Origin: Musa acuminata AAA Group
Lineage: Eukaryota > Streptophyta > Magnoliopsida > Zingiberales > Musaceae
NCBI RefSeq assembly: GCF_036884655.1
Contig: NC_088359.1
Span: 15,171,501 to 15,235,500, forward strand
Reading direction: 5' to 3'
DNA: 64,000 nucleotides
Below the pieces are notes generated by a model, which had not been told where the DNA came from, made no database searches, and saw only the letters and a list, made by a program, of their open reading frames with translations. Every line of letters starts with the position of its first letter. Within the stretch, counting starts at the first letter, position 1. Made by a program: the position numbers and the translations under genes. Below are positions 1 through 64,000 of the stretch, in pieces.

Positions 1-1588
1 ACTTGAATTATGAATGAGTTTTTTTATGATGTGTTAAAAGAATCACTTAAAAAGAAAATGCTTTTCCCATCTTAACGAGATTAATGATTTCATGATATTG
101 TGTGAATCTCGAAATTGATTTTGATGAAATAGTAATAACGTTATTCATGTTATGAATCTCAAAAATGATAATATGCTTCATGTGATAATATGAATACACG
201 AAACACTTATGATATGATTTTTATACAACTCCGTGTATTCATAAAATATTTATCTCCTCATCCAATAACTTTTCTTGATATTCCTTATGAGATGAAATGA
301 AATAATGCATGAAATACAAATGAGGAGTTATTGATCATGCATGGTAGGATATAATTTGACAAAATTGATACCATCATGATATGAAACATTTATGATTTGC
401 AATTATGCATGCAATACTTGTGCTTTCTAATTATGATGTGATGTATTGCATATGATGTAAATCATGATGAGTGCTAAGTTACACATTTTGAGAAGAAATT
501 GCTATATTGAAACATTAATGTAATTATGAATGATGATATGATATTATGCATGTAATACTTCAACTTATGATAATGCAATGATAAAATATTCATGATGAAA
601 AATTGTCTTGACATTCATAACTTGATTATTCATCCTTTGTCATGATTTTGAAATTGTTGTAAAAGGAAAAAGAACTACAAAACTGTATTCTTCCTTTCTT
701 TTTGACAATGACAAAGGGGGAGATAGCTAGCTTGCACAAGTCAAGAAGATGCAAAAACTTGATTGCTAGCTTGCCTATCTTAAGTAGCAAAGATTGCTAA
801 CTTGCTTATTTCAAGAAGCAAAAGTTGTCTTCTTGAACATCACCATCTTGAATATCTCAAGAAGCAAGACTTGCAACCTGCACATTACAATAGGAAGCAA
901 TAATCATGAGCCTACACAAGAAAGTTATCTTGCATTTGCTTTCGAAGTTTTTGCTAACTTGTATATCGTAAAAAATTTGCTAGCTTGTAGTCTAAAGAGA
1001 AGCGAAAAGTTACTATCTCAAAAGAAGCAAATGTGCTATCTTGCCTATCTCAAGAGGCAAAAATGCTAACTTGCACATCTAGCAAAACTTGATAAATTTG
1101 CATATCTCAAGAAGCAAGAGTTGCTTTCTTGAACATCTCTAAATTACTAGCTTGCATGTTCTAAAAATGCTATCTTGTATACTGTAGAACTTGCATATCT
1201 GAAACTTGATAGCCTGAATGTTCTAAGCATGATGTAACATTTGCTAAATTTTTTGGCTTCAAAACTGCATGATGATAAAACTTGATAATATGTTTTTCAT
1301 GCAATAAGTTAAACCAATATCACAAACACTTGATTATGATACTTCTCCTTTTTGTTGATGACAAAGGGGGAGAAGTATGTTGATGACATGACATGTTATG
1401 CATAAGTTTATGCATATGTTCATGTTGACGTGTTGCAAGTATTCATGATGAATATTGCAATGACTTGAATTCAGTTTGAATTCAAGGTTCTATCAATATG
1501 GCATATTGATAGGGGGAGTTTGTTTAAACTCCGGGAGTTAAGTTTAACTCCGTCATCAAGTGATTGTCATCATCAAAAAGGGTGAGAT
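1..1588 (+). mobile_element. 3' internal part of upstream copia tandem unit
   Basis: This AT-rich stretch has no domain-bearing ORF. It is nearly identical to 6046-7634, so it is the 3' internal portion of a copia (SIRE/Maximus-like) unit whose left part lies outside the window. It contains several polypurine stretches of the type AAAGGGGGAGA (near 713, 1364 and 1512). The last one, AAAAAGGGTGAGAT, abuts the LTR at 1589 and is probably the working polypurine tract. Small ORFs here (for example 794-1069) are repeat-derived and not convincing genes. Confidence 0.85.
725..1220 (+). repeat. Degenerate short-repeat block in copia 3' region
   Basis: Phrases such as TTGCTAGCTTGC and ATCTCAAGAAGCAAG recur irregularly, giving a degenerate tandem array. 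The same block occurs at about 6770-7265 in the second unit. No function is visible. Confidence 0.6.
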
Positions 1589-2518
1589 TGTTGAATCTCG
1601 TATTTTGATGATGAAACTACTTGATATATGTTTATGATTTAATATGCATTTTGAGTGACGCAGGATGCTTTGATCAGGATGAGATAATTAAAGCAGGAAC
1701 ATCATGTTGTACCGGAGGAACATGTCAGAAGATTGGACGTCGGGCCGGTGGATCGGTCGACGTATCGACAGAAGGCTTCGGGCCGTGGACTCGGGCATCG
1801 GGCCAAGAAGAGCGGTTATTGTGCCAAGGATATCGGAGTTGCGGAGTCAACTGGCCGATTGGGCAATAGGCCGCAGGAGAGGACGATGCACCGAAGAATC
1901 AGACGAAGCGTCGAGGGACCAATGACATGCCGGACAACTTGGTTAATTGCTTAGGATTAATTGTCTCGATCGAAGTTTTGTTTTAATTGTGCAGGATTAA
2001 CTATGATAACGATGAAGACATAAAGCAAAACAAAGTGTCGGAGTCAAGCGCGAAGGATTTGTTGCGAGTTCGAGAGTTCGACGGAAGTCCGAAGGTTCGT
2101 CGGGAATGCTACCGGAACTAGCCGAGAATGAGTTGGGAGCTTGCCGAAGGGTTTTTCGGAAGCTCGCCGGAAGGTTCGTTGGGAGTTCGCGGAGCTCGCC
2201 GAGAAAGATCATAGCTTGCCGAAGAAGCTCGTTGGAACTCGCTAAGAACAAATCGTGAAGTCTAGGAGCTTGCCGGGAGTCCGCAGAATGGTTTCCGAGA
2301 GTTCATCGGAAGACCGCCGGAAGTTTGCCAGAAGCTCGCCAGAAGAAGTCTTGACTTGCGGACTTTGTAATAGCTTAGAAAATGTCTTTAAAATCATACT
2401 TAGTACATTAATTAGGGTTAGGATTAGGTGTTAATCCTATAACCCAAGTAGGGGCCAATTAGGCCCAAGTTCGGACTGGTTTGGGCCAAGTTTGGAGCCA
2501 AACCAAGTGAGCTGAAAT

Positions 2519-2815
2519 AGTGAAAGAGGTGGCACCGCCCCAGCCAGGAGGTGGCACCGCCTGGGCTAAGCCTCCCAGCGAGACTGGGCGGTGCAACCTC
2601 CCCAGCCAGGAGGTGGCACCGCCTGAGCTCAGTCTTCGAGCAAGACTGGGCGGTGCAACCTCCCTGACAGAGAGGTGGCACCGCCTGAGCTCGGTCTTCG
2701 AGCTCTGGCAGAGAGGTGCAACCGCCTCAGTCAAGAGGTGGCACCGCCTGGGCTCAGTCTTCGAGCTCTGCCAGGCGGTGCAACCTCTCCAGTCAAGAGG
2801 TGCAACCGCCTGATC
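2519..2815 (+). repeat. GC-rich foldback minisatellite in copia U3
   Basis: The units alternate GAGGTGGCACCGCC with GGCGGTGCAACCTCC, which are near reverse complements, so neighbouring units can fold on each other. The array ends about 55 bp before the TATA box. The same array is at 8564-8860 in the other LTR. Overlapping ORFs of 66-97 aa on both strands come from the repeat and are not genes. Confidence 0.8.
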
Positions 2816-2870
2816 CCGGAATTCCGGGATTTGATCGTTTTGAGCTCCAAATTTGAATTGGATTGGGGCC

Positions 2871-2878
2871 TATAAATA
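2871..2878 (+). promoter_or_regulatory. TATA box of copia LTR
   Basis: TATAAATA lies in GGCCTATAAATACCCC. It is the expected Pol II promoter of the element and would put the transcript start near 2900. The equivalent box is at 8916-8923 in the downstream LTR. Confidence 0.75.
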
Positions 2879-3535
2879 CCCCACCCATTCAGCACTGAAA
2901 AGATACAGACCTACACCGAAATCTTGATCTTTTCTGTGATTCTAAGAGCTCAAAAGTGTTGTAAAGCCTTTAAGTCTCCTCCCTCGGATCTTCAAGTTTT
3001 TGAGTTGTAAAGTGAGGAGAGAAAGGTCTGTAAAGGTTGTCTCCTGAGCCTGTCAAAAGGAGAGAAACTGTAAAGGGGCAGTTGGCCTTCGCCTATTGAA
3101 GGAAGGCCTCTAGTTGACGTCGGTGACCTCGTCGGTGGAGGAAGCCAAAAGTGGAGTAGGTCAAGACTGATCGAACCACTCTAAATCTCTGGTTTGCGTT
3201 TATTTTGAGCACTTTATCATTACTGCAAACCTCCTTCATAACTACTGCTTTCTGCGCTCTTACGAACAAGTTCTAAGTGCTGTTCCTTTAGAATCTGCAT
3301 TCAGACGTAAATCGGTGTTTTCGTACATTACAGTTTACGTTACGTTTTGATTCTGCAAAACTGTCTTCTACGCCTTCACGAACAAGTTTCTAAGTGCTGA
3401 TCTGTCCGAATCTGCTTTCAGACGTAAACTAGTGTTTTCGTACGATATTTACATTGCAGTTTACGTTTACGCCTTGATTATGCAAAACTGTCTTCTGCGC
3501 TTTTACGAACGAGTTTCTAAAGTTCAGATCCTTTT

Positions 3536-3980
3536 GAAACTGCGTTTAGATGTAAAATTACGTTTAGACGTAAAACTGCTCAAACTACATTTAGACGTTT
3601 TAAACGTAAATCTGCGTTTAGACGTAAATCTGTGTTTAGACATAAATCTGCCTTTAGACGTAAAACTACGTTTAGACGTAAATAATGTTTAAACGTAAAA
3701 CTGCGTTTTAGACGTAAAACTGAGTTTAGACGTAAATCTGCGTTTAGACATAAATCTGCGTTTAGACGTAAATCTGCTTTTTGCAGACTGCTTTTTGAGC
3801 TGTACAATAGCAGCACATTATACTTCTGCATAAACTGCGCTTAGACGCAAACTGTGTTTAGACGCAAACTGTGTTTAGACGCAAACTGCGCTTAGACGCA
3901 AACTGCGCTTAGACGCAATCTGCATTTAGACGCAAACTGCGTTTAGACGCTAACTGTGTTTAAATGTAAACTGCACTTAA
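3536..3980 (+). repeat. TTTAGACG tandem arrays in copia R-U5
   Basis: Two adjoining arrays of roughly 17-18 bp units are present. The first (about 3536-3780) repeats CTGCGTTTAGACGTAAA. The second (about 3834-3980) repeats AAACTGCGCTTAGACGC. Many units of the first array contain an ACGT core. Matching arrays are at about 9585-10060 in the other LTR, with a different number of units. Confidence 0.8.
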
Positions 3981-4104
3981 TCATAAGTAATCTTAGAATT
4001 GGCTTTATCGAACGAACGCAGCTTTCGTTTTTAATCGCTGAAAGATTTCCGCTACACTAATTCACCCCCCCCCCCCCCCTCTTAGTGCTCTCGATCCTAA
4101 CAAG

Positions 4105-4116
4105 TGGTATCAAAGC
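4105..4116 (+). promoter_or_regulatory. Primer binding site (tRNA-iMet)
   Basis: TGGTATCAAAGC lies three bases after the LTR end. It matches the usual plant initiator-Met PBS TGGTATCAGAGC with one change. Confidence 0.85.
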
Positions 4117-4152
4117 TTGGTATTTCTCATTTCGGATTTACACCCGAGAGAA

Positions 4153-5064
4153 ATGGCTCTTCAAGAGGGCTTTTCGATCTTTCGTCCACCGTTCTTTAAC
4201 GGATTGGACTACACTAATTGGAAAACTCGAATGAGAGTTTTCTTGATTTATCTAAATCTGGATTTATGGAATATCGTTGAAAACGGTTTTCAACTTCCTT
4301 CTAAACCGACGAACGAATGGTCGGATTTGGAGAAGAAGTATTTTTCTTTAAACGCAAAGGCTATGAATGCCTTATTTTGCGCTTTAGACAAAAATGAGTT
4401 CAATCGGGTTTCTTTGTGCGAAACGGCTTACGATATTTGGCGCACTCTTGAAATCACGCACGAGGGAACTAGTAGAGTCAAAGACTCGAAAGTTAATATT
4501 TTACTGCATGATTTCGAGCTTTTTCATATGAAACCAAGCGAAACCATTGTTGACATGTACACCCGTTTTATGGATGTCGTCAATGGTTTAAATTCACTTG
4601 GTAAAAGCTTTTCGGATTTTGAACTCGTTAACAAAGTTTTGCGCTCACTTTCTAAAACTTGGGATTCAAAAGTAACTGCTATTCAAGAATCGAAAAACTT
4701 GAACCAATTTCCACTTGAAGAACTAATTGGTTCATTGATCACATATGAAATGACGTGCAATGCACGTGAAGAACTTGAGAACCACCTTCCAAAGAACAGG
4801 AAGGATTTGGGACATAGAACATTTGAAGACCACTCGAGCATAAGCTCAAGTGATGGTGAACTTAAACTACAAATGAAACGAAAATTAAAAAGCAAAAAGA
4901 ATCAAACTACTTGCTTTAAATGCAAGAAGAAGAACAAAAATTGGGATGAATCGAGCTCCTCCGAAGAAGAGAAAGTCAACAAAAGCAAGGCGGCAAACTA
5001 CGCCTTAACAGCCCACAATGATGAGGTAATCGAAATCCCCCTAATTTATTTTGAAATTACTTGA
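4153..5064 (+). pseudogene. gag: Copia gag remnant (SIRE/Maximus-like)
   Basis: The likely start is the ATG at 4153 (MALQEGFSIFRPPFFNG); the open frame reaches 4117 only through a TTG. The product resembles copia gag polypeptides (DUF4219/UBN2 type), with the NGLDYTNWKTRMRVFL block near the N terminus and a later EELIGSLITYEMTC block. The CCHC knuckle is broken: it reads CFKCKKK and jumps straight into the acidic SSSSEEE tail, whereas the related gag at 59373 has a full CX2CX4HX4C motif. The frame then runs into unrelated sequence and stops at 5064. No protease, integrase, RT or RNase H follows, so this copy is a deletion derivative. Gag would normally form the cytoplasmic virus-like particle that packages element RNA. 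Confidence 0.85.
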
Positions 5065-7634
5065 TGCTTTCATGATGTATTTTTCTCTTTTAGTTTAGAA
5101 TTAATTTTCTTAAAAATTACATGTTAAAAAAAAAAAATTATTATGATCATACTAAGTAATTTCGAAAATGATAATATTGCATATTTTTTGATAAACAAAT
5201 AAAATGATCTTGACTGAAAATATGAAATCAAGGTTAATAAGTAATAATGTGCATTACGTTGATTTCCATTGTTGTTTCTCGATTTTGATTAAAGATCATG
5301 TTTGATTTGAAGAAATGCATAATGATGAAATTAAATATTTCGATTGACAATTTCATGCATGAGATATACATGATAATTTTTGTGATTGATGGTTTTATGA
5401 TGAAATTCATTTTACGATCCTAAACATTGATGCATGTTTTTATTTGACATAAATGAAAAAGCATGCTAACATGAAATCGATCACTTAAGATGAAACACTT
5501 AAAAAAGGGGAGAAATATATGAATTGATGCTATAAACACTATGCTATGATTATCCCATGCTTGCATCACCAAGAAATATATGATTGCTATCATTGCTATA
5601 TGCCCTGTATCAAGATATCAAACAAAAATTTGCATCATACGAGCTGATATCTTACCATGTGATGCAATGCTACACTTGCCAAAATATTCGAAATGTGTAC
5701 ATCACGCCTTGTATCAAGATATCAAACAAAATCTTGCTTCACAGTTTTACGCATTGATATCTTACCATATGATGAAATGCTACAATTGATGAACACTTGA
5801 AATGTAATCCTCTATCTTATTGATTTTTCAATAAATCGATACTTGTCATACATGAATTTATTGAATGTAATTTTGAGGATGATTTCATATTTGACAAATG
5901 CTTGATTCGTATTTACGACATAAGATACACTTTATATATGAATCATGCATCAATCATGTTAAATGCTTCAATCATTTTCTATCTCTAGAGTTCTCGATTT
6001 TGATGAAATACAAGTGATAAATTCATTTATGATATCTTGTAAATCACTTGAATTATGAATGAGTTTTTTTATGATGTGTTAAAAGAATCACTTAAAAAGA
6101 AAATGCTTTTCCCATCTTATCGAGATTAATGATTTCATGATATTGTGTGAATCTCGAAATTGATTTTGATGAAATAGTAATAACGTTATTCATGTTATGA
6201 ATCTCAAAAATGATAATATGCTTCATGTGATAATATGAATACACGAAACACTTATGATATGATTTTTATACAACTCCGTGTATTCATAAAATATTTATCT
6301 CCTCATCCAATAACTTTTCTTGATATTCCTTATGAGATGAAATGAAATAATGCTTGAAATACAAATGAGGAGTTATTGATCATGCATGGTAGGATATAAT
6401 TTGACAAAATTGATACCATCATGATATGAAACATTTATGATTTGCAATTATGCATGCAATACTTGTGCTTTCTAATTATGATGTGATGTATTGCATATGA
6501 TGTAAATCATGATGAGTGCTAAGTTACACATTTTGAGAAGAAATTGCTATATTGAAACATTAATGTAATTATGAATGATGATATGATATTATGCATGTAA
6601 TACTTCAACTTATGATAATGCAATGATAAAATATTCATGATGAAAAATTGTCTTGACATTCATAACTTGATTATTCATCCTTTGTCATGATTTTGAAATT
6701 GTTGTAAAAGGAAAAAGAACTACAAAACTGTATTCTTCCTTTCTTTTTGACAATGACAAAGGGGGAGATAGCTAGCTTGCACAAGTCAAGAAGATGCAAA
6801 AACTTGATTGCTAGCTTGCCTATCTTAAGTAGCAAATATTGCTAACTTGCTTATTTCAAGAAGCAAAAGTTGTCTTCTTGAACATCACCATCTTGAATAT
6901 CTCAAGAAGCAAGACTTGCAACCTGCACATTACAATAGGAAGCAATAATCATGAGCCTACACAAGAAAGTTATCTTGCATTTGCTTTCGAAGTTTTTGCT
7001 AACTTGTATATCGTAAAAAATTTGCTAGCTTGTAGTCTAAAGAGAAGCGAAAAGTTGCTATCTCAAAAGAAGCAAATGTGCTATCTTGCCTATCTCAAGA
7101 GGCAAAAATGCTAACTTGCACATCTAGCAAAACTTGATAAATTTGCATATCTCAAGAAGCAAGAGTTGCTTTCTTGAACATCTCTAAATTACTAGCTTGC
7201 ATGTTCTAAAAGTGCTATCTTGTATACTGTAGAACTTGCATATCTGAAACTTGATAGCCTGAATGTTCTAAGCATGATGTAACATTTGCTAAATTTTTTG
7301 GCTTCAAAACTGCATGATGATAAAACTTGATAATATGTTTTTCATGCAATAAGTTAAACCAATATCACAAACACTTGATTATGATACTTCTCCTTTTTGT
7401 TGATGACAAAGGGGGAGAAGTATGTTGATGACATGACATGTTATGCATAAGTTTATGCATATGTTCATGTTGACGTGTTGCAAGTATTCATGATGAATAT
7501 TGCAATGACTTGAATTCAGTTTGAATTCAAGGTTCTATCAATATGGCATATTGATAGGGGGAGTTTGTTTAAACTCCGAGAGTTAAGTTTAACTCCGTCA
7601 TCAAGTGATTGTCATCATCAAAAAGGGGGAGATT
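5065..7634 (+). other. Pol-less internal region of copia tandem unit
   Basis: This is AT-rich non-coding sequence. From 6046 onward it repeats 1-1588. An intact copia would carry PR-IN-RT-RH here, and none of those motifs was found, so several kilobases are missing. The terminal purine tract AAAAAGGGGGAGAT (about 7621-7634) abuts the 3' LTR. Confidence 0.75.
5602..5815 (+). repeat. Two-copy direct repeat of about 106 bp
   Basis: The phrase TGTATCAAGATATCAAACAA occurs near 5606 and again near 5712. Each copy is followed by GATATCTTACCAT and a GAAATG block, giving an imperfect tandem duplication inside the copia remnant. Confidence 0.7.
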
Positions 7635-10177
7635 GTTGAATCTCGTATTTTGATGATGAAACTACTTGATATATGTTTATGATTTAATATGCATTTTGAG
7701 TGACGCAGGATGCTTTGATCAGGATGAGATAATTAAAGCAGGAACATCATGTTGTACCGGAGGAACATGTCAGAAGATTGGACGTCGGGCCGGTGGATCG
7801 GTCGACGTATCGACAGAAGGCTTCGGGCCGTGGACTCGGGCATCGGGCCAAGAAGAGTGGTTATTGTGCCAAGGATATCGGAGTTGCGGAGTCAACTGGC
7901 CGATTGGGCAATAGGCCGCAGGAGAGGACGATGCGCCGAAGAATCAGACGAAGCGTCGAGGGACCAATGACATGCCGGACAACTTGGTTAATTGCTTAGG
8001 ATTAATTGTCTCGATCGAAGTTTTGTTTTAATTGTGCAGGATTAACTATGATAACGATGAAGACATAAAGCAAAACAAAGTGTCGGAGTCAAGCGCGAAG
8101 GATTTGATGCGAGTTCGAGAGTTCGACGGAAGTCCGAAGGTTCGTCGGGAATGCTACTGGAACTAGCCGAGAATGAGTTGGGAGCTTGCCGAAGGGTTTT
8201 TCGGAAGCTCGCCGGAAGGTTCGTTGGGAGTTCGCGGAGCTCGCCGAGAAAGATCAGAGCTTGCCGAAGAAGCTCATTGGAACTCGCTAAGAACAAATCG
8301 TGAAGTCTAGGAGCTTGCCGGGAGTCCGCAGAATGGTTTCCGAGAGTTCATCGGAAGACCGCCGGAAGTTTGCCAGAAGCTCGCCAGAAGAAGTCTTGAC
8401 TTGCGGACTTTGTAATAGCTTAGAAAATGTCTTTAAAATCATACTTAGTACATTAATTAGGGTTAGGATTAGGTGTTAATCCTATAACCCAAGTAGGGGC
8501 CAATTAGGCCCAAGTTCGGACTGGTTTGGGCCAAGTTTGGAGCCAAACCAAGTGAGCTGAAATAGTGAAAGAGGTGGCACCGCCCCAGCCAGGAGGTGGC
8601 ACCGCCTGGGCTAAGCCTCCCAGCGAGACTGGGCGGTGCAACCTCCCCAGCCAGGAGGTGGCACCGCCTGAGCTCAGTCTTCGAGCAAGACTGGGCGGTG
8701 CAACCTCCCTGACAGAGAGGTGGCACCGCCTGAGCTCGGTCTTCGAGCTCTGGCAGAGAGGTGCAACTACCTCAGTCAAGAGGTGGCACCGCCTGGGCTC
8801 AGTCTTCGAGCTCTGCCAGGCGGTGCAACCTCTCCAGTCAAGAGGTGCAACCGCCTGATCCCGGAATTCCGAGATTTGATCGTTTTGAGCTCCAAATTTG
8901 AATTGGATTGGGGCCTATAAATACCCCAGCCATTCAGCACTGAAAAGATACAGACCTACACCGAAATCTTGATCTTTTCTGTGATTCTAAGAGCTCAAAA
9001 GTGTTGTAAAGCCTTTAAGTCTCCTCTTTCTGTTCTTCAAGTTTTTGAGTTGTAAAGTGAGGAGAGAAAGGTCTGTAAAGGTTGTCTCCTGAGCCTGTCA
9101 AAAGGAGAGAAACTGTAAAAGGGCAGTTGGCCTTCGCCTATTGAAGGAAGGCCTCTAGTTGACGTCGGTGACCTCGTCGGTGGAGGAAGCCAAAAGTGGA
9201 GTAGGTCAAGACTGACCGAACCACTCTAAATCTCTGGTTTGCGTTTATTTTGAGCACTTTATCATTACTGTAAACCTCCTTCATAACTACTGCTTTCTGC
9301 GCTTTTACGAACAAGTTCTAAGTGCTGTTCCTTTAGAATCTGCATTCAGACGTAAATCGGTGTTTTCGTACATTACAGTTTACGTTTACGTTTTGATTCT
9401 GCAAAACTGTCTTCTAAGCCTTCACGAACAAGTTTCTAAGTGCTGATCTGTCCGAATCTGCTTTCAGACGTAAACTAGTGTTTTCGTACGATATTTACAT
9501 TCCAGTTTACGTTTACGCCATGATTCTGCAAAACTTTCTTCTACGCTTTTACGAACGAGTTTCTAAAGTTCAGATCCTTTTGAAACTGCGTCTAGACGTA
9601 AAATTGCGTTTAGACGTAAAACTGCTCAAACTGCATTTAGACGTTTTAAACGTAAATCTGCGTTTAGACGTAAATCTGCGTTTAGACATAAATCTGCCTT
9701 TAGACGAAAACTGCGTTTAGACGTAAACTACGTTTAAACGTAAAACTGTGTTTTAGACGTAAAACTGAGTTTAGACGTAAATCTGCGTTTAGACGTAAAT
9801 CTGCGTTTAGACGTAAATCTGCTTTTTGCAGATTGCTTTTTGAGCTGTACAATAGCAGCACATTATACTTCTGCTTAAACTGCGCTTAGACGCAAATTGT
9901 GTTTAGACGCAAACTGTGTTTAGACGCAAACTGCGCTTAGACGCAATCTGCGCTTAGACGCAAACTGCGCTTAGACGCAATCTGAGTTTAGACGCAATCT
10001 GCATTTAGACGCAAATTGCGTTTAGACGCTAACTGTGTTTAAACGTAAACTGCACTTAATCATAAGTAATCTTAGAATCGGCGTTATCGAACGAACGCAG
10101 CTTTCGTTTTTAATTGCTGAAAGATTTCCGCTGAACTAATTCACCCCCCCCTCCTCTTAGTGCTCTCGATCCTAACA
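7635..10177 (+). repeat. Copia 3' LTR (downstream LTR of the tandem)
   Basis: The sequence begins TGTTGAATCTCG and ends GATCCTAACA. It is about 2543 bp and is a close copy of 1589-4102, with small indels mainly in the TTTAGACG arrays. It holds the foldback array (8564-8860), a TATA box (8916-8923) and a C-run (about 10143-10151). No PBS follows; the sequence jumps to a minus-strand copia LTR fragment, so this is the right edge of the insertion. Confidence 0.92.
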
Positions 10178-10482
10178 CGACGAACTCTCGATAATGCTCC
10201 GGCGGACTCCCAGCAAGCTCCTGGACTTTGCGACAATCTTCTTGGCAAGTTCCGATGAGCTTCTATGGCACAACTTCTTGGTTGATTCTTGTAGAACTTC
10301 CGACGAACGTCCAGACTTCCAACGAACTCTCGAACTCCCAACATGATCTCGATCTTGACTCCGGCACAACACCTGCTTTCTGTCTTACTGCCATCGTAGT
10401 TAATCCTATACAATTTTCTCAACATATAGATTAGATCAAACACATTACAATTGACTTCATCATCAAAATCTGAGATTCAACA
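10178..10482 (-). repeat. Copia LTR fragment Z (5' part of LTR)
   Basis: On the minus strand it begins TGTTGAATCTCAG at 10482 and continues as a related copia LTR until cut at 10178 by the plus-strand copia LTR. The short ORFs here are LTR sequence and not genes. Confidence 0.75.
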
Positions 10483-10536
10483 CCGGCTTGCTTCTGGCGA
10501 TCTTCCGACGAGTTTTCGGTGAGTCTTCCAAAGTGC
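10483..10536 (-). repeat. Copia LTR fragment Y (inner piece)
   Basis: This GC-rich stretch has the character of copia U3 sequence. If G (10537-39918) is removed it becomes continuous with 39919-40099, so both are pieces of one minus-strand LTR. It is cut on its left by fragment Z. Confidence 0.6.
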
Positions 10537-10721
10537 TGTCACGTACTTAGCTGGTTTTGCCTAAGTCGTGCGGCACCCTTGCATGTCCGTCCGCAAAGGT
10601 CAGCCTCCCCGAAGCCTCCCATTGTCCCTTAGGACCAACAAAAGAGAGAACGGGCTAGAGAGAACGCCTCAATCGGGATCCACAAGCAAATATCTCCGAA
10701 AAAATACTTCATAGACAATGC

Positions 10722-10731
10722 AAATTACAAA
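10722..10731. other. Target site duplication of LINE-1
   Basis: AAATTACAAA occurs here and again at 15566-15575 after the LINE poly(A). The sister LTR at about 39658-39667 has this sequence only once, giving the unfilled site. Confidence 0.9.
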
Positions 10732-10732
10732 T

Positions 10733-11703
10733 TACGCTGGTCCCCTAATGTCCGTTTGGAGTTAGACAGTCTATAGTCTATTCCCTTATGGGTATCGTTT
10801 CAAGGTCTCCCTCTACATCTTTGGAGTCGACGTTTTATTGCAAAGTTATGCAGTACTTTGGGACAGCCACTCTATATTGATAAAGCAACAGCTGCGCAGA
10901 CGAGATTAACATTTGCTCGAGCATGTGTACTGGTTTCCTCTGACGAAGATCTCCCTAATGAGGTTTTTTATCGAGATCTTGAAGGGAACACTCGTAAGGT
11001 ACATGTCTCATATTCTTGGAAGCCACAACGATGCAAGAGTTGCTTATCTTTTGGTCATACAAATGGAGCCTGTCAACAAACCCCGAAACCAATTAATAAG
11101 ATCTACAGGCCACGTCAGATGCCTCAGCAACAAGGCGAACCTCCTCTAATGGTAGTAGAACCGGTGGTGACGCAGACGTGTGAGCATTTCGACTCGCAGG
11201 GACAGCGCCATAGACAAGACAAATCAGGAACTTTATCTCTCCCTATTATGTCGGAGCTTTCCACAACAGCCCATGGTACTCATGGACAAGAGAAGCAGAA
11301 GTTGGAAACTTCATCTCTTACTATATTACTGGATCCATCCACAACAGGAATTCCAATATCCACTCAACATGCCAACCAAGACATTGTGACTCAACAAACT
11401 CAAGCACCAACAAACATCGCCAGCAAGGATATTCTGCCACAACAAACACAGGCCCCAACAAACCTTGTTAGTAAGGATATTCTGCCTCAACTATCTCAAG
11501 CATCAATAAATCATACTAACCAGGATATTGCGCCTCAACAATCAGACTACTTGACTCAAGGTATAAAGTTTAAAAATTTGCTAGCTGTGGATGAAGTGGA
11601 TAAATATAGAAATAAGGCCTTAAAAGGTAAAGATATTGTGCGGGAGGAAAATGCAAAACCTAAGGATAAGAAAAAGGATGGTACTATCCATTCAAAGTCG
11701 TAG
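10733..11703 (+). pseudogene. LINE ORF1 C-terminal remnant
   Basis: This is the C-terminal two thirds of the LINE RNA-binding protein. It enters at about residue 178 of the 508-residue ORF1 and has an in-frame TAG at 10774-10776, where the intact copies have a Gln codon. An open frame continues from the ATG at 10858. It keeps the end of the DUF4283-like region (LWSRRFIAKLCSTLGQPLY), a CCHC knuckle (CKSCLSFGHTNGAC), a Gln/Thr/Pro-rich linker with repeated QQTQAPTN phrases, and a lysine-rich C terminus. ORF1 proteins coat LINE RNA and deliver it to the nucleus. The N-terminal third, including the basic segment, is missing. Confidence 0.85.
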
Positions 11704-11729
11704 AATGAATACCTTACTTTCTTTTTCTG

Positions 11730-14700
11730 ATGAAGATAATCTGCTGGAATGTTCGTGGACTTAATAAGCCTGAAAAATGTCGGGAGCTCAACAGAATAAT
11801 CAAGTCTGCCGCATGTGATATTGCTATTCTCGTAGAAACAAAAATTAAAAAATCGCTCATTCTTGCTCAAAAGAATTTAATATGGCCGGACGCAGAACTG
11901 TTTACCAATGACTCTAGTAAAACATTTGGTAGAATATGGGTCTTATGGCATCCTAACTCCATTAATGCTTGGTTTATTTCTGCTACCGATCAATTCATTC
12001 ATCTTAAGGTGGAGGACAAAAAGAATGGCTGTCAATTCAATTTTATTGGTATATATGCTTCAAATAGTATGCAAGAAAGAAATACACTTTGGACCGATCT
12101 GACTAACATTGCAAATAACTGTCTTAATATGCCGTGGATTGTTCTTGGTGACTTTAATACTGTTCGATACACAAATGAAAAAGTGGGGGGTAGACAGCAT
12201 TCTGAAAGTCAGCTTCAAAGATTTAATGATTATATAAACACTGCCGCATTGATTGATATGAAATCTGTGGGCAATTGGCTTTCCTGGAGTAATCAAGGCG
12301 ATGGTAACAGAAAAATAATGGCTCGACTAGACAGATGTTTGATTAACCAAGAATGGTTAACAGTTTACCCTGATTCACTTCTTGAGTATGATGCACCATT
12401 ATTTTCTGATCATTCCTTAATGTATATACACGCAGAGAAAGCAACACCTAGAGGCAAGAAACCATTTAGATTCTTTAATATGTGGAGTACTCATCCTCAG
12501 TTCCTTGATATTATCAGATCGGCTTGGAATATTAATATACATGGTTCGCCACTTTACATCTTATGCCAAAAGCTCAAAGTTTGCAAAGCGGCACTGAAGG
12601 AGTGGAATACAAACACCTTTGGAAATATTACCACTCGGGTTCAAATTTACAGAAAGGAACTAATGGCGATACAATATGAGCTTCAACTTCAGCCCCAAGA
12701 TGAGAATCTTATCTACAAAGAGACAGAAGCCAGAAGTAACTTCATGCAAGCCTTAAAGCAGGAGGAAAGTTTTGCAAAGCAGAAGTCTCGACAACATTGG
12801 CTAACTCTAGGAGATTCCAATACTAAGTTTTTCTATGCATCCATTGCTACTCGAAGGGCCGTTAATCGCATCAGAAAATGTAAAGACAAATATGGTAAAC
12901 TTATTGAGAATTTAGATGAAGTTAAAGCATACACCGAGCGATTTTTTTATTCCTTACTCAATCAAGCGGTGCAACCTAATAACATTCATGTGGAGCCAAC
13001 AAGAAAGCTTGATTCGGATGACATTTCAATTCTCAGTGCCCCAGTTACAGATGATGAAATTGTAAGAGTTGTCTTTAAGTCACCAAAGGATAAAAGCCCT
13101 GGTCCAGATGGATTTCCAGCTGAATTTTACCAAACTGCATGGTCTATTATTGGAAATGATGTGATTAAGGCATGCCAACATTTTTTCTCTTCAGGCCGTT
13201 TTCTTAGAGAGATGAACTGCACTTTTATTTCTTTAATTCCCAAGAATGCAGGGGCTGATTCACTAGAAAACTATCGACCCATATCATTATGCAACTTTAT
13301 TTACAAGATCATCTCCAAAGTGTTGGCAGATAGAATGCAAAAGGTAATACACAAGATCATTAGTCCAAATCAGGCAGCTTTCATCAAAGGGAGAAGTATA
13401 CATCATAATATTCTGCTTGCTAATGACTTGATAAAGGACCTGCACTCAAATGCAAGAGGGACAAAAATATGTTTTAAAGCTGATTTACGGAAAGCCTTTG
13501 ATTCAGTTAATAGGAGTTTTATCTATAAGATGCTCATCGATATGAACTTCCCACAGAAATGGGTAAATTGGATTCAAAGTTGCTTGGAAACTCCAAAGTT
13601 TTCGATACTTTTTAATGGCTCACCTATTGGTTTTTTTGGGAGCACGAATGGCATTCGACAAGGTGATCCACTTTCTCCATATCTCTTTACTATTGCAATG
13701 GAAGGACTTAGCTGTATGTTGGAACAAGCAGTCTTGAATGGCGGTATTAAGGTACCAAATGCTGGTTCTATTCACATATCACACATAACATTTGCAGATG
13801 ATTTACTTATATTTCTCCAGAATGATCCAACTTCAGTGAGGAACCTAGCTACTATTCTAAATGACTTTGGTATGGTTTCTGGCCTTCAGTTAAATCATGC
13901 AAAAAGTAAAGTCTATATGGGTCCTTGCATTGAGGACAAGGACTTTATTACACACACTCTGGGGGTTAATGAGGGAAGTCTGCCAGTTCCTTATCTGGGT
14001 CTCCCACTCATATCCACTGGCATTCATAAAACCCACTGTCAACCTATCCTGCAAAAAATAAAGAATAGAATTTCTTCCTGGAAAAATAGGCTTCTATCAA
14101 AAGCAGGACGACTTGAACTCATCCGTTCGGTGTTGTACTCTTACTCTATATATTGGTCTAATGCTTTTCTTCTGCCTGTTGGACTTATCCAAGATATTGA
14201 ACGGCTATTAATGAACTTCTTCTGGAATGGTACAAATGATAAGGCAATGCATATGGTAAATTGGGACAACATCTGTAAACCGAAAGATGAAGGGGGGCTG
14301 AACTTGAGAAATATTAGAGAGTGGAATAAAGCATGTTTGGTACAACAATTGTGGGACCTTTTGCAAAACAAATGTTCCTTATGGTCACAATGGGTTTCTG
14401 CTAGGTACCTTTCGAAGGAATCGATTTGGGAAATTTCAACAAGAACATACCACTCTGCAGCTTGGAAAGGAATTTTAAAGGCAAGGAATTGGATAATCAA
14501 ACACATTTCTTATGCAATCTCTACTGGAACTAATACTAATATGTGGTACGATCCTTGGGTGAATGGGAAAAGTATATTTCAATTATATGGTGACAGAATA
14601 CGAAAAGATCTTGGGGCTCCCAAAGATTGGAAGGTTTCCGAGTTCATTGCTAATGGTACCTGGTGTCTCCCTACTCCTATTTCTCCTGAAATGTTATCAC

Positions 14701-15350
14701 TTTGGCCGACTATCACAGCTATTCCAATCAGGAACAACCCTTCAGATGTACTTATTTGGCTTCATGACAATGGTAAATTTAGTGCCACATCCGCATGGAA
14801 TCAAATTAGGCAAAGAAATAACAAGTGGCTCTCAAGCAGTTGGACATGGGATCGACCGGGATCACAGAGACATTCCTTATGTACATGGCAGGCCCTTCTG
14901 AATAAACTACCTACAATAGATAATATTAAGAGAAGAGGTATCTATCATGTTAACCGATGCTTCCTTTGTTTGCAACAAGAAGAAACTATTGACCACCTCT
15001 ATTTTGCTTGTGAATATACTAAATGGATATGGAAGGAGATTCTCCAGCGATTTGAACTCAATAGGATGCCGCAACCAAACTTGCATCAAGAATTAGGCGA
15101 CCTCATACAAAGTTTCTCAAGAAAAGGACCTCTTACACAATTGGCAAAGGTTACTTTCAGATGTGCTATTTGGTGGATGTGGAAGGAGAGATGTAGCAGA
15201 ATCTTTGAATGTCAACACACAAACAATGCTCAGCTCTTGACAGAGATTATTAGAGACTCAAGATCATGCATGGAGCATAATCTCAAAATGGAGCACTTTA
15301 CACGAAGAGAAAGAGATATTTTTATCAAATTCAATTTTACTATTAGCTAA
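11730..15350 (+). CDS. LINE ORF2 protein (endonuclease-reverse transcriptase), intact
   Basis: An unbroken 1206-residue ORF2. The N-terminal apurinic-like endonuclease (about 1-240) shows the expected residues: N7 in WNVRG, E36 in VETK, D141 and N143 in GDFN, D201 in LDRC, and the SDH triad at 226-228. The reverse transcriptase (about 490-760) has IPKNAGADSLENYRPISL, an aspartate in KADLRKAFD (585), RQGDPLSPYLF (643-653) and the FADD catalytic box (688-691). A zinc-binding zf-RVT domain follows (CFLC...H...C, from about 1076). The ATG at 11730 aligns with ATGAAGATAACATG at 46204. The protein would nick target DNA and copy LINE RNA at the nick. ORF1 upstream is truncated and the 5' UTR promoter is missing, so expression would need an outside promoter. 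It is the only undamaged pol-type gene in the window. Confidence 0.95.
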   Translation: MKIICWNVRGLNKPEKCRELNRIIKSAACDIAILVETKIKKSLILAQKNLIWPDAELFTNDSSKTFGRIWVLWHPNSINAWFISATDQFIHLKVEDKKNGCQFNFIGIYASNSMQERNTLWTDLTNIANNCLNMPWIVLGDFNTVRYTNEKVGGRQHSESQLQRFNDYINTAALIDMKSVGNWLSWSNQGDGNRKIMARLDRCLINQEWLTVYPDSLLEYDAPLFSDHSLMYIHAEKATPRGKKPFRFFNMWSTHPQFLDIIRSAWNINIHGSPLYILCQKLKVCKAALKEWNTNTFGNITTRVQIYRKELMAIQYELQLQPQDENLIYKETEARSNFMQALKQEESFAKQKSRQHWLTLGDSNTKFFYASIATRRAVNRIRKCKDKYGKLIENLDEVKAYTERFFYSLLNQAVQPNNIHVEPTRKLDSDDISILSAPVTDDEIVRVVFKSPKDKSPGPDGFPAEFYQTAWSIIGNDVIKACQHFFSSGRFLREMNCTFISLIPKNAGADSLENYRPISLCNFIYKIISKVLADRMQKVIHKIISPNQAAFIKGRSIHHNILLANDLIKDLHSNARGTKICFKADLRKAFDSVNRSFIYKMLIDMNFPQKWVNWIQSCLETPKFSILFNGSPIGFFGSTNGIRQGDPLSPYLFTIAMEGLSCMLEQAVLNGGIKVPNAGSIHISHITFADDLLIFLQNDPTSVRNLATILNDFGMVSGLQLNHAKSKVYMGPCIEDKDFITHTLGVNEGSLPVPYLGLPLISTGIHKTHCQPILQKIKNRISSWKNRLLSKAGRLELIRSVLYSYSIYWSNAFLLPVGLIQDIERLLMNFFWNGTNDKAMHMVNWDNICKPKDEGGLNLRNIREWNKACLVQQLWDLLQNKCSLWSQWVSARYLSKESIWEISTRTYHSAAWKGILKARNWIIKHISYAISTGTNTNMWYDPWVNGKSIFQLYGDRIRKDLGAPKDWKVSEFIANGTWCLPTPISPEMLSLWPTITAIPIRNNPSDVLIWLHDNGKFSATSAWNQIRQRNNKWLSSSWTWDRPGSQRHSLCTWQALLNKLPTIDNIKRRGIYHVNRCFLCLQQEETIDHLYFACEYTKWIWKEILQRFELNRMPQPNLHQELGDLIQSFSRKGPLTQLAKVTFRCAIWWMWKERCSRIFECQHTNNAQLLTEIIRDSRSCMEHNLKMEHFTRRERDIFIKFNFTIS

Positions 15351-15565
15351 AGATCTTGGCAACGATGTTAAATGCTGTAACCAATGGTAGTCTTGGCACA
15401 TCTTAACATGCTCGTTACAGTTAGGAGTTAAAGTCTACAACATGTGTAGTCATAACTACCACATGTGTACTCAATGAGTTACCTGACTTTGTCTATGATG
15501 TATAGACAAAGCTATTTGTAGAAACGTTACACATAATCAATTTACTTTTACTTACCAAAAAAAAA
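15351..15565 (+). other. LINE 3' UTR and poly(A)
   Basis: This is a short untranslated tail ending TTTACTTTTACTTACC and about 12 A. The same tail occurs at 34128-34305 (minus), 49787-49966, 50722-50901 and 60228-60405 (minus), so these copies share one 3' end recognised by the family's RT. Confidence 0.85.
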
Positions 15566-15827
15566 AAATTACAAACATACTTTACAAGTTCTGAACAGTG
15601 GCACAACAAAGGGTAAAATGGTCCATTACAGATCGAAAATCTCTCGCACGTGTCCACATGACACAACCTTTATTTACAAGCCTAAAGAGTCCACCAACCC
15701 AACTAAAATGGGACTATTAACCCTTTGGCCGCCCCTCTACATGCTGTACAAGGCATGAACATGCCAAAAGACACGGACATATATAAGCATTACATCAAAC
15801 ACCTTGTTTAAAAGTTTGTCCGCGACA

Positions 15828-17794
15828 TTCTCCCCCACTTATTCCTTCGACGTCCTGGTTGAAGCCTTTGTCGACACTGCAACTCCTCGCCTTTGCTGAG
15901 TCTTCAATCTTCTGCTCCAGCTACAATGCGCCTCTTGGCTCCTAGCTGCTCTCCGCTGCTGTTTTTGAGTAGTCGAACCTTTGATCCGCCATGCTGCTTC
16001 AACTCACCAATGACTCTGACTCTGGTGTGGGGTTGGCTGAGTTGTGTTGATCCTTGTTGATTCCTGCGGATCCCCCAGATGAAGGAAAAGACCATCCTTA
16101 CTGTGCCAGTCTCTCAAATGCCTCATGCTGCTTGAACTGGGTGGATGCTTATTGGAGCTTTAACGAGCATTGTCTCGTAAACTTTTGAAGTTTTGGGTCC
16201 TTCCTCCACAAAATTTGCTCATTGACTCTTCCTTCACTTAGTTGTCATATCCAAGTAGGTTCACATCACTTCCTCTTTCGATTGGCATTTCGTTGGGAAA
16301 TGAAGCGGACAATCTACTCTCAGTAGTACTGATCACCGTTGGTGAGGATTTGATAACTATTGTCTTTCTTTATCTTCGAAGGGTCTTTGAACTTATGCAG
16401 AGCTCCTCTGCTGGATAGATAAGAGAATTGGGGTACTCGGTTTCGCCCATTCTCTTAAGGGTTGAGAAGGCAAAGGTTACTTGACTTCGCCCGCCTCCTC
16501 GAGGTTGTACTCCTTGCATCGAGCTGGTTACTAGCCTTCGCCTGCTCTTTGCTCACACTTCTGAAGCACTTGAAGTGTTTGCACTCATTGCGTTGAGTTA
16601 GTTACTGTGATTCACCTTTTCAATGCCATTGAACTTCTGGAATGCAGGAAGTTTTCACCCCAACTTAGAGTAATTCTCTCATAGGTTTGGTCGCCTCTGG
16701 GATTGTACCGTCTTCTCCATCAGTCCTGCCGCCAACTCCACTGAGTAGCAAAGGTACAGCACCGCGTACTGCCTATTTCGTTCCTTGGTTATGCGCTCTT
16801 GCATGACCCAAAGTCCTTCACTTTCGGCTATTTTGATGAGAAGTTCATTGACACCGGTCTTACGAAGTTCCTCGGCCTCTGCCCTTCAGCCTTGTCTCGG
16901 TACTTGGAGATTGCCTCTGCATACTCCACCTCCTCGGCCCCTTTCACGACCAAGCGCTCTCCCTCCATGAGAGCAAGGGATCAATGACTTTCACGGAAGT
17001 CCCGCCTCTGCGGTACCATGGCGCTGTCATGCCCATGGCCCTACTATCCATCGCCTCGCATCTGCATCCCTTTTCTTCACGATCAGTAGATATGTCTCTG
17101 TGGCACTCCTCTGAGTCCACCTCCATTCTAACTGATGCTTGATTTTGGGTAGCTAAGTCCCTCTGGATTCGTCGTCGCTTCCTCGCCCCTTTCAACCCCC
17201 TACTTCAACACCTCTGTGTTCTCCAAGCAGTCCGTTTGGTCGATGGAAAGACAGACTGTAACTCCCATGCATGGCCTCTGCCATCACGTTGTAGGGTTTG
17301 CACCTATTCTGTTCTCCTTAGCTTCCTTGGTAGCAACGTTCGCTTACTCGACCTTGTCCTCTAACTTGCCGGGCTCCCTTAAGCGAATATGAACTCTGGA
17401 GCAGTCCAACTCTCCAGCTGCTTCGATCATACCTCTGCATGATCAAGTCTCTCCCATGGAACTCACTGGTACTTGCATTCGAACTTTTCCCTTGGTGGAA
17501 CACAGCCCCCATATGCTGATGACCAAGACTTTCATCCGATGCAAAATTCGATGCACGCACAGAAGACTCGCCTCTGCGGTACCATGGCCTTCACTTCTTG
17601 AATCCATAGCCCTTCTTGCCGTCGTGTTGTTCACCGAACTGGAGCTTCTAGTAGCTCCCGATCATACCTCCATATGATCTAGTCCCTCACGGGACTATGT
17701 CGTGTGTATCGCATTGCCACGAACTGTTCCACCACGATCCGCCTCTTGGTGACATCTTCATTGCATTCTGATCCTTGTGGAATAAACTCGAATT
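15828..17794 (-). other. Interior of element G, 3' portion
   Basis: This is about 2 kb between G's purine tract and the insertion point of element A. Small ORFs exist on both strands (for example 16785-16987 plus, 16944-17195 minus), but none shows a known domain and they overlap each other. A CCTCTGCGGTACCATGG phrase occurs near 17005 and 17573. I see no gene here. Confidence 0.65.
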
Positions 17795-17799
17795 GTGAA

Positions 17800-18237
17800 T
17801 GTTAGGACTCTAGCTTGGAGAGTCCTAATTGAGAGGAACATTAATGTAAAACTATTAGGACTCTAGCTAGGAGAGTCCTAATTGAGAGGGACATTCTGTT
17901 AGGACTCTAGCTAGGAGAGTCCTAATTGAGAGGGGCATTCAAGTAGGAGGTGTTTTCTTAGAGAAGAATTAGGAGTTGTAAGGGAATAGGAGTCTTGACT
18001 ATGAGTCCTACTAGGAGTTGGTTAGAAGTAAGAGTCTTAAGTAAGAGTCCTATTAGGAGTTAGGGTTTAGAAGCACTATAAATAGTCATGTATTCCTTCT
18101 CTTTTCATAAGCAATAGATGAATCTTTTCTGCAGCCTTTGAGCAGCAACTTGGAGGGAGGAACCCCTATAGAGTTCCAAGGAGGCCGATCCCCTAAAGAG
18201 ATCAACCCCAAGTTTAGAATCTGCAAGGGTTCTAACA
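17800..18237 (+). repeat. 5' LTR of gypsy A
   Basis: It begins TGTTAGGACTC and ends GGTTCTAACA. Three copies of a hairpin (arms TTAGGACTCT and AGAGTCCTAA) lie in the first 130 bp; the middle one is mutated. AGGAGTCTT/GGAGTCCTATTAGG repeats follow, then a TATA box (TATAAATA, 18077-18084). Confidence 0.95.
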
Positions 18238-18239
18238 CC

Positions 18240-18251
18240 TGGTATTAGAGC
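18240..18251 (+). promoter_or_regulatory. PBS of gypsy A (decayed)
   Basis: TGGTATTAGAGC lies two bases after the LTR. One C-to-T change separates it from the tRNA-iMet consensus seen at 21521, 29110 and 53974. Confidence 0.85.
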
Positions 18252-19577
18252 AACGTTCTTGGCATCTCGCTGCCCTTCCACTGCCATCCATCAGCCCTCC
18301 ACAACTGCCCAAAGCAATTCCCACAATTGCTTAAAAGATCGTCGCCGAATTCCGCCATCATCTCCACGACCGCGGATCATCCTTTGATCTCCCCGCGAAT
18401 TGCAACAAGTTCTGGTTTCCTACCTTACTACTGCTGCAATTTAGTTATCCTTCTTCGAAAATCCAAAAAAAAAAAAAACTGTTCCTATATTGCTGCATAA
18501 ACCTTTCGTCACAAAGTTTTCATCTCTACGACGAAAGATACATTACAGAATTCCAGCCGCATAGTACCATATGGTTGATCTTGCTACTATGCTTTTTCTA
18601 TCTAAATTTCTATGAAATTTTTATGACATCTTTGACACTTCCTAACAGCAGATTTGCCTTTGGTTTTTTCAAAAAATTGTCAATATAAACCATTGATATT
18701 TTACATCTAATCTGCTATACTTGAAAATCTGTACCGTAAAATTTCAGCCGCATAGCACTGATTGTTTGATCTTGATACTACATTGTTTCTATCCAAATCT
18801 CTACGAAATTTTTATGATTGCTTTGACACTTCCTAATAGTGGATTTCCCTTTGGTTTCATCAAAAAATTCTCAATATAAACTTCTGATCTTTTACGTCCA
18901 ATCTGCTATACTTAAAAATCTATGCTGCAGAAAATTTTAGCCACATATTGTTGCCTTAACCCATCTATTTGCAATCTTTTTTGAATGAAATTTCTTATAC
19001 ACTTTATAGATCATCTTGGCTTCCATCTAAGATTTATCTATTGAGGAATTCATCTCTAAAATCGATTTTTGTGTTGCTATAAATTTTCATCGTAAACTGC
19101 TGAAATTTTTCGATGAGAATTCTGCTATCGCAACTTGCACCAATTTCCTTGCTGTTATACTGCCGAAATTTTCTTGATTAAATTAGTCATCCTTGCTGTC
19201 ATATAAACTGTGATTTTTCTATCAATTCCCTCCTCAATTCTCTCAAGTTTTTGGTGGAAATTACGTCGAGAAACCGCTGTTTCTTCGACGATAATTCTGC
19301 TCTTACAAGACAGCACATAATTGCTGCAACTTCCACTGATTTCTCTCAAACCTTTGCTGCCATCTACCACAGATCCAAAACTTTCATCCACAGCCCTAAA
19401 ACTCTACCAAACCACACCCTCAAACTGCACCCAAAACAGCCACAAAATAAGCCTAAATCGTAGCCTACATCCACCGATCCACCAACCCTTTCGACCATCA
19501 CTTCTCTCAACCTATACATGCCTTTAACCTGACAACAAAAGAGAGATCTTAACATCATAGATTTGGAGGCATATACT
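18252..19577 (+). other. Untranslated leader of gypsy A
   Basis: About 1.3 kb of AT-rich leader lies between the PBS and gag. It includes a tandem duplication of about 190 bp (about 18540-18915, keyed by CAGCCGCATAG). No gene is visible. Confidence 0.7.
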
Positions 19578-21080
19578 ATGGCATCTAAGGAGGCAATCGA
19601 TGCTAAATTCGAAGCCTTGGAGGCACGAATGGAGGATAAGATTCGGACGCTCTTTACTGAACTCAGATTGGGCCGACTACTAAGCCCGAAAAAATCATAT
19701 CATGGAGAGAGCTTTGCCCAATCGTACCAGGCCCGAAGAGATGAGTTCCAAGGGAGGGGAGGCTCTATGATCGATCCCAACTGTCCATGCATAAGGGTGA
19801 ACTTCCCTAGATGGGAAGAAGGAGACCCGATTGGTTGGATCTTGCACGCGGAGCGATATTTTCGGTACCACAAAACCGCGGATGCATCTATGGTGAAAAT
19901 TGCAGCTATACATCTTTAAGGGGATGCTATACAGTGGTTTGACTGGTTTGAACATACTTATGGAGTCCTTTCATGGCAACAATTCAAAGAAGGACTGCTG
20001 ATCCGCTTCAGACAAACCGATTACGAGAATATTGACGGACAACTAGCAAAGATCCAACAAACCTCCACCATTCAGGAGTACCAAACCAGGTTTGAAAGGT
20101 TATCTAATCAAACTCTTGATTGGTCTCAAAAACAGCTATTGAGGACCTTTATTGAGGGCTTGAAGCCGGAGATCCGAGGAGAAGTTAAAGCACGACAACC
20201 GTACACGCTTATGGCAGCCATCTCTTTTGCACGACATCAAGAGGAGCAATTGAACCACGAAGCTCGGAGGACTAGGATCGCTCCTCAACCAATAATATTG
20301 AAGCCCTTAGCCCCTCCTACTGTCGACCAAGTCCCTACACCAAAGAGGTTAACAAGAGAAGAGCTTCGGGAGCGATATGCGAAGGGGTTATGTTGGCATT
20401 GTGACGAGCCGTGGAGCCGTGAGCATCGCTGTAGTAAATGGGGACTTCTTATGATTGAACCGATAGAAGAAGAGGTCATTGAACATCCAAAAGAGAGCCT
20501 TGAATATGAAGAAGAAGATGTAGAAGAAGAGCCACAACCGACCAAAATTACGGTACATACACTAGTTGGCTACTCAATCCCACAAACGATGAAAATTGGA
20601 GGCCTTCTCAAACAACAACCGATCACTGTTTTCATCGACACGGGCAGCACTAATAATATCCTAAACAGTAAGGTTGCTATCCGAATGGCATTACCTATCG
20701 AGAATCGCTGTAGGTTTGATGTTAAGGTCACCGACAGACGGATTTTGAAGTGTGATCGTAGGCGCCCGCAGGAGAAACTATTGCTGCAGGACCAAGAAAT
20801 AATTGCAGATTTCTTCCTTCTTCCTCTTGATGATCATAAGGCCATGCTCAGAATTAAATGGTTGACAACATTAGGTGATTTTTCTTGGAATTTTATGAAA
20901 CTAATTATGAAATTTTACAGTAAGGAGAAACATGTGATAGTGCACGGGAAACGTGGGGGCGACGTAACGATGATTTGCACACAACAAATGAAGAAGGTTT
21001 TGCATAAAGCATGCAGTGGCTTTTTGGTACAACTTGAGCAGCAAACTAAGGGAGAGTCAACAGAATTTGAAGCTCCAAAT
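19578..21080 (+). pseudogene. gag: Gypsy A gag-protease, broken
   Basis: Gag starts at the conserved MASKEAI ATG (19578); the open frame extends further left only through a TTG. A premature TAA at 19917-19919 replaces the Glu codon of HLEGDAIQW and splits gag. The second part holds the rest of the gag domain (LLRTFIEGLKPEIRGEVKAR), a zinc-knuckle-like [14 protein letters not shown] and the aspartic protease motif DTGS (about 20638). The sequence is cut at 21080 by element B after EFEAPN and resumes at 26397. Gag forms particles and the protease would cleave the polyprotein. Confidence 0.9.
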
Positions 21081-21518
21081 TGTTAGGACTCTAGCTTGGA
21101 GAGTCCTAATTGAGAGGGACATTCATGTAAAACTGTTAGGACTCTAGCTAGGAGAGTCCTAATTGAGAGGGACATTCTGTTAGGACTCTAGCTAGGAGAG
21201 TCCTAATTGAGAGGGGCATTCATGTAGGAGGTTTTTTCTTATAGAAGAATTAGGAGTTGTAAGGGAATAGGAGTCTTGAGTAGGAGTCCTATTAGGAGTT
21301 GGTTAGAAGTAAGAGTCTTAAGTAGGAGTCCTATTAGGAGTTAGGGTTTAGAAACCCTATAAATAGCCATGTATTCCTCCTCTTTTTTCAAGCAATAGAT
21401 GAATCTTTTCTGCAGCCTTTGAGCAGCAACTTGGAGGGAGGAACCCCTATAGAGTTCCAAGGAGGCCGATCCCCTAAAGAGATCAACCCCAAGTTTAGAA
21501 TCTGCAAGGGTTCTAACA
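21081..21518 (+). repeat. 5' LTR of gypsy B
   Basis: Perfect hairpins with 10-bp arms and a 7-base loop are at 21083-21109, 21136-21162 and 21180-21206. The TATA box is at 21358-21365. A private CTTATAGAAG variant is shared with the 3' LTR. Confidence 0.96.
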
Positions 21519-21520
21519 CC

Positions 21521-21532
21521 TGGTATCAGAGC
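21521..21532 (+). promoter_or_regulatory. PBS of gypsy B
   Basis: TGGTATCAGAGC is an exact match to the plant initiator tRNA-Met 3' end complement, two bases from the LTR. Confidence 0.92.
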
Positions 21533-22848
21533 AGCGTTCTTGGCGTCTCGCTGCCCTTTCACAGCCATCCATCAACACTCCACAACCATCCAAAGCAATT
21601 CCCATAATTGCTTAAAAGATCGTCACCGAATTCCGCCATCATCTCCACCACCACGGATCATCCTTTGATCTCCCCGTGAATTGCAACAGGTTTTGGTTTC
21701 CTACCTTACTGCTGCTGCAATTTAGTTATCCTTATTCGAAAATCCAAAAAAAAAAAAATCGTTCCTATATTGCTGCATAAACTTTTCGTCACAAAGTTTT
21801 CATCTCTATGACGAAAGATACATTGCGGAATTCCAACCGCATAGCACCATCTGTTTGATCTTGCTACTGTGCTTTTTCTATCCAAATTTCTACGAAATTT
21901 TTATGACATCTTTGACACTTCTTAACAGTAGATTTCCCTTTAGTTTCATCAAAAAATTCTCAATATAAACTACTGATCTTTTATGTCCAATCTGCTGCAC
22001 TTGAATTGCAGAATTAAAGCCGCATAGCACCATCTGTTTGATCTTGCTACTGTGCTTTTTCTATCCAAATTTCTATGAAATTTTTATGACATCTTTGACA
22101 CTTCCTAAAAGTATATTTCCCTTTGGTTTCATCGAAAAATTCTCAATATAAACTACTGATCTTTTATGTCCAATCTGCTGCACTTGAAAATCTATGCTGC
22201 AGAAAATTTCAGCTGCATATCGTTGCCTTAACCCATCTATTTGCAATCTTTTTTGAATGAAATTTCTTATAGACTTCATATATCATCTTGGCTTCCATCT
22301 AAGATTGATCTATTAAGAAATTCATCTCTAAAAACGATTTTATGTTGCTGCAAATTTTCATCGTAACCCGTTGAAATTTTTCGACGATAATTCTGCAATT
22401 GCAACTTGTACCAATTTCTTTGCTGTTATACTGCCGAAATTTTCTTGATTAAATTAGATATCCTTGCTGTCATATAAACTGTGATTGTGCTATCAATTCC
22501 CTCCTCAATTCTCTTAAGTTTTTGGTGGAAATTACGTCGAGAAACCGTTGTTTCTTCGACGACAATTCTACTCTTACAAGACAGCACATACTTGCTGCAA
22601 CTTCCACGGATTTCTGTCAAACCTTTGCTACCATCTACCACAGATCCAAAACTTTCATCCACAGCACTAAAACTCTACCAAACCACACCCTCAAACTGCA
22701 CCCAAAACAGCCACAAAACAAGCCTAAACCGTAGCCTACATCCACCAATCCACCAACACTTTCGACCATCACTTCTCTCAACCTATACATGCCTTTAACC
22801 CAACAGCAAAAGAGAGATCTTAACATCATTGATTTGGGGCCATATACT
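21533..22848 (+). other. Untranslated leader of gypsy B
   Basis: About 1.3 kb without a credible gene. A tandem duplication of about 185 bp spans about 21820-22195. The same leader architecture is present in A, C (about 29478-29860) and D (about 54268-54645). Confidence 0.75.
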
Positions 22849-25230
22849 ATGGCATCTAAGGAGGCAATCAATGCTAAATTCGAAGCCTTGGAGGCGCGAA
22901 TGGAGGATAAGATTCGGACGCTCTTTACCGAACTCAGATTGGGCCGACCACTAAGCCCGAAGAAATCATATCAAGGAGAGAGCTTTGCCCAATCACACCA
23001 AGCCCGAAGAGATGACTTCCAAGAGAGGGGAAGCTCTATGACCAACCCCAACTATCCATGCATGAGAGTGGACTTCCCTAGATGGGAAGAAGGAGACCCG
23101 ATTGGTTGGATTTCGCACGCGGAGCGATATTTTCGGTACCACAAAACCGCGAATGTATCTATGGTGAAAATTGCAGCTATACATCTTGAAGGGGATGCTA
23201 TTCAGTGGTTTGACTGGTTTGAACATACTTATGGAGTCCTTTCATGGCGACAATTCAAAGAAGAACTGCTGATTCGCTTTAGACCAATCGATTACGAGAA
23301 TATTGACGAACAACTAGCAAAGATCCGACAAACCTCCACCATTCAGGAGTACCAAACCAGGTTTGAAAGGTTATCTAATCAAAATCATGAATGGTCTCAA
23401 AAACAGCTATTGAGGACCTTCATTGAGGGCTTGAAGCCGGAGATCCGAGGAGAAGTTAAAGCGCGACAACCGTACACGCTTATGGCAGCCATCTCTTTCG
23501 CACGACATCAAGAGGAGCAATTGAACCATGAAGCTCGGAGGACTAGGGTCTCTCCTCAACCAGTAATATTGAAGCCCTTAGCCCCCCCTACTGTCGACCA
23601 AGTCCCTACACCAAATAGGTTAACAAGAGAAGAGCTTCGGGAGCGATATGCGAAGGGGTTATGTTGGCATTGTGACGAGCCGTGGAGCCGTGAGCATCGC
23701 TGTCGTAAAAGGGGACTTCTTATGATTGAACCGATAGAAGAAGAGGTCATTGAACATCCAAAAGAGAGCCTTGAACATGAAGAAGAAGATGCAGAAGAAG
23801 AGCCACAACCGACCGAAGTTACGGTACATACACTAGCTGACTACTCAAACCCGCAAACGATGAAAATTGGAGGCCTTCTCAAACAACAACCAATCACTGT
23901 TCTCATCGACACCGGCAGTACTACTAACTTCCTAAATAGTAAGCTTGCTGTTCGGATATCATTACCTATCGAGAATCGCTGCAGGTTTGATGTTAAGGTC
24001 ATTGACGGACGGATTTTGAATTGTGATCATAGGCGCTTGCAGGAGAAACTATTGCTGCAGGACCAAGAGATAATTGCAGATTTCTTCCTTCTCCCTCTTA
24101 ACAATCATGAGGCCATACTCAGAATTAAATGGTTGACGACATTAGATGATATTTCTTGGAATTTTATGAAACTAATTATGAAATTTTACAGTAAGGAGAA
24201 ACAGGTGACATTGCACGGGAAACGTGGGGGCGACATAACAACGATTTGCACACAACAAATGGAGAATGTTTTGCATAAAGCATGCAGCGGCTTTTTGGTA
24301 CAACTTGAGCAGCAAACTAAGGGAGAGCCAACAGAATTTGAAGATCCAAATCTACTTCCTTTGCTTGCTGAATTTTCAAATATATTTGACGAACCGCGCA
24401 ACCTACCTCTTACCTGTCGGCATGATCATTGTATAATGATTCTTCCAGGCAAATCTTCAGAAAATGCTCAGCCATATCAGTATCCACATCTCCAGAAGGA
24501 TGAAATAGAAAGGATTATAAAAGAGATGCTCGAAATAGGAGTTATTCGGCCAAGTTGCAACCTCTACTCTTCGCCGGTGCTACTTGTACGTAAGAAGGAC
24601 GGAACAAGGCGAATATGTGTTGATTACCGAGCTCTCAATGGCATAATCATCAAGGACAAATACTTTATTCCAATAGTAGATGAATTGCTAGATGAAAGGG
24701 AGCATAAATCTTTACAAAGCTGGACCTTTGATCCGGGTATCATCAAATACGAGCATGCGAAGAAGACATACGGAAAACCACCTTTTGAACACACAACAAC
24801 CACGAATTTTTGCTTTCTGCAACAAAAGATGGAATATCTTGGGCATATCATATCAGAGGAAGGTGTGGCAGTGGACCCCTTCAAAATTGGAGCAATGCAA
24901 AACTGGCCGACCTCGAGAAACATAAAATTGCTACATGGCTTTCTGGGTTTAATAGGCTACTACCGCAAGTTCGTGAAAAACTATGGAAAGATCAGTGCAC
25001 CACTTACTACCTTACTAGAAAAAGAAGTCTTCCAATGGTTGGACAGAGCCTCCGCTACCTTTGACAAACTTAAGGCAGCCATGACGACGACGCCGGTGCT
25101 AACACTACCAGATTTCAACCGACCCTTCATTATTGAGGCCGACACATCTGGAGTCAGAATTGGAGTCATTCTCATGCAAGATGGTCGACCACTCGCATAC
25201 ACTAGTAAGGCATTATCTCCCTCCTATTAA
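22849..25230 (+). pseudogene. gag-pol: Gypsy B gag-PR-defective RT-partial RNase H
   Basis: The longest open gypsy frame in the window. I place the start at ATG 22849 (MASKEAI): an in-frame ATG at 22789 exists, but in A and C that stretch carries a TGA. In order it has the gag domain (PRWEEGDPIGWISHAERYF, about 23080-23390), a [14 protein letters not shown] knuckle (about 23663-23704), protease DTGS (23908-23919), and the RT entry block with [19 protein letters not shown]. The frame then shifts: between about 24690 and 24810 the RT block containing SGYHQI is readable only in another frame and has stops. The palm with the catalytic DD is deleted; sequence jumps to the [12 protein letters not shown] thumb region. 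RNase H begins (IIEADTSG), and a TAA at 25228 ends the frame where A has Gln. No active RT can be made. Confidence 0.92.
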
Positions 25231-25941
25231 AATAAGTCAACATATGATAAGGAGATGCTCGCCATTGTGCGCGCAGCAACGAGGTGGAGATTGTACTTGA
25301 TCAGGCGATACTTTCAAATCAAGACCGACCATAAAAGCCGAAAATATCTCTTGGAGCAGAAGATATCATCCCCCAAGCAGCAAAAATGGCTACCTGAGCA
25401 AGCTGAATTTTCGGTCGTTTTACTTCCAACCAGCGACTTTCTTAAGGATATTAAGATGGAATGGCAGGAAGATTCAGAGACTAGTAAGATTATAAAAAAA
25501 TTGGAGGAAGCACCAAGCCCCATGGCTCATTACAATTGGGACTCAAAAGAATTACACTATAAGGGACGTATTGTGCTTACGATAAATTCTACTTGCATCT
25601 TCACGAGCAGATTTTGGACAAAGTTATTCCATATGCAGGGTACTAAATTGAAAAGGAGTATGGCATATCACCCAAAAATCGATGGCCAGACGGAAGTTTT
25701 AAATAGGTGCTTGAAGACAGCCCAAAGCCACCCACCAAATATGACTACCCAAAGAGAACTCCAGACCCTGCCAAGTGCCATTGTTGATCGACGGATCATG
25801 ACTCGACGACGACGACCCACTAATGAAGTGCTAATACAGTGGGCGAACCTACCAATAGAAGATGCCACTTGGGAGAACTATGATGACTTGAAGATCAAAT
25901 TCCCAGAATTCACGAATCATCAGCCTCGAGGACAAGGCTGA
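25231..25941 (+). pseudogene. Gypsy B RNase H / integrase remnant
   Basis: This continues the same polyprotein after the TAA. RNase H residues [17 protein letters not shown] and KTDHKS are present, but the end of the domain (the LADALS segment kept in A) is deleted between [10 protein letters not shown] and LPEQ. The integrase keeps an N-terminal scrap (YKGRIVL), then jumps from NSTCI to [15 protein letters not shown]. This loses the zinc finger and the first catalytic Asp. A second jump leads to a chromodomain-like tail ([19 protein letters not shown]). Confidence 0.88.
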
Positions 25942-25944
25942 TTT

Positions 25945-25956
25945 GAAGAGGGCGGG
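25945..25956 (+). promoter_or_regulatory. Polypurine tract of gypsy B
   Basis: GAAGAGGGCGGG lies two bases before the 3' LTR. It is the same in A (28075-28086) and C (33396-33407) and would prime plus-strand DNA synthesis. Confidence 0.88.
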
Positions 25957-25958
25957 TC

Positions 25959-26396
25959 TGTTAGGACTCTAGCTTGGAGAGTCCTAATTGAGAGGAACAT
26001 TCATGTAAAACTGTTAGGACTCTAGCTAGGAGAGTCCTAATTGAGAGGGACATTCTGTTAGGACTCTAGCTAGGAGAGTCCTAATTGAGAGGGGAATTCA
26101 TGTAGGAGGTTTTTTCTTATAGAAGAATTAGGAGTTGTAAGGGAATAGGAGTCTTGAGTAGGAGTCCTATTAGGAGTTGGTTAGAAGTAAGAGTCTTAAG
26201 TAGGAGTCCTATTAGGAGTTAGGGTTTAGAAGCCCTATAAATAGCCATGTATTCCTCCTCTTTTCTCAAGCAATAGATGAATCTTTTCTGCAGCCTTTGA
26301 GCAGCAACTTGGAGGGAGGAACCCCTATAGAGTTCCAAGGAGGCCGATCCCCTAAAGAGATCAACCCCAAGTTTAGAATCTGCAAGGGTTCTAACA
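25959..26396 (+). repeat. 3' LTR of gypsy B
   Basis: 438 bp with TG...CA ends, matching 21081-21518 apart from four substitutions. The CAAAT target repeat follows at once. Confidence 0.96.
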
Positions 26397-28088
26397 CAAA
26401 TCTACTTCCTTTGCTTGCTGAATTTTAGATATATTTGACGAACCGCGCAACCTACCTCTTACCCGCCGGCATGATTATTATATAACGATTCTTCCAGGCA
26501 AACCTCCAGCAAATGCTCAGCCATATCAGTATCCACATCTCTAGAAGGATGAAATAGAATGGATTGTAAAAGAGATGCTCGAAACAGGAGTTATTCGGCC
26601 ATGTTGCAGCCCCTACTCTTCACCGGTGCTCCCCATACGAAAGGACAGAACATGGCGATTATGTCTTGACTACCGAGCTTTCAATGGCATAACCATCAAG
26701 GATAAATACCCTATTCTAGTAGTAGATGAATTGCTTGATGAAAGGGAGCACAAATCTTCACAAAGCTGGATCTTCGATCCGGGTATCATCAAATACAAGT
26801 ATGCGAAGAAGACATACCGAAAACCACCTTTTGAACACACAACAACCACTATGAATTTTTGCTTTCTTCAAAAGAAGGTGGAATATCTTGGGCATATCAT
26901 ATCAGAGGAAGGTGTGGCAGAAGACGCCTTCAAAATTGAAGCAATGCAAAACTGGCCTACCCCGAGGAACATAAAATTGCTACATGACTTTCTAGGTTTA
27001 ACAGGCTACTACTGCAAGTTCGTGAAAAACTATAGAGAGATCAATGCACCACTTACTTCCTTACTGAAAAAAGATGTCTTCCAATGGTCGAACAGAGCCT
27101 CCGCTGCCTTCGACAAACTTAAGGCAGCCATGACGACGACACCGGTGCTAACACTACAAGATTTCAACCGACCCTTCATTATCGAGGTCGATGCATCTGG
27201 AGTCGAAATTGGAGCCATTCTCATGCAAGATGGTCGACCACTCGCATACACTAGTAAGGAATTATCTCCCTCCCATCAAAATAAGTCAACGTATGATAAG
27301 GAGATGCTCGCCATTGTGCGCGCAGCAACGAGGTGGAGACCCTACTTAATTGGTAGACGATTTCAAATTAAAACCGACCATAAAAGCCTCAAGTACTTTT
27401 TGGAGCGAAAGATATCATCCCCGGAGCAGCAAAAATGGGTAACAAAACTTCTTGGATTTGATTTTGAAATAACTTACAAAAAGGGGAAAGAGAATGTTCT
27501 TGCAGATGCGCTTTCGCAGCTACCCGAGCAAGTTGAAGTTTCGGCCGTTTCACTTCCGACCAGCGACTTCCTTGAGGATATTAAGATGGAATGGTAGGAA
27601 GATTCAGATACTAGTAAGATTATAAAAAAATTGGAGGAAGCACCAAGCCCCATGGCTCATTACAATCGGGACTCAAAAGAATTATGCTATAAGGGACGCA
27701 TTGTGCTTGTGACAAATTCTACTTGCATCTTCAAGAGCAGATTTTGGACAAAGTTATTCCATATGCAGGGTACTAAATTGAAAAGGAGTACGACATATCA
27801 CCCACAAACCAACAGCCAGACGGAAGTTTTAAATAGGTGCTTGGAGACAGCCCAAAGCCACCCACCAAATATGACTACCCAAAGAGAACTCCAGACCCAG
27901 CCAAGTGCCATTATTGATCAACGGATCGTGACTCGACAACGACGACCCACTAATGAAGTGCTAATAAAGTGGGCGAATCTACCAATAGAAGATGCCACTT
28001 GGGAGAACTATGACGACTTGAAGATCAAATTCCCATAATTCACGAATCATCAGCCTCAAGGACAAGGCTGATTTGAAGAGGGCGGGTC
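26397..28088 (+). pseudogene. pol: Gypsy A pol remnant (continues 21080)
   Basis: This is element A's sequence on the far side of B. The first 180 bp contain a frameshift (GAATTTTAGATATAT against GAATTTTCAAATATAT in B) and a TAG in the HLQKDE block. An open frame at 26575-27597 has the RT entry region, the same RT frameshift and palm deletion as B, the EYLGHII segment, and a near-complete RNase H with [27 protein letters not shown] and NVLADALS. A TAG at 27595-27597 replaces the Gln of EWQED. The integrase remnant (27598-28038) has the same central deletion as B and a chromodomain-like end, stopped by TAA at 28036. In A the alternative RT frame reads [11 protein letters not shown], less decayed than in B. 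Confidence 0.9.
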
Positions 28089-28526
28089 TGTTAGGACTCT
28101 AGCTTGGAGAGTCCTAATTGAGAGGGACATACATGTAAAACTGTTAGGACTCTAGCTAGGAGAGTCCTAATTGAGAGGGACATTCTGTTAGGACTCTAGC
28201 TAGGAGAGTCCTAATTGAGAGGGGCATTCAAGTAGGAGGTGTTTTCTTAGAAAAGAATTAGGAGTTGTAAGGGAATAGGAGTCTTGACTATGAGTCCTAC
28301 TAGGAGTTGGTTAGAAGTAAGAGTCTTAAGTAGGAGTCCTATTAGGAGCTAGGATTTAGAAGCCCTATAAATAGCCATGTATTCCTTCTCTTTTCATAAG
28401 CAATAGATGAATCTTTTCTGCAGCCTTTGAGCAGCAACTTGGAGGGAGGAACCCCTATAGAGTTCCAAGGAGGCCGATCCCCTAAAGAGATCAACCCCAA
28501 GTTTAGAATCTGCAAGGGTTCTAACA
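28089..28526 (+). repeat. 3' LTR of gypsy A
   Basis: 438 bp, paired with 17800-18237 by shared private variants and by the GTGAA repeat that follows. Confidence 0.95.
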
Positions 28527-28618
28527 GTGAACCCTCCATGTGTGGCCTCTGCCAATACATCGCAGAGTCTCTTTCACCTTCGATTTTGTTCGCTCCTTTG
28601 GCAATCGACCTTCATCCA
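28527..28618 (-). other. Interior of element G between A and C
   Basis: A 92-bp island of G sequence: GTGAA belongs to A's target duplication and the last five bases ATCCA to C's. No gene. Confidence 0.8.
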
Positions 28619-29107
28619 TGTTAGGACTCTAGCTAGGAGAGTCCTAATTGAGAGGGACATTCATGTAAAACCTACCTAAGCCGACCCCTATTAAGGAGGT
28701 GAAGTGGCCGGCTAGGGTTAGGAGGTTATTTCTTAGAGAAGAATAAGGTGTTGTAAAGGAATATGAGTCTTAAGTAGGAGTCCTATTAGGAGTTGGTTAG
28801 AAGTAGGAGTCTTGAGTAGGAGTCCTATTAGGAGTTGGTTAGAAGTAAGAGTGTTAAGTAAGAGTCCTATTAGGAGTTAGGGTTCAGAAGCCCTATAAAT
28901 AGTCATGTATTCCACCTCTTTTCATAAGCAATAGATGAATCTTTTCTGCAGCCTTTGAGCAGCAACTTGGAGGGAGGAACCCCTATAGAGTTCCAAGGAG
29001 GTCGATCCCCTAAAGAGATCAACCCCAAGGAACCCCATTAGAGTTCCAAGGAGGCCGATCCCCTAAAGAGATCAACCCCAAGTTTAGAATCTGTAAGGGT
29101 TCTAACA
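28619..29107 (+). repeat. 5' LTR of gypsy C with 53-bp tandem duplication
   Basis: 489 bp against 436 bp for its partner. The difference is a 53-bp direct duplication (28976-29028 and 29029-29081) near the 3' end of the LTR that the 3' LTR lacks. Confidence 0.93.
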
Positions 29108-29109
29108 CC

Positions 29110-29121
29110 TGGTATCAGAGC
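29110..29121 (+). promoter_or_regulatory. PBS of gypsy C
   Basis: TGGTATCAGAGC, the exact iMet type, two bases after the LTR and 22 bp before the 5S fragment. Confidence 0.92.
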
Positions 29122-29143
29122 AGCGTTCTTGGCAGCGTTCCAA

Positions 29144-29232
29144 GGGTGCGATAATGCCTGCACTAAATCACCGGATCCCATCTGAACTCCGAAGTTAAGC
29201 GTGCTTGGGCCAGAGTACAACTAGGATGGGTG
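29144..29232 (+). pseudogene. 5S rRNA fragment captured in gypsy leader
   Basis: About 89 bp match the 5' three quarters of plant 5S rRNA: GGGTGCGAT start, CACCGGATCCCATCTGAAC, CCGAAGTTAAGCGTGCTTGG and CTAGGATGGGTG. The Pol III A-box region (AAGTTAAGCGTGC) is intact, the intermediate element is altered (GGGCCAGAGTACAAC), and the C-box is cut after AGGATGGGTG. About 30 bases of the 5S 3' end are missing. It replaces roughly 40 bases of leader that the sister elements keep (starting GCGTCTCGCTGCCC). It cannot yield a full 5S rRNA. Confidence 0.93.
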
Positions 29233-30515
29233 GTGGCCCTCCACAACCTCCCAAAGCAATTCCCACAATTGCTTAAAAGATCGTCGCCGAATTCCACCAT
29301 CATCTCCACCACCGTAGATCATCCTTTGATCTCCTTGTGAATTGCAACAGGTTCTGGTTTCCTACCTTACTACTGCTGCAATTTAGTTATCATTATTCGA
29401 AAATCCAAAAAAAAAAACTGTTCCTATATTGATGTATAAACCTTTCGTCACAAAGTTTTCATCTCTACGACGAAAGATACATTGCAGAATTCTAGCCGCA
29501 TAGCACCATCTGTTTGATCTTGCTACTGTGCTTTTTCTATCCAAATTTCTATGAAATTTTTATGACATCTTTGACACTTCCTAACAGAAGATTTCCCTTT
29601 AGTTTTTTCAAAAAATTCTCAATATAAAACATTGATCTTTTACGTCTAATCTGCTATACTTGAAAATCTGCATTGTAAAATTTTAGTCGCATAGCACTGT
29701 TTGTTTGATCTTGATGCTATATTGTTTCTATCCAAATCCCTACAAAATTTTTATGATAGCTTTGACACATCTTAACAGTGGATTTTCCTTTGGTTTCATC
29801 AAAAAATTCTTCATATAAACCACTGATCTTTTACGTCAAATCTGCTATAATTAAAAATCTGTGCTGCAGAAAATTTCAGCGGCATATTGTTGCCTTAACC
29901 CATCTATTTGTAATCTTTTTTGAATAAAATTTCTTATACACTTCATAGATCATCTTGGCTTCCATGTAAGATGGATATATTAAGGAATTCATCTCTAAAA
30001 ATAATTTTGTGTTACTGCAAATTTTCATCGTAACTCGCTGAAATTTTTCGACGACAATTCTGCTATCGCAACTTGCACCAATTTTCTTGCTGTTATACTG
30101 CTGAAATTCTCTTGATTAAATTAGACATCCTTGCTGTCATATAATCTATAATTTTGCTATCAATTCCCTCCTCAATTCTCTTAAGTTTTTGGTAAAAATT
30201 AAATTGAGAAACCATTGTTTCTTCGACGACAATTCTACTCTTACAAGACAGCACATAATTGCTGCAACTTCCACTGATTTCTCTCAAACCTTTGCTGCCA
30301 TCTACCACAGATCCAAAACTTTCATCCACAGCCCTAAAACTCTACCAAACCACACCCTCAAACTGCACCCAAAACAGCCACAAAACAAGCCTAAATCGTA
30401 GCCTACATCCACCGATCCACCAACCCTTTCGACCAGCACTTCTCTCAACCTATACATGCCTTTAACCTGACAACAAAAGAGAGATCTTAACATCATAGAT
30501 TTGGAGGCATATACT
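29233..30515 (+). other. Untranslated leader of gypsy C
   Basis: The family leader resumes with CCTCCACAACCTCCC and includes the tandem duplication at about 29478-29860. No gene. Confidence 0.75.
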
Positions 30516-31718
30516 ATGGCATCTAAGGAGGTAATCAATGCTAAATTCGAAGCCTTGGAGGCACGAATGGAGGATAAGATTTGGACGCTCTTTACCGAAC
30601 TCAGATTGGGCCGACTACTAAGCCCGAAAAAATCATATCATGGAGAGAGCTTTGCCCAATCGTACCAGGCCCGAAGAGATGAGTTCCAAGGGAGGGGAGG
30701 CTCTATGATCGATCCCAACTGTCCATGCATAAGGGTGAACTTCCCTAGATGGGAAGAAGGAGACCCGATTGGTTGGATCTCGCGCGCGGAGCGATATTTT
30801 CGATACCATAAAATCGCGGATGCATCTATGGTGAAAATTGCAGCTATATATCTTGAAGGGGATGCTCTATAGTGGTTTGACTGGTTTGAACATACTTATG
30901 GAGTCCTTTCATGGCGACAATTCAAAGAAGGACTGCTGATCCTCTTCAGACCAACCGATTACGAGAATATTGACGGACAACTAGCAAAGATCCGACAAAC
31001 CTCTACCATTCAGGAGTACCAAACCAGGTTTAAAGGGTTATCTAATCAAACTCATCATTGGTCTCAAAAACAGCTATTGAGAACCTTCATTGAGGGCTTG
31101 AAGCCGGAGATCCGAGGAGAAGTTAAAGCGCGACAACCGTATACGCTTATGGCAGCCATCTCTTTCGCACGACATCAAGAGGAGCAATTGAACCATGAAG
31201 CTCGGAGGACTAGGGTTGCTCCTCAACCAGTAATATTGAAGCCCTCAGCCCCCCCTACTATCAACCAAGTCCCTACACCAAAGAGGTTAACAAGAGAGGA
31301 GCTTCGGGAGCGATATGCGAAGGGGTTATGTTGGCATTGTGACGAGCCGTGGAGCCGTGAGCATCGCTGTAGTAAAGGAGGACTTCTTATGATTGAACCA
31401 ATAGAAGAAGAGATCATGGAACATCCAGAAGAGAGCCTTGATCATGAAGAAGAAGATGCATAAGAAGAGCCACAACCGACTGAAGTTACGGTACATGCAC
31501 TAGCCGGCTACTCAAACCCGCAAATGATGAAAGTTGGAGGCCTTCTCAAACAACAACCGATCACTGTTCTTATCGACACGGGAAGTTCTAATAACTTTCT
31601 AAACAGTAAGGTTACTATCCAGATGGCCTTACCTATTGAGAATTGCAGCAGGTTTGACATTAAGATCGTCGATGGATGGATTTTGAAGTATGATCGTAGG
31701 CGCCCTCAAGTGAAATAG
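30516..31718 (+). pseudogene. gag: Gypsy C gag-protease, broken
   Basis: The start is MASKEVI (30516). A TAG at 30870-30872 breaks gag at the AIQW site. The frame recovers at about 31077 (LRTFIEGLKPEIRGEVKAR) and includes the [14 protein letters not shown] knuckle. A TAA at 31461 replaces Glu in the acidic linker. The protease segment (31524-31718) keeps DTGS (VLIDTGSSNNFLNSK) and ends at a TAG. Confidence 0.9.
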
Positions 31719-33385
31719 TTGATGATCATGAGGCCTTACCAAGAGATAATTGCATATTTCTTCCTTCTCCCTCTTGATGATCATAAGGCCATGCTCATAA
31801 TTAAATGGTTGACGACATTAGGCAAACCTCCAGCAAATACTCGGCCATATCAATATCTATATCTCCAGAAGGATGAAATAGAAAAGATTAAAAAAGAAAT
31901 GCTCGAAACAGGAGTTATTCGGCCAAGTTGCAACCTCTATTCTTCACCGGTGCTACTTGTACGCAAGAAGGACGGAACATGGCGAATATGCGTTGATTAC
32001 CGAGCTCTCAATGGCATAACCATCAAGGACAAATACCTTATTCCAATAGCAGATGAATTGCTAGATGAAAGGGAGCACAAATCTTTACAAAGCTGCACCT
32101 TTGATCCGGGTATTATCAAATATGAGTGTGCGAAGAAGACATACCAAAAACCACCTTTTGAACACACAACAACCACTATGAATTTTTGCTTTCTTCAACA
32201 GAAGGTGGAATATCTGGGGCATATCATATCAGAGGAAGGTGTGACAGTGGACCCCTTCAAAATTGAAGCAATGCAAAACTGGCCTACCCCAAGGAACATA
32301 AAACTGCTACGTGGCTTTTTGAGTTTCACAGGCTACTACTGCAAGTTCGTGAAAAACTATGGAGAGATCAGTGCACCACTTACTTCGTTACTGAAAAAAG
32401 ATATCTTCCAATGGTCGGACAGAGCCTCCGTTGCCTTCGACAAACTTAAGGCAGCCATGACGACGACGCTGGTGCTAACACTACCATATTTCAACCGACC
32501 TTTCATTATTGAGGCTGACGCATCTAGAGTCGGAATTGGAGTCATTCTCATGCAAGATGGTCGACCACTCACATACACTAACAAGGCATTATCTCCCTCC
32601 CATCAAAATAAGTCAACATATGATAAGGAGATGCTCGCCATTGTGCGCGCAGCAACGAGGTGGAGACCCTACTTGATTGGCCGACGATTTCAAATTAAAA
32701 CCAACCATAAAAGCCTCAAGTACTTTTTGGAGCGAAAGATATCATCCCCTGAGCAGCAAAAATGGGTAACAAAACTTCTTGGATTTGATTATGATATAAC
32801 TTACAAAAAGGGGAAAGAGAATGTTCTTGCAGATGCGCTTTCGCAACTACCCGAGCAAGTTGAAGTTTCGATCGTTTCACTTCTGACCAGCGACTTTCTT
32901 AAGGATATTAAGATGGAATGGCAGGAAGATTCATAGACTAGTAAGATTATAAAAAAAAATTGAAGGAAGCACCAAGCCCCATGGCTCATTACAATTGGGA
33001 CTCAAAAGAATTACACTATAAGGGACGCATTTTGCTTATAATAAATTCTACTTGCATCTTCACGAGCAGATTTTGGACAAAGTTATTCCATATGCAGGGT
33101 ACTAAATTGAAAAGGAGTATGGCATATCACCCATAAACCGACGGCCAGACGAAAGTTGTAAATAGGTGCTTGGAGACAGCCCAAAGCTACCCACCAAATA
33201 TGACTACCCAAGGAGAACTTCAGACTCAGCCAAGTGCCATTATTGATCGACGGATCGTGACTCGACGATGACGATCCACTACTAAATTGCTAATACAGTG
33301 GGAAAACCTACTAAAAGAAGATGCTACTTGGAAGAACTATGATGATTTGAAAATCAAAATTCATGAATCGTCAGCCTCGAGGACA
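31719..33385 (+). pseudogene. pol: Gypsy C pol remnant
   Basis: The sequence between the end of the protease domain (KWLTTLG) and the RT entry (ANTRPYQY) is deleted; B and D keep several hundred bases there. The RT entry block, then the family-wide RT frameshift and palm deletion, [12 protein letters not shown], and RNase H ([24 protein letters not shown]) follow in one frame to a TAG at 32934. The integrase remnant to about 33385 has the family-wide core deletion plus further stops (for example in ACCCATAAACC). Confidence 0.87.
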
Positions 33386-33409
33386 AGGCTGATTTGAAGA
33401 GGGCGGGTT

Positions 33410-33845
33410 TGTTAGGACTCTAGCTAGGAGAGTCCTAATTGAGAGGGACATTCATGTAAAACCTACCTAAGCCGACCCCTATTAAGGAGGTGAAGTGGCC
33501 GGCTAGGGTTAGGAGGTTATTTCTTAGAGAAGAATAAGGAGTTGTAAAGGAATAGGAGTCTTGAGTAGGAGTCCTATTAGGAGTTGGTTAGAAGTATGAG
33601 TCTTGAGTAGGAGTCCTACTAGGAGTTGGTTAGAAGTAGGAGTCTTAAGTAAGAGTCATATTACGAGTTAGGGTTTAGAAGCCCTATAAATAGTCATGTA
33701 TTCTACCTCTTTTCATAAGCAATAGATGAATCTTTTCTGCAGCCTTTGAGCAGCAACTTGGAGGGAGGAACCCCTATAGAGTTCCAAGGAGTCCGATCCC
33801 CTAAAGAGATCAACCCCAAGTTTAGAATCTGCAAGTGTTCTAACA
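33410..33845 (+). repeat. 3' LTR of gypsy C
   Basis: 436 bp with TG...CA ends. It shares the CCGACCCC subtype segment with the 5' LTR and is followed by the ATCCA target repeat. Confidence 0.94.
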
Positions 33846-34111
33846 ATCCACCCACTCTTGGGTCACACCTAGATAAAGCACCGATCTAGGACAGTCCGTC
33901 GCCTAGTAGCTCCCGAAGTCCATCAACTTCACTGTAATTTGTGCACCATTGTCTGGATCCTAGGCCTCTGCCCCTACCAGCACAATCTCCGCTGCGCACC
34001 GCTTCCTTCACGGCAACTTGAATGGCAACACTGTGGCATATTCTTCAAGAGTACCCGCCTTTGCGTCCTCTTGCCCCGTGCTAAGGCCTTCTGAACCCAA
34101 CTTCACCTCCG
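33846..34111 (-). other. Interior of element G between C and LINE-2
   Basis: Non-coding G sequence with no domain. It becomes continuous with 28618 and 38160 once C and the LINE are removed. Confidence 0.75.
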
Positions 34112-34305
34112 CAAATTGAGTCACCTTTTTTTTTGGTAAATAAAAGTAAATTGATTATGTGTAAAGATTCTACAAATAGCTTTATCTATACAAGTCATAG
34201 ACAGAGCCAATTAACTTATAGAGTGCGAATGCGATAGTTATGACTACACATGCTGTAGACTATAACTACCTGTGGGTACATTATTTGACATCATTCCCAA
34301 GATCT

Positions 34306-36895
34306 TTAGCTAATAACAAAATTAAATTTGATAAAAATATCTTTTTCTCTTCGGGTGAAGTGCTCGATTTTGAGATCATGCTCCATACAGGATCTTGAGT
34401 CTCTAATAATCTCTTTCAAGAGCTGAGCATTGTTTGTGTGTTGACATTCAAAGATTCTATTACATCTCTCCTTCCACATCCACCAAATAGCGCATCTGAA
34501 AGTAACATTTGCCAGTTGTGTAAGTGGCCCTTTTCTTGAGAAACATTGCATAAGGTCGCCTAGTTCTTGGTGCAAGTTTGGTTGCGGCAGTCTATTGAGT
34601 TCAAATCGCTGGAGAATCTCCTTCCATATCCATTTTGTATAATTACAAGCAAAATAAAGGTGGTCAACAGTTTCTTCTTGTTGCAAACAAATGGATCATC
34701 GGTTAACATGATAGATACCTCTTCTTTTCATATTGTCTATTGTAGGTAGTTTATTGAGAAGGGCCTGCCATGTACATAAGGAGTGTCTTTGTGATCCCGG
34801 TCGATCCCATGTCCAACTGCTTGGGACCCACTTGTTATTTCTTTGTCTAATTTGATTCCATACGGATGTGGCACTAAATTTGCCATTGTCATGAGGCCAA
34901 ATAAGTATATCTGAAGAGTTGTTCCTGATTGGAATAGCTATGATAGTCGGCCAAAGTGATAACATTTCGGGAGAAATAGGATTAGGGAGACACCAGGTAC
35001 CGTTAGCAATGAACTCGGAAACCTTCCAATCTTTGGGAGCCCCAAGATCTTTTCGTATTCTGTCGCCATATAATTGAAATATACTCTTCCCATTCACCCA
35101 AGGATCGTACCACATATTAGTACTAGTTCCAGAAGAGATTGCATAAGAAATGTGTTTGATTAGCCAATTCCTTGCCTTTAAAATTCCTTTCCAAACTGAA
35201 GAGTGGTATGTTCTTGTTGAAATTTCCCAGATTGATTCCTTTGAAAGATACCTAGCAGAAACCCATTGTGACCATAAGGAACATTTGTTTTGCAAAAGAT
35301 CCCACAATTGTTGTACCAGGCATGCTTGATTCCAATCTCTAGTATTTCTCAAATTTAGCCCCCCTTCATCTCTCGGTTTGCAAATGCTATCCCAATTTAC
35401 CATATGCATTGATTTATCATTTGTGCCATTCCAGAAGAAGTTCATTAATAACCGTTTAATAACTTGGAGAAGTCCAGCAGGCAGAAGAAATGCATTACAC
35501 CAATATATAGAGTAGGAGTGCAATACAGAACGGATGAGTTCGAGTCGTCCTGCTTTTGATAGAAGCCTATTTTTCCAAGAAGAAATTCTATTCTTTATTT
35601 TTTGTGGGATAGGCTGACAGTGGGTTTTGTGAATGCCTGTGGATATGAGCGGGAGACCCAAATAAGGAACTGGCAGGCTTCCCTCACTAACCCCCAAAGT
35701 TTGTGCAATAAAGACCTTATTCTCAACGTGAGGGCTCATATATACTTTACTTTTTGCATGATTTAACTGAAGTCCAGAAACCATACCAAAGTCATTCATA
35801 ATAGTAGCCAGGTTCTTTACTGAAGTTGGATCATTTTGGAGAAAGATAAGTAAATCATCTGCAAATGTTATATGTGATATATGAATAGAGCCAGCATTGG
35901 GTACCTTTATGCTGCCATTTAAGACTGCATGTTCCAACATACAGCTAAGTCCTTCCATCGCAATAGTAAAGAGATACAGAGAGAGTGGATCACCTTGTCG
36001 GATGCCATTCGTGCTCCCAAAAAAACCAATAGGTGAGCCATTAAAGAGTATCGAAAACTTTAGAGTTTCCAGGAAAGATTGAATCCAATTAACCCATTGC
36101 TGTGGGAAGTTCATATCGAGGAGCATCTTATAGATAAATTTCCTATTAACTGAATCAAAGGCTTTTCGTAAATCAGCTTTAAAACATATTTTTGTCCCTC
36201 TTGCTTTTGAATGCAAATCTTTGACCAAGTCATTAGCAAGCAAAATGTTATGATGTATACTTCTCCCTTTGATGAAAGCAGCTTGATTTGGGCTAATGAT
36301 CTTGTGTATTACCTTTTGCATTCTATTTGCTAATACTTTGGAGATGATCTTGTAAATAAAGTTGCATAATGATATGGGTCGATAGTTCTCTAGTGAATCA
36401 GCCCCTGCATTCTTCGGAATTAAAGAAATAAAGGTGCAATTCATCTCTCTAAGAATATGACCTGAAGAGAAAAAATGTTGGCAAGCCTTGATCACATCAT
36501 TTCCAATAATAGACCAAGCAGTTTGGTAAAATTCAGCTGGAAATCCATCTGGACCTGGGCTTTTGTGCTTTGGTGACTTAAAGACAACACATACAATTTC
36601 GTCGTCAGTAATTGGGGCATTGAGGATTGAAATAGCTTCCGAATCAAGTTTTCTAGTCGGCTCCACATGAATGTTATTAGTTTTCCCAGCTTGATTGAGT
36701 AAGGAATAAAAAAATTGCTCTGTGTGTGCTTTAACCTCTTCTAAATTCTCAATAAGATTATCATCTTTGTCTCTGCATTTGCTGATACGGTTAACAGCCC
36801 TTCGAGTAGCAATTGAAGCATAGAAAAATTTAGTATTGGAATCTCCTAGTGTAAGCCAATGCTGTCGAGACTTCTGCTTTACAAAACTTTCCTCC
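34306..36895 (-). pseudogene. LINE-2 ORF2, RT to C terminus
   Basis: It covers the ORF2 region from EESFVKQKSRQHW through RT (IPKNAGADSLENYRPISL, KADLRKAFD, FADD) to the C terminus. It is open from the 5' junction down to about 34693, where TGA replaces the first Cys of the zf-RVT zinc motif. The last 126 residues continue in frame after that stop. Relative to LINE-1, EN is absent here because it sits in the inverted segment. Confidence 0.92.
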
Positions 36896-37110
36896 AGGAT
36901 ATTGTGCTGCAACAATCTTATCGTGCTTCAACAAACCCTGCCAATCAAGACCACATGATTCAAGGTATTTTAAAGTTTAAAAATCTGCAAGCTGTAGATG
37001 AAGTGGATAAATATAGAAATAAAGTCATAAAAGGTAAGGATATTGTGCGGGAGGAAAATACAAAATCGAAGGATAAGAAAAAGGATGGTACAGTCCATCC
37101 AAAGTCGTAG
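36896..37110 (+). pseudogene. LINE-2 ORF1 C-terminal end (inverted segment)
   Basis: This is the last 70 or so residues of ORF1 (QQSYRASTNPANQDHM through the lysine-rich end), nearly identical to the end of the ORF1 at 44639-46165. The rest of ORF1 was never copied. Confidence 0.9.
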
Positions 37111-37148
37111 GATGAATACCTTACCACCTTTTCATTTCTTTATTACTG

Positions 37149-38143
37149 GTGAAGATAACATGTTGGAATGTTCGCGGACTTAATAAGCCGGAAAAATGTC
37201 GGGAGCTCAATAGAATAATCAAGTCTGCCGCATGTGATATTGTTATTCTAGTAGAAACGAAAATTAAACAATCGCGCGTTCAAGCTCAAAAGAATTTAAT
37301 ATGGCCGGACGCAGAACTGTTTACCAATGACTCAAATGAAACTTTTGGTAGAATATGGGTCTTATGGCATCCTAACTCTATTAATGCTTGGTTTATTTCT
37401 GCTACTGATCAATTCATTCAACTTAAGGTAGAGGACAAAAAGAATGGCTGTCAATTCAATTTCATTGGTATATATGCTTCAAATAGTCTGCAAGAAAGAA
37501 ATACTCTTTGGTCTGACCTGACTAATATTGCAAATGGCTGTCTTAATGTACCTTGGATTGTTCTTGGAGACTTTAATACTGTTCGGTATACAAATGAAAA
37601 AGAGGGGGGTAGACAACTTTCAGAAAGCCAGCTTCAAAGTTTTAATGATTACATTGACATTGCAGCTTTGTTTGATATGAAATCTGTGGGTAATTGGCTC
37701 TCCTGGAGTAATCAAGGTGCTGCTAACAGAAAAATAATGGCTCGACTTGATAGGTGTTTGATTAATCATGAATGGTTAACAGTTTACCCAGATTCACTTC
37801 TTGAGTATGGTGCTCCTTTGTTTTCTGACCATTCTTTAATGTATATACACGCAGACAAAGCGACACCAAGAGGCAAGAAACCGTTTAGATTCTTTAACAT
37901 GTGGAGTACTCATCCTCAATTTTCTTGATGTTATCAGATCTGCTTGGAATGTTAATGTGCATGGATCTCCCCCTTACATCTTATGTCAAAAGCTCAAAGC
38001 CTGTAAAGCAGCACTAAAGGAGTGGAATACAAATACCTTTGGCAATATTACCACCACAGTTCAATTTTGCAGGAAGGAACTAATGTCATTGCAACATGAG
38101 CTGCAACTTCAGCCAAATGATGAGAATATTATCTACAAAGAGA
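37149..38143 (+). pseudogene. LINE-2 ORF2 endonuclease part (inverted segment)
   Basis: The endonuclease starts KITCWNVRGLNKPEKC and keeps VETK, GDFN, LDRC and SDHS. The normal ATG (as at 46204) is GTG here. An extra T near 37922 shifts the frame after MWSTHPQF. The segment ends at IYKET at the target duplication. Confidence 0.9.
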
Positions 38144-38159
38144 CAAATTGAGTCACCTT

Positions 38160-39471
38160 AGTTCCTCCATCAAATGCTTCTCCGAGATAAAGTGCATGTG
38201 CCCCGAAGCTCCCTTCGTCTTTGGCACCATGCAAGATGAGTCCGCTTCGTCAGAATGAAGGACCCATGGAACAACATGATCATACTATTGCCTCTGCAAG
38301 AGTTCATGTCCTTGACCTCTGTCTAAGGAAAGCACTGTGCCTCTGCTCCACGTTCCAACTTCTATGCTGGCTCCCTTCATGTGGCTTGAGTACTTCGCCA
38401 AGTTACACCCATGTTGCTCCGCTCTTCGTTTTCACATTGAGTCGATGTTGGCCCTCGCGTCCACCATTCCACGGGTCAGCCCTCCATTGAGTCCGATCTC
38501 CACATCGACTCCAACTGTGCCTTCATTTGTGTTGCTTTGGGTCGCTCCCCCACTTGATCTCGCAATGCATTCTCTCAAGCGAGATCATACGACGACTCCT
38601 CGCCACTTGCTTAGTCCATCGAGCTTTGTGGAGTTGTTGTTTGTTGAGGTACTCCTCCTCAACATATGAGGTCCGTCTCACATGATTCTCCCTCTAGAGA
38701 GCCGGGACTTATCTCTCCTGGATAACTGTCCCATTGGAGCAACATCTCTCTTCGTTTCAGAGACCACCATCCCCTTGGACTACTCCGATCTGTTGAACAA
38801 ACTGTGCATTGATCTGCCTCCTGCAAATGCACTTGCTAGATTGCGACTCTACGTCAATACAGCCCCCACTGCACCACTCAAGGCCTAGCGACATGCTGAA
38901 CTCATTGCACACTTCAGCCTCCTACGTACGTATCCTTCATATGCCGAAGAGAAAGTTTCAATGCTCCATGGCGCCGAGTTTCAGTCGCCTTGGGATGGCC
39001 ACGAACATTCCATCGTCTGCATACAAGCCCATGCATGAGTACCAAATTCTTCGAGTTAGCAATTCCCCTCACCTCTGTGAGCTTTGCATAACTCTTTTGA
39101 TCGTTGAGCAACTCATTCCACCTTACATGGTCTCATCCTTTACCAAGCGCCTCGCTTGGCTTGAGCACCATCAAGTATAGTTGTCAACGTTGAGCCGTAG
39201 CTCAAACTCAGCCATCCCAACCTTTGTTCGCTCCGCATTCTTCCAAGGTTTCCCGTTCTCATGGTGCCTCTTGCGCGAAGGGTTGGACATTCCTCTGAAT
39301 TCCAATGTCAGATGCCAGCTTCTCCGAGCAACTCCTTTTCCCTACATCTCCATGCCTGTTTTCCCCCAAACGGTCGCGCGTGTGCTGACTGCCCTCAACG
39401 CAGCCCCGATAGGTCCCCCACGTTTGCATGGTAAGTGTTTCTATGAGTGCTTGTCCGGCTCTGATACCATC
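38160..39471 (-). other. Interior of element G, 5' portion with PBS
   Basis: The minus-strand PBS TGGTATCAGAGC (39458-39469, read as GCTCTGATACCA on plus) is two bases from G's 5' LTR. The rest is about 1.3 kb without recognisable gag. ORFs on plus (38337-38669, 38809-39180 and 39181-39567) are antisense to the element and carry no known motif, so I do not call them genes. Confidence 0.75.
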
Positions 39472-39918
39472 TATCACGTACTTAGCTGGTTTTACCTAAG
39501 TCGTGCAACACCCTTGCGTGTCCGTCCGCAAAGGTCAGCCTCCCCGAAGCCTCCCATTGTCCCTTAAGACCAACAAAAGAGAGAACGGGCTAGAGAGAAC
39601 GCCTCAATTGGGATCCACAAGCAAACATCCCTGAAAATACACTTCATAGATAATGCAAATTACAAACAGACTTTACAAGCTCTGAACAGTGGCACAACAA
39701 AGGGTAAAATGGTCCATTATAAATCAAAAATCTCTCGCACGTGTCCACATGACACAACCTTTATTTACAAGCCTAAAGAGGCCACCAACCCAACTAAAAT
39801 GGGACTATTAAGCCTTTGGCCGCCCCTCTACAGGCTGTACAAGGCATGAACATGCCAAAAGACACGGACATATATAAGCATTACATCAAATACCTTGTTT
39901 AAAAGTTTGTCCATGACA
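39472..39918 (-). repeat. 5' LTR of element G (unfilled LINE site)
   Basis: 447 bp and a close match to the split LTR at 10537-15827. It has AATGCAAATTACAAACAG without interruption at about 39654-39671, exactly where LINE-1 sits in the other LTR. The minus strand begins TGTCATGGACAAAC. Confidence 0.9.
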
Positions 39919-40099
39919 GTGCTTCCGGTGACGATGAACTCTCGGCGAGCACTCGGTATATCGTCTAAGTCTTTGACTCTGGCCCATCATATGCTTTATG
40001 CCTTATTGCTATTGTAGTTAATCCTGCACACTTTTCACAACACATGGATCAGATCAAATAATTTACCAATTGATTTCATCATCAAAATCCGAGATTCAA
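39919..40099 (-). repeat. Copia LTR fragment Y (start of LTR)
   Basis: The minus strand begins GTTGAATCTCGGATTTTGAT at about 40099, the start of a copia LTR of the family seen at 58031, and runs to G's insertion point. Its continuation is 10536-10483. Confidence 0.8.
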
Positions 40100-40104
40100 C
40101 GATA

Positions 40105-40363
40105 TTTTCTTATTATCTCTGTAACTCGGGAGTCATAGAGTCTAACATGTAACACTGAGCAAGAGTGGAGTCGTATATATACATCACATAGCGAGTGATC
40201 TCATTCTCACTGGCCCCTTCCTCAGGCATAGGCATCACTGTATCAAGGACATACATTATTTTCTCCGCCATGATATTCTTAAGTTACGGAGCCAATCAGT
40301 ATAATTTGGACCAATAAAGCGGTTGATATCAAGTATGCCACGTAAGGGACTTATATGCGACAT
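40105..40363 (-). pseudogene. gag: Copia X gag N-terminal fragment
   Basis: Reading leftwards from the ATG at 40363-40361, the product begins MSHISPLRGILDINRFIGPN and continues YTDWLRNLRI, the N-terminal signature of another copia gag type. A small indel near 40273 shifts the frame; the second frame reads MAEKIMYVLDTVMPMPEEG and ends at PELQR and stops by about 40105. The rest of X was displaced when copia LTR Y inserted. It is clearly unlike the SIRE-type gag at 4153 and 59373. Confidence 0.82.
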
Positions 40364-41105
40364 ATTTCTGAAAATAAAGATGTATTGAATAAATAACATG
40401 CAGATTTTATAAAAAAATAAACAATTTAGATAAGGACTTCTATCTTAGTCTACTCCCACTATTTTCTCGTGAATCACACAACTCCCTCTTGTATATGAAT
40501 CAGAGACCCCCGATAGATCTCTAGTGGGGATCAAGATCCAATCAACGTCTTAACGTAACCTCGAGTGACTCAACCAATTATGCGAAGCCCTTAAAGGTAG
40601 GCAACTCTTGCCAATCACAACTCCTTGTGGTTCCTATCCTGTTCGACCTCTGAACCACCATGGCCTAGCGGTGGTAGGCAGCTCGCTCACGGGACTAGTG
40701 CCCATGAGTAGGCTGTTTGTGCAGTGCCTCTACTCGTGGGCGTAGCTCTCGCAGGCGTCGCTGCCCCACCGGGGTGGCGCCCCTATAGGCCCTACCACCC
40801 CTACGGGTAGTTTCCCCGTAGGCACCGCCCCCGTGGTGTAGTGCCCACCCCTACGAGCGGCACTGCTGGCGGCCAACTATAGGCAGGCCGCCGATCATCG
40901 GCAGCGAGTAACCAGCCACTTGCACGCAGGCGACCAAGGCTGCAGGCAGTCTTTGGCCACTTTTGCATGGGCAGCAAGGGCAGTAACAATTGCTGCAATT
41001 TCTCGCCTTTGGCATTAACGATCTTGACGATAAAATTCTTCCTAAGACATAACACATGTAGTTCAAAACCATTCTATTGCATGAACAACCTGGCTTTGAT
41101 ATAAC
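40364..41105 (-). other. Copia X leader and PBS
   Basis: About 740 bp lie between the X LTR and gag, partly GC-rich. A degenerate minus-strand PBS (plus-strand GGCTTTGATATA, 41092-41103) abuts the LTR. Small ORFs (40801-41055 and 40851-41192, minus) overlap this leader and LTR and are not credible genes. Confidence 0.7.
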
Positions 41106-41282
41106 TGTTGGGAAATCTAGGGCGACATCATATGCACAGCGAAAGAACATAAAAGAAAAAACCCAAATTTCCCAATATGTGTTTGTCGTCATGCGAAAAT
41201 TGGTGTGTGAAATCCGTAAAATTAAAAATTGTATGTCAGAAAGATAGTTGTGTTACCTAGGGAGATCATATATCCCTGAATC

Positions 41283-41719
41283 TGAACAGTATTAAAGTCT
41301 CCAAGTACAATCCAAGGTACATTGAGACAGCCATTTGCAATATTAGTCAGGTCAGACCAAAGAGTATTTCTTTCTTGCATACTATTTGAAGCATATATAC
41401 CAATGAAATTGAATTGACAGCCATTCTTTTTGTCCTCTACCTTAAGTTGAATGAATTGATCAGTAGCAGAAATAAACCAAGCATTAATAGAGTTAGGATG
41501 CCATAAGACCCATATTCTACCAAAAGTTTCATTTGAGTCATTGGTAAACAGTTCTGCGTCCGGCCATATTAAATTCTTTTGAGCTTGAACGCGCGATTGT
41601 TTAATTTTCGTTTCTACTAGAATAACAATATCACATGCGGCAGACTTGATTATTCTATTGAGCTCCCGACATTTTTCCGGCTTATTAAGTCCGCGAACAT
41701 TCCAACATGTTATCTTCAT
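41283..41719 (-). pseudogene. LINE-3 inverted ORF2 N-terminal fragment
   Basis: It encodes the first 145 or so residues of the endonuclease (MKITCWNVRG, VETK, GDFNTV) and is then cut at the target duplication. The open frame runs a further 20 residues into flanking X LTR sequence, ending at 41222. Confidence 0.92.
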
Positions 41720-41757
41720 CAGTAATAAAGAAATGAAAAGGTGGTAAGGTATTCATC

Positions 41758-43284
41758 CTACGACTTTGGATGGACTGTACCATCCTTTTTCTTATCCTTC
41801 GGTTTTGTATTTTCCTCCCGCACAATATCCTTACCTTTTATGACTTTATTTCTATATTTATCCACTTCATCTACAGCTTGCAGATTTTTAAACTTTAAAA
41901 TACCTTGAATCATGTGGTCTTGATTGGCAGGGTTTGTTGAAGCACGATAAGATTGTTGCAGCACAATTTCCTGGATAGTACTTGTTGGAGTAGCTTGGCT
42001 AGAGAGGTTTGTTGGGGCATGAGTTTGTTGAGACAGAATATCCTTGTTGGCGATGTTTGTTGTGGCTTGAGTTTGTTGAGGAAGAATATCCTTGCTGGCG
42101 AGATTTGTTTGGGCCTGAGTTTGTTGAGTTATTGTGGACGGATCCAATGATATTGGAAGAGATGAAGTTCCTGACTTATGTTTCTCCTGTCCACTAGTAC
42201 CAAGGGAAACCTCTGTTGTGGAAGGCTCCGACATTGTAGGAAGAGATATAATTTTGGATTTGTCCTTCTGTCCGCGGTGCTGTCCTTGTGAGTCGGAATG
42301 CTCAATAGTCTTCGCCACCATCGGTGCTACTGCCATTAGAGAAGACTCGCTTTGTTGCGGAGGCGCTTGACGTGGTCGATAGACCTTTGTGATTTGTTTT
42401 GGAGTTTGCTGACAAGCTCCATTTGCATGACCAAAAGATAAGCAATGCTGACATCGTTGTGGCTTCCAAGAATATGAGACATGTACCTTCCGAGTGTTCC
42501 CATCAAGATCACGATAGAAAACCTCATTTGGAAGATCTTCGTCAGAAGAAACCAGTACACATGCTCGTGCAAATGCTAATCTCGTCTGAGCAGCTGTTGC
42601 TTTGTCGATGTAGAGTGGCTGTCCCAGAGTGCTGCATAACTTTGCAATAAAACGTCGACTCCAAAGATGTAGAGGAAGACCTTGAAAGGATACCCATAAT
42701 GGAATAGACTGTAGGCTATCTAACTCCAAACGGACATCAGGAGACCAGCGTCGTAGAATCATTGGATGGCCGCGAATAGTCCAGAATCCTTCGAGGACTC
42801 GTTGTAAATCTTCTTCAGAGTATAGCTTGCAAACAAAGAATCCGTTCTCCAGCATATGAAGATCAAATGACGATATTCCCCATCGAGTTTTGATAAATGA
42901 GGATAGTGGGAAATAAGATGTTTTGAGACCTACCACATAGCCAACAATCGCCATAGACCATGTCTCAATAAGCTCTGCTGAATCAGCAGTCTCGTATACA
43001 ACAATCTTCTTATCAGCCTGAACTTCTGGAGTAAAGAATTCCAAGCTTAGATCCGGACTTCCAACCGGAGCCTTGAAGAGGCTAGTCCAAGGCCTAGGGT
43101 TACTGGAAATGAGGGCAGGCTGCCGCAATCTAGAGCGCGATCTACTTCGATGCTGTTTCGTCGAAGGAGTTTCTCTCTGGAGAGGATATGGAGGAGGAGC
43201 CAATTGAGGGGTAACGGTAGGGAGTCTTACCATCGTATCAACTCTCCCGCCACCGTCGCCAGCCCTAGGGGCCGTCGCTGCCAT
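41758..43284 (-). CDS. LINE ORF1 protein, intact (inverted copy)
   Basis: An uninterrupted 508-residue ORF1. The layout is an N-terminal Pro/Arg-rich part with an SRSRSRLR stretch (about 47-54), a DUF4283-like domain (about 100-240), a CCHC knuckle (CQHCLSFGHANGAC, starting at residue 278), a Gln/Thr-rich linker with TQAQTNLASKDI-type repeats, and a lysine-rich C terminus. It differs from the plus copy at about five residues and keeps the Gly of the knuckle that the plus copy has lost. ORF1 binds LINE RNA. It has its own 5' UTR (43285-43789), so expression is conceivable, but its ORF2 is cut short. Confidence 0.9.
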   Translation of the reverse strand: MAATAPRAGDGGGRVDTMVRLPTVTPQLAPPPYPLQRETPSTKQHRSRSRSRLRQPALISSNPRPWTSLFKAPVGSPDLSLEFFTPEVQADKKIVVYETADSAELIETWSMAIVGYVVGLKTSYFPLSSFIKTRWGISSFDLHMLENGFFVCKLYSEEDLQRVLEGFWTIRGHPMILRRWSPDVRLELDSLQSIPLWVSFQGLPLHLWSRRFIAKLCSTLGQPLYIDKATAAQTRLAFARACVLVSSDEDLPNEVFYRDLDGNTRKVHVSYSWKPQRCQHCLSFGHANGACQQTPKQITKVYRPRQAPPQQSESSLMAVAPMVAKTIEHSDSQGQHRGQKDKSKIISLPTMSEPSTTEVSLGTSGQEKHKSGTSSLPISLDPSTITQQTQAQTNLASKDILPQQTQATTNIANKDILSQQTHAPTNLSSQATPTSTIQEIVLQQSYRASTNPANQDHMIQGILKFKNLQAVDEVDKYRNKVIKGKDIVREENTKPKDKKKDGTVHPKS

Positions 43285-43789
43285 GTTTGATCCCTCTTCT
43301 GGTCGCGGCTATAGAATCATCTCCATAGGGAAAAACCACCGTCGCAGTATATCAGATCGCCGCTACAGTACCGTCGCCCTAGGGAGATCTGGTCGCCGCT
43401 ATAGTATCGTCACCCTTCGGGAGAAGCCGACGCTGCAGGAGATCCGATCACCACTACAGTAAGGGAGATCAGATTGTTGCTAGCCAACGCTGCAGGAGTC
43501 AGATCGCTCTAGGGAGATCTCGTCGCCGCTACAGTGTCGTCGCCGCTACAGTATTGTCGCTGCTACAGTGTCGTCGCCGCCGCTACAGTACGTCGCCCTT
43601 GGGAAACAGCCGACGCTGCAGGAAATCAGATCGCCGCTACAGTGTCGTCGCCTGTCGCCCGTGGGAGAAAGCCGACGCTGTAGGAGTCAGATCGCCCTAG
43701 GGAGATCTGGCCGCCGCTACAGTGGTCGCCCTAGATCTGTTCGCCGCTACAGTGTTGTCGCCGCTACAGTGGTCGCCCTAGATCTGGTC
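43285..43789 (-). promoter_or_regulatory. LINE 5' UTR, probable internal promoter (inverted)
   Basis: GC-rich sequence upstream of the inverted ORF1, built of repeats such as GTCGCCGCTACAGTGTCGTC and CCCTAGGGAGATC. LINE 5' UTRs usually hold the promoter. This one is longer than the plus copy's (about 505 against about 290 bp) because it has more repeat units. The ORF at 43568-43798 is repeat sequence. Confidence 0.7.
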
Positions 43790-44335
43790 TCCATATAATT
43801 GAAATATACTCTTCCCATTCACCCAAGGATCGTACCACATATTAGTACTAGTTCCAGAAGAGATTGCATAAGAAATGTGTTTGATTAGCCAATTCCTTGC
43901 CTTTAAAATTCCTTTCCAAGCTGAATAGTGGTATGTTCTTGTTGAAATTTCCCAGATTGATTCCTTTGAAAGATACCTAGCAGAAACCCATTGTGACCAT
44001 AAGGAACATTTGTTTTGCAAAAGATCCCACAATTGTTGTACTAGGCATGCTTGATTCCAATCTCTAGTATTTCTCAAATTTAGCCCCCCTTCATCTTTCG
44101 GTTTACAAATGCTATCCCAATTTACCATATGCATTGCCTTATCATTTGTGTCATTCCAGAAGAAGTTCATTAATAACCGTTCAATATCTTGGAGAAGTCC
44201 AGCAGGCAGAAGAAATGCATTACACCAATATATAGAGTAGGAGTGCAATACAGAACGGATGAGTTCGAGTCGTCCTGCTTTTGATAGAAGCCTATTTTTC
44301 CAAGAAGAAATTCTATTCTTTATTTTTTGTAGAAC
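43790..44335 (-). pseudogene. LINE-3 inverted mid-ORF2 fragment
   Basis: It encodes ORF2 from about LQKIKNRISSWKNRLLSK to NGKSIFQLYGD, wedged between the two 5' UTRs. Its right end is followed by AGAACGGATGAGTTCGA (44331-44347), a copy of 44252-44268 inside the same fragment. Confidence 0.9.
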
Positions 44336-44345
44336 GGATGAGTTC

Positions 44346-44638
44346 GACGTACTGTAGCGGCGGCGACGATACTGTAGCAGCGACAATACTGTAGCGGCGA
44401 CGAGATCTCCCTAGGGCGATCTGACTCCTGCAGCGTTGGCTAGCAACAATCTGATCTCCCTTACTGTAGTGGTCATCGGATCTCCTGCAGCGTCGGCTTC
44501 TCCCGAAGGGTGACGATACTATAGCGGCGACCAGATCTCCCTAGGGCGACGGTACTGTAGCGGCAATCTGATATACTGCGACGGTGGTTTTTCCCTATGG
44601 AGATGATTCTATAGCCGCGACCAGAAGAGGGATCAAAC
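44346..44638 (+). promoter_or_regulatory. LINE 5' UTR, probable internal promoter (plus copy)
   Basis: GC-rich, with ACTGTAGCGGCG and CTCCCTAGGGCGA repeats. It is the reverse complement of part of 43285-43789 and leads directly into the ORF1 ATG at 44639. Confidence 0.7.
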
Positions 44639-46165
44639 ATGGCAGCGACGGCCCCTAGGGCTGGCGACGGTGGCGGGAGAGTTGATACGATGGTAAGACT
44701 CCCTACCGTTACCCCTCAATTGGCTCCTCCTCCATATCCTCTCCAGAGAGAAACTCCTTCAACGAAACAGCATCGAAGTAGATCGCGCTCTAGATCGCGG
44801 CAGCCTGCCCTCATTTCCAGTAACCCTAGGCCTTGGACTAGCCTCTTCAAGGCTCCGGTTGGAAGTCCGGATCTAAGCTTGGAATTCTTTACTCCAGAAG
44901 TTCAGGCTGATAAGAAGATTGCTGTATACGAGACTGCTGATTCAGCAGAGCTTATTGAGACATGGTCTATGGCGATTGTTGGCTATGTGGTAGGTCTCAA
45001 AACATCTTATTTCCCACTATCCTCATTTATCAAAACTCGATGGGGAATATCGTCATTTGATCTTCATATGCTGGAGAACGGATTCTTTGTTTGCAAGCTA
45101 TACTCTGAAGAAGATTTACAACGAGTCCTCGAAGGATTCTGGACTATTCGCGGCCATCCAATGATTCTACGACGCTGGTCTCCTGATGTCCGTTTGGAGT
45201 TAGATAGCCTACAGTCTATTCCATTATGGGTATCCTTTCAAGGTCTTCCTCTACATCTTTGGAGTCGATGTTTTATTGCAAAGTTATGCAGCACTCTGGG
45301 ACAGCCACTCTACATCGACAAAGCAACAGCTGCTCAGACGAGATTAGCATTTGCACGAGCATGTGTACTGGTTTCTTCTGACGAAGATCTTCCAAATGAG
45401 GTTTTCTATCGTGATCTTGACGGGAACACTCGGAAGGTACATGTCTCATATTCTTGGAAGCCACAACGATGTCAGCATTGCTTATCTTTTAGTCATGCAA
45501 ATGGAGCTTGTCAGCAAACTCCAAAACAAATCACAAAGGTCTATCGACCACGTCAAGCGCCTCCGCAACAAAGCGAGTCTTCTCTAATGGCAGTAGCACC
45601 GATGGTGGCGAAGACTATTGAGCATTCCGACTCACAAGGACAGCACCGCGGACAGAAGGACAAATCCAAAATTATATCTCTTCCTACAATGTCGGAGCCT
45701 TCCACAACAGAGGTTTCCCTTGGTACTAGTGGACAGGAGAAACATAAGTCAGGAACTTCATCTCTTCCAATATCATTGGATCCGTCCACAATAACTCAAC
45801 AAACTCAGGCCCAAACAAATCTCGCCAGCAAGGATATTCTTCCTCAACAAACTCAAGCCACAACAAACATCACCAACAAGGATATTCTGTCTCAACAAAC
45901 TCATGCCCCAACAAACCTCTCTAGCCAAGCTACTCCAACAAGTACTATCCAGGAAATTGTGCTGCAACAATCTTATCGTGCTTCAACAAACCCTGCCAAT
46001 CAAGACCACATGATTCAAGGTATTTTAAAGTTTAAAAATCTGCAAGCTGTAGATGAAGTGGATAAATATAGAAATAAAGTCATAAAAGGTAAGGATATTG
46101 TGCGGGAGGAAAATACAAAACCGAAGGATAAGAAAAAGGATGGTACAGTCCATCCAAAGTCGTAG
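44639..46165 (+). CDS. LINE ORF1 protein, intact (plus copy)
   Basis: A 508-residue ORF1 with an SRSRSRSR segment (47-54), a DUF4283-like domain (about 100-240, with ETWSMAIVGYVVGLKTSYF), the knuckle at C278, C281, H286, C291, and a basic C terminus (KGKDIVREENTKPKDKKK). The knuckle reads CLSFSHANGAC, with Ser where the inverted copy has the usual Gly, so RNA binding may be weakened. ORF2 begins 38 bp after its stop. It is the standard 5' ORF of plant L1 elements; the start ATG is the first after the GC-rich leader. Confidence 0.92.
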   Translation: MAATAPRAGDGGGRVDTMVRLPTVTPQLAPPPYPLQRETPSTKQHRSRSRSRSRQPALISSNPRPWTSLFKAPVGSPDLSLEFFTPEVQADKKIAVYETADSAELIETWSMAIVGYVVGLKTSYFPLSSFIKTRWGISSFDLHMLENGFFVCKLYSEEDLQRVLEGFWTIRGHPMILRRWSPDVRLELDSLQSIPLWVSFQGLPLHLWSRCFIAKLCSTLGQPLYIDKATAAQTRLAFARACVLVSSDEDLPNEVFYRDLDGNTRKVHVSYSWKPQRCQHCLSFSHANGACQQTPKQITKVYRPRQAPPQQSESSLMAVAPMVAKTIEHSDSQGQHRGQKDKSKIISLPTMSEPSTTEVSLGTSGQEKHKSGTSSLPISLDPSTITQQTQAQTNLASKDILPQQTQATTNITNKDILSQQTHAPTNLSSQATPTSTIQEIVLQQSYRASTNPANQDHMIQGILKFKNLQAVDEVDKYRNKVIKGKDIVREENTKPKDKKKDGTVHPKS

Positions 46166-46203
46166 GATGAATACCTTACCACCTTTTCATTTCTTTATTA
46201 CTG

Positions 46204-49200
46204 ATGAAGATAACATGTTGGAATGTTCGCGGACTTAATAAGCCGGAAAAATGTCGGGAGCTCAATAGAATAATCAAGTCTGCCGCATGTGATATTGTTA
46301 TTCTAGTAGAAACGAAAATCAAACAATCGCGCGTTCAAGCTCAAAAGAATTTAATATGGCCGGACGCAGAACTGTTTACCAATGACTCAAATGAAACTTT
46401 TGGTAGAATATGGGTCTTATGGCATCCTAACTCTATTAATGCTTGGTTTATTTCTGCTACTGATCAATTCATTCAACTTAAAGTAGAGGACAAAAAGAAT
46501 GGCTGTCAATTCAATTTCATTGGTATATATGCTTCAAATAGTATGCAAGAAAGAAATACTCTTTGGTCTGACCTGACTAATATTGCAAATGGCTGTCTCA
46601 ATGTACCTTGGATTGTTCTTGGAGACTTTAATACTGTTCGGTATACAAATGAAAAAGAGGGGGGTAGACAACTTTCAGAAAGCCAGCTTCAAAGTTTTAA
46701 TGATTACATTGACACTGCAGCTTTGTTTGATATGAAATCTATGGGTAATTGGCTCTCCTGGAGTAATCAAGGTGCTGCTAACAGAAAAATAATGGCTCGA
46801 CTTGATAGGTGTTTGATTAATCATGAATGGTTAACAGTTTACCCAGATTCACTTCTTGAGTATGGTGCTCCTTTGTTTTCTGACCATTCTTTAATGTATA
46901 TACACGCAGTCAAAGCGACACCAAGAGGCAAGAAACCGTTTAGATTCTTTAACATGTGGAGTACTCATCCTCAATTTCTTTATGTTATCAGATCTGCTTG
47001 GAATGTTAATGTGCATGGATCTCCCCCTTACATCTTATGTCAAAAGCTCAAAGCCTGTAAAGCAGCACTAAAGGAGTGGAATACAAATACCTTTGGCAAT
47101 ATTACCACCACAGTTCAATTTTGCAGGAAGGAACTAATGTCATTGCAACATGAGCTGCAACTTCAGCCAAATGATGAGAATATTATCTACAAAGAGACAG
47201 AAGCTAGAAATAACTTCATGCAAGCCTTAAAACAGGAGGAAAGTTTTGTAAAGCAGAAGTCTCGACAGCATTGGCTTACACTAGGAGATTCCAATACTAA
47301 ATTTTTCTATGCTTCAATTGCTACTCGAAGGGCTGTTAACCGTATCAGCAAATGCAGAGACAAAGATGATAATCTTATTGAGAATTTAGAAGAGGTTAAA
47401 GCACACACAGAGCAATTTTTTTATTCCTTACTCAATCAAGCTGGGAAAACTAATAACATTCATGTGGAGCCGACTAGAAAACTTGATTCGGAAGCTATTT
47501 CAATCCTCAATGCCCCAATTACTGACGACGAAATTGTATGTGTTGTCTTTAAGTCACCAAAGCACAAAAGCCCAGGTCCAGATGGATTTCCAGCTGAATT
47601 TTACCAAACTGCTTGGTCTATTATTGGAAATGATGTGATAAAGGCTTGCCAACATTTTTTCTCTTCAGGTCATATTCTTAGAGAGATGAATTGCACCTTT
47701 ATTTCTTTAATTCCGAAGAATGCAGGGGCTGATTCACTAGAGAACTATCGACCCATATCATTATGCAACTTTATTTACAAGATCATCTCCAAAGTATTAG
47801 CAAATAGAATGCAAAAGGTAATACACAAGATCATTAGCCCAAATCAAGCTGCTTTCATCAAAGGGAGAAGTATACATCATAACATTTTGCTTGCTAATGA
47901 CTTGGTCAAAGATTTGCATTCAAAAGCAAGAGGGACAAAAATATGTTTTAAAGCTGATTTACGGAAAGCCTTTGATTCAGTTAATAGGAAATTTATCTAT
48001 AAGATGCTCCTCGATATGAACTTCCCACAGCAATGGGTTAATTCTCTTTAATGGCTCACCTATTGGTTTTTTTGGGAGCACGAATGGCATCCGACAAGGT
48101 GATCCACTCTCTCCGTATCTCTTTACTATTGCGATGGAAGGACTTAGCTGTATGTTGGAACATGCAGTCTTAAATGGCAGCATAAAGGTACCCAATGCTG
48201 GCTCTATTCATATATCACATATAACATTTGCAGATGATTTACTTATCTTTCTCCAAAATGATCCAACTTCAGTAAAGAACCTGGCTACTATTATGAATGA
48301 CTTTGGTATGGTTTCTGGACTTCAGTTAAATCATGCGAAAAGTAAAGTATATATGAGCCCTCACGTTGAGAATAAGGTCTTTATTGCACAAACTTTGGGG
48401 GTTAGTGAGGGAAGCCTGCCAGTTCCTTATTTGGGTCTCCCGCTCATATCCACAGGCATTCACAAAACCCACTGTCAGCCTATCCTACAAAAAATAAAGA
48501 ATAGAATTTCTTCTTGGAAAAATAGGCTTCTATCAAAAGCAGGACGACTCGAACTCATCCGTTCTGTATTGCACTCCTACTCTATATATTGGTGTAATGC
48601 ATTTCTTCTGCCTGCTGGACTTCTCCAAGATATTGAACGGTTATTAATGAACTTCTTCTAGAATGGCACAAATGATAAGGCAATGCATATGGTAAATTGG
48701 GATAGCATTTGCAAACCGAAAGATGAAGGGGGGCTAAATTTGAGAAATACTAGAGATTGGAATCAAGCATGCCTGGTACAACAATTGTGGGATCTTTTGC
48801 AAAACAAATGTTCCTTATGGTCACAATGGGTTTCTGCTAGGTATCTTTCAAAGGAATCAATCTGGGAAATTTCAACAAGAACATACCACTCTTTAGCTTG
48901 GAAAGGAATTTTAAAGGCAAGGAATTGGCTAATCAAACACATTTCTTATGCAATCTCTTCTGGAACTAGTACTAATATGTGGTACGATCCATGGGTGAAT
49001 GGGAAGAGTATATTTCAATTATATGGCGATAGAATACGAAAAGATCTTGGGGCTCCCAAAGATTGGAAGGTTTCCGAGTTCATTGCTAACGGTACCTGGT
49101 GTCTCCCTAATCCTATTTCTCCCGAAATTTTATCACTTTGGCCGACTATCATAGCTATTCCAATCAGGAACAACTCTTCAGATATACTTATTTGGCCTCA

Positions 49201-49786
49201 TGACAATGGCAAATTTAGTGCCACATCCGTATGGAATCAAATTAGACAAAGAAATAACAAGTGGGTCCCAAGCAGTTGGACATGGGATCGACCGGGATCA
49301 CAAAGACACTCCTTATGTACATGGCAGGCCCTTCTCAATAAACTACCTACAATAGACAATATGAAAAGAAGAGGTATCTATCATGTTAACCGATGCTCCC
49401 TTTGTTTGCAACAAGAAGAAACTGTTGACCACCTTTATTTTGCTTGTAATTATACAAAATGGATATGGAAGGAGATTCTCCAGCGATTTGAACTCAATAG
49501 ACTGCCGCAACCAAACTTGCACCAAGAACTAGGCGACCTTATGCAATGTTTCTCAAGAAAAGGGCCACTTACACAACTGGCAAAGGTTACTTTCAGATGC
49601 GCTATTTGGTGGATGTGGAAGGAGAGATATAATAGAATCTTTGAATGTCAACACACAAACAATGCTCAGCTCTTGAAAGAGATTATTAGAGACTCAAGAT
49701 CTTGTATGGAGCATGATCTCAAAATCGAGCACTTCACCTGAAGAGAAAAAGATATTTTTATCAAATTTAATTTTGCTATTAGCTAA
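46204..49786 (+). pseudogene. LINE-3 ORF2, full length but broken
   Basis: Starts MKITCWNVRG, with all endonuclease motifs (VETK, GDFN, LDRC, SDHS). The first frame ends at 48051 because about 60 bp are missing where intact copies read WIQSCLETPKFSI (sequence jumps from TGGGTTAATT to CTCTTTAATGG), inside the RT domain. RT continues in another frame with FADD (about 48232). Two more nonsense changes follow: TAG at 48659-48661 for Trp in NFFWNG and TGA at 49739-49741 for Arg. The terminal stop shared with intact copies is at 49784-49786. No functional RT is expected. Confidence 0.93.
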
Positions 49787-49966
49787 AGATCTTGGGAGTG
49801 ATGTCAAATAATGTACCCACAGGTAGTTATAGTCTACAGCATGTGTAGTCATAACTATCGCATTCGCACTCTATGAGTTAATTGGCTTTGTCTATGACTT
49901 GTATAGATAAAGCTATTTGTAGAATCTTTACACATAATCAATTTACTTTTACTTACCAAAAAAAAA

Positions 49967-50901
49967 GAATACGAAAAGATCTTGGGGCTCCCAAAGATTG
50001 GAAGGTTTCCGAGTTCATTGCTAACGGTACCTGGTGTCTCCCTAATCCTATTTCTCCCGAAATGTTATCACTTTGGCCGACTATCATAGCTATTCCAATC
50101 AGGAACAACTCTTCAGATATACTTATTTGGCCTCATGACAATGGCAAATTTAGTGCCACATCCGTATGGAATCAAATTAGACAAAGAAATAACAAGTGGG
50201 TCCCAAGCAGTTGGACATGGGATCGACCGGGATCACAAAGACACTCCTTATGTACATGGCAGGCCCTTCTCAATAAACTACCTTCAATAGACAATATGAA
50301 AAGAAGAGGTATCTATCATGTTAACCGATGCTCCCTTTGTTTGCAACAAGAAGAAACTGTTGACCACCTTTATTTTGCTTGTAATTATACAAAATGGATA
50401 TGGAAGGAGATTCTCCAGCGATTTGAACTCAATAGACTGCCGCAACCAAACTTGCACCAAGAACTAGGCGACCTTATGCAATGTTTCTCAAGAAAAGGGC
50501 CACTTACACAACTGGCAAAGGTTACTTTCAGATGCGCTATTTGGTGGATGTGGAAGGAGAGATGTAATAGAATCTTTGAATGTCAACACACAAACAATGC
50601 TCAGCTCTTGAAAGAGATTATTAGAGACTCAAGATCCTGTATGGAGCATGATCTCAAAACCGAGCACTTCACCCGAAGAGAAAAAGATATTTTTATCAAA
50701 TTTAATTTTGCTATTAGCTAAAGATCTTGGGAATGATGTCAAATAATGTACCCACAGGTAGTTATAGTCTACAGCATGTGTAGTCATAACTATCGCATTC
50801 GCACTCTATGAGTTAATTGGCTTTGTCTATGACTTGTATAGATAAAGCTATTTGTAGAATCTTTACACATAATCAATTTACTTTTACTTACCAAAAAAAA
50901 A
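49967..50901 (+). pseudogene. Second LINE 3' fragment in the poly(A) of LINE-3
   Basis: It begins GAATACGAAAAGATC right after the first copy's A-run and repeats ORF2 from about DRIRKDLGAPKDW to the stop at 50721, then the 3' UTR and poly(A). Unlike the first copy it keeps Arg at the 49739 position and Cys in KERCNR. The frame is open from 49882 through the first copy's 3' UTR, which has no biological meaning. Confidence 0.9.
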
Positions 50902-51635
50902 ATATATCCCTGAATCCCTATATATCTATATGAGTGGATGGAGGAGGTCAAGCGACCTCGTCTCAAGCGGTGATCCATACAACAGGGCTGCAATGATGCT
51001 CCTGAAATCTCCAGGCCTGCAATTTAAGGAGGAGAAGGGGAGAGGATAATAGGAGGTGGCTACTAGGAAGCCCCAACCTATGGACATTTAGTTCCCTCCT
51101 ATTTATAGAGGCCCCCAGTTAACCCTAATGGATCTTGCCCTATTGGGTATTAGATCTCCATCAAATTACCCAAGCCTCTTAGATTAGTGGGTCTCTACTT
51201 AATAATCTCTTATTATCTCTTATTGGATCTAATTCATGGGATCCAATAATTCAAGGGCTTTTTGGATATCCAATAAGATAGGGTTTTCAACGGATATCTC
51301 ATATCTGAACCTCTACTCGTCACAATACCTATCATATGTGTATGACCCTCTAGGTCCAATATCGAGTTGGTCGTGAGTCATACCTATCAGAACTCCATCT
51401 AGGTTAGTGAATTATTATCTCCATAATAATTCACTCGACTCATCGACTACGGACATACTATGCCACCACGCTATAGTCTGGAGTTGATACAGGAGAATCC
51501 AAACCTTTGGACCTATCTATCCTTAGTTACCGTGTACCTATAGCCTCTCATCTATCTAATATCCCAAAGACCTAATAAGATCCAAAATTCTTATCGTAAA
51601 AGAAATGAGAGAAATGATAAGGCTCTGATATCAAA

Positions 51636-51973
51636 TGATAAGACTCAAAAGTCTTATCGTAAAAGAAATGAAAGAAATGGAAGAAAAGGGAATGATCGCT
51701 TCGAGGGGATCAGCCTCCTTGATCACTTCGAGTGGATCGAACTCCTTAATCGCTTTGAGGGGATTGACCTCCTAGGGTTTGTCATAACAAACTGAAATAA
51801 TATTTCATTGATTGATTGCTTTAAAGAAAGGGTTACATCACTATTTATAGAGTTCCACCTAGAGTCCACCAAGACTTATACTCTTAAATATTAAATAAAC
51901 TTCTACCTGACTCTAACTGAACTAAACAGACTCAATAAACATTATTCAAAAGCTCAGAAAAAGGATCTTAACA
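51636..51973 (-). repeat. 3' LTR of gypsy E
   Basis: About 338 bp. Its minus strand begins TGTTAAGATCC after a purine tract (GAAGAGGGAGGAAT, about 51974-51988) and ends GAGTCTTATCA. A minus-strand TATA box fits TATTTATA at 51842-51849. Oddly, a PBS-like GGCTCTGATATC (51621-51632) and a partial LTR repeat (CTTATCGTAAAAGAAATGA, about 51592) lie on its outer side, suggesting a second truncated LTR or a tandem remnant at 51578-51635. Confidence 0.75.
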
Positions 51974-53032
51974 ATTCCTCCCTCTTCAAATCAGTCTTGT
52001 CCTCAATGCTGAGTAGCATCAAACTCGGGGAGCTTCTCTTTCAGCACTTCAGTCATAGGCTATCTACAACGCATCATAATCCGTTGATCAAGTAATTATG
52101 GTCTCCACTTTTTGATAGTGTAAGCAACAAGTCAGTCTTTCAGTGTAGTAATCATTGTAAGAAACTCCTGGCCTTGTATAATCAATTTTATCTTTGAACA
52201 TTTGCTATCATAAGTTAAAATCTGTCCATCAGTGATCTTTACTTTGAATCTGTCACGGCCTTCAATGTGGTAAGCTAATCAGGCTGCAACTTTCCTGTCT
52301 ATAAATTTATTAGTGCTACCAGTATCAATCAAAACTATAACAGGCTGATGTTCCAAAGTTCCACCAACTTCCATAGTTTCGGGTTAGTGTAACCAGCTAA
52401 TGCATGCATTGTATGTATGGTAGGTCCAACATCTTCATTAGAATTTATACCTTTATGATTTGAGTCCACATTCTTAGCTTTTGACTCCTCTCCAATTGAT
52501 TCAATCATTAGAAGTTGCCCTTGTTTACATCGGTGCTCCATACTCCACTTTTCATCATAGTACAAACCCCTTGCTAATTTTTTTCTCATGTAGATGTGCA
52601 AATGAGATCGCAGCTATCATAGTGTGAGGTTGACAAGTCTAAACTTCATACCGGATATCTGGAATAAGCCCTTCAATAAATGTACTCAAAAGTTATCGTT
52701 CCAACCAATCTCTAGCTTGATTTGACAATCTTTCAAACCTACTATGTTATTCCAACACTGTAGAAGTCTAATGAATTTTGGCAAGCTGGCAATCAACATT
52801 CTCATATTCGGATGGGCCAAAGTTAACATGAAGCCCTCTTTTGAACTGTTCCCACGAAGAAACCCTGTGAAAAGTTTAATACCAATCATACCACTGGATT
52901 GCATCTCCATCAAGCTGGATTGAGGCCACTTCTACCTTAGATTCTTCTGGGGTTCTGAGAAAATGAAAAAAAAATTCTGCCTTAGAGATCCAACTAGTCG
53001 GATCCTCATCTTCTCATCTCAAAAATCCCACC
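51974..53032 (-). pseudogene. gag: Gypsy E gag-protease remnant
   Basis: A decayed relative of the A-D family. Reading leftwards from about 53015 it shows EDPTSWISKAEFFFHF (compare GDPIGWISHAERYF in B), LDGDAIQWYDWY, LSTFIEGL, a knuckle remnant around KWSMEHRC (about 52545) and a DTGS protease motif (about 52315). Many stops interrupt it. After the protease the sequence goes almost directly to the tail and purine tract, so RT, RNase H and integrase are absent. It is cut on the right by copia LTR F. Confidence 0.82.
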
Positions 53033-53533
53033 TGTTAAATCTTGTATATTGATGATGAACCTACTTGATATATGTTTATGATTTAATCTGCATTTTGAGT
53101 GACGCAGGATGCTTCGATCAGGATGAGACAATTAAAGCAAGAAAATCATGTTGTTCCGGAGGAACATGTCAGAAGATTGGACGTCGGGCCGGTGGATCGG
53201 TCGACGTATCGACAGAAAGCTTCGGGCCGTGGACTCGGGCATCGGGCCAAGAAGAGTAGGTATTGTGCCAAGGATATCAAAGTTGCAGAGTCAACTGGCC
53301 AATTGGGCAATAGACTGCAAGAGAGGACGATGCGCCAAAGAATCGGACGAAGTGTCGAGGGACCAATGACATGCTGGACAACTTGGTTAATTGCTTAGGA
53401 TTAATTGTCTCGATCGAAGTTTTATTTTAAGTGTGCAGGATTAACTATGATAGAAGAAAGACATGCAGTAGGAGTTACGCCGGTGTCAAGACAATGATCA
53501 CGTTGGGAGTTCGATAGTTCGACGGAAGTTCGG
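53033..53533 (+). repeat. Copia LTR fragment F
   Basis: It starts TGTTAAATCTTG and follows the 1589-4102 LTR family (TGACGCAGGATGCTTCGATC) for 500 bp before gypsy D interrupts it. The short overlapping ORFs here are the same LTR frames as at 1621-1954. Confidence 0.85.
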
Positions 53534-53971
53534 TGTTAGGACTCTAGCTTGGAGAGTCCTAATTGAGAGGGACATTCATGTAAAAATGTTAGGACTCTAG
53601 CTAGGAGAGTCCTAATTGAGAGGGACATTCTGTTAGGACTCTAGCTAGGAGAGTCCTAATTGTGAGGGGCATTCATGTAGGAGGTTTTTTCTTAGAGAAG
53701 AATTAGGAGTTGTAAGGGAATAGGAGTCTTGAGTAGGAGTCCTATTAGGAGTTAGTTAGAAGTAAGAGTCTTAAGTAAGAGTCCTATTAGGAGTTAGGGT
53801 TTAGAAGCCCTATAAATAGCCATGTATTCCTTCTCTTTTCTTAAGCAATAGATGAATCTTTTCTGCAGCCTTTGAGCAGCAACTTGGAGGGAGGAACCCC
53901 TATAGAGTTCCAAGGAGGCCAATCCCCTAAAGAGATCAACCCCAAGTTTAGAATCTGCGAGGGTTCTAACA
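53534..53971 (+). repeat. 5' LTR of gypsy D with PBS
   Basis: 438 bp of the A/B subtype with three TTAGGACTCT hairpins, TG...CA ends and a TATAAATA promoter box near 53810. The PBS TGGTATCAGAGC is at 53974-53985. Confidence 0.94.
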
Positions 53972-53985
53972 CCTGGTATCAGAGC

Positions 53986-55283
53986 AGCGTTCTTGGCGTC
54001 TCGCTGCCCTTCCACAGCCATCCATCAACCCTCTACAATCATCCAAAGCAATTCCCACAATTGCTTAAAAGATCATCACCGAATTCCGCCATCATCTCCA
54101 CCACCGCGGATCATCCTTCGATCTCCCCGTGAATTGCAACAGGTTCTGGTTTCCTACCTTACTACTGCTGCAATTTAGTTATCCTTATTCGAAAAAAAAA
54201 AAAAAATCGTTCTTATATTGCTGCATAAACTTTTCGTCACAAAGTTTTCATCTCTACGACGAAAGATACATTGCAGAATTCCAGCCGCATAGCACCATCT
54301 GTTTGATCTTGCTACTATGCTTTTTCTATCCAAATTTGTACGAAATTTTTATAACATATTTGACACTTCCTAACAGTGGATTTCCCTTTGGTTTCATCAA
54401 AAAATTCTCAATATAAACTACTGATCTTTTATGTCCAATCTGCTGCACTTGAATTGCAGAATTCAAGCCGCATAGCACCATCTGTTTGATCTTGATACTG
54501 TGCTTTTTCTATCCAAATTTCTACGAAATTTTTATGACATCTTTGACACTTCCTAACAGTATATTTCCCTTTGGTTTCATCGAAAAATTCTCAATATAAA
54601 CTACTGATCTTTTATGTCCAATCTGCTGCACTTGAAAATCTATGTTGCAGAAAATTTCAGCTGCATATCATTGCCTTAACCCATCTATTTGTAATCTTTT
54701 TTGAATTAAATTTCTTATAGACTTCATATATCATCTTGGCTTCCATCTAAGATTGATCTATTAAGAAATTTATCTCTAAAAACGATTTTATGTTGCTGCA
54801 AATTTTCATCATAACCCGCTGAAATTTTTCGACGATAATTCTGCAATTGCAACTTGCACCAATTTCTTTGCTGTTATACTGCCGAAATTTTCTTGATTAA
54901 ATTAGATATCCTTGCTGTTATATAAACTGTGATTTTGCTATCAATTCCCTCCTCAATTCTCTTAAGTTTTTGGTGGAAATTACGTCGAGAAACCGTTGTT
55001 TCTTCAACGACAATTCTACTCTTACGAGACAGCACATACTTGCTGCAACTTCCACGGATTTCTGTCAAACCTTTGCTACCATCTACCACAGATCCAAAAC
55101 TTTCATCCACAGCCCTAAAACTCTACCAAACCACACCCTCAAACTGCACCCAAAACTGCCACAAAACAAGCCTAAACCGCAGCCTACATCCACCAATCCA
55201 CCATCACTTCTCTCAACCTATACATGCCTTTAACCCACCAGCAAAAGAGAGATCTTAACATCATTGATTTGGGGCCATATACT
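53986..55283 (+). other. Untranslated leader of gypsy D
   Basis: About 1.3 kb with an A-run near 54195 and the tandem duplication at about 54268-54645. No gene. Confidence 0.75.
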
Positions 55284-56156
55284 ATGGCATCTAAGGAGGC
55301 AATCAATGCTAAATTCGAAGCCTTGGAGGCGCGAATTGAGGATAAGATTCGGACGCTCTTTACCAAACTCAAATTGGGCCGACCACTAAGTCCGAAGAAA
55401 TCATATCAAGGAGAGAGATTTGCCCAATCACACCAAGCCCGAAGAGATGACTTCCAAGGGAGGGTAGGCTCTATGACAAACCCCAACTATCCATGCATGA
55501 GAGTGGACTTCCCTAGATGGGAAGAAGGAGACCCGATTGGTTGGATTTCGCACGCGGAGCGATATTTTCGGTACCACAAAACCGCGGATGTATCTATGGT
55601 GAAAATTGCAGCTATACATCTTGAAGGGGATGCTATACAGTGGTTTGACTAGTTTGAACATACTTATAGAGTCCTTTCATGGCGACAATTCAAAGAAGGA
55701 CTGCTGATTCGCTTCAGACCAACCGATTACGAGAATATTGACGAACAACTAGCAAATATCCAACAAACCTCCACCATTCAGGAGTACCAAACCAGGTTTG
55801 AAAGGTTATCTAATCAAACTCATGATTGGTCTCAAAAACAGCTATTGTGGACCTTCATTGAGGGCTTGAAGCCGGAGATCCGAGGAGAAGTTAAAGCGCG
55901 ACAACCGTATACGCTTATGGCAGCCATCTCTTTCGCACGACATCAAGAGGAGCAATTGAACCATGAAGCTCGGAGGACTAGAGTCTCTCCTCAACCAGTA
56001 ATATTGAAGCCCTTAGCCCCCCCTACTGTCGACCAAGTCCCTACACTAAAGAGGTTAACAAGAGAAGAGCTTCGGGAGTGATATGCGAAGGGGTGATGTT
56101 GGCATTGTGACGAGCCGTGGAGCCGTGAGCATCGCTGTAGTAAAGGGGGACTTCTT
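55284..56156 (+). pseudogene. gag: Gypsy D gag, broken
   Basis: It starts MASKEAI (55284) and contains PRWEEGDPIGWISHAERYF. TAG at 55650-55652 replaces Trp in WFDWFEH. The frame recovers for LKPEIRGEVKARQPYT, then two TGA codons (56080-56082 and about 56094) fall just before and inside the knuckle region. The knuckle residues [11 protein letters not shown] are still readable. Confidence 0.9.
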
Positions 56157-58030
56157 ATGATTGAACCGATAGAAGAAGAGGTCATTGAACATCCAAAAGA
56201 GAGCCTTGAACATGAAGAAGAAGATGCAGAAGAAGAGCCACAATCGACCGAAGTTACGGTACATACACTAGCTAGCTACTCAAACCCGCAAACGATGAAA
56301 ATTGGAGGCCTTCTCAAACAACAACCAATCACTGTTCTCATCGACACGGGCAGTACTACTAACTTCCTAAATAGTAAGCTTGCTGTTCGGATATCATTAC
56401 CTATCGAGAATCGCTGCAGGTTTGATGTTAAGGTCACTGACGGACGGATTTTGAATTGTGATCATAGGCGCTTGCAGGAGAAACTATTGCTGCAGGACCA
56501 AGAGATAATTGCAGATTTCTTCCTTCTCCCTCTTAACAATCATGAGGCCATGCTCAGAATTAAATGGTTGACAACATTAGGTGATATTTCTTGGAATTTT
56601 ATGAAACTAATTATGAAATTTTACAGTAAGGAGAAACAGGTGACATTGCACAGGAAACGTGGGGGCGACATAACAACGATTTGCACACAACAAATGGAGA
56701 ATGTTTTGCATAAAGCATGCGGCGACTTTTTGGTACAACTTGAGCAGCAAACTAAGGGAGAGCCAACAAAATTTGAAGATCCAAATCCACTTCCTTTGCT
56801 TGCTGAATTTTCAAATATATTTGACGAACCGCGCAACCTACCTCTTACCTATCGGCATGATCATTGTATAATGATTCTTCCAGGCAAATCTTCAGCAAAT
56901 GCTCAGCCATATCAGTATCCACATCTCCAGAAGGATGAAATAGAAAGGATTATAAAAGAGATGCTCGAAACAGGAGTTATTCGGCCAAGTTGCAACCTCT
57001 ACTCTTCGCCGGTGCTACTTGTATGCAAGAAGGACGGAACAAGGCGAATATGTGTTGATTACCGAGCTCTCAATGGCATAATCATCAAGGACAAATACTT
57101 TATTCCAATAGTAGATGAATTGCTAGATGAAAGGGAGCACAAATCTTTACAAAGCTGGACCTTTGATCCAGGTATCATCAAATACGAGCATGCGAAGAAG
57201 ACATACGGAAAACCACCTTTTGAACACACAACAACCACGAATTTTTGCTTTCTTCAACAAAAGGTGGAATATCTTGGGCATATCATATCAGAGGAAGGTG
57301 TGGCAGTGGACTCCTTCAAAATTGGAGCAATGCAAAACTGGTCGACCTCGAGAAACATAAAATTGCTACATGGCTTTCTGGGTTTAACAGGCTACTACCG
57401 TAAGTTCGTGAAAAACTATGAAAAGATCAGTGCACCACTTACTTCCTTACTAGAAAAAGATGTCTTCCAATGGTTGGACAGAGCCTCCGCTGCCTTCGAC
57501 AAACTTAAGGCAGCCATGACGACGACGCTAGTGCTAACACTACCAGATTTCAACCGACCCTTCATTATTGAGGCCGACACATCTGGAGTCAGAATTGGAG
57601 TCATTCTCATGCAAGATGGTCGACCACTCGCATACACTAGCAAGGCATTATCTCCCTCCGATTAAAATATGTCAACATATGATAAGGAGATGCTCGCCAT
57701 TATGCGCGCAGCAACGAGGTGGAGATTGTACTTGATCAGGCATTACTTTCAAATCAAGATCGACCATAAAAGCCTAAAATATCTCTTGGAGCAGAAGATA
57801 TCTTCCCCCGAGCAGCAAAAAAGGGTAACAAAACTTTTTGGATTTGATTTTGAAATAACTTACAAAAAGGGGAAAAAGAATGTTCTTGCAGATGCGCTTT
57901 CGCAGCTACCCGAGCAAGTTGAAGTTTCGACCGTTTCACTTCCGACCAGCGACTTCCTTGAGGATATTAAGATGGAATGGCAGGAAGATTCAGATACTAG
58001 TAAGATTATAAAAAAATTGGAGGAAGTACC
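56157..58030 (+). pseudogene. pol: Gypsy D protease, defective RT, RNase H
   Basis: An open frame of 502 residues (56157-57665) holds the acidic linker, protease DTGS (about 56343), the RT entry block ([11 protein letters not shown]), the same RT frameshift and palm deletion as [14 protein letters not shown] and the start of RNase H (IIEADTSG). A TAA at 57663 sits at the same Gln codon as in B. RNase H continues at 57669 ([20 protein letters not shown] with Asp kept, NVLADALS) until copia H cuts the element in KKLEEVP. Confidence 0.9.
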
Positions 58031-59320
58031 TGTTGAATCTCGGATTTTGATGATGCAATCAATTGATGGGTTAATTGATCTAATCCATATTATTGAGTTA
58101 AGTGTGCAGGATTAACTACGATAACCAGAAAACACAAAGCAAGAATACCGGAGTCAAGATCGATGGACGTTTAAGAGTCCGAAGAATCGTCGGAGATGCT
58201 GCCGGAACCAACCGAGAAGAAATCGGGAACCTATCGGAAGTTCGCCGAAGAGATCGTCGGAGGTTCACGGAGATCACCGAGAAGGCTCGGCTACTCGTTA
58301 AAGTCATCACAAGATCGGGAGCTTGATGGGAGTCCGTCGGAAGAAGTTCGTCGGAAAGCTCGCCGAAACAAGACTCGACGTTCACGGTTGAAAGCTTGCT
58401 TAGGATGTGTTTTTGTTATGTAGTTCACTTGTAATTATGATTAGGATTAAGAGATAATCCTATATCCTGGTTAGAGGCCAACTGGGCCCAAAGTCAGAGT
58501 TGGTTTAGGCTAAAAATTAAGCTAAACCAGCGAACTAGAGAGCCAAGATTGAAGCCCAACTAGTGGCTGAAAACACTGTAGTTGGGCTGAAAACACTGTA
58601 GGCGGTGGCACCGCCCAGCACCCGAGTGCTGGGCGGTGACACCTCCTTGGCTGGGCGGTTGCACCGTCCAGCACCCGAGTGCTGGGCGGTGGCACCGTCC
58701 AGCACCCGAGTGCTGGGCGGTGGCACCGTCTGGTTGGGCGGTGGCACCTCCAGCACCGGAAACCCTAAGAAAATTCAAATTTTGGAGCCCAAAATTTGAA
58801 TCCTCTTGAGGCCTATAAATACCCCTCAAATCTCAGCTGAGGATATAACTTTTGAGAAGTATTTTGATTGAGAGAAAAGTCTTAGAAAGTCTTAGCAAGT
58901 CTTGTTTTCAATTTGCTAGAGAGTTCTCCTCCTTCTTTCTTATTGAAAATTTGTAAGAGGTTGAGCTGCTTGTAAAAGGTTGTAAGAGGGGTGTTTACCC
59001 TTCCATTTCAAGAGACTTGCTAGTGGAAGGTGGGAGCCTCATCGAAGAGGGGCCTCGCAAGTGGAGTAGGTCATTTGACCGAACCACTCTAAAAATCAGC
59101 GTAATCTCTTGTTTGCATTTTATTATTGTCATTTACATTACTGCAAATCTTCTTACTGCTTTAGTTCCTTATTACCCTTGCTGCGCAATTTTAAGAATAC
59201 GCTTTCAAGTTAAACTTTTCAAGTTCCGTTCTTATCGTACAAAAGATTTTGTTGAAATCGAAGTTTTAATCCGCTGCACTAATTCACCCCCCCCCTCTTA
59301 GTGCCGCTCCGATCCTAACA
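58031..59320 (+). repeat. 5' LTR of copia H
   Basis: 1290 bp, starting TGTTGAATCTCGG and ending GATCCTAACA. It is about half the length of the 1589 LTR and lacks the TTTAGACG arrays. TATA box TATAAATA at 58814-58821; C-run near 59287. The ORFs at 58102-58423 and 59017-59301 are LTR sequence. Confidence 0.93.
58600..58760 (+). repeat. Perfect-hairpin GC array in copia H LTR
   Basis: The first unit (58609-58638) is a 13-bp perfect inverted repeat, CACCGCCCAGCAC and GTGCTGGGCGGTG, around a CCGA loop. Two further units carry one change (CACCGTCC) that turns a G-C into a wobble-type pair. It lies 55 bp or more upstream of the TATA box, in the same place as the array at 2519-2815. Confidence 0.85.
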
Positions 59321-59322
59321 AG

Positions 59323-59334
59323 TGGTATCAGAGC
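59323..59334 (+). promoter_or_regulatory. PBS of copia H
   Basis: TGGTATCAGAGC, exact iMet type, three bases after the LTR. Confidence 0.92.
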
Positions 59335-59372
59335 AAGGTTATCTCTCATATTTGGTTTAATACCCAAGAGAG

Positions 59373-60227
59373 ATGGCTTACTCCGGCATGCAAGAGGGCC
59401 ATTCTATTGCACGACCACCTTTGTTTAATGGGTCGGATTACACATATTGGAAGACTCGCATTAGAATCTTCCTCATTTCTATGGACTTTGAGCTTTGGTC
59501 TATTGTCGAGAATGGATTTCAAAAATCTTCTCTTCCGATGAGCGAATGGGATGAATCGGAGAAGAAGGTTTTTGCTTTAAATGCAAAGGCTATGAATGCC
59601 TTGTTTTGTGCACTAGACAAAAATATGAGAGATAACCTTTGGTAAAGATTTTACTAACTTTGAACTAGTAACTAAAATCTTAAGATCCCTCCCTAAAAGT
59701 TGGGATCCAAAAGTTACGGCCATTCAAGAGGCCAAAGACCTTAAAGCATTCCCTTTTGAAGAACTCATTGGGTCTCTAATGACCTACGAAATGACATGTC
59801 AAGCTCATGACGAGCTCGAGAACCCCCTTCCAAAGAACAGGAAGGATATGACACTCAAATCACAAGAAGACCACTTGAAAGGAACATCAAGTGATGAGGA
59901 CAGTGACAATGACATTGCACTTTTGACTCAAAAATTTAAAAAATATTTAAGAAAGAACAGATTTAAAAATAATACAAAAAATAAATTTGAACAAAAGAAG
60001 GACCAAGTGATTTGCTATGAATGCAAAAAACCGGGACACTATAAGAACGATTGTCCTCAAGCCAAAAAGAGAACATCAAAGAAGAAGGCATTCAAGGCAA
60101 CGTGGGATGATTCAAGCACATCCGAAGAAGAGGAGTCCAACACCGAGCAAGTTGCTCATTACGCGCTAATGGCGTTAGGAGAAGAGGTATGTGATTTATT
60201 TAATGAAGATTTATCTTTTGAAGAACT
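59373..60227 (+). pseudogene. gag: Copia H gag, N-terminal and central part, deleted
   Basis: It starts MAYSGMQEGHSIARPPLFNG, followed by SDYTYWKTRIRIFL. At 59630 the sequence jumps from ALDKN to the later TNFELVTKILRSL block, removing about 80 codons compared with the gag at 4153 and ending the first frame at 59645. The second frame has EELIGSLMTYEMTC, an intact CCHC knuckle CYECKKPGHYKNDC (about 60013-60054) and the acidic SSTSEEEES tail. The LINE enters at DLSFEEL, and the reading frame then stops inside it. Confidence 0.9.
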
Positions 60228-60405
60228 TTTTTTTGGTAAGTAAAAGTAAATTGATTATGTGTAAAGATTCTACAAATAGCTTTATCTATACAAGTCATAG
60301 ACAAAGCCAATTAACTCATAGAGTGCGAATGCGATAGTTATGACTACACATGCTGTAGACTATAACTACCTGTGGGTACATTATTTGACATCATTCCCAA
60401 GATCT

Positions 60406-62963
60406 TTAGCTAATAGCAAAATTAAATTTGATAAAAATATCTTTTTCTCTTCGGGTGAAGTGCTCGATTTTGAGATCATGCTCCATACAGGATCTTGAGT
60501 CTCTAATAATCTCTTTCAAGAGCTGAGCATTGTTTGTGTGTTGACATTCAAAGATTCTATTACATCTCTCCTTCCACATCCACCAAATAGCGCATCTGAA
60601 AGTAACCTTTGCCAGTTGTGTAAGTGGCCCTTTTCTTGAGAAACATTGCATAAGGTCGCCTAGTTCTTGGTGCAAGTTTGGTTGCGGCAGTCTATTGAGT
60701 TCAAATCGCTGGAGAATCTCCTTCCATATCCATTTTGTATAATTACAAGCAAAATAAATGTGGTCAACAGTTTCTTCTTGTTGCAAACAAAGGGAGCATC
60801 GGTTAACATGATAGATACCTCTTCTTTTCATATTGTCTATTGTAGGTAGTTTATTGAGAAGGGCCTGCCATGTACATAAGGAGTGTCTTTGTGATCCCGG
60901 TCGATCCCATGTCCAACTTCTTGGGACCCACTTGTTATTTTTTTGTCTAATTTGATTCCATACGGATGTGACACTAAATTTGCCATTGTCATGAGGCCAA
61001 ATAAGTATATCTGAAGAGTTGTTCCTGATTGGAATAGCTATGATAGTCGGTCAAAGTGATAACATTTCGGGAGAAATAGGATTAGGGAGACACCAGGTAC
61101 CGTTAGCAATGAACTCGAAAACCTTCCAATCTTTGGGAGCCCCAAGATCTTTTCGTATTCTGTCGCCATATAATTGAAATATACTCTTCCCATTCACCCA
61201 AGGATCGTACCACATATTAGTACTAGTTCCAGAAGAGATTGCATAAGAAATGTGTTTGATTAGCCAATTCCTTGCCTTTAAAATTCCTTTCCAAGCTGAA
61301 GAGTGGTATGTTCTTGTTGAAATTTCCCAGATTGATTCCTTTGAAAGATACCTAGCAGAAACCCATTGTGACCATAAGGAACATTTGTTTTGCAAAAGAT
61401 CCCACAATTGTTGTACCAGGCATGCTTGATTCCAATCTCTAGTATTTCTCAAATTTAGCCCCCCTTCATCTTTCGGTTTGCAAATGCTATCCCAATTTAC
61501 CATATGCATTGCCTTATCATTTGTGCCATTCCAGAAGAAGTTCATTAATAACCGTTCAATATCTTGGAGAAGTCCAACAGGCAGAAGAAATGCATTACAC
61601 CAATATATAGAGTAGGAGTGCAATACAGAACGGATGAGTTCGAGTCGTCCTGCTTTTGATAGAAGCCTATTTTTTCAAGAAGAAATTCTATTCTTTATTT
61701 TTTGTAGGATAGGCTGACAGTGGGTTTTGTGAATGCCTGTGGATATGAGCGGGAGACCCAAATAAGGAACTGGCAGGCTTCCCTCACTAACTCCCAAAGT
61801 TTGTGCAATAAAGACCTTATTCTCAACGTGAGGGCTCATATATACTTTACTTTTCGCATGATTTAACTGAAGTCCAGAAACCATACCAAAGTCATTCATA
61901 ATAGTAGCCAGGTTCTTTACTGAAGTTGGATCATTTTGGAGAAAGATAAGTAAATCATCTGCAAATGTTATATGTGATATATGAATAGAGCCAGCATTGG
62001 GTACCTTTATGCTGCCATTTAAGACTACATGTTCCAACATACAGCTAAGTCCTTCCATCGCAATAGTAAAGAGATACGGAGAGAGTGGATCACCTTGTCG
62101 GATGCCATTCGTGCTCACAAAAAAACCAATAGGTGAGCCATTAAAGAGTATCGAAAACTTTGGAGTTTCCAGGCAAGATTGAATCCAATTAACCCATTGC
62201 TGTGGGAAGTTCATATCGAGGAGCATCTTATAGATAAATTTCCTATTAACTGAATCAAAGGCTTTCCGTAAATCAGCTTTAAAACATATTTTTGTCCCTC
62301 TTGCTTTTGAATGCAAATCTTTGACCAAGTCATTAGCAAGCAAAATGTTATGATGTATACTTCTCCCTTTGATGAAAGCAGCTTGATTTGGGCTAATGAT
62401 CTTGTGTATTACCTTTTGCATTCTATTTGCTAATACTTTGGAGATGATCTTGTAAATAAAGTTGCATAATGATATGGTTCGATAGTTCTCTAGTGAATCA
62501 GCCCCTGCATTCTTCGGAATTAAAGAAATAAAGGTGCAATTCATCTCTCAGAATATGACCTGAAGAGAAAAAATGTTGGCAAGCCTTGATCACATCATTT
62601 CCAATAATAGACCAAGCAATTTGGTAAAATTCAGCTGGAAATCCATCTGGACCTGGGCTTTTGTGCTTTGGTGACTTAAAGACAACACATACAATTTCGT
62701 CGTCAGTAATTGGGGCATTGAGGATTGAAATAGCTTCCGAATCAAGTTTTCTAGTCGGCTCCACATGAATGTTATTAGTTTTCCCAGCTTGATTGAGTAA
62801 GGAATAAAAAAATTGCTCTGTGTGTGCTTTAACCTCTTCTAAATTCTCAATAAGATTATCATCTTTGTCTCTGCATTTGTTGATACGGTTAACAGCCCTT
62901 CGAGTAGCAATTGAAGCATAGAAAAATTTAGTATTGGAATCTCCTAGTGTAAGCCAATGCTGT
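60406..62963 (-). pseudogene. LINE-4 ORF2, RT to C terminus, decayed
   Basis: It covers ORF2 from QHWLTLGD to the end. RT motifs IPKNAGADSLENYR, KADLRKAFD and FADD are present. Damage includes a 2-bp deletion near 62548 (CTCTCAGAATATG against CTCTCTAAGAATATG in LINE-2), TGA for Trp at the ISSWKN site near 61672, and TGA for Trp near 61050. The zf-RVT zinc motif (CSLC...H...C) is intact. It belongs to the same subfamily as LINE-2 and LINE-3. Confidence 0.91.
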
Positions 62964-62985
62964 CAAATTCATATCCCACTTTCAA

Positions 62986-63021
62986 CACCAGAGTGGTCTA
63001 AGGCGCCAGATTTAGGCTCTA

Positions 63022-63058
<37 letters not shown>
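62986..63058 (+). pseudogene. tRNA-Leu(UAG) fragment at LINE 5' junction
   Basis: The D-arm (GAGTGGTCTAAGGCGCC), anticodon loop TTTAGGC with anticodon TAG, a Leu-type variable arm (TCCGAAAGGGC), a T-arm (GTGGGTTCAAATCCCAC) and the 3' acceptor strand AGCTGTCA are all recognisable. The 5' acceptor strand (expected near GACAGCT) is missing, the start of the D-arm is altered, and the anticodon stem has one mismatch (TCTAG for TCTGG). No CCA follows. It is sense on plus, so antisense to the LINE. I judge it a non-functional fragment. Confidence 0.88.
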
Positions 63059-63060
<2 letters not shown>

Positions 63061-63090
63061 TTAATTAATTGTTATCTTTTTTGAAGAACT

Positions 63091-64000
63091 ATCTATTGCT
63101 TTTCATGAATTATTTGATGAATGTAGAACTGTTAGCAAGAAGTTAAGTATCTTAAAGAAAGAGCATGCTTTGCTACAAGATAAGTTTGATAGTCTTCAAA
63201 CTCCTCCATGCTCTAAGTGTGAGCACTTAGAAGCAATAAAAAATGAAAATTTGCTTCTTAAGGCAACCTTAAACAAGTTTAAGGTTGGTAGCAAAGGATT
63301 AGATATGATCCTTGCACACAAGGGTCACATCGCAAATAGAAATGGAATTGGATTTGTAAAAGGATTACATCAAAATCCTACCACTTTCATAAAAGGACCT
63401 ACATTACATGTTTCCTCTTATATGAAATGCAACTTTTGTTGCAAATCCGGACATATTGCCTACAAATGCCCATTTAGGAAAATTAGTTCACAAAAATTAA
63501 TATGGGTTCCTAAAGGAACTATAAAGAATTCAATCATAAATAACAAAGTTAGTGGGTCAATTTTTGAGGCACCCAAAATCAAATGGGTACCTAAAAATCA
63601 TCCTCTTTTGTAGACAAACCCACAAGCTAGGAGCAAGAGATGGTATCTCGATAGTGGATGCTCAAGACATATGACTGGAGATCCATCTCATTTCTCTATG
63701 CTCACTAGCAAAGAAGAAGGGTACGTTACCTTCGGAGACAACAACAAGGGCAAAATCATTGACAAGGGAACTATTGGTAACAAATTTAATTTTTCCATTG
63801 ATGATGTCTTACTAGTTGATGGATTGAAACATAATCTCTTGAGTATTAGTCAACTATGCGATAAAGGTTACATCGTTAGATTTGAATCAAATATGTGCAT
63901 TATTGAAAAACCAAATCATAACATGACTATGATTGCTTTAAAACAAAATAATGTCTATACCATCAATCTTGATGAACTAAGTAATGAAATGTGCTTCTCC
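63091..64000 (+). pseudogene. gag-pol: Copia H gag C terminus, protease, start of pre-integrase
   Basis: After the LINE the H frame resumes as SIAFHELFDECRTVSKKLS, a coiled-coil-like segment (KKEHALLQDKFDSLQ), CSKCEHLEAIKNENLLLKA and a second CCHC knuckle (CNFCCKSGHIAYKC, about 63430-63471). An in-frame TAG at 63611-63613 follows PKNHPLL. The same frame then continues through RWYLDSGCSRHMTG, the copia aspartic protease motif (DSG at 63650-63658), and the GLKHNLLSISQLCD and VYTINLDEL blocks that lead into the gag-pre-integrase domain, up to the window edge. The TAG is most likely a null mutation. Confidence 0.9.

Follow-up and report, generated by a model that had tools for sequence, protein, structure and literature searches.

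A compound LINE locus with a 2.3-kb inverted repeat in banana: twin priming, nesting and inversion as a candidate origin

In twin-primed (5'-inverted) L1 insertions, an inverted 5' piece and a sense 3' piece with a poly(A) tail are found within one target-site duplication, TSD (PMC12016303; PMC12350158; PMC2912911). Pieces from more than one RNA may also share one TSD, as described for LINE-1 chimeras, whose antisense partners are ascribed to twin priming (PMC13174262). Template jumping by R2-type reverse transcriptases, in which a cDNA end continues at the 3' end of a second template, has been shown biochemically (as cited in PMC2912911). In maize, MuDR is silenced by Mu killer, in which part of an autonomous element is duplicated in inverted orientation; a hairpin RNA has been proposed to arise there by read-through from a flanking gene (PMC3440606). 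Here, we describe a locus from Musa acuminata AAA Group, located in a stretch of 64,000 nucleotides (contig NC_088359.1, positions 15,171,501 to 15,235,500; hereafter, the window), which combines the twin-priming hallmark of an inverted 5'-side piece and a sense 3' piece inside one TSD with additional pieces of the same LINE family.

Structure of the compound locus

The compound is bounded on both sides by the same 15-bp TSD, the longest string common to the searched flanks. Its parts are given below in window positions; positions preceded by "LINE" refer to the matching place in the sense copy.

41268..41282, no strand: left TSD ATATATCCCTGAATC, from flank string comparison
41284..43786, minus strand: inverted 5' piece, from LINE 46639 to the UTR (ORF2 start with EN, ORF1, 5' UTR)
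41758-43284, minus strand: ORF1 of the inverted 5' piece, 508 codons; 5' UTR from 43285 on
43787..43792, minus strand: join J2, 6-nt overlap between a UTR unit and the ORF2 piece, with a putative base change
43787..44332 (start 43787/8), minus strand: inverted ORF2 piece (B-anti), LINE 49030 to 48485, 546 nt
44333..44344, minus strand: filler, 12 nt
44345..49965, plus strand: sense LINE (A-sense) with shortened UTR
44639-46165, plus strand: ORF1 of A-sense
46204-49741, plus strand: broken ORF2 of A-sense
49958-49966, plus strand: A9 tail of A-sense
49966..50901, plus strand: second 3' piece (B-sense), LINE 49031 to poly(A)
50902..50916, no strand: right TSD ATATATCCCTGAATC, from flank string comparison

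A preliminary description of this DNA had claimed a 15-bp duplication around the whole compound, the order inverted UTR-ORF1-EN, inverted ORF2 piece, sense LINE and second tail, nearly identical arms, and an ORF1 differing at about five residues, all of which is borne out by our analysis. The arms (41284-43595 vs. 46639-44345) align over 2312 columns with 98.66% identity, 14 mismatches and one 17-nt gap, and chance is not an issue for kilobase arms at 98.7%. The 749-nt loop between them consists of ~192 nt of extra 5' UTR, the inverted ORF2 piece (546 nt) and the 12-nt filler, while B-sense matches A-sense from LINE 49031 to poly(A) with 99.25% identity over 936 nt. Each arm carries an ORF1 of 508 codons, and the two ORF1s differ at exactly five positions (53, 95, 211, 285 and 412), at two of which the protein P0001 sides with the sense copy and at three with the left arm; the change from G to S at residue 285, which lies inside what we take to be a zinc-knuckle pattern, is one of the sense copy's own ORF1 changes.

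Two terms of the same description, a "full-length" LINE and "two full 5' ends," are not supported at the locus. The sense copy is 5'-shortened, its UTR measuring 294 nt vs. about 503 nt in the left arm: it starts 192 nt inside the left arm's UTR and is also without one 17-nt UTR unit. The left arm's UTR breaks off in tandem repeats at GGAGACCAGATCT (an inner UTR unit reads GGCGACCAGATCT at this place), and, since this break lies in a tandem-repeat array at the 6-nt overlap with the ORF2 piece, the left arm may be incomplete too, ending inside the array. Degenerate units of 15-17 nt around CGCCGCTACAGT make up both 5' UTRs (43285-43786 and 44345-44638), with a difference of one 17-nt unit between the arms; this array is possibly a monomer-type promoter. 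ORF2 of the sense copy is broken by a 38-nt deletion after 48043 and by stops at 48660 and 49739. All three lesions are private to A-sense: the deleted bases are present in the family copies C and D (see below; B does not cover the place), and the stops are absent from B, C and D. At join J2, GGCGAC is expected from both the UTR unit and the ORF2 piece and GGAGAC is found. The filler together with the overlaps AG and CGA (44331-44347) represents an antisense repeat of LINE 48549-48565.

The features of a plant L1-like LINE (ORF1 and ORF2 domains, poly(A) tail, TSD) are present: ORF1 carries DUF4283, and the pieces of the broken ORF2 carry the domains endonuclease, RVT_1 and zf-RVT. A search with ORF1 yielded six proteins (two from ENA, two from Ensete ventricosum, one from Colocasia and one from Musa banksii), the first ENA match being at 98%, with 57 member sequences. 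Among the best 120 of 138 matches to ORF2, the top one, from Ensete ventricosum, spans the whole query at 79%. These protein relatives point to a plant that is probably of the banana family.

Related copies and mutation loads

Altogether, the 64-kb window holds five family copies (A-E) with 87-99% identity, three of them outside the compound locus:

34126-38145 (34112-38159 overall): C, cleanly twin-primed, with a gap of 35 nt between its two pieces and a TSD of 16 bp
60227-62964 (60211-63089 overall), minus strand: D, a 5'-truncated copy joined to an antisense tRNA-like segment
10734-15569 (10722-15575 overall): E, more distantly related (about 87%), with a TSD of 10 bp

The tRNA-like segment of D (62985-63057 by ARAGORN) and ~13 nt of filler are all enclosed with the LINE in one TSD, the copies of which differ by two T; a reading of D as an insertion without TSD was rejected, the TSD being present beyond the tRNA-like segment. 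The tRNA nature of this segment rests on the ARAGORN call and on a presumed likeness to tRNA-Leu, and in Rfam no tRNA matched at E 0.1, the only match being a weak one to a tmRNA T-arm that fell short of the gathering score. The resemblance of D to antisense tRNA/LINE-1 chimeras (PMC13174262) indicates that the family does join other RNA-like pieces during insertion. Copy E has an intact ORF2 frame, open over 1213 codons and carrying LINE domains, and a paralogous empty site of E is found in the same window at 39657-39666 (within 39471-39918). The window also includes repeated blocks (17800-33845 and 53534-58030) that contain multiple Ty3-type gag and protease frames, as well as a 4.1-kb direct duplication (1-4102 and 6046-10177, 97.7% identity).

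Private changes per polarised site amount to 16/4721 in A-sense, 1/1468 in the left arm, 6/1474 in B, 24/3945 in C and 14/2693 in D, these counts leaving the UTR and ORF1 before 45172 unpolarised at the DNA level, as well as site 45421; two further private ORF1 changes of the left arm, outside the counted blocks, were polarised through P0001. The use of private load as a clock to separate the models was abandoned, there being no significant difference (homogeneity p 0.18 for A-sense, left arm and B; p 0.06 for all five). Across six aligned blocks, no variant tells RNA A from RNA B and no site is common to only part of the same-subfamily copies, which argues that A, B, C and D derive from nearly one source. 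Both arms agree against P0001 at nine residues, and at residue 439 (base 45955, codon read by eye) C carries the residue of P0001 and both arms differ, a change that is possibly particular to the two A arms. Gene conversion, expected to make the arms more alike than the A and B pieces, was considered and is not supported (14/2295 vs. 14/1474 mismatches, p 0.25, with gap columns omitted from the counts and the LINE 49027 mismatch beside J2 omitted from the A/B count). Overall, the mutation data neither require nor exclude one event.

Possible order of events at the locus

The abutment of the two B pieces in LINE coordinates, which the preliminary description does not mention, must be explained by any model. 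B-anti ends at LINE 49030 (49026 without any mismatch) and B-sense starts at 49031, leaving a gap of 0-4 nt, and C and D are continuous and unbroken across LINE 49030|49031; the chance of two independent breakpoints falling within 5 nt is ~0.002. When the 749-nt loop is flipped in silico, the B pieces to the left and right of A share one orientation, and the left arm's extra UTR runs into A's sense UTR. What lies outside A after the flip is a twin-primed LINE (inverted arm, filler, and LINE 48485 to poly(A)), and this continuity of a host element around a guest is seen only once the loop is flipped. The parts, the outer TSD and the abutment are read directly off the locus, as is the simpler order that results from a flip of the loop. 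The preliminary description was fair in stating that the present order does not follow from ordinary twin priming of a single LINE RNA; template jumping, which was offered there instead, is possible and is not required, since the loop flip leaves a twin-primed LINE with a nested LINE.

The explanation that we prefer, with about even confidence, consists of two LINE insertions and one inversion between the arms, the order of events, the nesting without TSD and the inversion all being reconstructed. B would have been inserted by twin priming, giving a TSD, the inverted piece (LINE 46639 towards the UTR), the 12-nt filler, LINE 48485 to poly(A), and the second TSD. A nearly complete LINE of the same family, A, would then have landed in the same orientation between LINE 49030 and 49031 of B, without a TSD. 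Finally, the inverted 5' piece of B and the 5' region of A, which form the 2.3-kb inverted repeat, would have recombined and thereby flipped the 749-nt loop. The abutment and the order seen after the flip speak for this model. All the proposed steps belong to known kinds. Long arms in inverted orientation lend themselves to inversion. In humans, 45 inversions with inverted repeats at their borders have been reported (PMC12350158). Twin priming is common in the LINE family, and the twin-primed copy C with its 16-bp TSD in the same window supports the nesting model; nesting is also not far-fetched because five copies of 87-99% identity lie within 64 kb.

Several observations count on the other side. 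No inner TSD was found around A, the longest string common to its two flanks being 4 nt and out of place, and the outer TSDs of the four family insertions (15, 16, 16/18 and 10 bp) show that the family makes TSDs; nesting by ordinary target-primed insertion is, therefore, not proven. The twin-priming gap of B would be ~1.85 kb, from the outer inverted arm (LINE 46639) to LINE 48485, vs. 35 nt in C. Furthermore, A should be younger than B, yet their private loads are alike (16/4721 vs. 6/1474, p 0.63).

One compound insertion with template jumps, a more precise form of the idea in the preliminary description, is possible, although we favor it less than nesting followed by inversion. A first cDNA would prime on the poly(A) of RNA B, stop at LINE 49031, jump to RNA A at its poly(A) and copy A as far as its UTR. 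A second cDNA, primed by the other target end on A at 46639, would copy into the UTR, use the GGCGAC overlap to switch to RNA B at 49030, immediately in front of the first cDNA, and continue to 48485; after an 80-nt slip back for 17 nt, the two cDNAs would join at CGA. Such an event accounts for a single TSD, leaving no inner TSD to be explained, and the joins show overlaps (GGCGAC with one base changed, AG, CGA and A). The abutment would here reflect priming on B close in front of the first cDNA, comparable to human twin-primed L1s, in which the two cDNAs lie within 20 bp in 132/287 cases (PMC12016303). That A-sense, the left arm and B are homogeneous in private load (p 0.18) is likewise in its favor, and family copy D, a LINE/tRNA-like chimera in one TSD, favors jumps to some degree. 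However, each of the two cDNAs would have to switch templates and the same 2.3 kb of A would have to be copied two times, the variants that would separate RNA A from RNA B were not found in the aligned blocks, and all that it explains is also obtainable by nesting and a flip. That a single insertion from at least two LINE RNAs, with both cDNAs switching templates, made the 2.3-kb LINE hairpin in one step is, in our estimate, rather unlikely.

A source locus in which A was already nested in B could have yielded a single long RNA that was then inserted by twin priming, but this appears quite improbable. The inverted cDNA (A from 46639 to the UTR, B from 49030 to 48485) and the other cDNA would each be continuous, with a 2.3-kb overlap; the order of the joins J2 and J4 is as this RNA would predict, and neither inversion nor jump would be required. 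Nevertheless, transcription must pass through A's internal poly(A), a TSD-less nest is demanded elsewhere, and the 2.3-kb overlap stands against a median of 12 bp in humans (PMC12016303); the 17-nt unit also differs between the arms, though repeat slippage could produce that. The joins cannot decide among these three explanations because they are identical in all of them, and the relative weights that we assign are a matter of judgement, not of computation. Inverted repeats are a known class of assembly artefact, but a misjoined or hairpin read is hardly credible as the source of the inverted arm: the left arm begins at a TSD matching the far end, and the arms differ by 14 substitutions and the 17-nt unit, 6 of these 14 mismatches being private to one arm by C or E polarisation and 2 more by P0001.

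Potential for silencing and comparison with known systems

The two 5' UTRs are arranged head-to-head and point away from each other, each into its own ORF1. The preliminary description counted them as divergent promoters that could help to feed siRNA silencing; each UTR would yield sense RNA, so that divergence alone makes no dsRNA, which requires read-through across both arms. The comparison with Mu killer, thus, rests on read-through. The window contains 27 stop-to-stop frames of at least 150 codons, of which eight, each lying outside the locus, were scanned with Pfam (six with LTR-retrotransposon domains, one with LINE domains and one with nothing); no host gene able to drive read-through was seen among these eight. 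By inference, it is very unlikely that the compound locus silences its LINE relatives. It does provide a natural long LINE inverted repeat with near-identical copies nearby and, thereby, a test case for hairpin-triggered silencing; if one-step template jumping were true, it would also represent a route for a LINE family to make its own dsRNA silencer.

The broader meaning of the locus depends on its origin. Under nesting and inversion, a mirror-image compound LINE need not be one event, and a loop flip would be a quick first check; under template jumping, it would be a plant LINE/LINE chimera with switches on both cDNAs. Among the literature matches listed (titles and abstracts) there is no plant LINE of like structure, which is not proof of none in print. 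Where a twin-primed L1 has one sense piece, one poly(A) tail and one inverted piece, the banana locus has two of each. In contrast to the LINE-1 chimeras described (PMC13174262), the possible partner here is another LINE RNA, and nesting gives the same structure. The poly(A) of A directly upstream of B-sense fits a cDNA transferred to a second template at its 3' end, as for R2 (cited in PMC2912911), this being one of several readings here. With Mu killer (PMC3440606), the locus shares the inverted duplication of element sequence; transcription across the arms and silencing are putative at the banana locus.
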